From positions 1 to 46,453 of the forward strand of contig CAMCYJ010000021.1 in the NCBI GenBank assembly GCA_945883815.1: a stretch of DNA of 46,453 bases. Direction: 5' to 3'. The notes beneath the pieces were generated by a model. That model was not told the DNA's origin. It ran no database searches and saw only the letters and a program-made list of their open reading frames with translations. Made by a program: the position numbers and the translations under genes. This document shows, one piece after another, positions 1 to 46,453 of the stretch. Position 1 is the stretch's first letter, and every line of letters starts with the position of its first letter. Origin of the DNA: Akkermansia muciniphila. Lineage in GTDB: Bacteria; Verrucomicrobiota; Verrucomicrobiia; Limisphaerales; UBA9464.

Positions 1-1
1 C

Positions 2-1678
2 TACCTGGGTGGATCGCGCAACGACTACGGGGCGGTCATGGGCAACGACAACGTGACCGACGATTTTGTCATCGGTGCCCCGGAGCCGCCCAACCTCGAC
101 CCCTGGGAACGGGCCCGCGCCGACCGGAACAGCTATCAACGGGTCCGCACCCGGCTCGACGTGGCCCACCTCATCGACTTCATGCTGCTGTGGACCTACG
201 GGGACTGCGAGTCGGAGTTCCGGAGCTGCGGCCCGCTCGAACCCGGCACCGGGTTCAAGTTCTGGATCGCCGACGCCGACGGCTTCCTGCGCACCAGCGC
301 GCTCAACCTCAACCGCACCGACCGCGAGGGGCCCGGCGGATTCTTCGGGGCGCTGGTCCGCGAAGGGAATCCAGACTTCCGCACGCTCTTGGCCGATCGG
401 ATTCATCGTCACTTCTTCAACGATGGGGCGCTCACCCCGGCGGCCTTGGAGAACCGTCTCAATCTTCGCATGCGCGAAATCGCCGACAGCCTTGTGGCCG
501 AGTCGGCCCGGTGGAACCAGCGCACACCGGCCTCCTGGGAAGGAGCGGCCGCCACGATCCGCACGCAATTGTTCCCAAGGCGCACGGCCACCCTGCTGAG
601 CCAACTGCGCGCCCGGGGCCTGTACCCCAACTTCGATCCGCCGAAATTCGATGTGCGGGGAGGCACCGTCGCGTCGGGGTTCCGCCCACAGCTCAGCGCC
701 CCCTCGGGCAGCATCTTTTACACGCTCGACGGTAGCGATCCGCGGCTGCCCGGCGGGGCCGTCTCACCGGCCGCGAAACTCTGGGCTGCCGACGCGCTGA
801 CGGTGGAGTCGGACCTGACCGTCACTACTCGCGTCCGTTCCACATCCGGCGCCTGGTCTGCAGTGGACGCCGCGACGTTCCGATTGCGCGCGCCGCGCCG
901 ACCTGGACCCGGCGACCTATTGCCCGTCGAGATCCACTACAACCCCTCGACCGGCGGCGAGTCGGAGTTCATCGAGTTGCGCAATACGACCGCCGACCCG
1001 CTCGACCTCTCTCGTTGCGCCTTGTCCGGCGGTATCAGCCTGGTGTTCCCGAACGCGACCGTGGTGGCCCCCGGCGGATCCCTGGTCGCGGTGCGCGACC
1101 CGATCGGCTTCGCCGCCCGCTACCTGGCTCCCAGCTCGGCAGGTGCCCGGGCAGGCATCCGCACGGTGGGACCGTGGGTTGGGGCGCTGGACAACTCCGG
1201 CGAACGCATCGCCCTGCTCGGAGCCGATGGCTTGGAACTCTGGTCGGTGACCTACGGCACCCAGACCCCCTGGCCCGTGCGCGCCGATGGGGACGGTCGC
1301 TCGCTGGTACTGGCCGAGCCATCGACCCCACCCACCACTCGGGATGCAATGAATGCCTACCTAGCCGACGGTCGACGATGGTTCCCAAGCCTCGCCGACC
1401 ACGGCACTCCCGGTTGGACGGACCCGTTCCGGGCCTCCGTCGTGGAGAAGCCCGATGGTCCGGTCCTCGAGTGGCCCGCCGTCTCCGGCGAGAGCTACCG
1501 CGTCGAGTCCACGGAGCGCCTGGCCGACCCCATCTGGACGGTGCTCGAACAGGGACCGGCACCCCACGACGAAATCCGTCGCCGCCCCTTGTTGCCAGCC
1601 CCATCACCCGGCTCGCCCGCCGGAGCCGACCCGTTGGCCGACCCAGCGCGCTTCTACCGGGTTCTTTGGATCCGGTGA
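2..1678 (+). CDS. CotH kinase / lamin-tail domain protein, C-terminal part
   Basis: This is the last 558 codons of a large, probably secreted protein; the frame is open to the window edge, so its start lies outside. About the first 190 residues match the end of a CotH-like protein kinase domain (motifs DFMLLWTYGDCESEF and RIHRHFFNDGALTP). Next comes a chitobiase C-terminal-like module around residues 220-290 (FYTLDGSDPR), then a lamin-tail domain around 310-420 (PVEIHYNPS, EFIELRNTT), then a short C-terminal sandwich. In Verrucomicrobiota these proteins are large exported or cell-surface proteins; CotH domains elsewhere phosphorylate extracellular proteins. The catalytic part of the kinase fold is not visible, so activity cannot be judged. 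The next gene is convergent. The family call is firm, the function is not. Confidence 0.8.
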   Translation, partial: YLGGSRNDYGAVMGNDNVTDDFVIGAPEPPNLDPWERARADRNSYQRVRTRLDVAHLIDFMLLWTYGDCESEFRSCGPLEPGTGFKFWIADADGFLRTSALNLNRTDREGPGGFFGALVREGNPDFRTLLADRIHRHFFNDGALTPAALENRLNLRMREIADSLVAESARWNQRTPASWEGAAATIRTQLFPRRTATLLSQLRARGLYPNFDPPKFDVRGGTVASGFRPQLSAPSGSIFYTLDGSDPRLPGGAVSPAAKLWAADALTVESDLTVTTRVRSTSGAWSAVDAATFRLRAPRRPGPGDLLPVEIHYNPSTGGESEFIELRNTTADPLDLSRCALSGGISLVFPNATVVAPGGSLVAVRDPIGFAARYLAPSSAGARAGIRTVGPWVGALDNSGERIALLGADGLELWSVTYGTQTPWPVRADGDGRSLVLAEPSTPPTTRDAMNAYLADGRRWFPSLADHGTPGWTDPFRASVVEKPDGPVLEWPAVSGESYRVESTERLADPIWTVLEQGPAPHDEIRRRPLLPAPSPGSPAGADPLADPARFYRVLWIR

Positions 1679-1683
1679 CCCGG

Positions 1684-1727
1684 CGAAAAAATATCCCAAA
1701 ATAGCAACGGCTCACTCAGGCCGCTGC
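1684..1727 (-). terminator. Probable Rho-independent terminator of the Gfo/Idh/MocA gene
   Basis: Read on the minus strand, GCAGCGGC (1727-1720) pairs with GCCGTTGC (1711-1704), an 8-bp stem with one G-U pair. The loop is 8 bases and a T-rich tract follows (1703-1686). It lies about 50 bases after the oxidoreductase stop codon and in the convergent gap before the CotH gene end, where a terminator is expected. Seen by eye; no folding energy was calculated. Confidence 0.45.
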
Positions 1728-1774
1728 AGACCTGGGGTCCAGGGCCAGCCCTGAAATGCCGCCCCATGCGCTGC

Positions 1775-3127
1775 CTAAACCGATTCGGGGATCCGATAGC
1801 CCTTGCGGTAGGCGGGCTTCAGCAGCGCGTTGGCGGCGGAGTTGTTGGTGAAGCGTTCGTGCACCGGATCGAAGTACAACTGCTTCTGCCCGACCCGGTA
1901 AGAGATGTTCGCCATATGGACCAGGCAGGCGCTCGGATGGGCCAGCGCGATATCCGCGTTGGGAATCTTCCGGGAGCGGATGCAGTCGATAAAATTGGGC
2001 TGATGCCACTTGTCGGGAAAGTACCCCTTGTCTTGGTCGATCACCCGCCCGCCCTCGACGACTACTTGCCAACCGCAGCCATGGCGACCGAGGTACATCA
2101 TCGCCCGGGTGCCGTAGATCTCGACTCGTGTGGCCGAGGTCGGCCAGTGCGGCCACTGGTCACCGTAGCGCACTTCGCCGGGAAACTTCCGCAGATACGG
2201 GGTGGCATTGCCGCTCTCGCAGGTCATTGAAAAGTCCCCATAGTCGTAGGTGATACACTGGAACTCCGGAACCTCGCGCTTCGACTGGAAGGCGTAATTG
2301 CCACCCGTGCAAAGAACCGAACGCGGGTGGCCGGGATCGCCCAGCACCATTCGGGTCAGGTCCATTTGATGACTGGCGTCGTCCGCCAGGGTGCCACCCT
2401 TGTAATCCCACCAAGGGTGCCAGTTTTGATGACGACCCGGATTGTAAGGCACCTTGGGTGCGGGCCCAAGCCATGCATCCCAATCGAGCCCGGCCGGAGC
2501 GGGACCATCGGGCACCGGTTCCCATCGCGAACCATCCAGCATGTTGTAGACCTTCACGTGGACGATGCGACCCAACTTGCCACTGGCGATGTAATCCCGG
2601 GCCGACGCGGCATACGGACCGCTTCGATTCTGAAAACCCACCTGGACGATGCGGCCGTACTTGCGGGCCGCTTCGATCATTTTGCGGCCCTCCCAGATGG
2701 CATTGCAGGGGTTCTTCTCCACATACACGTCCTTGCCCGCCTGACAGGCCATGACGGTGGCCAGTGCATGCCAGTGTTCGGGTGTCGCGATGACCACCGC
2801 ATCCACCTCGCGGTCATCGAGGGCCACCCGCATGTCGGAGATCCGCTGAGGCGCCCGCTTTTGAACCCGGGTCAGGTCCTTCATGATCCCATCACCACGA
2901 TCCTTCCAGATGTCGCAGACATACTTGAACTCCACACCCGGCAACCGGGACATCCCGGCTGAATGATTGGAACCACGCCCCCCGGCTCCGATGAGTGCGA
3001 GCACCACCCGTTGAGAAGGAGCGGAGGTCGAGGCTGCTCGATCATTCGAAGCGCGGGCCGAAACCGCGGCGACACCCACCGCCGAACCAGCCAGGAAATG
3101 ACGCCGAGAAAATAAGGGAGAGCTCAT
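1775..3127 (-). CDS. Tat-exported Gfo/Idh/MocA family oxidoreductase
   Basis: A 450-residue NAD(P)-dependent sugar or inositol oxidoreductase of the Gfo/Idh/MocA family. The start at 3127 gives a twin-arginine signal (SRRHFLAGSAVGVAAVSA); an upstream in-frame start at 3223 would add 32 residues without signal character. The Rossmann fold follows with LALIGAGGRGSNHS. The family signature is VVIATPEHWHALATVMACQAGKDVYVEK in the order expected: nucleotide contacts in ATPEHW and the conserved EK(N)P motif. The C-terminal alpha/beta domain contains GGTLADDASHQMDL, near the expected catalytic lysine/histidine region. Such exported members are numerous in Verrucomicrobiota and Planctomycetota, where they are linked to breakdown of plant or algal sugars. 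It is divergent from the DUF1549/1553-DUF1501 pair, which suggests shared control. The substrate is unknown. Confidence 0.9.
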   Translation of the reverse strand: MSSPLFSRRHFLAGSAVGVAAVSARASNDRAASTSAPSQRVVLALIGAGGRGSNHSAGMSRLPGVEFKYVCDIWKDRGDGIMKDLTRVQKRAPQRISDMRVALDDREVDAVVIATPEHWHALATVMACQAGKDVYVEKNPCNAIWEGRKMIEAARKYGRIVQVGFQNRSGPYAASARDYIASGKLGRIVHVKVYNMLDGSRWEPVPDGPAPAGLDWDAWLGPAPKVPYNPGRHQNWHPWWDYKGGTLADDASHQMDLTRMVLGDPGHPRSVLCTGGNYAFQSKREVPEFQCITYDYGDFSMTCESGNATPYLRKFPGEVRYGDQWPHWPTSATRVEIYGTRAMMYLGRHGCGWQVVVEGGRVIDQDKGYFPDKWHQPNFIDCIRSRKIPNADIALAHPSACLVHMANISYRVGQKQLYFDPVHERFTNNSAANALLKPAYRKGYRIPESV

Positions 3128-3270
3128 GGGAGGCTGAAAGAGATGACAAATCCAGCGACGCGAATCCACCTCTGATTCGATCCAAGTTCTTGATCCCTTC
3201 TCGGCCGATTTGCGAGACCACAACGGTTTGTGGCTGACGCGGATTTGCCAACTCGGGTAAACCGTCCCCG
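3128..3270. promoter_or_regulatory. Divergent intergenic region with two short inverted repeats
   Basis: This 143-base gap separates the divergent oxidoreductase and cytochrome-c-like genes and must hold both promoters. Two perfect inverted repeats are visible: CGAATC-N7-GATTCG at 3161-3179 and CCACAA-CGGT-TTGTGG at 3218-3233. The second has the compact symmetry of a repressor operator. No convincing -35/-10 pair was seen, and the arms are only 6 bp, so chance cannot be excluded. Confidence 0.3.
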
Positions 3271-6200
3271 ATGCCCCGCGACGTGCGCTCCCGTTTGGGA
3301 ACCAACCTGCTCTTCCAGGGACATTGGCGGACTGTGCTCCTAGCGTGGTTGCTCGTGAGGACGGTCCCGCTTCTCACCGCTCAATCAGGAGCAGCCTCGA
3401 TCGATTTTTTCGAATCGAGGATCCGCCCATTCCTGATCACGGATTGTCAAGAATGCCACGGTCTTCAGCACCAGCGGGGCGGCCTGAGGGTCGATTCCCG
3501 CGAGGCCCTGCTTCGCGGTGGCGATTCCGGTCCGGCGGTGGTGCCGGGCCATGCCCAGGAAAGCCGATTATTCCGCGCCATCCGGCATTTGGAACCCGAT
3601 CTGTTGATGCCCAAGGAACGGCCACGCCTACCGGATACGGTGATCGGCGATGTGGCTCGTTGGATTGATGCCGGAGCGGTTTTCCCATTGGTTTCAGGCT
3701 CTCAAACCAACTCTACCAGCATCGCCTCGGCATGGCCCCGGGTTTTCGAGGCACGTCGGCAGTGGTGGAGTTTTCAGCCTCCCGTCTCGGCACCCATTCC
3801 CGCGGTGAATCACCCGGAGTGGTCCACCCACCCCGTGGATCGATTCATCCTCGCACGACTGGAGTCCGAAGGTTTACGGCCAGCCCCTCCGGCCGCTCCC
3901 CACGTCTGGTTGCGGCGAGTGCATTGGGCCATCACTGGACTGCCTCCGGAACCGACCGAGGTGGCAGCCTTCATCGCGGACTCTTCGCCCGAGGCCCGAG
4001 CCCGGATTGTGGATTCATTGCTGGCCTCCCCGCGGTTTGGCGAACGGTGGGCTCGTCACTGGATGGATTTGGTGCGATTCGCCGACTCCTATGGCCACGA
4101 GCAGGACTACACCATCCCGTATGCCTGGCGCTACCGAGACTACCTCATCCGCGCCTTCAATGCCGACGTGCCCTACGACCTGTTCGTCCAGGAACACCTG
4201 GCAGGCGACCTCTTGCCGAACCCGCGCCGACATCCCGGAATCGGTTTCAATGAGTCGGTGCTGGCAACCGGATTCTGGTACTTGCATCAGGCCACCCACG
4301 CTCCGGTCGATCCAGTGCAAGATGAGGCTGATCGTGTGGACAACCAGTTGGATGTTTTCTCCAAGACTTTCCTGGGGCTTACCGTGGCCTGCGCGCGCTG
4401 CCACGACCACAAGTTCGACGCCATCTCCACCCGCGACTACTACAGCTTGAGCGGCTTCTTGCGGGCCTCCCGACAAGACATCGCCTGCAGCGACCCGGAC
4501 GGCACGCTGGAACCCCGACTTGAATCCCTGATTCAAGATCACCGTTCCCTCTCGGAAAGCCTCCGGCTCATCGTTCGGAAGGGCCTGAAAAACTCATCCC
4601 CTCGCATCGCTCCTTACCTGATTCAGGCACAGGAACTCCTCCGATCCCCCATTGCGTCCAATGCCTGGGCCGGACGGGTGCAGGCAACCGCCCAAAGCCA
4701 TGGGCTGAATGCGGGAATCCTCGAGCGCTGGGTCACCGAAGTTCGAGCCGCGACCCCGGCCACCTCCCACCACCCGCTGCGCCCATGGCTGGATACGGAC
4801 ACACCCCTTTCCGTGGCTTCCGAATCGAAGGCTTCCGCCACCATGCCCGGGACCACCAACCCTCCCGCGTGGACACTTAGACCCGAGACCAATACCTGGA
4901 AGGCCAGCGGACAAGCCTTCCGAACAACGGAATCCGGTCTGGGCACATGGCGGGTCGGTTCGCTGGGGCTGGAATTCCTGCCGAATGCCATCGCCCACAG
5001 CGGTCGATGGGCCCCAAACCTTCAGGGAACCCTGCGTTCTCCCACCTTCACACTGACCCACGATCATCTCCATTTGCGTGTGGCCGGACGCAGCGGACGG
5101 GTCCGGCTCATCATCGCCCGCTATGGCCTCCGCGAGTTCAACCCCCTGCTCTTCGAATCCACCCAGATCGATGTGGATGTCGGGGCTGATTTCACCTGGC
5201 GGACCATTTCTTCAGGGCTTCACCGGCATCGAGGACGCCTGGCTTACTTGGAATTGCTGGATGATGGAGACGGATTCGTTGCGCTCGACCAGGTGGTTTC
5301 CTCCGACGATCCAAAACCTCCGCTGCCACCTGCAACGGCCTGGAATCCAAAAACCAAAAACACCTCCCTGCCCAAGGCCGAGGCTCTCGAGAAGGCGGTC
5401 CGTGAAGGCGTCGGATCTTGGGCTCAAGGAACGCCGGATCTACCCGGACTGCAGCTCACCTCAGATCTCTGGCATCGAGGTTTGGTGGATTGGGGAAGCT
5501 CCGAAAAACCCCTTTCCAGCCTGATTGCTCCCATCCGTGCGGCAGCCCAGCGACTGCCGAATCCGATGCGCAGTCTGGCCATGACCGATGGCTCTGCGGA
5601 ACCCACCCGCGTCTTCCTTCGCGGTGAACCCAAGAATCCGGGCGAACCGGTTCAACGCCGTTTCCTGGAGGCCGTCTCAGGCCCCGAACCGATGGCCATT
5701 GCTCAGGGCAGCGGGCGTCTGGAATGGGCCCGAGCGGTCACCTCACCCTCCAATCCTTTCCTCCATCGGGTCATCGTGAACCGGGTCTGGGCTCACTTGT
5801 TCGGACGCGGCCTGGTCGAGACGGTGGACAATTTCGGCTCTCTGGGTTCCCGACCGTCCCATCCGGAACTGCTCGACCATCTGGCCCTCGGGTTCTGCAG
5901 CGAGGGCGGCTCGATCAAGCGGTTGATCCGCACACTGTGCCTGAGCGAGACCTTCGCCCAATCCAGCGAACCCGGGGATCCCGAGGCGGAGACACGTGAC
6001 CCGTCCAACCGGCTTCTCCACCGGCAGAACCTACGCCGTCTGGAGGCGGAGGCTCTGCGCGATGCGCTCCTGGCCACCGCAGGAAACTTGAATCACTTCC
6101 AATTCGGACCGCCGGTCCTCACCCACATCACCCCCTTCATGGGAGACCGCATGTGGGTCCGTAATGCCAACGGTCCTCTGGATGGCGCTCAACGGCGATC

Positions 6201-6600
6201 GGTGTACCAGGAGACCCGCCGCAACTTCCTCTCGCCCCTGATGGTGACCTTCGACCTGCCCATCCCAGACTCCACAGTCGGGCGTCGGAACCAGTCCAAT
6301 GTCCCGGCCCAGGCCTTGGCGCTGATGAATGACCCCTTCGTCCGAAATCAGTCGTCCGCCTGGGCCAGACGTTTGCTGGCGGAGGGCCGAACCGAGACCC
6401 TCGACCGCCTCCAGCGCCTGTACCTGCAAGCCTTCGGACGACCTCCCACCCCTGAGGAAATCCAGGCGCTTCAGGGCCTTTTGACCACCCAGACTCAGCC
6501 ACTGGCGTCATTGCCCGATGGACCGGATCGAGACATCCGCCTGTGGACTGAAGTCTGCCACGCCCTGTTCATGACCCAGGAGTTCGCCCATGTCCCCTGA
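3271..6600 (+). CDS. DUF1549/DUF1553 'planctomycete cytochrome c' protein (copy 1)
   Basis: An 1109-residue exported protein of the PSCyt1-DUF1549-DUF1553 family, at the usual length. A hydrophobic N-terminal segment (residues 20-37) looks like a Sec signal. A CxxCH motif at residues 59-63 (CQECH) matches the PSCyt1 domain; a second CxxCH at 374-378 (CARCH) sits at the end of DUF1549, which holds DRFILARLESEGL and RWARHWMDLVRFADS. DUF1553 follows near the C-terminus (NRVWAHLFGRGLVETVDNFG). The CxxCH motifs suggest heme binding, but the family's reaction has not been settled. It overlaps the following DUF1501 gene by 11 bases, so the two are almost certainly co-translated. A 36%-like distant paralogue is not claimed, but a second family member lies at 33182-36232. 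Confidence 0.92.
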   Translation: MPRDVRSRLGTNLLFQGHWRTVLLAWLLVRTVPLLTAQSGAASIDFFESRIRPFLITDCQECHGLQHQRGGLRVDSREALLRGGDSGPAVVPGHAQESRLFRAIRHLEPDLLMPKERPRLPDTVIGDVARWIDAGAVFPLVSGSQTNSTSIASAWPRVFEARRQWWSFQPPVSAPIPAVNHPEWSTHPVDRFILARLESEGLRPAPPAAPHVWLRRVHWAITGLPPEPTEVAAFIADSSPEARARIVDSLLASPRFGERWARHWMDLVRFADSYGHEQDYTIPYAWRYRDYLIRAFNADVPYDLFVQEHLAGDLLPNPRRHPGIGFNESVLATGFWYLHQATHAPVDPVQDEADRVDNQLDVFSKTFLGLTVACARCHDHKFDAISTRDYYSLSGFLRASRQDIACSDPDGTLEPRLESLIQDHRSLSESLRLIVRKGLKNSSPRIAPYLIQAQELLRSPIASNAWAGRVQATAQSHGLNAGILERWVTEVRAATPATSHHPLRPWLDTDTPLSVASESKASATMPGTTNPPAWTLRPETNTWKASGQAFRTTESGLGTWRVGSLGLEFLPNAIAHSGRWAPNLQGTLRSPTFTLTHDHLHLRVAGRSGRVRLIIARYGLREFNPLLFESTQIDVDVGADFTWRTISSGLHRHRGRLAYLELLDDGDGFVALDQVVSSDDPKPPLPPATAWNPKTKNTSLPKAEALEKAVREGVGSWAQGTPDLPGLQLTSDLWHRGLVDWGSSEKPLSSLIAPIRAAAQRLPNPMRSLAMTDGSAEPTRVFLRGEPKNPGEPVQRRFLEAVSGPEPMAIAQGSGRLEWARAVTSPSNPFLHRVIVNRVWAHLFGRGLVETVDNFGSLGSRPSHPELLDHLALGFCSEGGSIKRLIRTLCLSETFAQSSEPGDPEAETRDPSNRLLHRQNLRRLEAEALRDALLATAGNLNHFQFGPPVLTHITPFMGDRMWVRNANGPLDGAQRRSVYQETRRNFLSPLMVTFDLPIPDSTVGRRNQSNVPAQALALMNDPFVRNQSSAWARRLLAEGRTETLDRLQRLYLQAFGRPPTPEEIQALQGLLTTQTQPLASLPDGPDRDIRLWTEVCHALFMTQEFAHVP

Positions 6601-8038
6601 CTTCCGCTCCCATCGACCCTCTGCGATCCACGGCCTGAGCCGCCGCCGTCTGCTCATGGATAGCGCACTGGGCTTCGGCGCTCTAGCTTTGGCTTCGCTG
6701 CTGAACGGAACCAGCCAGGCGGCTCCGTCCACCGCCCTGGGGACCTCAGGCCAACGTGGCCGTGCTCACCACCGGCCCCGGGCGAAGAATGTCATTTTCC
6801 TCTACATGGACGGAGGTGTCTCGCAGGTGGACACCTTCGACCCGAAGCCACGCCTCACCCGGGAGGATGGAAAACCCTTCGGATTACGCATGGAACCGAC
6901 GCAGTTCGAGGACAACGGAGCCACCCTGGGCAGTCCGTGGGCGTTCCGACCGTGCGGCCAGAGCGGTCTGCCGGTCAGCGAGTTGTTTCCGCGGGTTGGT
7001 TCCTGTGCCGACGACCTGTGCGTGATCCGTTCGATGGTGTCACGTTTCTCCGAGCACAACGCAGCCAACTATTTCCTGCATTCTGGCAGCGGGATGGCGG
7101 GCCGCCCCAGCATGGGAGCCTGGGCCACCTACGGCCTCGGAACACAGAATCGCGACCTTCCCGGATACGTGGTGCTCGATGGGGGGCTCATTCCCTCGGG
7201 TGGCGTGGACTGCTTCGGACCTGGATTCCTGCCGGCCAGTCATCAGGCCTCTTTGTTGCGCAATGACCTTCCGGCTCTGGCCAATATCCAACCCTTGGAA
7301 GCAACCCCCGGCCTTCAACGCGACAAACTGAGTTCGGTCCGCGCTCTGGATGCCGCCTCCCTGGCCCGCCTGGGATCGCACGACGCCCTGGAGGCCGCCA
7401 TCGCCAACGCAGAACTGGCCTTCCGGATGCAGATGTCGGTGCCCGAGGCGACGGCCATCCACGGGGAATCAGAGGCCACCCGACGCCTCTACGGCTTGGA
7501 CGCCACTTCGGAGCATACCCGCGCCTATGGGCGGCAATGCCTCGTCGCCCGACGGCTCATCGAACGCGGGGTCCGCTTTGTCGAACTGACCTGCACCCGG
7601 GCCCACGGCAATGCCCGGTGGGACGCCCATGGTGATCTGCGCAACAACCACTCGGTCAACGCCCGAGCCATCGACCAACCCATCGCCGGTTTGCTGACCG
7701 ACCTCAAGGCCCGTGGCCTCCTGGATGAAACCGTAGTCCTATGGTCGGGTGAATTCGGCCGGACCCCCTTCGCCCAAGGCCGGGATGGCCGCGACCATAA
7801 TCCCCACGGATTCAGTCTGTGGATGGCCGGAGGCGGTGTTCGTGGAGGCATGGCCTACGGATCGACCGACGAATACGGCTACAAGGCCGCCGAAAACCCC
7901 GTCGAAATCCATGACCTCCATGCCACCCTGCTGCACCTCCTGGGTATCGACCATGAGCGACTGACCTACCGCTTCGGCGGCCGCGACCACCGCCTCACCG
8001 ATGTCCATGGCCGGATCCTCCGGGACCTCCTGGCCTGA
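6590..8038 (+). CDS. Tat-exported DUF1501 protein (copy 1)
   Basis: A 482-residue DUF1501 protein, a family in the alkaline phosphatase/sulfatase superfamily whose substrate is unknown. The N-terminus carries a twin-arginine signal (SRRRLLMDSALGFGALALAS). Recognisable family motifs are VIFLYMDGGVSQVDTFDPK, GSWATYGLG-like AWATYGLGTQN, VVLWSGEFGRTP, and HNPHGFSLWMAGGG, with GGRDHRLTDVHG at the end. Asp and His residues in these blocks are the likely metal ligands by analogy with the superfamily. The ATG lies inside the end of the preceding DUF1553 gene (11-base overlap), the standard pairing of these families. It has a relative at 31740-33185 and a decayed tail of a third at 15454-15534. Confidence 0.92.
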   Translation: MSPDFRSHRPSAIHGLSRRRLLMDSALGFGALALASLLNGTSQAAPSTALGTSGQRGRAHHRPRAKNVIFLYMDGGVSQVDTFDPKPRLTREDGKPFGLRMEPTQFEDNGATLGSPWAFRPCGQSGLPVSELFPRVGSCADDLCVIRSMVSRFSEHNAANYFLHSGSGMAGRPSMGAWATYGLGTQNRDLPGYVVLDGGLIPSGGVDCFGPGFLPASHQASLLRNDLPALANIQPLEATPGLQRDKLSSVRALDAASLARLGSHDALEAAIANAELAFRMQMSVPEATAIHGESEATRRLYGLDATSEHTRAYGRQCLVARRLIERGVRFVELTCTRAHGNARWDAHGDLRNNHSVNARAIDQPIAGLLTDLKARGLLDETVVLWSGEFGRTPFAQGRDGRDHNPHGFSLWMAGGGVRGGMAYGSTDEYGYKAAENPVEIHDLHATLLHLLGIDHERLTYRFGGRDHRLTDVHGRILRDLLA

Positions 8039-8076
8039 TCCCCAAGGGGTCGTCGCCCCAAGGGTCTTGATATTGC

Positions 8077-8559
8077 TTACTCCCCGCCAAGCTTCCTCCG
8101 GCGATACAAGAGATGGTTCAGACAACCGCGCGTGCCCATCGCCAGACGTTCGGCGATCCACCCCACTGTCATCGTCTTCTCCGCCCGCAAGCGCGCCGCC
8201 AAAGCCACCTGCACTGAATCCCCCTTGGGCCGAGTTTTGAGATCAGCTTCCTGCCACCGCCCCCGCTTCAACTCCGCCGCGATCATGAGTTCCGCCTGCG
8301 CCTCCGCCATCTTCGCGCGCTCCTCGCCGTAATGCTCCGCCCCCATCCGCTCGCTCATTTGCGTCAGCAAATCCTCCCGAAACTTCTCCTCGCCCAGACA
8401 CCAACCGCGCCGAATCGGCTTGAACTCTTCGCCTTCCTCCGTGCCGCGCCGTTCCTTTACCCCCCGCTCAAGCCGTTGCCGCCCCGCCAGACTGTCCTTG
8501 GGGATGCCCCACGCGCCCAGTAACCGATCCACCCGCAACCACGCCGGACGTTTCGAGCG
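8077..8559 (-). pseudogene. RAYT-type (IS200-like) transposase, C-terminal fragment
   Basis: The translation matches the C-terminal accessory half of REP-associated tyrosine transposases found in Verrucomicrobiota: PAWLRVDRLLGAWGI, RRGWCLGEEKFREDLL, and an HTH-like end (TMTVGWIAERLAMGT). Homology runs upstream to about 8559, where an in-frame TAG stands, so there is no natural start; the only start codon available is a TTG at 8538. The N-terminal HUH/Y1 catalytic domain, which cuts single-stranded DNA, is missing completely. It is therefore a relic. It abuts the broken DPxAA-repeat gene on the other strand, which also lacks its beginning, so the two truncations may come from one deletion near 8560-8640. 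Confidence 0.75.
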
Positions 8560-8640
8560 CTACTCGACTACAAACTCCGGGCCATACAGGGAAAGTGCTT
8601 CGGCCACTTTACCTTTCAATATTAAGATCATTTCCCCCTT

Positions 8641-9306
8641 CAGCGCGATCCGCAGGCGGTGATGGCCTACGCCCAGGATCTCCCGCCGGGCAGCCAGCAG
8701 AAATCCTTTGTCGAGACGTCTGCACGCCAATGGGCCGAGCGGGGCCCCGCTGCCGCCCAGGCCATCCTGCAGAACCTGCCCGAAGGCGAAGCCAAACAAT
8801 CTTTCGTGCAGGGCCTGGTCTCCGGCATGGCGCAGAACGATCCGATGATGGCGGCCTCGTATGTGGCTAATTTCCCCGCAGGCGAGGCGCAGAACTCCGC
8901 GGCTTCGTCGGTCATCAGCCAATGGACCTTGACCGATCCGGCTGCCGCCTCGCAGTGGGCGGCGGGTTTCAAGGGTGAGGCTCGGGAGAGGGCGTTGGAT
9001 ACGGTCATCTAAAGGTGGGCGCGCAACGATCCGCAGGCCTCGGCGCAGTGGCTCGCGGAGTTGCCGAATGACGCTGCCAAACAGGTCGCGATCAACACCT
9101 ACGTGAACCACCTGTCGATGGAATATCCCCAGCTCGCCGCGACCGTGATCGCTGATTTGACCAGTGATCTCCAACCCAGCATGGCCATCCAGCAAATCGC
9201 CCAAGGTTGGTTGCGCACGGATCCGGTGGCGGCCGAACAATGGCTCAACAGCACCGCGCTGCCCAAGGAGCAGATCCGGCAGATCCTGGGCAAGGGCAAG
9301 GAGTAG
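8641..9306 (+). pseudogene. DPxAA-repeat protein, 5'-truncated and with an in-frame stop
   Basis: The frame encodes degenerate repeats of about 30-36 residues with the pattern W-A-x(2)-D-P-x-A-A-x(2)-W and a following small/Gly-rich turn (WTLTDPAAASQWAAGF, WARNDPQASAQWLAEL, WLRTDPVAAEQWLNS). Such helical repeat proteins are common, and of unknown role, in Verrucomicrobiota. The coding pattern begins abruptly at 8641 with no start. A TAA at 9010-9012 interrupts it, but the same frame continues with the repeat pattern straight after; a CAA-to-TAA change (Gln to stop) would explain it. The end at 9306 looks natural (charged tail GKGKE). The function is unknown. Confidence 0.65.
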
Positions 9307-9324
9307 AGGCGTCGACGCTGGTCC

Positions 9325-9489
9325 TCAACCCGGTCCCGTTCCCTCCGATTTCCGGGCGAGCGTCTCAACGGCGGTTGCGATCCTCTCCTGACTCGCCAGC
9401 AAGCGCCGGCCCCAGCGGGCGACGCCGCTGATGCCGAAGATGATCAACAGGCAGCAGGCGGACCAGAAGATGGCTGAAAAGAGCATCAT
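9325..9489 (-). CDS. Possible small membrane protein (54 residues)
   Basis: A short minus-strand frame has one strongly hydrophobic segment (MLFSAIFWSACCLLIIFGISG) shortened here to LFSAIFWSACCLLIIFGIS, followed by a basic and amphipathic tail (ARWGRRLLASQ, IATAVETLARK). The organisation is like a single-pass membrane protein with a short coiled-coil tail. The frame stays open upstream of the two adjacent ATGs at 9484-9489 to a stop near 9548, with protein-like sequence (YQVGNFTLIT), so the true gene may be longer and truncated. No family was recognised, and composition bias of GC-rich DNA could also give this. Confidence 0.3.
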   Translation of the reverse strand: MMLFSAIFWSACCLLIIFGISGVARWGRRLLASQERIATAVETLARKSEGTGPG

Positions 9490-9888
9490 GGCGGTGATCA
9501 GGGTGAAGTTGCCGACCTGATACCCCGGGGCGATTCCGGGGCCGGTTTATTCATGTCCCTCGCTTGGCCCACGGGTGTCCCTGAACGAAGGTCTGAAGCT
9601 CCGCCGATGCCACGTGGGCCGGGGCAGAAAGTGCGCCCTGGACGGTGACCCGCGAAGCATCAGAGCGAGCATTGTTAGATCATCGGCTCGATCAGGCCGA
9701 TCGCGAAGCGGGAGTTCGATATCCGATGCCGGTGAGCGGCGAAGCACTCGCGCGAAACCCAGCATCCGGAAGCCGCAGAGCCGGGAGCCCAGGAAATCCA
9801 AACGTACCGAAAACCGGCGCGCCCTCGAAACACGATCCAACGATCCCCCCATCAGGCCGCCTCGTGCCACGATTTCAAAAGTTTACGG
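9490..9888. other. Stretch of about 400 bases without a convincing gene
   Basis: Several frames are open on both strands here, but all read as Arg/Ser-rich translations of GC-rich DNA and none has a recognisable motif. It lies between a row of broken genes and the AT-rich orphan pair, so it is probably degraded or transferred non-coding DNA. No tRNA, terminator or repeat was recognised. Confidence 0.4.
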
Positions 9889-10566
9889 TCAATCTTGTCT
9901 AACTGATTTCCGTGCTAAATCATCAAATCCCTTGAGTGTCGACTCGGGTAGAGGTCCGCGTGGATAAATGGAAAGCAAACGGGTCCGGAAGTTAGTTATC
10001 TCCATTGTTGGTGGCGTACCCACTGTCTCCAACAACCTATCGCGTATCTCAGACTGCTCCTTTCGCAGTTCATTACTGATTGCGCTTAGGGAAGCTGATA
10101 AAGAATTATACTCCTGCCGTTTTCTAGCCTCTGAAAGATCTGTCCGCTCTTCAAGCTGAACAATTTCTGCCGTTCTTTCAATCCAATCTTTGGACGACAT
10201 GTCCTCAAACTGCCGCATCCGTGCGAGGTCATTGTACAATTTCACGAAAAGCTGTGATGCCTCCTGCTGACTAAATCCGCTTTGCTCCAAAAGATCAGCC
10301 AATTGATCGGCGGCAGGATGAGCGGACCTTACCATGCTCTTGACATTTATCAACGTAACCGCATCGTCAAATCTCGATTCTTTAATTCGACCAACACGGT
10401 TAGAACGCTGAAGTGTCCAGATGGTTTCGGAGTTTGTAGGAATCTGCGGAGTACCGATTGGAGCAAGGTTGTTCGTTGAATCACTCTTGGAATTCTTTAG
10501 TCTTGAACTTAAACCAACAATCAATATAAGAATTCCAAAAAGCAAGAATGCTATCCAAAATTTCAT
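9889..10566 (-). CDS. AT-rich orphan gene: membrane-anchored protein with coiled-coil region
   Basis: A 225-residue protein with an N-terminal membrane anchor (residues 3-20, FWIAFLLFGILILIVGLS) followed by a polar linker and a mostly helical, charged domain. The central part (SKDWIERTAEIVQLEERT, LSASLSAISNELRKEQSE) is probably coiled coil. The final 45 residues include TPPTMEITNFRTRLL. No family was recognised. The base composition is clearly poorer in G+C than the neighbours, and codons are AT-biased, which points to recent transfer. It lies 41 bases downstream of another AT-rich gene on the same strand, so the two are probably one operon. The function is unknown; a periplasm-facing partner of the upstream secreted protein is one possibility. 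Confidence 0.65.
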   Translation of the reverse strand: MKFWIAFLLFGILILIVGLSSRLKNSKSDSTNNLAPIGTPQIPTNSETIWTLQRSNRVGRIKESRFDDAVTLINVKSMVRSAHPAADQLADLLEQSGFSQQEASQLFVKLYNDLARMRQFEDMSSKDWIERTAEIVQLEERTDLSEARKRQEYNSLSASLSAISNELRKEQSEIRDRLLETVGTPPTMEITNFRTRLLSIYPRGPLPESTLKGFDDLARKSVRQD

Positions 10567-10607
10567 TTCCGTGGTTGACTAAATGTGCATTTGTATCATT
10601 TAAATAC

Positions 10608-11387
10608 TTATTTTTCTGGAACTGTGATGAAGACCGAGGGGGCACCGTTTTGGCTCAAAGAATTTGAGATCGGATAGTCAAGTACTTGGTTAGATGCTCG
10701 GTTTATAAATGCTCGCCCTTCATACCCAAGACTCCGGACTGTTAATGTGCTATCATAAAGAGTCTCGCACGAGTTGGTAGATGATGGATTGCAGAACCGA
10801 AAGACGTACCACACAGGAATAGGGTCGCAAAGATGCAAAGTGGACTTAGGGTTCCGATCTAAACTAGCTTGCAACCTGAATTTGGTTGGACGAATTGTGG
10901 TTCTTTGTCCACCTACAATTGTACCGTCTTTACTTGTAATAATTCCACAGGTTAACGTACAATTTCCCCACCCGTGCGGGAAAGCTTCTGTACTAGTTGA
11001 ACCAGTTGGTATGTCGTTGAAAAAATTGATGCTTCGGTATTTCGACGTTCCATCAACTTCGTCAACCCAATGCACCCTTTCAACAGATTCTTTGGACCCA
11101 TGATCCCATGACTCCGACTTTTCGCTATATCTTTCGAGCTGAGCGCTTGATGAGTATATAGCGTAATCTGTGGCACTGGTGACGACGCTTGATCCTACGT
11201 CGTACAGAGTCTTGAACACGCTTGCTGCCTTTTCAAGCTTCTCTAGCTTACCAGTTACTTCTGCCTGTACCGATCCAGAAAGTAATGTCACGCCCAGCAC
11301 GACAAGAACAGTATTTGATTTGACGCTGAAAACGTTGGCCCATTCCATAATTAGACAGATGCCAAAAAAATAGATCATGTCAACCAA
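10608..11387 (-). CDS. AT-rich orphan gene: predicted secreted protein
   Basis: A 259-residue protein of unknown family. The TTG at 11387 was chosen because a full AGGAGG lies 7 bases upstream (11400-11395); the ATGs at 11378 and 11348 lack a spaced ribosome site. The sequence NTVLVVLGVTLLSGSVQA looks like a Sec signal with cleavage before EVTGKL, which would make the mature protein start near residue 43. Six or so cysteines sit in the second half (CTLTCG, LHLCDP, FRFCNPSSTNSCET), as in disulfide-bonded exported proteins, and the rest is predicted beta-rich. The G+C content is low relative to the surroundings. It is first in a likely two-gene operon with the gene at 9889-10566. The AGGAGG ends exactly where IS21 remnant DNA begins. 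Confidence 0.65.
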   Translation of the reverse strand: MVDMIYFFGICLIMEWANVFSVKSNTVLVVLGVTLLSGSVQAEVTGKLEKLEKAASVFKTLYDVGSSVVTSATDYAIYSSSAQLERYSEKSESWDHGSKESVERVHWVDEVDGTSKYRSINFFNDIPTGSTSTEAFPHGWGNCTLTCGIITSKDGTIVGGQRTTIRPTKFRLQASLDRNPKSTLHLCDPIPVWYVFRFCNPSSTNSCETLYDSTLTVRSLGYEGRAFINRASNQVLDYPISNSLSQNGAPSVFITVPEK

Positions 11388-11401
11388 AAATAATCCTCCT
11401 C

Positions 11402-11769
11402 AATCGATGAACCGAAGAGGGAACCATTATCGACCTCTTTCCGTCGCGCCATCTCGGGCTAGATCGAAAGACCATCCGGCGCTACCTGCGGCATCCGCCT
11501 GATCCGGACGCACCTCCGCCGGATCCACAGTCACCCAACATTTCGGCCGCCGGGAACGAGGCTGCTTCCGGCCCGGCTCCCGCCTCCTTGGCCATCGGTT
11601 TGACGGCCGATCCAAGGCCCGTCCCACCGGCGGTTGCCGATCCGGGGCGCACCAGTCGTTGCTCTCCTCATTCGGAACTCATCGAGGCCAAGCTCGAGGC
11701 CGGCCTGAGCGCCCAGCGCATCCACCAGGATCTCGTGGCCGAGGTCGGGTTCACCGGATCTTACCAGTC
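11402..11769 (+). pseudogene. istA: IS21-family transposase (istA) N-terminal remnant
   Basis: In one frame, TIIDLF then LGLDRKTIRRYLRHP, and later IEAKLEAGLSAQRIHQDL with EVGFTGSYQS, match the N-terminal helix-turn-helix part of IS21 IstA. Residues between DLF and LGLDRK that normally form the first HTH helix are missing, and an in-frame TGA lies just upstream at 11408-11410, so the start is lost. Homology ends at 11769, where short tandem repeats begin; the DDE catalytic domain and the istB helper ATPase gene are absent. It is inactive debris. It is a second mobile-element type in the decaying 8-15.5 kb zone. Confidence 0.7.
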
Positions 11770-11803
11770 GGGAACGGGGTCAGGGAACGGGGTCAGGGAA
11801 CGA
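11770..11803 (+). repeat. 13-bp tandem repeat ending the IS21 remnant
   Basis: The unit GGGAACGGGGTCA occurs at 11770-11782 and again at 11783-11795, followed by a partial third unit (GGGAACGA) from 11796. The repeats start exactly where IstA similarity stops. From general memory, similar GGGAACGGGGTCAGG tracts occur near RAYT-type REP elements in this phylum, but I cannot confirm that here. Confidence 0.6.
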
Positions 11804-11925
11804 TTTCCGAATTATGGGCCCGGGAAAGATGTCCGCTTCAGTGCCTCCAAAATCGAGAATCGTCCCCGAGGCCCCCGGATCCAAGCCCCACGACCGGCGC
11901 GACTGGCGGACACGCCCAGCGAACA

Positions 11926-14348
11926 TCATCTCTGCGGCGAGCGCGCGGGCAGCGGATGGATATGTTCCCCGGTGGCCGGGGCCCGCGCGAAGCCGAAGCG
12001 CCTCAGTTCGATGACCTGGGCCGCGTCCTCTCCTTCCCGGACCAGATACGCGGCATCCACCTTGGCTACTTTCACCGTCTGCCGCGTGCGGCTCCCCGGC
12101 CAGTCAATCTCGATCGACGACACCTCGGTGGCCTTCCCCAGCCCGATCTCCAGCCGCAGCGGGTTGGCCCCAAAGCTGCCGCCGGTGTTGCACGTCCGGT
12201 GGATCACCCGCTCACCCTCCGGGCCCCGGCACCGCACACGGATCCGTGCCCCGATGCCGGAACGGTTGGCCTGCCGTCCCTCCAGCCGCAGCTTGATCCA
12301 GTGGTTCCCGTGGCCCGGGTTCTCCAGCAGCACGTTCGGATATTGGTCGCCGTGGTAGGCACCCCCGAGGTCCTGGTACACGTCTTGGTCGCCGTCGTCG
12401 TCGAGGTCCGCAAAGGCCACCGCATGTCCCTTCTGCAGAGTGCCGAACCCGCAGCTGGTCGTGACATCCTGGAAGCGACGCCCACCGTCGTTGCGGAACA
12501 TCCGGTTGGGGATGAGCGTGTCGAAATTGGGATCGCCGGTGCCGATGTAGAAATCGAGCCAGCCGTCGTTGTCGAGGTCCCCAAAGTTCGAGCCCATCGC
12601 GTGCAGCACCCGGTCTAGGCCGACGGCCTTCGAGACATCTTCGAAGGTGCCATTGCCCCGGTTGCGATAGAGGCGGGCCCGCTCGGCCGGGCTGGGCATG
12701 CCCAGCATGTCCGCCACCACCTCGCCGACGGTCCGGATGCGGTAGCCGGCCACGAAGAGATCCTCGAAACCGTCGTTGTCGTAGTCGAACGACCAGCAGG
12801 GGAAGGTGGAGCGCTGGCCGGTCACCCCCGCCGCCTCGGCCACCTCGGTAAACCCCCAGCGCGCCTTCTCGGTGGCCGTCGCCGGCTTCGGGCCGTCGTT
12901 GTGGAAGAGCAGGCTCCGGCCATCCTGCACCGACAGGAACAGGTCCGGCCGGCCGTCGTTGTCGTAGTCGATGGCCGTCGAGCCCTTCACGAAGGCCACC
13001 ACGCCGAGGCGGTTGACCCGTGACACGTCGGTGAAGGTGCCGTCGCGGTTGTTGCGGTGCAGCTCGCAGGGTGCGGCGGACCGCCGGGCATGGACTCGTT
13101 GCCGATGAAGAGGTCGAGCCAGCCGTCGCCGTTGTAGTCGAACCACACGGCGTTCTGGGTGGGATGTAAGGACAGCCGGCGGGCCTGCTTCGTGACGTCC
13201 TCGAAGTGCCCGCCGTCGTTGCGCAGGAGCGAGTTGGGGTAGCGGCCGCCCTCGCCCATCCAGGCGCCCCGCAGCACGAGGATATCCCGGTCACCGTCAT
13301 TGTCGTAGTCGGCATGTAGCAGGTTGAGGCCGCCGGTGAGTCCCTCGAGCCCCGCCTCGCGGGTGCGCTCCTCGAACCGGCCACTCCCCAGATTGTGGAA
13401 AAAGCGCATCGGGTCCGAGAGTCCGATGGACGACGTCACGACATCGAGCAGGCCATCGCCGTCGAAGTCGTCCACGACCGCACCGCCCGAGAGCTCGGTG
13501 CGCGCCAAGCCGACATTCGGCCCGACGTCGAGAAAGCGCCCGATGTCGTGGTCGGAGCGGAAGACGTTGGTGGGGATGAGCCACTGCGGAGGCACCCGGT
13601 CGGGATACTCGCCCAGGGTCATGTGGGCGACATTGAGCAACCACCGAGCGGACAGGTTATCGGGATGACGGGCCAGCAGGTTGGTGAGCACCGAGCGGGC
13701 CATCAGGGAATCGTCACGGGTGCGGTAGATGCCGCCGCCCCGCAGGGGCAGCAGGCAGGAGTCGGCGTTGTGATTGCTGAGGCAGTTGGCCAGTTAGCCG
13801 CGCCTCATGTGGCAGAGCGCCTCTCGGAGCGACAGGTTGATGTCGTTGGCCTCGAGCAGGGGCATCTCGAGGGCCTGGGTCGTGGACCGCACACGCCCGA
13901 TCTCCACCAGCGCCTCGTCGAGCCGGTTGACCTGGAGCAACTCGGTGGAGAGTTGGAATCGCGCCTGGAGTTCCCGCTCCGGCTCGGGGTTCCCCTCGAG
14001 TGCCCGACGAAACACCTCGACCCGGCCAAGGTTGAGGAATCGGTTCTCCATCGGATTGGCCTGCTGCGCCAATTGGTGGAGCAAGCGAGCCATTTCTAGC
14101 GTGCCCGGTCCCCTGGGGTCGCGGGAACCTCCGGCCTCTTGGGTCGCAGTGGAGCCCGCGGCCACGTCCTGCGCGGTCGCTGCGGTCATCCCGATCATCC
14201 AAGCCAAGACCACCCACGCGAGGATTCCCGGAAGCAGACCTCTGGGAAACTGACCTGCCGACCCCACAACGAGCCACCGGCGGGACAGACCCACCTTTCG
14301 GAGGGCCAATGAGAAAACGCCTCCGCTAGTCTGGGAATCTGTTCGCAT
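11926..14348 (-). pseudogene. CRTAC1-type FG-GAP/ASPIC-UnbV protein, broken by a stop and a frameshift
   Basis: Three pieces form one ancestral gene. The start (14348) gives a signal-like hydrophobic stretch and a TPR-like helical region (ENRFLNLGRVEVFRRALEG, LDEALVEIGRVRSTTQAL). A TAA at 13796-13794 interrupts the frame, yet the same frame goes on with NHNADSCLLPLRGGG, the usual next block. FG-GAP calcium-binding repeats follow (VDDFDGDGLLDVV, ADYDNDGDRDILV, FDYNGDGWLDLFIGNES). Near 13070-13085 a one-base loss shifts the frame; the repeats resume (IDYDNDGRPDLFLS, GDLDNDGWLDFYIGTGD). The end is an ASPIC/UnbV domain (NHWIKLRLEGRQANRSGIGA). Such proteins are exported beta-propellers of unknown role. 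Sequencing error could cause one lesion, less likely both. Confidence 0.8.
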
Positions 14349-14573
14349 GGATGGGTTTCCGTTAGCTGGCACAAGACGTCTGGCCGGAAGGGCGATGGCC
14401 CAAGTTGGGTGGCCGGTGCAGTATTGTTGACAACGGTTTTCATCGGCCACCCCGGCTGTCGAGCAGGAATGTCGGCTTCCGGAAAGGGCGCAAGCCGCAG
14501 GACCTGCCGACATCCAGCCCGGACACAACTTCGGCGTGGGCTTTTGGACCGACTCTGCATAAAAAAGGCCCAC

Positions 14574-15329
14574 ATGAGCGCGCTGACAGCATCGCAATGG
14601 ATCCGTCGCCTCGGAGGCCGAGTGGTCGGGGGCATCGGTCAGATCTTCGGCCGCCCACCGGCCCCGCGGCACGGACTGGTGCTGCCGACGGCCACCTACG
14701 CCCCCTGGAACCACGACCCGGAGTTCCTCGAGATCTACCGCGTCGCCCGCGAGAACACCTTGGTGGACGAGCTCCGTTGCTTCGAGCTTTGGCAATTGCT
14801 GGCCCAGACCGCGCAGCTGGAGGGCGCCATCGTGGAGGTCGGCGTCTGGCGCGGCGGCACCGGAGCCATCCTGGCACGGCAGGCCGCCAACCTGCCCGGG
14901 TCCCCGACGGTTTACCTGTGCGACACCTTCCGGGGTGTGGTCAAGGCGGGCCGGGAGGATGCCTCCTACCGGAACGGCGAGCACTCGGACACCTCGTTGG
15001 CCCTCGTGACGGACCTCCTGCACCGGCGTCTGGGTCTCGGCACGGTACGCCTGCTGGAGGGGATCTTCCCGGACCAGACCGCGGGACTGATCACCGAATC
15101 TCGGGTACGCTTCTGTCATATCGACGTTGATGTCTACCAGAGCGCTGCGGACATCCTCGCGTGGGTCTGGCCGCGCATGCCGGTCGGGGGCCTCGTGGTG
15201 TACGATGACTACGGATTCCCACGGTGCGATGGCATCACGCGTCATGTGGACGAGCAGCGCACGTTGGCCGACCGGGTTGTGATCCACAACCTCAACGGAC
15301 ACGCCGTTGTACTGAAAACTGCCGGATGA
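14574..15329 (+). CDS. TylF/MycF-like (macrocin O-methyltransferase family) methyltransferase
   Basis: A 251-residue SAM-dependent methyltransferase of the TylF family, which methylates hydroxyls of sugars in macrolides and surface glycans. The SAM-binding motif is AIVEVGVWRGGTGAILARQ (about residues 82-100). The metal/substrate block is FCHIDVDVYQSAADIL, with the Asp residues expected to bind Mg2+, followed by GGLVVYDDYGFPRCDG. The ATG at 14574 was chosen because the frame upstream to 14409 reads as low-complexity Arg-rich sequence. The gene stands alone between a pseudogene and a DUF1501 remnant; no glycosyltransferase neighbours are visible, so the acceptor cannot be guessed. It appears intact. 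Confidence 0.85.
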   Translation: MSALTASQWIRRLGGRVVGGIGQIFGRPPAPRHGLVLPTATYAPWNHDPEFLEIYRVARENTLVDELRCFELWQLLAQTAQLEGAIVEVGVWRGGTGAILARQAANLPGSPTVYLCDTFRGVVKAGREDASYRNGEHSDTSLALVTDLLHRRLGLGTVRLLEGIFPDQTAGLITESRVRFCHIDVDVYQSAADILAWVWPRMPVGGLVVYDDYGFPRCDGITRHVDEQRTLADRVVIHNLNGHAVVLKTAG

Positions 15330-15453
15330 GCCGGCGACGCGCCACCGGACCAATACCGTCGGCACCCAGATCCCCTCCTGTTCGCCGTGCCCGGCATTCC
15401 CCTGAGCCCACGGGCACCCTTCCCCTTCGTCGCCGGCAACTCCGACAACATGC

Positions 15454-15534
15454 AGGTCGGCCCACTGCCTCGGCGGCCGCGACCATCGCCTCACCGATGT
15501 CCATGGCCGTGTGATCCAAGCCGTGCTGGCCTGA
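15454..15534 (+). pseudogene. DUF1501 gene remnant: last ~27 codons only
   Basis: The frame ending in TGA at 15532-15534 reads HCLGGRDHRLTDVHGRV and then IQAVLA, almost the C-terminus of the DUF1501 protein at 6590-8038 (FGGRDHRLTDVHGRI, LRDLLA). At the DNA level about 39 bases (15471-15509) differ from the copy at 7976-8014 at only one position by eye. Upstream of about 15454 the similarity is lost and no start exists. It is what remains of a third DUF1501 gene, whose body was deleted. It lies between the methyltransferase and oligopeptidase B genes. Confidence 0.7.
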
Positions 15535-15580
15535 CAACGCTTCAGCACACACTGGCCTGCCAGCCCACCACACCGTATCT

Positions 15581-17767
15581 CTACCAAGTGATCCCGACTT
15601 GGGTCATCAGCCACGCGTACTCGAAGGAAACTTCCTTCAAGCGGTCATAGCGTCCGCTGGCTCCGCCGTGTCCGGCGCCCATGTTGCACTTCAACAGGAG
15701 CGGCCGCTCATCGGTCTTGAGAGTCCGGAGCTTGGCCACGTACTTCGCCGGCTCCCAGTACATCACTTGACTGTCGTTGAGGCCGGTGGTCACCAACATC
15801 GCCGGGTACGCTCCCGGCTTCAGGTTGTCATACGGGCTGTACGAACGCATGTAGTCGAAGGCGGGCTTCTCGTTGGGATTTCCCCATTCCAAGTACTCGC
15901 CCACGGTCAGAGGGAGACTGGCGTCCATCATGGTGTTCATCACATCCACGAACGGAACCGCCGAATGGACCGCCCGGAACAAGTCGGGGCGCAAATTGAC
16001 CACAGCCCCCATGAGCAATCCCCCGGCACTGCCGCCTTCGATCACCAGTCGATCGGGTGCCGAGATTCGGTTCTTCACCAACCATTCGGCGCAGTCCACG
16101 AAGTCGGTGAAGGTGTTCTTCTTGCGCATCAACATACCGTCGTCGTGCCACGCCTCACCGAGTTCATCGCCGCCGCGGATATGGGCGATGACAAACACCA
16201 TGCCGCGTTCCACCAGCGACAGCCGGGCGATGGAGAAGCTGGCATCCATGCCGAGGCCATAAGATCCATAGCCATAGAGGAAACACGGCGCGGAGCCATC
16301 GAGCTTCACGCCCTTCTTGTAGACCATCGACAAGGGCACGCGGGTGTTGTCGCGCGCAGTGACCCAGCGCCGCTCGGTGACATAGCCCGAGGGATCATAC
16401 CCCCCAAGAACCGGGGTGCGTTTCAGCAAGGTGAGCTGACCGGTGGACAAGTCGCAGTCGTAGACCCCTTGGGGCGTGGCCATCGACTGGTAGGTGAGTC
16501 GAAAGGCCTTGGATCCCAGCTCCGGGGTGCCGGTCGGGTGGGCCGAATACACCGGTTCTGGAAAGGCGACCTCGACCCAATCGGTGGATTCCTTGTCCCG
16601 GATTCGCAGGCGGGTTAGCGCCTCCTTCTGTTCTTCCACCACCAGGTGATCGCGGAACACTTCAAGGCCCTTGAGCAGCACGTCGGCGCGATGCGCAATC
16701 ACCTCGGTCCACCGCCCCGGTTCCGCGACCGGAGCACTCACCAGGCGGAAGTTCTTGGCGTCCTTGTTGGTGCGTAAGAAGAGGAGGCCCTCGCGGTGCT
16801 CGAGGTCGTACTTGTGTCCCTTCTCCCGGGGCAAGACTTGGCGGAATACCTCCTTCGGATCGGAGGCAGGCAAGATCCGCTGGTCCCAGGTGTCGGTGCT
16901 CTGCGAGGAGCAAACGAACCACTGGCGATCCTTGGTCCGCCCCAGTCCCAGGCCGAACAATTCATCCTTCTCCTCCAACACCAGTTCTGGACGACCGCCC
17001 TCCAGGGCCAGGCGCCACAGTTGGTTGCTCCGTTTGGTCACGGGATCCTCGGTGGTGTAGAGCACCCATGCACCGTCGGCCGACCACTCAAAGCTGGTCA
17101 CCCGCTCAGCCAATGGTCCGGAAGTCTTCCCAGTGACGAGGTCCTTGCGGTAGAGGGTGTACTGGCGAAAGCCTGTGACGTCCGTGCTATACAGCAACGC
17201 GGTGCCAGAATCGCTGGTCTCAAAGCCACCGAGTCCGAGGAACGAATGGCCCTCGGCCAAGAGGTTCAAATCGAGCAGAACCTCCTCTGTGGCCTGAGGA
17301 TCCGAAGCCCCATCGGGCGACGCCTTGCGCCGACAATGGATGGCGTACTGACGCCCCTCTTGGGTCCGAGAGTAGTAATCATAGCTCCCGCGCCGAAGCG
17401 GGACGGTGAGGTCAGTTTGCTGGATGCGCCCCAGCATTTCCTTGTAGAGCGACTCACCAAAGGCCTTGGCCTGCACGGTGCTGGCTTCCATGTAGGCGTT
17501 CTCTGCTTCGAGGTAGCGGATCACCTCCGGGTTGGTTTTCTCACGGAGCCAGAACCAGGGGTCATTGACCGATTCCCCATGCCAAATCGAACGGTGTTCG
17601 TGGGTCTTGGCGACCGGCGGTTTCGAATGCGGGACGGTGGAAGTATCAGCCATGATCACTAGAGATGCGCTCATCCAGCCGGCTCTGAGCAACAGGACGA
17701 GACCGGCGGTCTGAGCACGCAGCCATCGCCGACGGGGATTCGCTCGCGGAGTGAGACGGCGCATCAT
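15581..17767 (-). CDS. ptrB: Oligopeptidase B-like S9A serine peptidase
   Basis: A 728-residue prolyl-oligopeptidase-family enzyme. The first part after the leader is a seven-bladed propeller (HGESVNDPWFWLREKTNPEV is the family opening, here shortened to DPWFWLREK). The C-terminal alpha/beta hydrolase carries the nucleophile in GGSAGGLLMGA, the acid in TTGLNDSQV and the histidine in GAGHGG, so the triad is complete. Features such as HIRGGDELGEAWHDDG match oligopeptidase B, which cuts short peptides after Arg or Lys. The start at 17767 gives a basic, hydrophobic leader (RRRWLRAQTAGLVLLL), perhaps an export signal; an ATG at 17653 would give a cytosolic form. It is divergent from a paralogous prolyl oligopeptidase and, with the long leader, would overlap that gene's longest frame. 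Confidence 0.88.
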   Translation of the reverse strand: MMRRLTPRANPRRRWLRAQTAGLVLLLRAGWMSASLVIMADTSTVPHSKPPVAKTHEHRSIWHGESVNDPWFWLREKTNPEVIRYLEAENAYMEASTVQAKAFGESLYKEMLGRIQQTDLTVPLRRGSYDYYSRTQEGRQYAIHCRRKASPDGASDPQATEEVLLDLNLLAEGHSFLGLGGFETSDSGTALLYSTDVTGFRQYTLYRKDLVTGKTSGPLAERVTSFEWSADGAWVLYTTEDPVTKRSNQLWRLALEGGRPELVLEEKDELFGLGLGRTKDRQWFVCSSQSTDTWDQRILPASDPKEVFRQVLPREKGHKYDLEHREGLLFLRTNKDAKNFRLVSAPVAEPGRWTEVIAHRADVLLKGLEVFRDHLVVEEQKEALTRLRIRDKESTDWVEVAFPEPVYSAHPTGTPELGSKAFRLTYQSMATPQGVYDCDLSTGQLTLLKRTPVLGGYDPSGYVTERRWVTARDNTRVPLSMVYKKGVKLDGSAPCFLYGYGSYGLGMDASFSIARLSLVERGMVFVIAHIRGGDELGEAWHDDGMLMRKKNTFTDFVDCAEWLVKNRISAPDRLVIEGGSAGGLLMGAVVNLRPDLFRAVHSAVPFVDVMNTMMDASLPLTVGEYLEWGNPNEKPAFDYMRSYSPYDNLKPGAYPAMLVTTGLNDSQVMYWEPAKYVAKLRTLKTDERPLLLKCNMGAGHGGASGRYDRLKEVSFEYAWLMTQVGITW

Positions 17768-17909
17768 GAATCCACACTTGGCCCAGAGCCGTCCGGGTGC
17801 AAGCCGCGAGGAACCGGAACCGCTTCCGTCACCCGGGTCAAACCCAAGGGTCCCCGTGGATGGTGATCGCGGAGTTGCAGTCGCGGGGTTTTGGCACCAT
17901 CAAATACAC

Positions 17910-20039
17910 ATGTCGTTGCGCGCTGCCGCTGTGGGTTCCACGACCCTACTCGCTACCTTGAATTTGATGAGTGCTTCCCTCCAGTACCCCACCACGTCGA
18001 AGACCAACGTCGTGGACACCTACCACGGGGTCCGCGTCGAAGATCCCTACCGGTGGCTCGAAGACGACAACGCTCCGGCGACTCAAGACTGGGTGAAGCG
18101 CCAGAACGAAGTCACGTTCGGTTACCTTCAGGACATCCCGCAGCGTGAGGGCATTCGCAAACGGATGGCGCAGCTCTTCAACTTCGAGCGCTTCGGGGTG
18201 CCCTCCAAGCAGGGCAACCGATACTTCTTCAGCCGCAATGATGGGCTGCAGAACCAGAGCGTGTGGTACACCACCCCCCGCCTGGATGCCGAACCCACCG
18301 TCTTGCTCGACCCGAACAAACTCAGCACCGACGGCACTGTCGCGGTGGGCCGTTTGGAACCCTCTGAAGATGGCAGCAAGGTGGCCTATCAATTCTCGAA
18401 GAGCGGCAGCGACTGGCAGGAGATCCGCATCCGCGACGTCGCCACGGGCCAGGAACTGACCGACCGCATCGAATGGGTGAAGTTCTCGGGCCTCTCCTGG
18501 GCCAAGGATGGCTCTGGCTTCTATTATTCCCGCTACGACGCCCCGAAATCGGGAGCCGCGCTGACAGCGGTGAACGAGTTCCAGAAGGTATACTTCCACA
18601 CCATCGGCACGGCGCAGTCGGCCGACCGGCTCGTGTACGAGCGCAAGGACCAACCCAAGTGGGGCCTCGGAGCCGGCGTGTCCGATGATGGTCACTACCT
18701 GGTGTTCTCGGTCAGCCAAGGCACCGATACGCGAAACCGGTTCTTCTATCAGGACCTCCAAAAGGCCGGTTCTCCGGTTGTCGAACTGCTCAACGACTTC
18801 GATGCCAGCTACAACTTCGTGGGCAATGACGGTCCGGTGTTCTGGTTCCTCACGGACCTCAAGGCACCGCGCGGTCGCCTCATCGCCATCGATACCCGCA
18901 CTCCCGAACGCACCGCCTGGAAGGAACTCATCCCGCAATCGGAGGCCACGCTCACTCAAGTCAGCGTGTTGGGTGAACGCTTTGTCTGCGACACGCTGCG
19001 CGACGCCCGATCCGAAGTGCGCATCCACCAACTCAACGGGTCTTTCGAGAAGGCGTTGGAACTCCCCGGCATTGGCAGCGCCTCGGGCTTCGGCGGAAAA
19101 CGGGAAGACACCGAGACCTTCTTCGGATTCACCAGCTTCACCGTGCCCGGACGCATCTACCGCTACGATTTCAAGACCGGTGCCAGCACCCTGTGGAAAC
19201 AGCCCAAGGTGGCGTTCCAGCCCGATGACTTCGAGACCCGACAAGTGTGGGTCACCAGCAAGGACGGCGTGAAGGTGCCCATGTTCATCACCCACAAGAA
19301 GGGCCTCAAACCCAACGGCCACACACCCACGCTCCTGTACGGCTACGGCGGGTTCAACATCTCGCTCACACCGACCTTCAGCGTGGGCAACATGGTTTGG
19401 CTCGAAATGGGCGGCATTTACGCGGTGCCCAACTTGCGCGGCGGCGGCGAATACGGCGAAGAGTGGCACCAAGCAGGCACGAAGCTCCGCAAGCAGAACG
19501 TCTTCAACGACTTCATCGCCTCGGCCGAATGGCTGATCCAACAAGGCTGGACCTCGCCGAAGCAGCTGGCCATCCAGGGCGGATCCAATGGCGGCCTGTT
19601 GGTCGGAGCATGCATGACCCAGCGCCCGGACCTGTACGGAGCTTGCCTCCCGGCCGTCGGAGTCATGGACATGCTCCGCTTCCATAAATTCACCATCGGC
19701 TGGGCTTGGACGAGCGACTACGGATCGAGCGAAAACGAGAACGAGTTCAAGGCCCTGTACGCCTACTCGCCCTACCACAACCTCAAGCCGAAGACCGCCT
19801 ACCCTCCCACGATGGTCACCACCGGCGACCATGACGACCGGGTCGTGCCGGCCCACAGCTTCAAATTCGCGGCGCGTCTCCAAGAGGTTCACACCGGGCC
19901 GAATCCGGTGCTCATCCGCATCGACGTCAAGGCGGGCCACGGCGCGGGCAAACCGGTCTCCAAGCAAATCGAGGAACGCGCCGATCAACTGGCGTTCCTC
20001 GCTCGTCAATTCGATGTTCCGGCACCGAAAGCCCCCTGA
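17910..20039 (+). CDS. Prolyl oligopeptidase (S9A serine peptidase)
   Basis: A 709-residue prolyl endopeptidase that cuts short peptides after proline. The opening DTYHGVRVEDPYRWLED is the family signature at the start of the propeller. The catalytic domain has Ser559 in GGSNGGLLVGA, the Asp in TTGDHDDRVVP and the His in KAGHGAG, so the triad is complete. The ATG at 17910 gives a Sec-like leader (MSLRAAAVGSTTLLATLN), as usual for the exported form; the frame upstream to 17751 has no protein character. It is divergent from the oligopeptidase B-like gene. The mtnP gene follows after 38 bases on the same strand, and lhr after that, so the three may be co-transcribed. Confidence 0.92.
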   Translation: MSLRAAAVGSTTLLATLNLMSASLQYPTTSKTNVVDTYHGVRVEDPYRWLEDDNAPATQDWVKRQNEVTFGYLQDIPQREGIRKRMAQLFNFERFGVPSKQGNRYFFSRNDGLQNQSVWYTTPRLDAEPTVLLDPNKLSTDGTVAVGRLEPSEDGSKVAYQFSKSGSDWQEIRIRDVATGQELTDRIEWVKFSGLSWAKDGSGFYYSRYDAPKSGAALTAVNEFQKVYFHTIGTAQSADRLVYERKDQPKWGLGAGVSDDGHYLVFSVSQGTDTRNRFFYQDLQKAGSPVVELLNDFDASYNFVGNDGPVFWFLTDLKAPRGRLIAIDTRTPERTAWKELIPQSEATLTQVSVLGERFVCDTLRDARSEVRIHQLNGSFEKALELPGIGSASGFGGKREDTETFFGFTSFTVPGRIYRYDFKTGASTLWKQPKVAFQPDDFETRQVWVTSKDGVKVPMFITHKKGLKPNGHTPTLLYGYGGFNISLTPTFSVGNMVWLEMGGIYAVPNLRGGGEYGEEWHQAGTKLRKQNVFNDFIASAEWLIQQGWTSPKQLAIQGGSNGGLLVGACMTQRPDLYGACLPAVGVMDMLRFHKFTIGWAWTSDYGSSENENEFKALYAYSPYHNLKPKTAYPPTMVTTGDHDDRVVPAHSFKFAARLQEVHTGPNPVLIRIDVKAGHGAGKPVSKQIEERADQLAFLARQFDVPAPKAP

Positions 20040-20077
20040 ATCAAAACCCGTTCCGGCCTGAATCCCTTTCTTTTCTA

Positions 20078-20941
20078 ATGACTCCCCATCGCATTGGCAT
20101 CATCGGCGGCAGTGGACTCTATTCCATCGAAGGCTTCACCCGGCAGAAGTGGGTGAAGGTGAAGACTCCCTTCGGGGATCCCTCCGACGCTTTTCTCACG
20201 GGCGAACTGGCCGGCCGCGAGGTGGTGTTCTTGCCGCGCCACGGCCGCGGTCACCGGATCCTGCCGGGCGAGCTGAACCACCGCGCCAACCTCTGGGCCA
20301 TGAAGAAGCTCGGCGTGCAGTGGATCATCAGCGTCAGCGCCGTGGGCTCACTGCAAGCCAAGCTCAAGCCGTGCGACATCGTGCTGGTAGACCAATTCAT
20401 CGACCGCACCAAGCGCCCGACTGAGCACTCCTTCTTCGGTCGTGGGATCGTGGCCCACATCGCCTTTGCGGATCCCATTTGTGATGAGTTGCGACAATTG
20501 CTGCTCAAGGCGGCCAAGGCCGAGAAGGCCCGCGTCCACAATGGCGGCACCTACGTGAACATGGAGGGCCCCGCCTTCAGCACCCGCGCCGAATCGCTGG
20601 CCAATCACCGTGACAGATACGACGTCATTGGCATGACCAATTTGGGCGAGGCCAAGTGCGCCCGCGAGGCCGAGATCGCCTACGCCACCATGGCCATGGT
20701 CACCGACTACGACTGCTGGAAGGTCGACGAGGCCCACGTCACCGTGGAGATGGTCATCGCCAACCTCCACCGCAACGCCGGTCAGGCCAAGGCCATCTTG
20801 TCGCGGGTCATCCCCACCCTTCCCTCCGAACCGAACTGGCCCTGCCACGACGCCCTGCGCAATGCGATCATGACCGAGAAATCGCTTTGGCCCGCGGCGA
20901 CACGCAAGGCCCTGGGGCCGATTCTCCAAAAATACACCTGA
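20078..20941 (+). CDS. mtnP: S-methyl-5'-thioadenosine phosphorylase
   Basis: A 287-residue purine nucleoside phosphorylase-type enzyme that splits methylthioadenosine into adenine and 5-methylthioribose-1-phosphate in methionine salvage. The phosphate-binding start is IGIIGGSGLYSIEGF (residues 6-20), followed by FLPRHGRGHRILPGELNHRAN, the classic MTAP block (shortened here to RHGRGHRILPGELNHR). Later motifs TYVNMEGPAFSTRAES and IGMTNLGEAKCAREAEIAY bind the base and ribose. Length is normal for the family. It lies 38 bases after the prolyl oligopeptidase gene and 32 bases before lhr. MTA is a by-product of polyamine synthesis, so it connects loosely with the spermidine synthase-like gene at 38036-40606. 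Confidence 0.95.
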   Translation: MTPHRIGIIGGSGLYSIEGFTRQKWVKVKTPFGDPSDAFLTGELAGREVVFLPRHGRGHRILPGELNHRANLWAMKKLGVQWIISVSAVGSLQAKLKPCDIVLVDQFIDRTKRPTEHSFFGRGIVAHIAFADPICDELRQLLLKAAKAEKARVHNGGTYVNMEGPAFSTRAESLANHRDRYDVIGMTNLGEAKCAREAEIAYATMAMVTDYDCWKVDEAHVTVEMVIANLHRNAGQAKAILSRVIPTLPSEPNWPCHDALRNAIMTEKSLWPAATRKALGPILQKYT

Positions 20942-20973
20942 GGCCAGAAACCCACAGCGCGGTCACCACGGCT

Positions 20974-23787
20974 TTGCCCCGCACCCCGGACAATCCCGTG
21001 CCTTCGGTGATCCAAGACTGGTTCCGCCGACGGCACGGGCAGCCCACCCCCATCCAGGCGGCTGCGTGGCCCGTGATCGCCGAGGGCCGGCACGTGCTCA
21101 TCGTGTCGCCCACGGGCACGGGCAAAACCCTCGCGGCCTTTCTGGGAGTCTTGGAGGCTTTGGCTCAAGAACACGCCACGGGCCAACTCCGCGAGTCGCT
21201 CCGCTGCCTTTACGTCTCACCGCTGCGGGCGCTGGGCTATGACTTGGCCAAGAACCTCCAGACCCCGCTGCAGGAAATTTACGGAGACACCGCTCCCGTG
21301 CGTATCGGCCTCCGCTCCGGCGACACGAGCACCACCGAACGCCAACGCCAGTTCGACCATCCGCCCCACCTGCTGCTCACCACGCCCGAGAGCCTCTGCC
21401 TGATGCTCAGCCAGGAGAAGTGGCTGCCAAAGCTGGCCACGGTGCGTTGGATCATCATCGATGAATTGCACGCGCTCGCGGAGAACAAGCGGGGCGCTCT
21501 CCTGACCCTGACGCTGGAACGCCTGGAGCAGGTCATCGCATCGCCCCTCTCTGCTTCCGGAGCCTCCAACGGACCGTCTGACCTCAGCCCTCCGGCTCCC
21601 CGCCTGCAGCGCATTGGTCTCTCGGCTACCGTGCACCCCCGCGAAGACGCCGCCGCCTTCCTCGGAGGCACCGGTCGGGATGTGTCCATCATCGAGGCCC
21701 CCACGGCCAAACGGATGGATCTCCGCGTGTATTGCCCACTGCAACGCAATCCGTATCCGAAGGCCGGATTCACAGGCCAACGCCTCATCCGCGAGTTGGC
21801 CAAACTCATTTCCGCAAACCGTACCACACTGGTCTTCACCAACACCCGCAGCGGAGCCGAGTCGGCCACCTACTGGCTCAAGGAGCAACTGCCCGCGCTG
21901 GCAGAAACCATTGAGTGCCACCATGCCTCCCTCGACCGCGAACTGCGCCTCGATGTGGAAGACCGCCTCAAGCGCGGAGAACTGCGGGCGGTGGTGTGTT
22001 CTACCTCCCTCGAACTCGGCATCGACATCGGGAGCATCGACTTGGTGGTGCTGTTGGCCACGCCGAAGGGAGTCGCCCGAGCCTTGCAACGCGTAGGGCG
22101 CGCCGGCCACAGCATTCATGAGGTCAGCCGCGGATTACTCATGGCCACCAACGTCGGCGACTTGGTGGAATGCTGCGCCACCGCCTTGTTGGCGCGGGCG
22201 GGCCACCTCGACCGCATCCGCATTCCCGAAGCACCGCTCGACGTGCTCGCCCAGCAGCTCATGGGTTTGGCCTGCGTCGCGACGTGGTCGCGCGACGAAG
22301 CCTACCAGCAGGTCCAAAAAGCCTACCCGTACCGGAACCTCACCCGTCCCGACTTCGACGCGGTGCTCGATTTTCTGGCCGGCGGCGGCGAGTCCCTCCG
22401 CCGGCAGTACACCGACCTCTTCGGCAAAATCCACCTCGAGGCTGAAACCTTCGAAGTGCGCTCTGGCCCCGCCCGGCGGGACTTCCTCCAAAACATCGGC
22501 ACCATTTCCAGCGAGGGTGTGGTCCAGGTGCTCTTGCGGAACACTCGGATCGGCTCCATCGAGGAAGGCTTCTTCCGACGCCTGCGCATCGGGGATGTCT
22601 TCGCCCTGGCAGGCCGTGCCCTCCGGGTGGAGCGGGCTGGCGCCATGGAGTGCTTCGTGACCCGGGCCGATGGCACCACGCCCACGGTTCCACGCTGGGG
22701 TGCCAACAAGTTCCCCTTGGCCAACCGCGTGGCCCGCGAAATCCGGAGTTTCCGCCGTGAATTGCGGGAACGCTTCGAGGCAGGCGATGCGGCCGGCCCG
22801 CTACAAGATTGGATCAGCCGACGCCTCGACTGCGGGCCCACCAACGCGGCCGTGATCCACCGGGTCCATGCAGCGCAACACGGGATCAGCGAAATCCCCA
22901 CCGACCAATTCTTGTTGGTGGAGACCTTCCTGGAGCCCCCGGAGGTGGACGCGCCCCCCGCCCCCCAATCTCAACCCCTCCGGCGTCGCGGCGCGGCACC
23001 GTCAGCCACCGAGCCCGGGCAACTGGCCATGGCCGGCGTCTGGCTCGACCCGCGGGCCCGATCGACCCGAACTGCCTCGGCTTCGGGTGCGCCCGTGAGC
23101 TCCCCCAACACTCCCTCTCGAATCGCCCCCGCCCCGGGAGTGTCCGTCCGCCGCCATTACTTCTTTCACGCGCTCGTCGGGCGTGCAGCCAACGATGCCC
23201 TGGGTCGGGTCATTGGCCTGCGCCTGGGACGACTGCGTGGCGGCAACACCGTGGCTACGGCCGACGACTATGGATTCGTGCTCACCGTTTCGGCCGACCA
23301 AACCCTCAGCGCGGCTGATCTACCGGTCCTATTTTCCCCGGAAGGTTTTCAGGAAGACCTCCTGGCTTCGCTGCATAAATCCGATCTCCTCAAATACCAC
23401 TTCCGCAATGCGGCCCAGACCGGGCTGATGGTGTACCGCAACCACTTCGGATCTGAAAAAACGGTGCGGAAAGTCCAGTGGAGCACCGAGGTGATCTTCA
23501 ACGTGCTCGAACAACATGAGCCCCATCACGTGTTGCTGCGGGAAGCGCGCCGGGACGCCCTGCACACCTTCCTCGATGGCGAACGGGCCCAAGCCTTCCT
23601 CACCGATCTGCGAGACCAACACCGCCCCATCCGCCTGCGTGACGTGCCGATGGTTTCGCCGCTGGCCTTTGGCATGTACGCCACCAAGATCCGGGAAGCC
23701 CTGATGGTGGAAGACCCGCAAGAAACGCTGGAGCGCCTTTACCACCACTGGTGGGCCAAACTTGAAGAGGCCCAGAGCGGCTCGTAG
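20974..23787 (+). CDS. lhr: Lhr-type DEAD/DEAH helicase
   Basis: A superfamily 2 helicase (937 residues from the TTG at 20974) of the Lhr-core type linked to DNA repair. The motor has the Q motif (PTPIQAAAWP), Walker A SPTGTGKT near residue 50, DELH near 162, and motif VI QRVGRAGHS near 372. A winged-helix and Lhr C-terminal region follow. The start is uncertain: TTG 20974 or GTG 20998 both leave the fold intact; neither has a clear ribosome site. The frame is open back to 20656, but that would run through mtnP. The last 131 codons, plus 55 bases after the stop, are duplicated at 26806-27255; this copy is the one joined to the full gene. Confidence 0.9.
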   Translation: MPRTPDNPVPSVIQDWFRRRHGQPTPIQAAAWPVIAEGRHVLIVSPTGTGKTLAAFLGVLEALAQEHATGQLRESLRCLYVSPLRALGYDLAKNLQTPLQEIYGDTAPVRIGLRSGDTSTTERQRQFDHPPHLLLTTPESLCLMLSQEKWLPKLATVRWIIIDELHALAENKRGALLTLTLERLEQVIASPLSASGASNGPSDLSPPAPRLQRIGLSATVHPREDAAAFLGGTGRDVSIIEAPTAKRMDLRVYCPLQRNPYPKAGFTGQRLIRELAKLISANRTTLVFTNTRSGAESATYWLKEQLPALAETIECHHASLDRELRLDVEDRLKRGELRAVVCSTSLELGIDIGSIDLVVLLATPKGVARALQRVGRAGHSIHEVSRGLLMATNVGDLVECCATALLARAGHLDRIRIPEAPLDVLAQQLMGLACVATWSRDEAYQQVQKAYPYRNLTRPDFDAVLDFLAGGGESLRRQYTDLFGKIHLEAETFEVRSGPARRDFLQNIGTISSEGVVQVLLRNTRIGSIEEGFFRRLRIGDVFALAGRALRVERAGAMECFVTRADGTTPTVPRWGANKFPLANRVAREIRSFRRELRERFEAGDAAGPLQDWISRRLDCGPTNAAVIHRVHAAQHGISEIPTDQFLLVETFLEPPEVDAPPAPQSQPLRRRGAAPSATEPGQLAMAGVWLDPRARSTRTASASGAPVSSPNTPSRIAPAPGVSVRRHYFFHALVGRAANDALGRVIGLRLGRLRGGNTVATADDYGFVLTVSADQTLSAADLPVLFSPEGFQEDLLASLHKSDLLKYHFRNAAQTGLMVYRNHFGSEKTVRKVQWSTEVIFNVLEQHEPHHVLLREARRDALHTFLDGERAQAFLTDLRDQHRPIRLRDVPMVSPLAFGMYATKIREALMVEDPQETLERLYHHWWAKLEEAQSGS

Positions 23788-23842
23788 ATTGTCCACCGGC
23801 GTTGATGTCGGGAGCTCAATCCGAGAATCCGCAACACCGACC
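23393..23842. repeat. 450-bp direct repeat, copy 1 (lhr 3' end plus flank)
   Basis: It covers the last 395 bases of lhr and 55 bases beyond its stop. It is repeated in direct orientation at 26806-27255 with about ten mismatches by eye (about 2%) and no gap. The right end (23842) is where IS3 orfB sequence begins. Confidence 0.9.
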
Positions 23843-24239
23843 TCGAGGTTGGCGCAAAGCGTCGCGATGAAATGGTCGGATCTCATCGCGTGAACCCGTT
23901 CGTAACGGTCCCGGACGGTTCGGAGAGAATACCCAACGTTTTTTTTAGAATGTCCCGCTGCTCATGCAAGTGGCGGATCTCGCGACGAGCAGCATCCAGT
24001 TGAGATTGAAGATCCTCAACCGCAGGCCTCCTGCCCTCCGCCGCCGCCTTCCCCCCAGCTTCGGCGGGGGGCAGGAGCTTCCGCCAAGCGAAGAGCAGGC
24101 TTTCGTTGAGACCAAATTCTTTGGCAATGACCGCCGCAGACTTACCGCTCGATAACCAGTTGCGAACGACCTCGCATTTGAACGATTTATCAAACTTCCG
24201 GCGCGTTTTGGTAGGGGAGTCTTTGATGATGGATTCCAT
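23843..24239 (-). pseudogene. IS3-family insertion sequence remnant: intact orfA, orfB cut after ~20 codons
   Basis: The frame 24239-23883 encodes a full 118-residue OrfA: HTH (VVRNWLSSGKSAAVIAKEFG, ESLLFAWRK), then a leucine-zipper region and the typical end QRDILKKTLGILSE. A run of eight A's (minus strand, 23946-23939) is the usual slippery site for -1 frameshifting to OrfAB. In that frame OrfB begins (YERVHAMRSDHFIATLCANLE), which is the normal N-terminus of the transposase. It is cut at 23843, exactly at the edge of the lhr repeat, so the DDE domain is gone and the element is dead. The junction base sequence is informative: it shows that lhr-flank DNA was joined to a pre-existing IS. Confidence 0.8.
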
Positions 24240-24301
24240 GGTACAGGATACCTCTTACTCTCCGTCAGAGAAATCGAAGCAACCTCACCCGAAAGGCCAT
24301 C

Positions 24302-24817
24302 CAGTGGCGCGTCGCCTGGCAGCAAACCGCCGAGGAATCGCGGTTGCTACCCGAAGGCGGTTTGGTCCAGGAAAACATCCTCGACCTACCGGAGGACAAC
24401 CGTCCCGAACTCATCAATGACCGAGGCCGCCAGATGAAGGCCAAGCCGATCCGTAGGCTGTGCGAAGATCACGGCATGCCCCAGTTGTTTGCCCGCCCAC
24501 GGACTCCCAACGACAATCCCTTCATCGAGTCGGCGTTCAGCATGGTGAAATGGGTGCCAGAATATCCCGGGCGCTTCCTAGCTCACCACGAGGCCAACGC
24601 CTATTTCGCCCGGTACTTCAATTGGTAGGACACCGAGCACTATCACTCGGGCATCGACTACGTGACCCCGCAGCAGGCCCACGGCGTACTGCGGGAAAAA
24701 ATCATCGAAGAACGACGTGCAAAAATGTCCTCCCAACGCCGCCGGCGCCGGGAGGAAAATCAAAGACAAAAATCCGGCGTGCAAAAAACCAACAACAACG
24801 AAACCTTAATTTCCTGA
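24302..24817 (+). pseudogene. IS3-family transposase (orfB) C-terminal remnant with an amber stop
   Basis: The frame matches the last third of an IS3-type DDE transposase: INDRGRQMKAKPIRRLCEDHG, ARPRTPNDNPFIESAFSMV with the third catalytic acidic residue, then HEANAYFARYFNW. A TAG at 24626-24628 interrupts, but the same frame resumes with DTEHYHSGIDYVTPQQAHG, the standard block; a Tyr codon to TAG change would explain it. The natural C-terminus is reached (24815-24817, basic tail). The N-terminal half, with the first catalytic Asp residues, is absent. It is of a different subgroup and strand from the OrfA at 23883-24239, so these are two elements, not one. Confidence 0.75.
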
Positions 24818-24824
24818 TTCGTAG

Positions 24825-24938
24825 CGTAATAAACCACTTTCCGAGGTCTTTGATTCAAAAACGCGCCGCAAGTCCACCGAGAATCTGCGAATCGACCACC
24901 GAGGCATCGAATCGCTGAAGGTCATCAACCTCGAATAA
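24825..24938 (+). pseudogene. Possible C-terminal tail of a gene upstream of the ATPase
   Basis: Between the IS3 remnant and the ATPase, one frame reads as protein for 37 codons (SEVFDSKTRRKSTEN, IDHRGIESLKVINLE) and ends in TAA 15 bases before the ATPase ATG. The spacing is that of operon neighbours and the sequence is not low complexity. No start is present. It could be the last part of the gene that preceded the ATPase before truncation. No family is assigned; chance coding is possible. Confidence 0.3.
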
Positions 24939-24953
24939 ACGAAGTCCCAAGCC

Positions 24954-26132
24954 ATGCGCATCACTCGAATCCAACTCAAAAACTGGTTGAACTTCCAAAA
25001 GCTAGACACCGGGGCACTGGGAGAGCGCGTCTTCATCATCGGCCCTAACGCGGCGGGGAAATCCAACCTCCTTGAGTCGCTGCGCTTCTTGCGCGACGTC
25101 GCGTTACCCGCCGGGAAAAAACCCCAGGGCGGCGGCCTGCAAAACGCGGTGACCACCGACACGCGCGGCGGTCTCTCAAAACTTCGTTGCCTCAACGCCA
25201 AGAAAGACACCGAGGTACGCCTGCAAATCGACCTCACGTCCGACGATGGCACGAAGTGGACCTACGACCTCGGCTTCAAGGGCGAAGGTCAGGCCAATAA
25301 CCGCATCAAACTCAGCCGGGAGCGCATTACGAAGAACAGTGCCGTGCTGTGCGACCGCCCCGACGCCAGGGATAAGGCCGATCCTGAGCAACTCACGCAA
25401 ACCCGGCTGGAGTTAACCAACGCCAACGCGGCATTTCGCGAGTTATCTCACTTTTTCAGCGAGACGACTTACCTGCACCTAGTGCCCCAGTTGCTCAAAT
25501 ACAGTTCGAAGATTGGCGGCACGGTGATTGAGAGCGATCCATTTGGTCAGGGGTTTTTGCAGCGCATCGCCGCCACCAACGAGAAAACCCGAAAGGCACG
25601 GCTAAACCGTATTCAGAAGGCGCTCGATACCGTAGTGCCGCAGTTCAAGGAACTCGATTTCCGACAGGACAAAGTGACTGGCCTTTACCACTTGGAGGCC
25701 AACTTCACCCACTGGCGTCCCACCGGGGCGTGGCAGCGGGAGAATCAATTGTCCGACGGCACTCTTCGCCTCATCGGCCTGCTCTGGTCGCTCATGGAGG
25801 GCAATTCGTTGCTGCTTCTTGAAGAACCCGAACTCTCCCTCAACGAGGAGGTCGTGCGTCAGTTGCCCAAGGTCATTCACCGCATCCAAACGCAAAATAA
25901 GACTGAGCGGCAGGTTTTCATCACGACGCACAGCGAGGCTCTGTTGTCGGATAGCAGTATCCCAGCCGAGGAGGTGCTTCGCCTCTCCGCTACCGACACC
26001 GGCACGGAAATAAGGCCGCTCGATAAGCAGGAAAAAATCATGCTCAAAAGCGGCCTGAGCGTCGCCGAGGTGATGCTGCCCTCGGTGAATCCAGCCAAAG
26101 CCAACCAACTATCACTCGCGCTGTCGTCGTGA
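24954..26132 (+). CDS. AAA family ATPase (AAA_21/SMC-like) of a putative defence pair
   Basis: A 392-residue ABC/SMC-type ATPase with an intact fold. Walker A is GPNAAGKSNLLES at residues 30-42; the ABC-like signature LSDGTLRLIGLL is near 267; Walker B is LLLLEEPELSLN near 287; and the switch His is in FITTHSEALL near 321. The middle (about 90-250) is the helical insert usual in this family. Such single-domain ATPases typically work with a small nuclease-like partner in anti-phage systems (OLD/Gabija, PARIS and RloAB/AbiL are analogues; this is by organisation only). The downstream DUF4276 gene overlaps it by one base (TGATG), so the pair is translationally coupled. Flanks are IS and lhr repeats; the gene looks recently acquired and unbroken. 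Confidence 0.85.
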   Translation: MRITRIQLKNWLNFQKLDTGALGERVFIIGPNAAGKSNLLESLRFLRDVALPAGKKPQGGGLQNAVTTDTRGGLSKLRCLNAKKDTEVRLQIDLTSDDGTKWTYDLGFKGEGQANNRIKLSRERITKNSAVLCDRPDARDKADPEQLTQTRLELTNANAAFRELSHFFSETTYLHLVPQLLKYSSKIGGTVIESDPFGQGFLQRIAATNEKTRKARLNRIQKALDTVVPQFKELDFRQDKVTGLYHLEANFTHWRPTGAWQRENQLSDGTLRLIGLLWSLMEGNSLLLLEEPELSLNEEVVRQLPKVIHRIQTQNKTERQVFITTHSEALLSDSSIPAEEVLRLSATDTGTEIRPLDKQEKIMLKSGLSVAEVMLPSVNPAKANQLSLALSS

Positions 26133-26731
26133 TGTTGTCCACGGTCTATCTCGTCGCCGAAGACGTGCCCGGCCTCGCCGTGGGGCGAAAGCTGGTCGCG
26201 GAGCAATCGTCGCTCAGTGTCTATCGGGAAAAAAACGGACATGGCTTCGGCAACTTGAAGAAAAAGGCGCCGTCCTACGAGCAGATGGGGAAAGACGGAG
26301 TCCCCGTGCTAATGCTGACCGACCTCGACACGGCACCGTGTCCGTCGGGCAAGATCCATGACTGGCTCGGACGTAAGCCCAGCCGAGGTTTTCTTTTTAG
26401 AATCTGCGTGCGCGAGGTCGAGGCGTGGTTGCTGGCGGATCGCGAGGCGATGGCCGCGTTCCTAAAAATTAAAGAAGACCAGGTGCCGTCAGCGCCGGAG
26501 TCGCTGCAAGACCCCAAGGCCTCGCTCATCAAGTTGGCCCAAAAAGCACCGCGCCCGATCCGCGTCGGACTGACACCAAGGGGCAGCGCACCCATCGGCC
26601 CTGACTACAACGATCTGCTGTCGGGCTTTATTTCCGACCTCTGGTCGATCTCCCGAGCATCCGATCGCGCCCCGAGCCTCGCTCGCGCTCGCCAACGCAT
26701 CGCCGAACTCGCCAGCGCCGTCGCCGCCTGA
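26132..26731 (+). CDS. DUF4276 family protein, partner of the ATPase
   Basis: A 199-residue protein of the DUF4276 family, which is predicted to have a Toprim-like fold and often sits after an AAA_21 ATPase. Visible family blocks are YLVAEDVPGLAVGRKL near the N-terminus (acidic residue), VLMLTDLDTAPCPSGKI (Asp-x-Asp), and CVREVEAWLLADREAM, the DUF4276 hallmark. The three acidic patches match a metal-dependent nuclease or Toprim site. The ATG at 26132 was chosen because it overlaps the ATPase stop by one base; a GTG three bases upstream is possible. By analogy with ATPase plus Toprim-effector systems, the ATPase would sense and this protein would act on nucleic acid. That role is inferred, not shown. 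Confidence 0.75.
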   Translation: MLSTVYLVAEDVPGLAVGRKLVAEQSSLSVYREKNGHGFGNLKKKAPSYEQMGKDGVPVLMLTDLDTAPCPSGKIHDWLGRKPSRGFLFRICVREVEAWLLADREAMAAFLKIKEDQVPSAPESLQDPKASLIKLAQKAPRPIRVGLTPRGSAPIGPDYNDLLSGFISDLWSISRASDRAPSLARARQRIAELASAVAA

Positions 26732-26742
26732 ACCGCCAGCCC

Positions 26743-26781
26743 ATGAAATCCCTCATCATCAATTCCCCCTACTTCCTTTAG
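26743..26781 (+). pseudogene. Possible truncated start of a third operon gene
   Basis: An ATG 11 bases after the DUF4276 stop opens a frame reading MKSLIINSPYFL and then meets a TAG at 26779-26781, just before the repeat junction. The spacing fits an operon and the IINSPY start resembles the openings of type III restriction-like helicases, from memory only. It could be the beginning of a larger gene lost when the lhr duplicate was joined. Twelve codons are too few to be certain. Confidence 0.3.
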
Positions 26782-26805
26782 GGTGATCTTCAGAAAGACC
26801 TTCGG

Positions 26806-27255
26806 AATACCACTTCCGCAATGCGGCCCAGACCGGGCTGATGGTGTACCGCAACCACTTCGGATCTGAAAAAACGGTGCGGAAAGTCCAGTGGAGCACC
26901 GAGGTGATCTTCAACGTGCTCGAACAACATGAGCCCCAGCACGTGTTGCTGCGGGAAGCGCGCCGAGACGCCCTGCACACCTTCCTCGATGGCGAGCGGG
27001 CCCAGGCCTTCCTCACCGATCTGCGGAACCAACACCGCCCCATCCGCCTGCGTGACGTGCCGATGGTTTCGCCGCTGGCCTTTGGCATGTACGCCACCAA
27101 GATCCGGGAAGCCCTGATGGTGAAAGACCCGCAAGAAACGCTGGAGCGCCTTTACCACCACTGGTGGGCCAAACTTGAAGAGGCCCAGAGCGGCTCGTAG
27201 ATTGTCCACTGGCGTCGATGTCGGAAGCTCAATCCGAGAATCCGCAACACCGACC
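26806..27255. repeat. 450-bp direct repeat, copy 2 (lhr 3' end plus flank)
   Basis: It repeats 23393-23842 with about ten mismatches; three change residues (His to Gln, Asp to Asn, Glu to Lys), as in DNA freed from selection. It carries the last 131 codons of lhr without a start, the stop at 27198-27200, and the native spacer to fmdB. Bases 26788-26805 also resemble 23347-23365, as if about 27 bases (23366-23392) were lost from this copy. Confidence 0.9.
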
Positions 27256-27268
27256 CCATGTCTCCACC

Positions 27269-27808
27269 ATGCCGATTTACGAATTCGCCTGCCCCAAGTG
27301 CCGCAAGGTCTACAGCTTTCTCAGCAAGCGCGTCGCACCGTCGCACACACCGGCGTGCCCCAAGTGCGGCAGCAAACGCCTGAGCAAAGAAATCAGTCGG
27401 TTTGCTTTTCTCAATGGCGCACCAGAACCCGCCGCGACCGGCGATGGCGGCGAAGGCTCTGACCTCTCGGGCGAACCGGGGATGGAAGGGGCGGGCATGC
27501 CTGACATGGAGGATCCGCGGATTGCGAGGGCCATGTCAGAGATGGAGCGCGACATGGACCATCTCGACGAAAACAACCCCAAGCACATGGCCCATTTGTT
27601 GCGGAAGATGAAGGACATCCTCCCATCGGGATCCGTGCCCAAGGATTTCGAAGTAGCCCTCAAGCGCCTCGAAGCCGGCGAAGACCCGGAGAAAATTGAA
27701 GCCGACATGGGCGACGTGCTCGGCGACCTCATGGGCGGCGAAGACGGCTCCGGCGGAGGCGGCGGAGGCGGTGCCTACTCCAAGGACCCGGGGCTCTACG
27801 ATTACTAG
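27269..27808 (+). CDS. FmdB-type zinc-ribbon protein
   Basis: A 179-residue protein that begins with the FmdB/CxxC zinc ribbon: MPIYEFACPKCRKVYSFL, then CPKCGSKRLSKEISRF; the two CxxC pairs bind Zn. The ATG at 27269 gives the canonical MPIYEF start. The rest is acidic and helical (DMEDPRIARAMSEMERDM, PKHMAHLLRKMKDILP), then a Gly-rich stretch and a DPGLYDY tail. Family members are small regulatory or nucleic-acid-related proteins without a fixed function. Before island 1 arrived it would have stood about 70 bases after lhr, which suggests one transcription unit; now 3.4 kb separates them. The amidase fragment begins right after its stop. Confidence 0.8.
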   Translation: MPIYEFACPKCRKVYSFLSKRVAPSHTPACPKCGSKRLSKEISRFAFLNGAPEPAATGDGGEGSDLSGEPGMEGAGMPDMEDPRIARAMSEMERDMDHLDENNPKHMAHLLRKMKDILPSGSVPKDFEVALKRLEAGEDPEKIEADMGDVLGDLMGGEDGSGGGGGGGAYSKDPGLYDY

Positions 27809-28087
27809 GTCCCCTCACCCGTCCACCCGCTCGTCGAAGGACGGCAGGAATCGCGGGGTACGGCGGGCCTGGGCGGCGGTCTCGAAGGCGTGGGCCAGGC
27901 CGATGAGCCGCCCTTCGCTCCAGGCACGGCCGAAGAACGAGAGACCCACCGGCAGCCCAAAGATCAGGCCGGCGGGCACGGTGACGGACGGGTACCCGGC
28001 GACGGCGGCGATGGATGAACTGCCGCCGAGCCCGCCATCTCCGGCGAACAACTCGATGGCGTGGGCCGGACCGGTGGTCGGTGCCAC
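27809..28087. repeat. 279-bp direct repeat, copy A (amidase 3' end)
   Basis: It matches 30075-30353 over its full length without gaps, with about 27 mismatches by eye (about 10%). It holds the last 90 codons of an amidase on the minus strand. The inner edge (28087) is where similarity stops abruptly, inside the VAPTTGP block. Confidence 0.88.
27815..28087 (-). pseudogene. Amidase C-terminal fragment
   Basis: The minus-strand frame encodes the last 90 residues of an amidase (APTTGPAHAIELFAGDGGLG, FGLPVGLSFFGRAWSEG, RFLPSFDERVDG). It is about 90% identical in DNA to the end of the intact amidase at 30081-31700. The catalytic Ser-cisSer-Lys region lies upstream in the parent and is absent here. 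The gene was either split by, or duplicated with, the hipBA insertion. Many of the base changes are silent, so this piece evolved as coding DNA for some time. Confidence 0.85.
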
Positions 28088-28351
28088 GGTGGCTGATCCG
28101 CCGGGCGTTCCAGCTCAGCAAGACGCTTCCAAACGAACTGCCCGGATCTCCATGATGATCGATCCGGGAACGGATGAACGGCCCCCGCGCCGATCTGCAA
28201 GAGCACCGAAATCAAGTTTTCAAAGAAACCATTCGCTCCCCCCAATCCGCCTGAACCGCGAAGATCACGGCACCCCATGGGCAAACGCTTCAGGTCCTTG
28301 GGGCCGGGCAGGCTCCGCCCTTCGAAGAAACCGGAGCTTTCGAATGGACCT

Positions 28352-29578
28352 TCAGGAACCCAGGCGAACCGCCTCGTCGGTGAGGCCATGCTCGAACGCA
28401 CTGGAATAGGCGGCCATCGAGCCGGAGGGGATCCTGAGTTGTCGTGCCTGCTTCCGCCAGTTGACCACCGCCGCGGCAACCTCCCGGAGAATCGTCTTGG
28501 CCTCCGGGCCGCGGAGCCCGAAGCGGGACGCGGCATCCAGGGCTGCCTCGATGCTCGGAGTGTCGTGCTGCTCGGATAGGGCGGTCTTGGGTGTTCTGGC
28601 CCGATCGATTTCGGGCACCGGATTGAGATCGTACGCCGGGGAAAGGGACCATTTGTCGGGCGACTTCATGAGGAACCCGTGGTTTCGGAGATGATCGTCG
28701 TAGTTGCTCGCCAGAAGGGAAAACACCAAGCGTCTCCAGAGTTCGTGAAGATCTCCCCGGACATCCTCACCGAACTGCCGGATGCCATCGGCGATCTGGG
28801 TGTAGGCTCCCGGATCCCCCGGCGACAGCCCCAGGAGCGTGTTCGCCGAGAGGAAGGGAATCCGTCGCCCCCCGTCCCGATCAAAGCGGGAGATCAACGA
28901 GACGCTTCGGCCCTTCGAGTGAATCCACCGATGCTCGGCGACCCGGATGCCGGCCTTGGCCGCCAAGGCCATCGCCAGGATCTCACCGGCGGCCATGTCA
29001 CGGGTGTCGTCGGGCTTTGGAAACTTGGCGATGGCCAACCGGCCGTCCGGCAAGGCCACCACCGATTTGGGCCGGGCACCACCGATCGGCGAACCCGATC
29101 CCAAGAGGAAGCGAAGGTCCCTCGCCGTCTCGGTCTCCGAGTGCACGGCATCGGCCGCGTTGATCAGGGCGGCAAGCTGCACCAGCGGCGGAATCCGCCC
29201 ATCACCGGGAGTCAGGAAGGGACCGTCGGGATCGGATCGGAAACGCAACGCCCCGATCCGTGATGAATCCTCGAGGGCCAATACATAGTCCATCTCCCGA
29301 TAGGGTTTGGATCCGAGGACCTGTCGACGAACCGCCCGCTCGATGAGCACTCGTCCCCATCGATCCGGACCACAGTCCTGGAACACTCCGAACAATTGGG
29401 CCGCATGGTGAGGTCCGCGTCGTAATGGAAGATTCGTGGGATCGACTGCGAAGGCCCCGGGGCTGGCAAGCCAGTCGGCACCGTATTCGAAGGTCACCGC
29501 GGAACCCCGGTCGGCCGAGTGGAGCGTGCCGACCCGGTGGGTTCTCCCATGCCAGTCGACATGGACTTCGACGCTCAC
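28352..29578 (-). CDS. hipA: HipA-type serine/threonine kinase toxin
   Basis: A 408-residue HipA toxin, a kinase that phosphorylates glutamyl-tRNA synthetase (in E. coli) and induces dormancy. The HipA N-terminal domain spans about residues 10-110 (GAFAVDPTNLPLRRG, CGPDRWGRVLIERA). The kinase part has the Gly-rich ATP loop GSPIGGARPKSVV near 170, an ATP lysine in LAIAKFPKP, catalytic NYDDHLRNHGFL near 300, and the metal motif SLSPAYDLNPVP. All key residues are present, so it is probably active. Its start overlaps the hipB stop by 4 bases (ATGA). It lies inside a segment bounded by two amidase tails. The target here is not known. Confidence 0.88.
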   Translation of the reverse strand: MSVEVHVDWHGRTHRVGTLHSADRGSAVTFEYGADWLASPGAFAVDPTNLPLRRGPHHAAQLFGVFQDCGPDRWGRVLIERAVRRQVLGSKPYREMDYVLALEDSSRIGALRFRSDPDGPFLTPGDGRIPPLVQLAALINAADAVHSETETARDLRFLLGSGSPIGGARPKSVVALPDGRLAIAKFPKPDDTRDMAAGEILAMALAAKAGIRVAEHRWIHSKGRSVSLISRFDRDGGRRIPFLSANTLLGLSPGDPGAYTQIADGIRQFGEDVRGDLHELWRRLVFSLLASNYDDHLRNHGFLMKSPDKWSLSPAYDLNPVPEIDRARTPKTALSEQHDTPSIEAALDAASRFGLRGPEAKTILREVAAAVVNWRKQARQLRIPSGSMAAYSSAFEHGLTDEAVRLGS

Positions 29579-29889
29579 GGGACTTTCCTCCGGATCCGCC
29601 GAGGCAGACGTTGTTCATCGAGCCGCAGGGCCAAGAGGTCTTGGGCAGGCTCAGCGAGGCGCGCCAGACGATCGTGCAATTGAAGGATGAATGCCGCCGT
29701 CGCCAGCGTGCCGATCGAGACGGTCGGATCGCCTTTCTCCAATCGCCACAAGGTGCTCCTGCCGACAAAAAGTCGTGCCGCCATGTCCGCTGTGGAGATG
29801 CCGCGTCGTCGTCGGGCCAACGCCAGATCGCGGCCCAGATCGCGCAATGCGCGGACCGCTGGCAACGGAAGTGACTCTTGAACGCCCAT
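29575..29889 (-). CDS. hipB: HipB-type helix-turn-helix antitoxin
   Basis: A 104-residue antitoxin and autorepressor. The HTH (XRE/Cro) domain covers residues about 20-75: ALARRRRGISTADMAARLFVG shortened here to RRRGISTADMAARLF, with the recognition helix in GRSTLWRLEKGDPTVSIGTL. The last 25 residues are the usual extended tail that contacts HipA. It is encoded just before hipA with an ATGA overlap, as in classical hipBA operons. A perfect palindrome lies 7 bases upstream of its ATG, the expected HipB operator. Confidence 0.85.
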   Translation of the reverse strand: MGVQESLPLPAVRALRDLGRDLALARRRRGISTADMAARLFVGRSTLWRLEKGDPTVSIGTLATAAFILQLHDRLARLAEPAQDLLALRLDEQRLPRRIRRKVP

Positions 29890-29895
29890 GATCCA

Positions 29896-29919
29896 TAATG
29901 TCTAACAAGCGAGACATTA
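29896..29919 (-). promoter_or_regulatory. Putative HipB operator (8-bp perfect inverted repeat)
   Basis: TAATGTCT (29896-29903) and AGACATTA (29912-29919) form a perfect inverted repeat with an 8-base spacer, 7 bases before the hipB ATG (29887-29889). This local stretch is AT-rich in GC-rich DNA. E. coli HipB also binds inverted repeats with an 8-base centre upstream of its own gene, so the architecture fits autoregulation. A TTGCTT/-10-like pair may overlap it, but the promoter is uncertain. Confidence 0.65.
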
Positions 29920-30074
29920 AAGCAATTATTGTTTCCTATCTGATACGTTTTGAACACGCAATCCATGCCGGCGACGGCTCTTGGATTCCAGGATTCACAT
30001 CCTCCCACTGGTGCCGCTCACGGATGCTTCCCGGATTTCGGCCCACAACGGATCGCTCGCGGTGCCGTCCCGAC

Positions 30075-30353
30075 GTCCCCTCACCCATCCATCCGCTCGT
30101 CGAAGGACGGCAGGAATCGCGGGGTGCGGCGGGCCTGGGCGGCGGTCTCGAACGCGTGGGCCAGGCCGATGAGTTTTCCTTCGCTCCAGGCGCGGCCGAA
30201 CAACGAGAGGCCGACTGGCAATCCGAAGATCATCCCGGCAGGCAGCGTGATCGACGGGTATCCGGCGACGGCGGCGATGGATGAACTGCCGCCGAGGCCG
30301 CCATCACCGGCGAGCAACTCGATGGCGTGGGCCGGACCGGTGGTCGGTGCCAC
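30075..30353. repeat. 279-bp direct repeat, copy B (amidase 3' end)
   Basis: It is the in-gene copy, matching 27809-28087 at about 90%. It covers the last 90 codons of the intact amidase plus six bases after its stop. Outside both edges the two flanks are unrelated, so hipBA sits precisely between the copies. Confidence 0.88.
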
Positions 30354-31700
30354 CAGGGCGTCGAGCCGGTGCTCATCCATCACTCGGTCGATGCCGTCTT
30401 GGCGAGACCACTTGCGGCATCGGGCCAGCGCCTCCAGATACCGGGCTTCGGTCAGCGGCCCCTTGGTTTGCGCTTCGATGAGGGTCTCCTGCCCGAAGAA
30501 CTTCAGCTCCCGATCGGCGTTGCGCTCGTTGAAGGCAATCAGCTCTGCCAACGACTTCACCGGCGCAGCGTCACCCAGAGATGCAAAGTAGGCGTTCAGG
30601 CCGGCCTTGAATTCATACAGCATCACTTGGAACTCGGCGTCGCCCAAGGCCGAGTGACCGGGAAGGCCAGAGGTGTCGATCAGCTCGGCACCTTGTTCAC
30701 GCATGATCTTCAGTGACGAGGCCATCACAGTGTCGATGCGCGGGTGCCAGCCGAAATGGTTTCGGGCGACGCCGATGCGGGTACCCTTCAATGCGCCGGG
30801 ATCCAGGAATCGGGTGAAGTCCAACCGGGCCGACGCCGTATCCGAGCGGGCCGACGCGGGGTCGGACGGATCGATGCCCGTCATTGCGCCCAGCAGCGCC
30901 GCCGCATCGGCCACGGTGCGTGCCATGGGCCCAGCGGTGTCTTGCGTGGAGGAGATGGGGATGATGCCTGAGCGACTGAGAAGCCCCACAGTGGGCTTGA
31001 TGCCGACGATGCCGCAGGACGACGCGGGCGAGACGATGGACCCATCGGTCTCGGTGCCGACGGCCACGGTGCACAGGTCGGCCGCCACGGCGACACCGGA
31101 ACCGGAGCTGGAGCCTGAGGCGCTGCGGTCGAGCATGTGCGGGTTGCGCGTAAGCCCACCGCGCCCGCTCCAGCCGGAGATGGAACGGTGGCCTCGAAAA
31201 TTGGCCCACTCGCTGAGGTTGGTCTTGCCCAGCACCACGGCTCCCGCCGCACGGAGCCGGGCGACGAGGAACGCATCCTTAGGCGCGATGGAGCCTGCCA
31301 AGGCCAACGATCCCGCGGTCGTCTGCATGCGGTCACCGGTGTCGATGTTGTCCTTGATGAGCACGGGCACGCCGTGGAGCGGGCCACGCGGGCCATGCGT
31401 ACGACGTTCGTCATCCAGTGCCCGGGCGATGGCGACGGCCTCGGTATTCACCTCGATGACCGAGTTGAGTCGCGGCCCGCTGCGGTCGAGTCGGTGAATC
31501 CGCCGCAGAAAGTGCTCTGTGAGCCGCTCGGAGGTGAGCGAACCCGCAGCCATGCGTCGCTGGATCTCGGCCACGGACAGCTCCGACAAGGAGGCCGAAC
31601 CGCCGAACGGTCCAGTGACGCACCCGGGCAAGGTTCCGAGAGACGTCGCAGCCACCGAGGCAAAACCCAGGCCTTGGAGAAAATGCCGCCGGTTTGTCAT
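30081..31700 (-). CDS. Amidase (amidase-signature family), Tat lipoprotein
   Basis: A 539-residue amidase-signature hydrolase. The N-terminus shows a twin-arginine signal (NRRHFLQGLGF) and a lipobox (LGTLPGC), so it is likely Tat-exported and lipid-anchored. The catalytic Lys is in VLIKDNIDTGD, the cis-Ser in RSASGSSSGSGVAVA, and the nucleophile Ser in TDGSIVSPASSCGIVG; all three are present. The family cleaves amide bonds of diverse substrates; none can be named here. It starts 39 bases after the DUF1501 gene stop, so DUF1549/1553, DUF1501 and amidase form one operon. Its last 90 codons are duplicated at 27809-28087, bounding the hipBA segment. Confidence 0.9.
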   Translation of the reverse strand: MTNRRHFLQGLGFASVAATSLGTLPGCVTGPFGGSASLSELSVAEIQRRMAAGSLTSERLTEHFLRRIHRLDRSGPRLNSVIEVNTEAVAIARALDDERRTHGPRGPLHGVPVLIKDNIDTGDRMQTTAGSLALAGSIAPKDAFLVARLRAAGAVVLGKTNLSEWANFRGHRSISGWSGRGGLTRNPHMLDRSASGSSSGSGVAVAADLCTVAVGTETDGSIVSPASSCGIVGIKPTVGLLSRSGIIPISSTQDTAGPMARTVADAAALLGAMTGIDPSDPASARSDTASARLDFTRFLDPGALKGTRIGVARNHFGWHPRIDTVMASSLKIMREQGAELIDTSGLPGHSALGDAEFQVMLYEFKAGLNAYFASLGDAAPVKSLAELIAFNERNADRELKFFGQETLIEAQTKGPLTEARYLEALARCRKWSRQDGIDRVMDEHRLDALVAPTTGPAHAIELLAGDGGLGGSSSIAAVAGYPSITLPAGMIFGLPVGLSLFGRAWSEGKLIGLAHAFETAAQARRTPRFLPSFDERMDG

Positions 31701-31739
31701 GTTGATCGTTCTATCTAGGACAGCCGATACCCAGGCTGC

Positions 31740-33185
31740 TCAAGCCAAGATGCCCCGGACCACTTCGCCACCGACGTCGGTGAGGCGGTAGTCGCGGCCC
31801 TGGAAGCGGTGGGTGAAGCGGGTGTGCTCGATGCCGAGCAGGTGCAGCACGGTGGCTTGGAAATCGTTGGCGTGGACGGGGTTTTCGGCGGTGTTGTAGC
31901 CGAAGTCGTCGGTGGTGCCGTAGGTGGTGCCGCCCCGGATGCCGCCGCCGGCCATCCACAGCGAGAAGGCCTTCATGTGGTGGTCGCGGCCATAGTTGCC
32001 GTTGGAGCTGTCGCCCTGGTTCATGGGGGTGCGGCCGAATTCGCCACCCCAAACCACCAGGGTGTCGTCGAGCAGGCCCCGCTGGCGGAGGTCGCGCACC
32101 AGGGCCGCCGAGGCCTGGTCCACTGCCTTGGCGGTCTTGGCGATGTCGGCCGGCAGGTTGTTGTGGTGATCCCAGCCCCGGTGATACAGCTGGATGAAGC
32201 GCACCCCGCGCTCGGCCAGGCGTCGGGCGAGCAGGCAGTTGTTGGCGTACGACGACTTGCCGGGCTCCGCCCCGTACATCTCCAGCGTGGCCCGGTTCTC
32301 TTTCGAGATATCCATGAGCTCGGGCACGCTGGTCTGCATGCGGTAGGCCATTTCGAACGAGGCGATGCGGGTGGCGATCTCGGGGTCGCCCACGGCTTGC
32401 AAATGCTCTCGATTGATCTCGCGGGTGCCATCAATCAACCGGCGGCGGATCTCCGGAGAGATGCCCTGCGGATTGTTCACGAAAAGGATGGGTTCGGCCC
32501 CGGAGCGGAACTCCACGCCCTGGTGGTTGGTCGGCAGGAACCCACTGCCCCAATAGCGGGTGAGCAACGGTTGGTCCTGCCCCTGCCCTGAGGCCAGCAC
32601 CACGAAGGCGGGCAACTGCTCGTTCTCGCTGCCCAGTCCGTAGGAAATCCAGGAACCCATGGCCGGCCGACCCGCTTGCTGGTGGCCGGTCTGCATCAGC
32701 GTCACGCCCGGGTCGTGATTGATGGCCTCGGTGTGAATGGAACGCACCAGCGCGATTTCGTCGGCGATGGAGCCGATGTGCGGGAGCAACTCGGAAATTT
32801 CCATGCCGCATTGGCCGTGGCGATCGAAGCGGAATCGGCTGCCCACGCAGTTGAGCGGCTGGCCCATGAGTTGGGCGATGCGCTGGCCTTTGGTGAGGCT
32901 CTCCGGCATGGGTTTGCCGTTCATCTTCACCAATTGGGGCTTGGGATCGAAGAGATCCAAGTGCGACGGGGCACCCGACTGGAACAGATAAATCACCCGC
33001 TTGGCCCGCGGTGGCCGGTGCAGCACCCGCGCGTCCTTGGGAATGCCGGGAACCTCGGCGGAAACACTTTGAGGCGAACCAAGCAGCGAGGCCAGGGCCG
33101 CAGCGCCAATGCCTCGGGCTCCCCGAGCAAAGAAATGCCGCCGCGTCAGATGCAGGGCGATGGACTCTTCAGGCTTCATGTTCAT
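31740..33185 (-). CDS. Tat-exported DUF1501 protein (copy 2)
   Basis: A 481-residue DUF1501 protein with a twin-arginine signal (TRRHFFARGARGIGAAALAS). Family blocks include YLFQSGAPSHLDLFDPKP, GSWISYGLGSENEQLPAF, TLVVWGGEFGRTPMNQG and the end FQGRDYRLTDVGGEVVRG. The phosphatase/sulfatase-superfamily metal residues are probably in these blocks. It overlaps the preceding DUF1549/1553 gene by 4 bases (ATGA), which marks tight coupling. It differs from the copy at 6590-8038 in the loops, so it is a paralogue rather than a recent duplicate. Substrate unknown. Confidence 0.92.
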   Translation of the reverse strand: MNMKPEESIALHLTRRHFFARGARGIGAAALASLLGSPQSVSAEVPGIPKDARVLHRPPRAKRVIYLFQSGAPSHLDLFDPKPQLVKMNGKPMPESLTKGQRIAQLMGQPLNCVGSRFRFDRHGQCGMEISELLPHIGSIADEIALVRSIHTEAINHDPGVTLMQTGHQQAGRPAMGSWISYGLGSENEQLPAFVVLASGQGQDQPLLTRYWGSGFLPTNHQGVEFRSGAEPILFVNNPQGISPEIRRRLIDGTREINREHLQAVGDPEIATRIASFEMAYRMQTSVPELMDISKENRATLEMYGAEPGKSSYANNCLLARRLAERGVRFIQLYHRGWDHHNNLPADIAKTAKAVDQASAALVRDLRQRGLLDDTLVVWGGEFGRTPMNQGDSSNGNYGRDHHMKAFSLWMAGGGIRGGTTYGTTDDFGYNTAENPVHANDFQATVLHLLGIEHTRFTHRFQGRDYRLTDVGGEVVRGILA

Positions 33186-36100
33186 TCGCGGGTGACGGAT
33201 TCGTCGAGATTGAGGAGGGCGCTGGCCACGCCGGTCCAGGCGGCCAAATCCGCCGTGGGCAAACCCGCAACCTTGGACCCCTGCCCCACGCGCGTGATGG
33301 CTTCGGCGGCCGGTTTGTCCTTGGCATATTCCTCCAGAAGATCATCCAACAGTCGCTTCAATGCGGCGCGTTCGCGATCGGAGGCCGGACGAGCCAGCAG
33401 GGATTTCATCGCGAAATCGATGCGATCGGAAGAGGTGAGACTCGGTGACTCCCGCAAAATTCGCTGGGCAAAGAACCGGGCCGCCTCCAGGTAAGTCACA
33501 TCGTTCATGGTGACGAAGGCTTGGAGCGGGGTGCAGGTCGACGGTCGCTGCACGGTGCACAGCGCCCGGTCGGGGGCATCGAAGGTTTGCAGCGTGGGAT
33601 TGGGCACCGTGCGCTTCCAAAGCGTGTACAAGCTGCGCCGGTAGAGGTCTTCACCTTGGCCCACTTGATAACTGTTTCCGGCGAACATCTTTTCCTCCCA
33701 CAAGCCGGGCGGTTGATACGGGCGGACACTGACGCCGCCAATGCGCTTGGAAAGCAATCCACTGACCGCCAATGCGTTGTCTCGCAACATTTCGGCCGGC
33801 AGGCGGAACCGAGGGCCCCGGGCCAACAGGAGGTTTTCCGGATCACGCCCCAGCACCTCCGGCGACACCCGCGAAGACTGGCGGTAGGTGGCGCTGAGCA
33901 CCATTTGCCGCAAGGCCGTCTTCACATTCCAACCGTCTTCAATGAAGCGCCGCGCCAACCAGTCCAACAACTCGGGATGGGTGGGTGGTTGCCCGTTGGT
34001 TCCGAATTCATTGGCCGTGCGCACGATGGGGTTGGGGAAGAACAGCCCCCAGAAGCGGTTGACCGCGACCCGGGAGGTGAGCGGGTGCGACGGATCCACC
34101 AACCACCGGGCCAGATCCAACCGGTTGGTGCCTGAGACGTACTGGGCGGGCGGCAAGCAACTCGTGGGAACGTCGGCTGTGACCCGCTCCCCCTTGGACC
34201 GATAATCGCCGCGGACCCGGATGTGACTCGCACGAGCTTCCTTCATGTCTTCCATCACCCGCAGTGTGGGAATGGAACGGTTCAAGTCGTCGCGACGCTT
34301 CTGCTCGGCTGCCAAACGAACCGTCAACTCCTTCACCTCCGGAATGCGGGTGGTGCGGTAATAGGTCCTCAACTCCAAGGTCTGAGCCGGGGTTCTCTTT
34401 TCCATCGGTAGGCGTGCAATGTCTCGCAGGGCAGCCACCTTCGGATCTCCGGCTTCACGGTCGGTGGCAAAGTAGAATCCACTGCCACTGGCCCGGTTCA
34501 CGATCTTCAGCAGGAGATGGTTCTCTCCGGCCTTGAGCACCGCCTGAACCTCTTCCTGATTGGCCGCAGCACCACGACTCACATCCTTGGCCAGCAACTC
34601 ACGGCCATTGAGCCAAACGCGGATTCCATCGTCACTGCCCAGAAAGAGCGCCTGGGTGCGCACCTGGCTCGAGGTCAGGCTGCGGTGCAAATACGTGGCT
34701 CCCAGCTCGTTGGACAAGGGATGAACCACGCCATCCTTCCAACCTGCTTCCAGGACCCATGCTTTCCGGTCGTTGCCGAACACGGCGTCGGCCTGGAACC
34801 CCTTCTCCGGCCCGAACTCGCGCTCAAAGGCCGCCTTGCCGTCGGGTTCCACAAAGGGCCCCACGCGCCGCCAGGGTCCCAATTGAAGGACTCCCGCCAA
34901 TTCGGTACCGGCCAGCCAAGCGGTTTCCCAAGCGGTCTGGGAGGAATCCCAATCAGCGCGTTTCTCATTCAATCGCTCGGTGTGGCTGGCTTCCAACGTC
35001 CGGACGGATTCTTGGAGCGCCTTCAGGTCCGCCTCCTGGCGGGCCGTCGGCACTTGGATGAACGGCGGGGCGGGATCGCTGTCGAGCCCCTTCTCCGGGA
35101 TGCGGTTGAAGAAGTCGTAGAGCTGGTAGTACTCGCGCTGGGTGAACGGGTCGTACTTGTGGTTGTGACATTCGGCGCACTGGATGGAGGAACCCAAGAA
35201 CACGGTCCCAAACGTGTTCACCCGATCGGTGACGTACTTGTTGAGGTATTCATCGGGATCGGCGCCTCCCTCGGTGCTCGACATGCCGTTGCGGTTGAAG
35301 GCGGTGGCCACGCGCTGATCCCGCGTGGGATGGGGCAGAAGATCTCCCGCGAGTTGATCGACGATGAATCGGTCGTAGGGCTGATTGGCATTGAAGGACT
35401 GAATCACCCAGTCGCGGTATTGCCACATGGAGCGGGGCGCATCGGCATGGTACCCATCGCTGTCGGCGAACCGGGCTAAATCCAGCCACGGCACGGCCAT
35501 CCGCTCGCCATAGGCCTGACTGCTCAGCAGGCGGTCCACCAGCTTCTCATAGGCGGCATCCGAGTTGTCGGCGAGAAAGGCGTCCACCTCGTCCACGGTG
35601 GGCGGGAGACCGGTCAGGTCGAGGGAGACACGGCGCAGGAGCGTTCTGCGATCGGCCTCCGGCGACGGTTTCAGCCCTTCTTTCTCCAATCGGGCCAGGA
35701 TGAAGGCGTCGATGCCATTGCGCACCCAGCCCTGGGTTTGAACCGCCGGCAGCGCCGGGTTTTCGGGACTTTGGTGAGACCAATGGCCTTTCCATTCGGC
35801 ACCCTCCTGGATCCAACGACGGAGCGATTCTGTTTGGGACGGAGACAGTTGTTTGCCCGTCGATGCCGGCGGCATGTGCTCATCCGGATCGGTGCTCGAA
35901 ATGACCTGCAGCAAACGGGATGCGGACGGATCTCCGGGCACCACCGCGCGCGCTCCAGAGGACAGTTTCAAGGTCGCTCCTTCCGGTCGATCCAACCGGA
36001 GACCGCCTTTGCGCTTTTCCAAATCAGGCCCGTGGCACGGGTAGCAGTGCTCCACCAACAGCGGACGGATCTCCCGGTTGAAATCAATGCGAGATCCCGA

Positions 36101-36232
36101 TGCTCCGAACGCAGGCAGGCCATGAATCCCGAACAAACCGATGAGGACCGAGATCATCCAGACGGATCTTACCTCAAAAACACCGGAACCGGGTAATTTG
36201 GAAATCGGAATCATCGTCGAAATCAGTCTCAA
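33182..36232 (-). CDS. DUF1549/DUF1553 'planctomycete cytochrome c' protein (copy 2)
   Basis: A 1016-residue exported protein (hydrophobic segment near residues 25-42) with PSCyt1, DUF1549 and DUF1553 domains. CxxCH heme-type motifs occur at residues 63-67 (CYPCH) and 352-356 (CAECH). DUF1549 contains DAFILARLEKEGLKPS and PWLDLARFADSDGYH; DUF1553 contains NRFWGLFFPNPIVRTANEFG. Between these lies a jelly-roll-like stretch (ALFLGSDDGIRVWLNGRELL), an insert not obvious in copy 1. The start is uncertain: ATGs at 36232, 36214 and 36157 are possible, the last keeping only the signal. It overlaps the DUF1501 gene by 4 bases and leads the operon that ends with the amidase. Confidence 0.9.
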   Translation of the reverse strand: MRLISTMIPISKLPGSGVFEVRSVWMISVLIGLFGIHGLPAFGASGSRIDFNREIRPLLVEHCYPCHGPDLEKRKGGLRLDRPEGATLKLSSGARAVVPGDPSASRLLQVISSTDPDEHMPPASTGKQLSPSQTESLRRWIQEGAEWKGHWSHQSPENPALPAVQTQGWVRNGIDAFILARLEKEGLKPSPEADRRTLLRRVSLDLTGLPPTVDEVDAFLADNSDAAYEKLVDRLLSSQAYGERMAVPWLDLARFADSDGYHADAPRSMWQYRDWVIQSFNANQPYDRFIVDQLAGDLLPHPTRDQRVATAFNRNGMSSTEGGADPDEYLNKYVTDRVNTFGTVFLGSSIQCAECHNHKYDPFTQREYYQLYDFFNRIPEKGLDSDPAPPFIQVPTARQEADLKALQESVRTLEASHTERLNEKRADWDSSQTAWETAWLAGTELAGVLQLGPWRRVGPFVEPDGKAAFEREFGPEKGFQADAVFGNDRKAWVLEAGWKDGVVHPLSNELGATYLHRSLTSSQVRTQALFLGSDDGIRVWLNGRELLAKDVSRGAAANQEEVQAVLKAGENHLLLKIVNRASGSGFYFATDREAGDPKVAALRDIARLPMEKRTPAQTLELRTYYRTTRIPEVKELTVRLAAEQKRRDDLNRSIPTLRVMEDMKEARASHIRVRGDYRSKGERVTADVPTSCLPPAQYVSGTNRLDLARWLVDPSHPLTSRVAVNRFWGLFFPNPIVRTANEFGTNGQPPTHPELLDWLARRFIEDGWNVKTALRQMVLSATYRQSSRVSPEVLGRDPENLLLARGPRFRLPAEMLRDNALAVSGLLSKRIGGVSVRPYQPPGLWEEKMFAGNSYQVGQGEDLYRRSLYTLWKRTVPNPTLQTFDAPDRALCTVQRPSTCTPLQAFVTMNDVTYLEAARFFAQRILRESPSLTSSDRIDFAMKSLLARPASDRERAALKRLLDDLLEEYAKDKPAAEAITRVGQGSKVAGLPTADLAAWTGVASALLNLDESVTRE

Positions 36233-36488
36233 ATGGGGTGAACTACACGACGGTAGGCTCGGCCCTGAGGGACCGCCACGCCTTTTCTCCAGCCAGCACA
36301 GGCGGAGGGATGCTCAATGGATGTTTTTTGGTGCACCTTCAATAGGAGATCAGGGTTCCGCGCTGGCCAGCTTTGAGGCTCCAGGCCAATTCTCAGGCTC
36401 AATCTGAGGGCTGCCTGGGAGCATCCAGTGACCCATCCGGACTGGGTCCGAACGCAGGAGCCATCAGGACAAGAACCGCGCTGAAGCA

Positions 36489-36869
36489 TCATTTCGCCTT
36501 CATGGCCTTCAGGAGGCCATAGGCACGTTGGGCCGATTCGCTTCCGGTGGCTATCTCCGCCGCCAACCGCGCCTCGAGCTGCAAAGTAGATCCATGGATC
36601 GCCAAGCCTTGCTCAAAGGTGACATTGGTGGCCGCACGCACCGTGGTCAGCGAAACCACTGCCTTCTCAAATTCGCCACGACGCAGGGCCTCAGCGGCCA
36701 TATCCGCGGCTCGCCGAGTCTCTTCGGGGGCATTGGCGAAGGCACGTTCGATCTGACTGGCCGCCTCCGCGGGCGTGGATGCAGTCTTCACCTCCTCGCC
36801 GTCCCGGGAACCACATCCCACCAGCAACGCGCACACCAACAACACTGCGGCACCATCGATGATCCTCAT
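36489..36869 (-). CDS. Small lipoprotein of unknown function
   Basis: A 126-residue protein with a lipobox (VCALLVGCGS), so a lipid-anchored mature part starts at Cys19. The rest is helical and resembles a short TPR-like unit (SQIERAFANAPEETRRAADM, ALRRGEFEKAVVSLTTV). A GGAGGA ribosome site sits 8 bases before the ATG. It begins 24 bases after the pseudopilin gene, so the two are one transcript. No family was recognised. Confidence 0.7.
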   Translation of the reverse strand: MRIIDGAAVLLVCALLVGCGSRDGEEVKTASTPAEAASQIERAFANAPEETRRAADMAAEALRRGEFEKAVVSLTTVRAATNVTFEQGLAIHGSTLQLEARLAAEIATGSESAQRAYGLLKAMKAK

Positions 36870-36893
36870 GCGTTCGCTCCTCCAATTCTCGAT

Positions 36894-37667
36894 TTACTCA
36901 CCCGTCAAAGAATCGGGGACGCACCAGAAGCGACCGGGGCGCACTCCTCGGAAGCCACCAATGCCGGCTTCCCGATAGTAATTGCGGAACTTCATGTATT
37001 CGGTCTGACCACCGAACATTCCCATGACCGTTCCCGTGTTGTGTCGCTGGGTGACCCCTTCATCCGGGCGGCTGGCGACATTGTCGAAATTGGAGGGCTG
37101 CTTCTCGTCCGCCTCCCAATACAGCATGGAATCCGGATTGAACTGCAGGAGTTTGTAAGTCGAGTAAGTTTCCCTCGGCCCGGTCGAGTACTTTGAGACA
37201 GCCCCATTGATCATGTAGCTGGAAACCTTCTGCTCTCTAAGATTGAAGAGGGGCGTGTTGGTGCGGTCCAGAGGGCAGAAGGTCAGCGCTTTGGAATTGT
37301 GGTAGTTCCACAACTGACTGCGCTCCACCGTGTGATCCGGACGATTGGTGGCCACGCGCATGTAGCACCAATTGGCGACATTGAAGGTGCCCGAACTCCA
37401 CGAGGTGTAGGGCATGTAGTCCTGGTTGTCGTTGGCGTACATTTGGGTCGCCAACAGCAACTGCTTGATGTTCGACAGGCAACGAGTCCGGTTGCCCTGC
37501 TCCTTGGCCTTGGAAAGCGCCGGCAGAAGCATACCGGCCAGGATGGCAATGATGGCGATGACCACCAACAATTCGATCAGCGTGAAGGCCTTGCAGCCTT
37601 GGAGTTGGCGCCGCAGCCCGACCATTTCACAGGGTTTCAATGCCTTCATGACGGTGATGCGGCTCAA
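36894..37667 (-). CDS. Type IV pilin-like (type II secretion pseudopilin) protein
   Basis: A 257-residue protein with the prepilin motif [19 protein letters not shown] at about residues 27-45 (written in full this is 19 residues) and the helix end [17 protein letters not shown]. The residue before the predicted cut is Ala instead of the canonical Gly, while Glu at +5 is kept. The globular part has the H-X9-type C-terminal regions common in the Verrucomicrobiota family ([33 protein letters not shown]). These proteins are abundant and may be secreted or pilin-like structural pieces. The ATG at 37649 would shorten the leader by six residues and is equally likely. It leads an operon with the lipoprotein at 36489-36869. 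Confidence 0.85.
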
Positions 37668-38035
37668 AGGGCCAATTAATAGCGGTGCTCATGTGATGTC
37701 CGCGATTGTTGGTCCTTTGTCACGCAACAAGTGGATGACTCTGCACTGGCCACCCCACACAGCGATCGCAAGATCCATGCAATAAACCCAAAAGCCCGGG
37801 CTCGGCACCGCTCATCGGGTCGGGCGATTTCTCCGAAAGCGCCGCTTCGACGAACAGAGCCGAGATGCGGCACTCCCCTTGGCAGGCACTCTTGGCGGAA
37901 AGTGCCACCCGGACGGACAGTGCCACCCAGACGTACCGCTCGGAGATCGGTCCCTACCTAACGCGCCTGCCGTTTCCGCCTTGTTGCGTGCGGGACTTGG
38001 CCTCCACGGAGACAGCTGAACCCTGGAGTCCCAAG
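37668..38035. other. Intergenic stretch; contains two 14-bp direct repeats
   Basis: No gene is convincing in this 368-base gap. AGTGCCACCCGGAC (37901-37914) and AGTGCCACCCAGAC (37919-37932) are direct repeats 18 bases apart, like the repeated ends of IS21-type elements; no transposase is near. Otherwise it must hold the promoter of the pseudopilin gene; no clear -35/-10 pair was found. Confidence 0.35.
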
Positions 38036-40606
38036 TCAGAGTCCAAGACGGGCTTTGAGATCCCGGGCGACCGAGCGCTCGGGGCGGGCTTCGATCAACT
38101 GGTCCAACAGACGGCGGGCACCCTGAGGATCGGAACGCGCACGCAGCGAGGCGCGGGTGATGAGTTGGGCATAACCGGGAGTAAAGTCGGCGCTCAAGAC
38201 AACACTCCGAAGGAAACCCTGCTCCGCTTCCTCGGGCCGCCCCTCAGACTCGGCAATGAGGCCCCGGAGGTAGGCGTCACGCGCCTCGAGGTACGAGCGA
38301 AACCGGGCGCACTCTTCGGCCGGTCGACCGGCACACAACTCCTCGGGAATGGGACGCGGGACGTCGAGCAACTCCGACAGCAGAGCCTGTCCCTTCGGCG
38401 TGTGGGGACCCAAGGTCCGGGGTGCGTCGAAGAGCAGGAACGGATGATCGTCGGTGTTGATCACGACGCATTGGGAGTAGGTCCTCAGGGTTTCGGCATC
38501 GGCAAACCAAGTGCCCATGACCGGCAGGACCTCGGCCAAGGCCATGGGCCTGAGGGCTTCCCGCAGGCTGGGCTGGTTCAACCGCCGCTCCAGGGCTTCC
38601 GGCGACCAGAAATGGCGCCCTCGCCCTCCGATGAGTCCAATCACTGGTGTGTCGGCGTTGAGCCGCAGCAACAGTGCCGAGGCGTCGGGAAACACTTCCA
38701 GAAACGTGGCGGTGATCATCCGCAGCCCATAGGTGTCCAATTGGAAGAGCGGCAGCCATTGGCAGAAAAGGCCGCCGTCGGACAAGCGATCTCGGATCGC
38801 TTGGAAGTGTTCTCGGGTGTACAGGCCCGCCGCCCCATCCCGCGCTGGATGAAACAAGTCGGCGATCACCACATCATAGCGTTGGGTGGAGGCTCGAACG
38901 AACCGCCGGGCATCCGCCACCCGCACCGTGAGCCGATCACTGTGGGCATTGTGCGGCGCGAATTCAGGCAGCACCTCGGCGACTTCGGGCACCAATTCAA
39001 TCCCCTCGGCCACCAACCCGGGATGAGTATCCAAGGCGGCAAAGGAAATGCCCGTGCCCACGCCCAAGAAAAGAGCCCGGCGCGGTTCCGGATGCAGGAG
39101 CAACGGCAGGTGACCGTGGCGTCGCTCGGCCAAGGCAGAGGCGGTCCCGCCCATGGTGAAGCGCTGGTTGATGCGCAGAATGCGGTGCCCATCGGATTGA
39201 ACCACCGTGGTGACCGTATCCGAGGGACCTTCGCGCATGGTGACGATGCGCCCGCCGGGCGGAGGGACCTGCAAGTGGAGGTCCTGCGGCAAACTCATCA
39301 GTGCCACCGCAGTCACAACCAACCCGGCCTTCGTCACCCACCCCACACGTCGCCACCTCGGGATCAGCGCTAGGTATCCCAGACCCAGCAAGATCCAACT
39401 CCAGCGGGTACCCAATGCCGGTATGAGGCCAAGCGCCATGACCGCAGGAGCCAAGGCCGAACCCAGGAGATTCCAGGAAAGGGCGGGTCCGAGGAAACGC
39501 GGATACCTGCCTGCTTCAGTGGCCAACGAGGCAAAGAGCATTCCCATGGCCAGCGCCGGAAGTGCCACCACCGAGCTGGCCACCCAAAATTCCGCGAGCA
39601 TCGCCGGCATGGCGTGCGTTCCCCTTCCGTCGCGCATCATCGAAACGAGCAACGGTGTCTGACGCAAAATCCATCCGGCCATCGCCACACTCAGCGCCAC
39701 TCCCAAGAGCAACCCCACCAGCGCGCGGTTGGCTTGCGTCGCGAACCGATTTTGCAAGGCCCCACCCAAGGCGGTGAACAGCAAATAGGCGGCGAGGATC
39801 ACTGCATAGGTGAAGACCGTGTTCTCGAAGACTTGCGACAACAACCGGGTGGCCAACACCTCGAAGCCAATGCCCAAGAAGCCGCTCAGCCACAACGTGG
39901 CCCGGAGGCGCGAGGTGCTCAGACGTTCACCCCCCGGTTCCACCGTCGAAGTCACGGTTTCCACAGACCGCACCCGGCGTCCCGTCCACAGGAACAACGC
40001 GGCACAAAAGCACTGAAGGCCGGCGAAGCCGATCACCGATCCGGTCAGCCCCCAACGGGGTTGCACCCAGAGCACCGAACCCAGAACACCCACGACTGCA
40101 CCTAGGGTGTTCACCGCATACAAGGGGCCCACCCGAAGTCCGTCGGCGCGGAAACCCGAAAGCAACCGCTCCATGGCCGGCATCATGGCCCCCAGACACA
40201 CGGTCGCCGGAAACAGAACCACACTCGGCAACAACAGGCTGACTGCCCAGTGAAGCCCCATCCCGGGTGCAGGCCCGAGCCACTGCCAGGAGAACTCCGC
40301 AACCCGCGGCAGCAGCAGCACCGTCGCCAGAGCCCAGAAGGCCGTCAGCGCCTCGAGCACGGCACAGCGAATCCCGGGAGACGGCAGGCGATCGAGGGCA
40401 GAACCACCCCAACGCGAACCCACCGCCAGTCCGCCAAAGAAGGCCGTGATGACGCCCAGGGTGGAGGGCAACTCTTGTCCGAGACCGAGAGCAAACATCC
40501 GTGCCCAGACCATCTGAAGGCCCAGTGCCGAGGCACCGGACGCACCCACCGCCAGCGTCAAGCCCAGCGGGATTCCAGAAGGTCGAACCGGATGGGGCGG
40601 GGTCAT
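38036..40606 (-). CDS. Membrane-bound spermidine synthase-like protein (fused MFS / SpdSyn) with TPR tail
   Basis: An 856-residue protein in three parts. Residues about 10-430 form ten or more transmembrane helices of the fused MFS/spermidine synthase type (VWARMFALGLGQELPSTLG, GAMMPAMERLLSGF). Residues about 440-740 hold the spermidine synthase-like Rossmann domain: SAM-pocket ALFLGVGTGISFAALD, then VIADLFHPARDGAAGLYTR, where the catalytic Asp is expected, and INTDDHPFLLFD. The last 90 residues form a TPR-like helical tail (FRSYLEARDAYLRGLI, EAEQGFLRSVVLSADFTPGY). The family probably transfers aminopropyl groups, but the membrane form's substrate is unproven. It follows pgl by 75 bases on the same strand, so it may share the operon. 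Confidence 0.85.
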   Translation of the reverse strand: MTPPHPVRPSGIPLGLTLAVGASGASALGLQMVWARMFALGLGQELPSTLGVITAFFGGLAVGSRWGGSALDRLPSPGIRCAVLEALTAFWALATVLLLPRVAEFSWQWLGPAPGMGLHWAVSLLLPSVVLFPATVCLGAMMPAMERLLSGFRADGLRVGPLYAVNTLGAVVGVLGSVLWVQPRWGLTGSVIGFAGLQCFCAALFLWTGRRVRSVETVTSTVEPGGERLSTSRLRATLWLSGFLGIGFEVLATRLLSQVFENTVFTYAVILAAYLLFTALGGALQNRFATQANRALVGLLLGVALSVAMAGWILRQTPLLVSMMRDGRGTHAMPAMLAEFWVASSVVALPALAMGMLFASLATEAGRYPRFLGPALSWNLLGSALAPAVMALGLIPALGTRWSWILLGLGYLALIPRWRRVGWVTKAGLVVTAVALMSLPQDLHLQVPPPGGRIVTMREGPSDTVTTVVQSDGHRILRINQRFTMGGTASALAERRHGHLPLLLHPEPRRALFLGVGTGISFAALDTHPGLVAEGIELVPEVAEVLPEFAPHNAHSDRLTVRVADARRFVRASTQRYDVVIADLFHPARDGAAGLYTREHFQAIRDRLSDGGLFCQWLPLFQLDTYGLRMITATFLEVFPDASALLLRLNADTPVIGLIGGRGRHFWSPEALERRLNQPSLREALRPMALAEVLPVMGTWFADAETLRTYSQCVVINTDDHPFLLFDAPRTLGPHTPKGQALLSELLDVPRPIPEELCAGRPAEECARFRSYLEARDAYLRGLIAESEGRPEEAEQGFLRSVVLSADFTPGYAQLITRASLRARSDPQGARRLLDQLIEARPERSVARDLKARLGL

Positions 40607-40681
40607 GGCAACATCAGCGCAGTCACATCAGCTCGATGTCGCAGGTCATCCCACGGGTGGCCCCACAACTCCGAGCCCGCT

Positions 40682-41407
40682 TCACGCAGGCAGCGGCAGA
40701 TCGGTCATGATGCGCGTGCGGGATCGTAGCGAAAGCAAATGCGCCAGCGGGGTGCTGCCACCAATGCGCAACGACTCCTGGAGGGCCTCTTCCTTGCCCA
40801 CGCCGGAGGCCAGCACCCACACCTCCTTGGCCGCGGCCAGAACCTGAAAGGTCAGGCTCAATCGCTGCGGTGGTGGCTTCGGTCCGATCACCGGGATCAC
40901 CCATCGTGTGGAGGTCACCACCGCTTCCGGGGCTCCCGGAAACAGCGAAGCCACGTGACCGTCTTCGCCCATGCCGAGGAACACCAAATCGAGAATGGGC
41001 ACGACGCCGGACGCCGTCCCGGTCACCCGGGCCAACTCGACCTCGGCCAAGTGAGCCGCTTCTTCGGGCGGCAACTCACCGCGCAGACGGTGCCGGCGAG
41101 CGGCGTCGATCCCGGCGGGATCCAGCAAGGCCGATTGAGCCAGCTTGTAATTGCTGTCGGCATGATCGGGCGGCACACAGCGCTCATCTCCCCAATGAAA
41201 GTGGACGTTGTCCCAACGAGTGCCACGAGCCGTTCCCAGCCCATGGGCTGCAGCCATGAATCGACCGGCCACCCGACCGCCGGACAAGGCCACATGGAAG
41301 GGCTTTCCCGAGGCCGCGGCCGCATCGACTGCATCCAACCAGCGACCGGCCACTTGTTGGACGAGGGTTTCAGTATCCGGAAACGGAATGAGTTCCGATC
41401 GATTCAT
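40682..41407 (-). CDS. pgl: 6-phosphogluconolactonase
   Basis: A 241-residue enzyme of the oxidative pentose phosphate pathway that hydrolyses 6-phosphogluconolactone. Motif blocks are HVALSGGRVAGRFM, HFHWGDERCVPPDHADSNY and GMGEDGHVASLFPGAPE, which form the active site of this family (the latter two hold Asp, Glu and His). The length is typical of stand-alone Pgl. The start is 16 bases after the stop of the AsmA-like gene, so the two are in one operon. A zwf or gnd neighbour is not present in this window. Confidence 0.93.
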   Translation of the reverse strand: MNRSELIPFPDTETLVQQVAGRWLDAVDAAAASGKPFHVALSGGRVAGRFMAAAHGLGTARGTRWDNVHFHWGDERCVPPDHADSNYKLAQSALLDPAGIDAARRHRLRGELPPEEAAHLAEVELARVTGTASGVVPILDLVFLGMGEDGHVASLFPGAPEAVVTSTRWVIPVIGPKPPPQRLSLTFQVLAAAKEVWVLASGVGKEEALQESLRIGGSTPLAHLLSLRSRTRIMTDLPLPA

Positions 41408-41423
41408 GGGTGCAGGGGCAAGA

Positions 41424-44400
41424 TTACGGTTTGGGAACCGCGGGGGGATTTTGGGGTTGTTTCGAGGCCGGAGACGCCGCGGGATCCGAGACCGCCCGAC
41501 GCTCCTCGGGCAAGAGATCCTTCAGGGTTCCAAAGGGTCTGAACGGAAAGAGCAACAAGGTGGGCACATGGGCCGGACCGGTCACCGGCTCATCCAGGGT
41601 TCCAGTGAGTCGATACTCGAAGAGCTTCTCGAACGGCGACAGAGCGATGGAGGCCACGGGGCCCAACAAAGGTACCCGACGAAACATCGAACCCTGCACC
41701 AGCATATCGACCTTGTTCTCATAGGTCACCGAGCCGGCATAACCGAGCGACATCGACGGCGATTTCATTTGGAGGTCTCGAGTATGGACCGCCCCCTGAG
41801 CCAGCGAATACGTGGCCGTCCCCTCCGTGAATCGAGCCTGTCCCAATCCGGAAGACATGCCGTCGAGGATGGATGAAAACACACCAAAAACCGGGAATCC
41901 CCACAGAAATCCATTGCGCAAGGTGGCCTGTCCCCCGCCCTTCCACGAGGCGGGTTCCGAGGTCAGGCCATCATCGACGCGGAAGGTTCCCGACAGCCGC
42001 CCTTCCAAACGATTGGTCCGCCCCGACACGCCGGCAACCAACGCGCCAAGTTCCACTTCCCCCAGCTCGGTGTCGATGCGCAGGCGGTTGTTCTCATTCT
42101 TGCCGAGTTCGAATTGGAGATTCCCCCGAAGACGCCCTCCATAAAAGCCGGCTTGGATATTGGTGACAGACAACTGGCTGCCGATGGACAAAACACTGGC
42201 AGAAACCCCTTTGGTTCGAAATTTCCACCACTCGAAGGACCCCTCGGATTCGGCGTCGAAACGAATATTGTTGCGTGACATGTCACCGCGAATACCGATC
42301 ACGCCATTCACATGAACCAGCGGGGGTTCGATGAAATGGTAAGGGCTCATTATCCGGTGTGTGATGGGACCAATCAATCGGGTCAGCCGCCGCGGATCAA
42401 AAACGCTGACGGCATTGGTGAACGAAATCAGTCCGATCGCCGCGTCGTAAGCAAACCCATCAACGGAAACCCATTGTGCCCCGTCTCGTCCGCGGGCCTC
42501 GCCGACCGATAAAAAACGGTTGGAATAGCCCAATTTAGCGCGCGCTGAGTCCACATGCTCGCCCTGATAGGTGACATTGGTGACCGCGATTTCCACCTGC
42601 GCCGTCGTCAATTCGGGAGAGAACCATCGGCCGCGGATTTCGCCCTGAATTTGGGGCGGTTGGCCGAACTTCAAGTCATTGAACACCCGCTGGGCTCCCG
42701 GCTCAGCGATGAGCGGTTGCACGATCTTGGGATCCACTCCGGAGGTGATGTGAAACCGGTAGTCCTGAGTCACCTCGTGTCCTTCGTAATCGAAGACCAC
42801 CTGTCCCTCGGGCCGAACCACCGTCATGCCCGGAATCCGCCACACGCGGTTGGTGTAGGTAAAAGCCCCCTTGGCCGAATCCCCGGTGATGCCCCGAAAA
42901 CCAAACGCACCGCCCGTCGCCGAACCGGCGATGGTCACCGTCGGCAACACCGTCCCACGCCAGTCTGGATTGCGGTTGGTCCATGGCGGCAATACCAACC
43001 CCAGTTGGGCGGCGATCCGGGGCGCTTGATTCGTTGGCCAGAAAAACTGACCCAACCAACGCTGGCCCGCCGGCGTCAGCACCGGGATGACCCCTGAAGG
43101 GTGAGCCGATGAAGTGGCCTGGACACTCAAGCGTCGCGTATCGAGATCGCACTCGATGTCACCGGCCACGGTGCCGCCCAGGAGGTCAATTTGCGTCTCC
43201 TCCAACCGAACTCGGGCCGAATCGGAACGCAAGCGGGTCTTGAAACGGTCCAATCGCAAAAGGGGGTGATTCACCGCGCGAGCCTCCAGAGTCCCGGCGA
43301 TCGCCAGCGGCCGAACCCATCGCCAGAACGAGGGGTCTTCGAGCCCATGGCCGGGGCCTTGAGGATGGCCCGTCAGCGAGAGGTCCAGAGGTCCGCAGTC
43401 CAGCCAGGGGCTTTGGGCACCCGGAGCGCGGACCTCCAACTGCGCCTCATGCCATCCAGACAAATCGTGTCCCAGCACCAGCTGAACCGATGCCTCATTC
43501 AGACGCACCTCGGGGGCGAGGGTCTTGAGTTCGTTGAGGTGGAGTTTCAGGGAGGATCGAAATTGAGGAGCGGGCCCCTTCGCAGTCCGGGTTTCTTTTC
43601 GGGGATCCCAGGGACGAACCGGGATGGCATTGGAAGCCAAGCACTCCGACCGCCCCTCGATCTGGGCACCGGCCAGCAAGAATTGGGGCGTCTCGACCGC
43701 CTCTGCACTCAGATTCCAATCAACCCAAGCGGGAAGCACGGCATCGATCGGTTGGGTAGACTTCAGTTGGCCCCGCAGTCCGCGGATAGATCCTTCGCGC
43801 GCCGACACCCCATCCACCTCCCATTGAACGTCCACGGCCAATTGCCCCGGAGCCTCGGTGCGCGGGCTCATCCGAGCCTCCAGCTTCAGGCGCTGAAACG
43901 AGCGTTCGAGCCAGGTCACCTGTCCGGCCAAGAGGGTAAATTGGGCCGAAGACGCTGCGGGTGAGGCCAGGTCGGTCTGGAATTCGAGACGAACCTCGGC
44001 CGGTGTCTGGAACCGGATCTCCTCCAGCGTGCGTTGGACCCGAAGCAACGTCGAACGCCACGCCGGAGAGGCCTGCGCCGGCACCGAGTCGGACGCCGAC
44101 CGGAGGGCCGTCGGGTGCTTCAAGATTCCAGAAGCCCGAAAGGATCCGACCTCCGTGGCCGCGCGCAAATCCTCGACAACCCATCGCTCGGCGCCCTCCA
44201 ACCGAATCCGGGCTTCGACCCCATGGAGGTTGAAACGGGATGCCACCCGGTTGCTCTCGATGAGTGGGATGGAGACCGAACCTTCGCGAATCTGGAGTCC
44301 CCTCACCTCGGGCTTGAGGACCAGCACCGTGCCCCAATCCAGAGCCAACTGGACTTCTTTGGCCGAAAACTGTTCCCCGCCCAAGTCACCCAAGCGGCCC

Positions 44401-44681
44401 AAGGTCACCTGTTCGGCCACGATGCCTCGGGTCGCCCGGAAACGGATGCGCTGAAACTCCATGGCCACGCCTCGTTGGCGAAGGGTCTCGAGAAGCCGGT
44501 TCTTGAGACTTTCGGGGATGCCCACTTGGTTCAGGTACAGCCCAAAGCCCACCACGAGGGCGATGAGCAGGTAAATAAACCGACGCGCGAAACGGAACAG
44601 GCGACGCGGCCAGGCTCCACGGGCCCAGATGGACCGCGCCGCCGGGAGGCGCTCGGTATCCGTACCTTGTGGAGATTTCAC
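41424..44681 (-). CDS. AsmA/TamB-like membrane protein
   Basis: A 1085-residue protein with an N-terminal transmembrane helix (FIYLLIALVVGFGLYLN) and a long beta-rich body, as in AsmA-like proteins that bridge the envelope and move lipids or assist outer-membrane biogenesis. Repeated patterns such as GTVAGDIECDLDTRRLSV and GRLRGNLQFELG are typical, with the conserved C-terminal region LQMKSPSMSLGYAGSVTYENK (given here only in part: MKSPSMSLGYAG) and the end AHVPTLLLFPFRPF. The GTG at 44681 overlaps the DUF4340 gene stop by 4 bases (GTGA), which favours it over an ATG at 44723. It sits between the DUF4340 gene and pgl. Confidence 0.75.
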   Translation of the reverse strand: MKSPQGTDTERLPAARSIWARGAWPRRLFRFARRFIYLLIALVVGFGLYLNQVGIPESLKNRLLETLRQRGVAMEFQRIRFRATRGIVAEQVTLGRLGDLGGEQFSAKEVQLALDWGTVLVLKPEVRGLQIREGSVSIPLIESNRVASRFNLHGVEARIRLEGAERWVVEDLRAATEVGSFRASGILKHPTALRSASDSVPAQASPAWRSTLLRVQRTLEEIRFQTPAEVRLEFQTDLASPAASSAQFTLLAGQVTWLERSFQRLKLEARMSPRTEAPGQLAVDVQWEVDGVSAREGSIRGLRGQLKSTQPIDAVLPAWVDWNLSAEAVETPQFLLAGAQIEGRSECLASNAIPVRPWDPRKETRTAKGPAPQFRSSLKLHLNELKTLAPEVRLNEASVQLVLGHDLSGWHEAQLEVRAPGAQSPWLDCGPLDLSLTGHPQGPGHGLEDPSFWRWVRPLAIAGTLEARAVNHPLLRLDRFKTRLRSDSARVRLEETQIDLLGGTVAGDIECDLDTRRLSVQATSSAHPSGVIPVLTPAGQRWLGQFFWPTNQAPRIAAQLGLVLPPWTNRNPDWRGTVLPTVTIAGSATGGAFGFRGITGDSAKGAFTYTNRVWRIPGMTVVRPEGQVVFDYEGHEVTQDYRFHITSGVDPKIVQPLIAEPGAQRVFNDLKFGQPPQIQGEIRGRWFSPELTTAQVEIAVTNVTYQGEHVDSARAKLGYSNRFLSVGEARGRDGAQWVSVDGFAYDAAIGLISFTNAVSVFDPRRLTRLIGPITHRIMSPYHFIEPPLVHVNGVIGIRGDMSRNNIRFDAESEGSFEWWKFRTKGVSASVLSIGSQLSVTNIQAGFYGGRLRGNLQFELGKNENNRLRIDTELGEVELGALVAGVSGRTNRLEGRLSGTFRVDDGLTSEPASWKGGGQATLRNGFLWGFPVFGVFSSILDGMSSGLGQARFTEGTATYSLAQGAVHTRDLQMKSPSMSLGYAGSVTYENKVDMLVQGSMFRRVPLLGPVASIALSPFEKLFEYRLTGTLDEPVTGPAHVPTLLLFPFRPFGTLKDLLPEERRAVSDPAASPASKQPQNPPAVPKP

Positions 44682-46453
44682 GGCTTGGTCTCGTTGGGGG
44701 TGACCGGCGGAGCGCTGAACCAAGGACCGATGTACTCCTGATACAGGCTCAGCGAGAACTGAGTGAGCACCGCTGGCTCACCAGAGTCGAAGGCAGCCCA
44801 GACGAACTGGTTCACTGCATTGCGACCGCCGAATCGGAGGTGCAATGTTCTGAAATTGCCCCCTTCTTTCTGGGTCAGTGTCACGGCGTGGTCCAACTGG
44901 TCGAAGGCGAACTGCTTGAGGGCCGCTTCGTTCGGCACCGGGAACCGACCGATGGGGGCCTGACCGATGCGGAACAGTCCTTCGTCAATCGCGGGATCGG
45001 GCAACAGGCCTTGCACCGCAACCGCCCCATCCCAACGGCCTGCGGCATTGCGTTTGAGGATACGCGTGCGCCCCTGTTGGCGGATCTCAATTTGAACGAC
45101 GTTGCTGGGATTCAGGTTCCAGTCGCGGAACTGGGACGCTGATACCGGCAAGACTTGGAGATCGCCCGCTGCGATCCCGTAAATCCCCGGTTCGTCCGAT
45201 CGACGCACCGAGAGCCGGCGGCCATCGCCCAAGGGATCTCCCAGACTGAGGCGAGTCAGCAGCGTCGGAGTGCTGTTGGATTTGCCAATGGAGAAGGCGT
45301 ACTCCCGAGCCGGTTGAGTCAGACCGTACCGGGAGGGATCCGTACCCAGATCATCGAGGAAATCCTCAATCCGCAACCGCATGAATCGCTGGAAAGTTTC
45401 TCGAACCCAGGGACCGTCCGCCGGAAAACGCCGGGGAGTTGTCACCCACCAGTTCGTGCCCTGCTTCTCCAAGGTGAAGGGCTCTGGACCGGCACGCACT
45501 TCCAAACGATCCAAGCCAGCAATGGAGGGCATCAGACGCCGATCCCGGTAAGTGGCCAGAGGGCGTTTAAGTGCATCCAGAATGCTGTTGGTGATACGGA
45601 CGATGTTCCCGAAATCCGAGCGTCGCACATAAATCTCTCCGGGCGCATTGGTCGGGGCGCGACCGAACTGAAGCCTGAGAACCTCGTTGGTACCTCGCTT
45701 CAGGACCATCTGGGCGCTGGGCTTGGACAATCCGTAATCATCGGCGGAAACACTGAGCACATCGCTGACAAAGGCAAAAACCCGTGAGTCGGCGGCATCG
45801 ATGAGCAGGCGTCGGATCTGGTCGTCATTGGCCCGTGCCACCAGCGGACGGATGAGCCCCCAGGTGCCGTTGGTCGTCAAGGCCGCTTCAAACTCGGTTT
45901 CTCCGCGAACCTCCAACCGATCGAAGGGCAGTGAATCGGCATCGAAAAGCCGGCGGTCACGCCAGTCTTCTGGCGATGCAGGCAATGCCTCCAGCAAGCC
46001 AGCGTCGGCGGTGAACACCCCGTCCTGGCCCACTTGCTGGAAATACAACTGACTCCCCAGAGCCGTGCGGCTGCCCAAGCGCAGGATGCTCATACCCTCG
46101 CGGGTGCGAATGGTCAGGACATCGGGTCGCTCCAATCCGAAGGCTTCAAGTGCACCGCGCTGGGCGGCCACCTCAGCACCGGACAAGTGCGAACGCGGAA
46201 CCAGATTACCGAGCATCTCCAACAAACGTTCCACGCTCGTCGACTGAACCGGGTAATGGATTGGAGACCTCAGGAACCAGGCCGAGTTGGTCCGCTCCAA
46301 GCGGATGGCCACATTGGATCGGAGGATTTCGACCGAGATTACCTCGCGCGGATCCAATCGGCGAAAGCGCACCGATCCGGCGGCGCCAGCCACCCGGACC
46401 TCATCGCGGCGTTCGGTCATGGCCAGCCATCCCCCGAGCAGGACGGCCAGCAA
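44678..46453 (-). CDS. DUF4340 domain protein, N-terminus cut by the window edge
   Basis: The frame runs 591 codons to the window end; the first visible codon is TTG in a hydrophobic stretch (AVLLGGWLAMTE), probably the end of an N-terminal membrane helix, so the true start may lie just outside. Repeated units match DUF4340, a beta-rich periplasmic domain often found beside ABC transport genes of gliding or export systems: WFLRSPIHYPVQ, VERLLEMLGNLVPRS, ALEAFGLERPDVLTI, LRLGSRTALGSQLYF, and again in the middle (YGLSKPSAQMVLKRG, DYGLTQP-like RYGLTQPAREYAFSI). The stop overlaps the AsmA-like gene by 4 bases. Upstream ABC genes, usual for this family, would lie beyond the edge. Confidence 0.8.
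   Translation of the reverse strand: MLAVLLGGWLAMTERRDEVRVAGAAGSVRFRRLDPREVISVEILRSNVAIRLERTNSAWFLRSPIHYPVQSTSVERLLEMLGNLVPRSHLSGAEVAAQRGALEAFGLERPDVLTIRTREGMSILRLGSRTALGSQLYFQQVGQDGVFTADAGLLEALPASPEDWRDRRLFDADSLPFDRLEVRGETEFEAALTTNGTWGLIRPLVARANDDQIRRLLIDAADSRVFAFVSDVLSVSADDYGLSKPSAQMVLKRGTNEVLRLQFGRAPTNAPGEIYVRRSDFGNIVRITNSILDALKRPLATYRDRRLMPSIAGLDRLEVRAGPEPFTLEKQGTNWWVTTPRRFPADGPWVRETFQRFMRLRIEDFLDDLGTDPSRYGLTQPAREYAFSIGKSNSTPTLLTRLSLGDPLGDGRRLSVRRSDEPGIYGIAAGDLQVLPVSASQFRDWNLNPSNVVQIEIRQQGRTRILKRNAAGRWDGAVAVQGLLPDPAIDEGLFRIGQAPIGRFPVPNEAALKQFAFDQLDHAVTLTQKEGGNFRTLHLRFGGRNAVNQFVWAAFDSGEPAVLTQFSLSLYQEYIGPWFSAPPVTPNETKP

Follow-up and report, generated by a model that had tools for sequence, protein, structure and literature searches.

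The window analysed here (the whole stretch of 46,453 bp, a contig of a draft assembly) carries a 2,963-bp segment at positions 23843–26805, between an lhr-type helicase gene and an fmdB-type zinc-ribbon gene, with a copy of the lhr 3′ end on either side of it. On balance we favour, with some caution, a reading in which illegitimate joining placed a broken piece of a defence locus between the two genes, its two ends having been joined 450 bp apart. The observation is real and is explained in outline; the mechanism is one that we infer. How defence genes that have no recombinase of their own enter chromosomes is an open question, and the route without an integrase is known and little understood. 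In the locus described here, the two joints of one such entry event seem to survive, and relatives supply both the site before insertion and the source locus in its whole form.

We compared the lhr–fmdB locus with that of 18 relatives from the same genus. The lhr gene occupies 20656–23787 on the forward strand (Pfam DEAD, Helicase_C, WH_Lhr and DEAD_assoc); its start at 20656 is mechanical, alignment with relatives begins at about 20991, and the true start probably lies near 20991–20995. The right-hand neighbour, fmdB (27269–27808, forward strand; Zn_ribbon_8), has matches at E 0.001 in 49/59 genomes, our own counted and some of them weak. Five of the 18 relatives (G003, G009, G010, G014 and G016) have an empty site, with fmdB directly after lhr, and we therefore regard the 2,963-bp segment as an insertion into an ancestral lhr–fmdB neighbourhood, as the preliminary description had proposed on seeing this order split by 2.96 kb of accessory DNA. 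Among the other 13, three have about 3 kb and another gene between lhr and fmdB, and in ten a gene or the neighbourhood is missing or a contig ends. The insertion left lhr whole and fmdB with its leader.

Alignment of 23393–23842 with 26806–27255 gave an ungapped direct repeat of 450 bp with exactly 10 mismatches (97.8% identity) at a spacing of 3,413 bp, the identical runs along the pair being 133, 26, 29, 8, 20, 0, 95, 86, 5, 8 and 30 bp. Copy 1 (23393–23842, forward strand) comprises the last 131 codons of lhr with their stop (23785–23787) and 55 bp of spacer. Copy 2 (26806–27255, forward strand) is a 5′-truncated lhr relic, a 131-codon in-frame fragment without stops and without the 5′ part of lhr, and it is continuous with the native spacer; fmdB starts 13 bp after it, at 27269. 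These results agree with the initial account of a gapless 450-bp duplicate with about ten mismatches, far too long for the target-site copy of a transposon and with a right-hand copy that has no start. We also tried to extend copy 2 upstream, where 13 bp resemble, at 12 positions, the part of lhr that precedes copy 1; as 50/1000 shuffles and 56/1000 random window segments did equally well, we rejected the extension.

The length and similarity of the 450-bp pair are far above chance expectation. Direct-repeat pairs passing our filters occurred in 8/40 further 20-kb stretches taken from this genome (800 kb in all; 3/20 and 5/20 in two control sets with minimum repeat spacings of 300 versus 500 bp), and several of these were tandem gene families or dispersed repeats, so we dropped the claim that direct repeats occur at the window only. 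None of the 40 control stretches had a pair matching that of the window in both length and similarity, the longer pairs being at most 88% alike.

Read from left to right, the insert begins with two nested, truncated insertion sequence (IS) remnants. Remnant A (23843–24288, reverse strand) comes from an IS3-type element and retains the whole of orfA (23883–24239; HTH_Tnp_1) together with the start of orfB, which after some 15 codons is cut at the joint with copy 1; G005 has a whole version with orfA and an orfB bearing an rve domain. Remnant B (24288–24871, forward strand) is the 3′ part of an rve-type transposase gene from a second, different IS, truncated where the end of remnant A interrupts it at 24288. 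From that position on it is 96% identical to G001:C113 and 92% to G007:C45, and the whole gene in G001 has rve and rve_3 domains. There follow about 16 codons of the 3′ end of a type III methyltransferase gene, mod, with its stop (24891–24938, forward strand), recognized by alignment to the mod 3′ end of G477. Two whole genes come next on the forward strand: HEC-01A (24954–26132), encoding a 392-residue AAA_21 ATPase (PADLOC HEC-01A, E 2.5e-141; Pfam AAA_21), and HEC-01B (26129–26731), encoding a DUF4276-like protein of 200 residues (PADLOC HEC-01B, E 1.1e-49). The first 10 codons of the type III gene res (26743–26772, forward strand; 29/30 nucleotides identical to the res start of G477) are then cut off, and 33 bp of filler (26773–26805, forward strand) lead into copy 2. 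Around the intact HEC-01 genes, mod and res survive only as stubs.

A whole counterpart of the source locus is present in the distant relative G477, which keeps the order mod, HEC-01A, HEC-01B, res, with N6_N4_Mtase/MTase_III domains in mod and ResIII in res. Window and G477 form one continuous alignment of 1,892 columns, 70% identical overall, in which homology begins within mod and ends at res codon 10. Such a host locus is likely to be an anti-phage locus, and the intact HEC-01A/B pair may now work as a stand-alone candidate defence pair. We propose that the fragment ran from inside the IS3-type element, nested with the second IS in the type III mod gene, through the end of mod and HEC-01A/HEC-01B to res codon 10. 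On the left it would have been joined to the chromosome at 23842, a spacer position 13 bp short of fmdB, and on the right to another, sister copy of the chromosome, at a point within lhr that lies 450 bp to the left of the first. Because the cut end of the IS (directly) and the cut end of res (across 33 bp) lie beside the duplicated segment, one event could explain both; that it was a single event, with two sister chromosomes, we infer. Copy 2 is, within this explanation, a passive relic. At the left joint 3 bp (ACC) are common to the spacer and the IS element, a microhomology that is weak evidence for joining. The filler at the right joint shares no 18-mer with the fetched loci apart from copies of the window itself, and it resembles the lhr sequence preceding copy 1 weakly and without significance (50/1000 shuffles score as high). 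The direct repeats should permit the insert to be lost again by ordinary homologous recombination. The layout suggests that a candidate defence pair left its RM (restriction–modification) host as a fragment.

Insertion with long target duplication reportedly was noted for RM genes of Helicobacter pylori by Nobusato et al. in 2000. The locus is best read as a further case of this known pattern, which the accessible parts of three papers describe for H. pylori RM genes (PMC3031569, PMC1643837, PMC4978471): a relative has the empty site, the insert is flanked on either side by a long piece of target sequence and the cargo probably derives from an RM locus. Unlike in those cases, the RM genes of the window are stubs, the intact cargo is the HEC-01 pair and IS remnants lie at one end; the host is a member of the Verrucomicrobiota, and the two joints are legible, one with a 3-bp overlap and one with 33 bp of filler. 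The same precedent (PMC3031569, PMC1643837, as far as their accessible text goes) also favours a different course, in which a whole type III RM locus harbouring HEC-01 entered by the same kind of insertion and decayed afterwards, mod being lost to IS insertions and one deletion, res and perhaps some of copy 2 to another deletion. The two nested IS remnants on the left speak for such decay, as does the whole locus of G477, which is bracketed by a direct repeat of 339 bp and 94% identity. It requires, however, two later deletions, each of which either stopped within 33 bp of a copy boundary or exactly on it, or else trimmed the copies, and no complete locus was seen at the lhr–fmdB site among the 18 same-genus genomes. 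We hold this course to be unlikely, at roughly one chance in five. Against the capture of an already broken fragment, it must be said that res and the left part could have been lost through later decay; if that decay trimmed the copies, the duplication may at first have had a length other than 450 bp.

The content and ends of the insert also bear on mobile elements as its vehicle. Elements such as e14 in icd regenerate the 3′ end of their host gene, and the preliminary description had seen a resemblance to elements of this kind. As with e14, the body of the gene is whole and the displaced 3′ end lies on the far side, and it is indeed a gene 3′ end that is duplicated here, with lhr intact. Unlike in e14-type elements, no integrase was found in the four insert open reading frames scanned with Pfam and PADLOC, the sole recombinase-related frame being the IS orfA, and the insert terminates in broken IS and res sequence where an element would have its own ends; moreover, a gene 5′ end is duplicated instead in G108. 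An integrative element is thereby close to refuted, and this suggestion of the earlier account is not supported. We likewise rejected an IS-borne composite transposon, since both remnants lie to the left of the cargo and two bracketing IS copies are absent. Tandem duplications are common in bacteria, which lends some appeal to a history that began with a tandem duplication of the lhr end, other DNA being inserted later, exactly between the copies. That later insertion would have had to strike the junction of the copies, and none of the five intact lhr–fmdB sites has a bare tandem copy of the lhr end, which makes this history very improbable.

Differences between the two copies were polarized by comparison with six relatives. 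Three positions change a residue, as had been described, although not all of them in copy 2: D to N and E to K are derived there, and Q to H is derived in copy 1, the base in copy 2 being common to 5/6 relatives, the nearest included. Overall, three changes are derived in copy 1 and five or six in copy 2. With derived changes in both copies, divergence after duplication would fit as well as a donor strain. Between the copies, 4 differences are synonymous and 3 non-synonymous, compared with 21 to 3 between copy 1 and the nearest relative, G001 (Fisher p = 0.11); selection on copy 1 is plausible because this copy is attached to lhr.

We considered that the copies might come from two strains, through homologous recombination with DNA of a strain about 2% diverged, either one-sided with an illegitimate other end, as the preliminary description had suggested, or by one crossover with circular DNA that bore the lhr end. 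The 2% difference is well within the 7% divergence between copy 1 and G001, and a ComEC-type protein, which also counts for the capture favoured above, is present in 17/19 genomes of the genus, a count to be read beside matches in 10/14 control genomes. The accessible portions of the literature report homology-facilitated illegitimate recombination in competent bacteria (PMC3240628) and pneumococcal merodiploids formed by interchromatid integration (PMC3784515), with documented duplications of about 100–900 kb and one of 3.3 kb (PMC3784515). If our reading holds, the window resembles these cases in the non-homologous joining of foreign DNA at one end and in a host stretch duplicated by joining to a sister chromosome; as far as those portions tell, they need a homologous or repeated donor arm, and none was identified in the window. 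In its one-sided form this reading needs a donor that already had the fragment fused to a 5′-truncated lhr end, and derived changes in both copies are what divergence after duplication would leave. We think recombination between strains distinctly unlikely. Classical end joining also appears unlikely as the route of capture, because no Ku gene was found in the 19 genomes of the genus (1/14 control genomes matches; the host genome is 91% complete).

A chimeric assembly of two strains was weighed as well. The assembly has 189 contigs and 3.1% contamination; the named relatives are metagenome assemblies, so our own genome probably is one likewise; the 133-bp identical run is difficult for short reads; and the G001 contig terminates within the same lhr end. 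Each copy has differences of its own, however, both flanks follow the order seen in relatives, and the same layout recurs with another gene in a separate assembly of another family (G134), so that we rate a chimera as improbable. In G134, similar to the window, HEC-01 has gnd on one side and on the other a repeat of the gnd 3′ end, 495 bp long and 91.5% identical. The pattern at another core gene in another family makes it testable across a phylum.

The pair itself matches the PADLOC-DB candidate defence pair HEC-01 in both models, in its overlapping genes and in the order HEC-01A then HEC-01B. The name presumably stands for ‘Hma-embedded candidate’; unlike HEC-01 in an RM host, the window pair stands outside one, behind a housekeeping helicase gene. 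The N-terminal 49 residues of HEC-01A match GajA in the PDB (E 1e-4). HEC-01B matches DUF4276 at E 2.8e-5, under Pfam’s cut-off, and had no PDB match up to E 1; the defence function of the two is putative. Our literature search returned no paper with the term DUF4276 and none with both HEC-01 and PADLOC. At E 1e-40 HEC-01A was absent from all 18 same-genus relatives, and scoring all candidates there gave only two weak matches (E 5.7e-5 and 4.6e-4). We rejected a plasmid origin, with no match at E 1e-30 among 72,556 plasmid records, and likewise a viral one, a pattern search of viral contigs having given no relative of HEC-01A.

We then counted direct repeats enclosing HEC-01 within 2.5 kb, 14 loci being scored by script and 8 by eye from a flank listing, after 2/24 loci (L189 and L200) had been dropped for shorter flanks of 325 and 3 bp. 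Enclosing repeats were present at 4/22 loci, compared with 36/2920 control positions in this genome (23 of the 36 from one stretch) and 5/449 positions elsewhere in HEC-01 loci; 18/22 loci had none. With the window excluded the count was 3/21 (p = 0.002), and with only the two repeats lying in genes 2/21 (p = 0.027), both values being rough as control positions overlap. One of the four, in G131, lies outside any recognizable gene, and in G108 a 78-bp copy of the res 5′ end (88%) lies beyond HEC-01. We did not count as enclosing the repeats in G477 (339 bp; at distances of 2.9 and 4.3 kb), G073 (192 bp; far copy 6.3 kb away, and also inverted) and G332 (56 bp). Whether type III mod genes of the order generally have long repeats around them was examined too, but the excess was not convincing (2/20 loci versus 44/1400 control positions), and we dropped the idea.

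A second gene-end duplication adjoins, overlooked by the preliminary description as was the RM character of the insert; in it an amidase fragment accompanies a HipAB module. Two observations weaken a simple insertion story for it: in G017 the SNF2 and SWIM genes have HipAB on their opposite side, and the amidase fragment of G009, compared over 96 bp, matches the window fragment, the full amidase of the window and the amidase of G018 equally (91/96 each). It is conceivable, if doubtful, that HEC-01 and perhaps toxin–antitoxin pairs such as HipAB spread in Verrucomicrobiota without an integrase, as broken fragments at core-gene ends with long target duplication, the copied end serving as a homology arm for exit as a circle and re-entry into the same gene in other species; we lowered our estimate because the amidase fragment does not separate two sources over 96 bp. 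The hipA gene beside an amidase fragment would be such a re-entry: it is 94% identical over 353 bp between two species, compared with 82% for their neighbouring core genes.

The 3′ end of the helicase gene lhr is present twice in the window. Pairwise alignment of copy 1 (23393-23842; the lhr end, with its stop at 23785-23787, plus 55 bp of spacer) and copy 2 (26806-27255) was gap-free over 450 bp at a spacing of 3413, with exactly 10 mismatches, confirming the ungapped duplicate with about ten mismatches reported in the preliminary description. Copy 2 is an in-frame, stop-free lhr stub that runs on into native spacer and the zinc-ribbon gene fmdB (27269-27808). When 40 further 20-kb stretches from this genome were examined, 8 contained direct-repeat pairs of some kind, and none of the 40 held a pair matching the lhr duplication in both length and similarity. 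Polarized against relatives, copy 2 has the derived base at five of the 10 differing sites and copy 1 at three; a further site is ambiguous, likelier derived in copy 2, and at the last the relatives match neither copy. The residue-altering changes, previously assigned to copy 2, are thus divided: D to N and E to K are derived there, but Q to H is derived in copy 1. Between the two copies there are 4 synonymous and 3 non-synonymous differences, compared with 21 and 3 between copy 1 and the same-genus relative G001, a non-synonymous excess that is suggestive only (Fisher p = 0.11).

The earlier proposal that an insertion split an ancestral lhr-fmdB order is borne out by relatives with an empty site: fmdB directly follows lhr in 5 of 18 same-genus genomes (G003, G009, G010, G014 and G016). 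Roughly 3 kb separates the two genes in a further three (G004, G006 and G012), where the intervening gene distantly resembles the helicase part of lhr; in the remaining 10, one of the genes or the neighbourhood is absent or the contig ends. The genome comprises 189 contigs (completeness 90.9%, contamination 3.1%), of which the window is contig 21, and the best lhr matches among named records were Verrucomicrobia metagenome assemblies. Contigs of two other assemblies break off inside this lhr 3′ end, one at the end of L125 (the locus fetched from G001) and one at the start of another fetched locus, L148, which may mean that in these assemblies, too, the site is variable or repeated.

The insert (23843-26805; 2,963 bp) holds two whole genes, which PADLOC identifies as the candidate defence pair HEC-01A (24954-26132, forward strand; E = 2.5e-141) and HEC-01B (26129-26731, forward strand; E = 1.1e-49); Pfam gave AAA_21 and, weakly, DUF4276. 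A search at E 1e-40 detected HEC-01A in 16 of 320 genomes from the order and in 9 of 387 sampled from the phylum, each count including the genome of the window, and in none of the 18 same-genus genomes, where the only matches at any score were two weak ones, in G014 and G017. In the compared genome G477, a HEC-01A 80% identical to that of the window lies in a pair flanked by a type III methyltransferase gene (mod) and a ResIII gene (res). A single alignment with G477 begins at 24891 in the last mod codons (stub 24891-24938), continues through both HEC-01 genes and ends at 26772, in res codon 10 (stub 26743-26772), its final 30 bases matching at 29. The inserted DNA is thus part of a restriction-modification locus, with only stubs left of the outer genes.

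Both joints are readable. On the left, an IS3-type element, present as a whole copy in G005, is broken at 23843, about 15 codons into orfB, and shares three bases (ACC) with the spacer. The other end of the element, at 24288, falls within a different transposase gene, the second in the insert; the 3′ part of that gene (24288 to about 24871) adjoins the mod stub. On the right, 33 bp follow res codon 10 before copy 2 begins; a likeness of this stretch to lhr was weak and not significant. A complete locus might have been inserted and then have decayed, but this would require two later deletions, each ending at the copies or trimming them. A single event would explain the arrangement, because the mod-nested insertion sequence on the left and res on the right, across the 33 bp, both break at the duplicated stretch. 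In such an event, the two ends of a broken fragment would have become attached to sister copies of the chromosome at points 450 bp from each other, leaving a long target duplication; the joining itself may have been microhomology-mediated or by template switching. Ku genes were found in none of the 19 genomes of the genus, and a ComEC-type protein in 17 of 19, but also in 10 of 14 control genomes.

Passages in PMC3031569, PMC1643837 and PMC4978471 credit Nobusato et al. 2000, also cited in PMC3874152, PMC2654758 and PMC11708052, with proposing 'insertion with long target duplication' for restriction-modification genes. We file the window locus under this kind: it shares both pattern features that were testable, and is distinguished by its unusual cargo and readable joints. 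Related accounts describe sister-chromosome bridging in pneumococcal transformation (in PMC3784515) and homology-facilitated illegitimate recombination in competent bacteria (in PMC3240628). Our literature search found neither the term DUF4276 nor a paper containing both HEC-01 and PADLOC.

Repeats also accompany HEC-01 at four other loci. In G134, from another family, HEC-01 has gnd on one side and on the other a duplicate of the gnd 3′ end (495 bp at 91.5% plus 64 bp). In G108 it sits within a type III locus, and the res 5′ end recurs on the far side of HEC-01 as a copy of 78 bp (88%); in G477 a 339-bp, 94% direct repeat brackets the whole mod, HEC-01 and res locus, adjoined by Wadjet JetD/JetC genes (L230, G477:C247, 1544-14976); and in G131 repeats of about 74% surround HEC-01 outside any recognized gene. 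The order gnd, HEC-01A/B, gnd 3′ end copy, read in L208 (G134:C158, 1544-5859), is the layout of the window locus. Direct repeats within 2.5 kb enclosed 4 of 22 HEC-01 loci, the window among them (14 counted by script and 8 read by eye from the flank-match listing; two of 24 were excluded for short flanks). Of 2920 control positions in this genome, 36 were enclosed, a single stretch contributing 23 of these; elsewhere in HEC-01 loci the figure was 5 of 449 positions. With the window left out, 3 of 21 were enclosed (p = 0.002), or 2 of 21 when repeats had to lie in genes (p = 0.027), both values being rough owing to overlap among the control positions. No clear excess of enclosing repeats was seen at type III mod loci (2/20 versus 44/1400 controls).

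Other gene ends are duplicated nearby. To the right of fmdB, the 3′ end of an amidase gene is duplicated over 279 bp at 90% identity (27809-28087 and 30075-30353), and between the two copies lie genes for a HipA-like kinase and an HTH protein (28352-29889); fmdB is thus flanked on both sides by duplicated gene ends. An amidase fragment adjoins hipA in G009 as well (L035, G009:C196, 12052-12499); this hipA is 94% identical to that of the window over 353 bp, compared with 82% for core neighbours, a difference that points to horizontal transfer of the toxin gene. Conservation of the fragment is too high for it to discriminate, with it matching the window fragment, the window amidase and the G018 amidase alike at 91 of 96 bp. 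In G016 a 56-bp amidase 3′ fragment directly follows fmdB (L036, G016:C3, 11065-11120), then a small gene pair that by eye looks like RelB/YafQ, then the amidase gene. The amidase/HipAB history appears more complex than a single insertion, because in G017 (L169, G017:C361) the SNF2 and SWIM genes separate HipAB from the amidase, with HipAB on their other side; the module thus shifts position within this small neighbourhood between species.

Further left, a 74-bp, 82% copy of a DUF1501 gene 3′ end (7965-8038 and 15461-15534) encloses 7.4 kb of FG-GAP/UnbV-type genes and unknowns, absent from G001 and G010 and partly present in G003 and G016; the far copy retains the native downstream sequence. 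Separately, the fetched locus L214 (G000:C26) carries a repeat (516 bp at 88% plus 136 bp) at 11164-11808 and 18228-18925, about 7 kb apart, which by eye looks to span a VapB gene together with the beginning of a gene for a PIN toxin.
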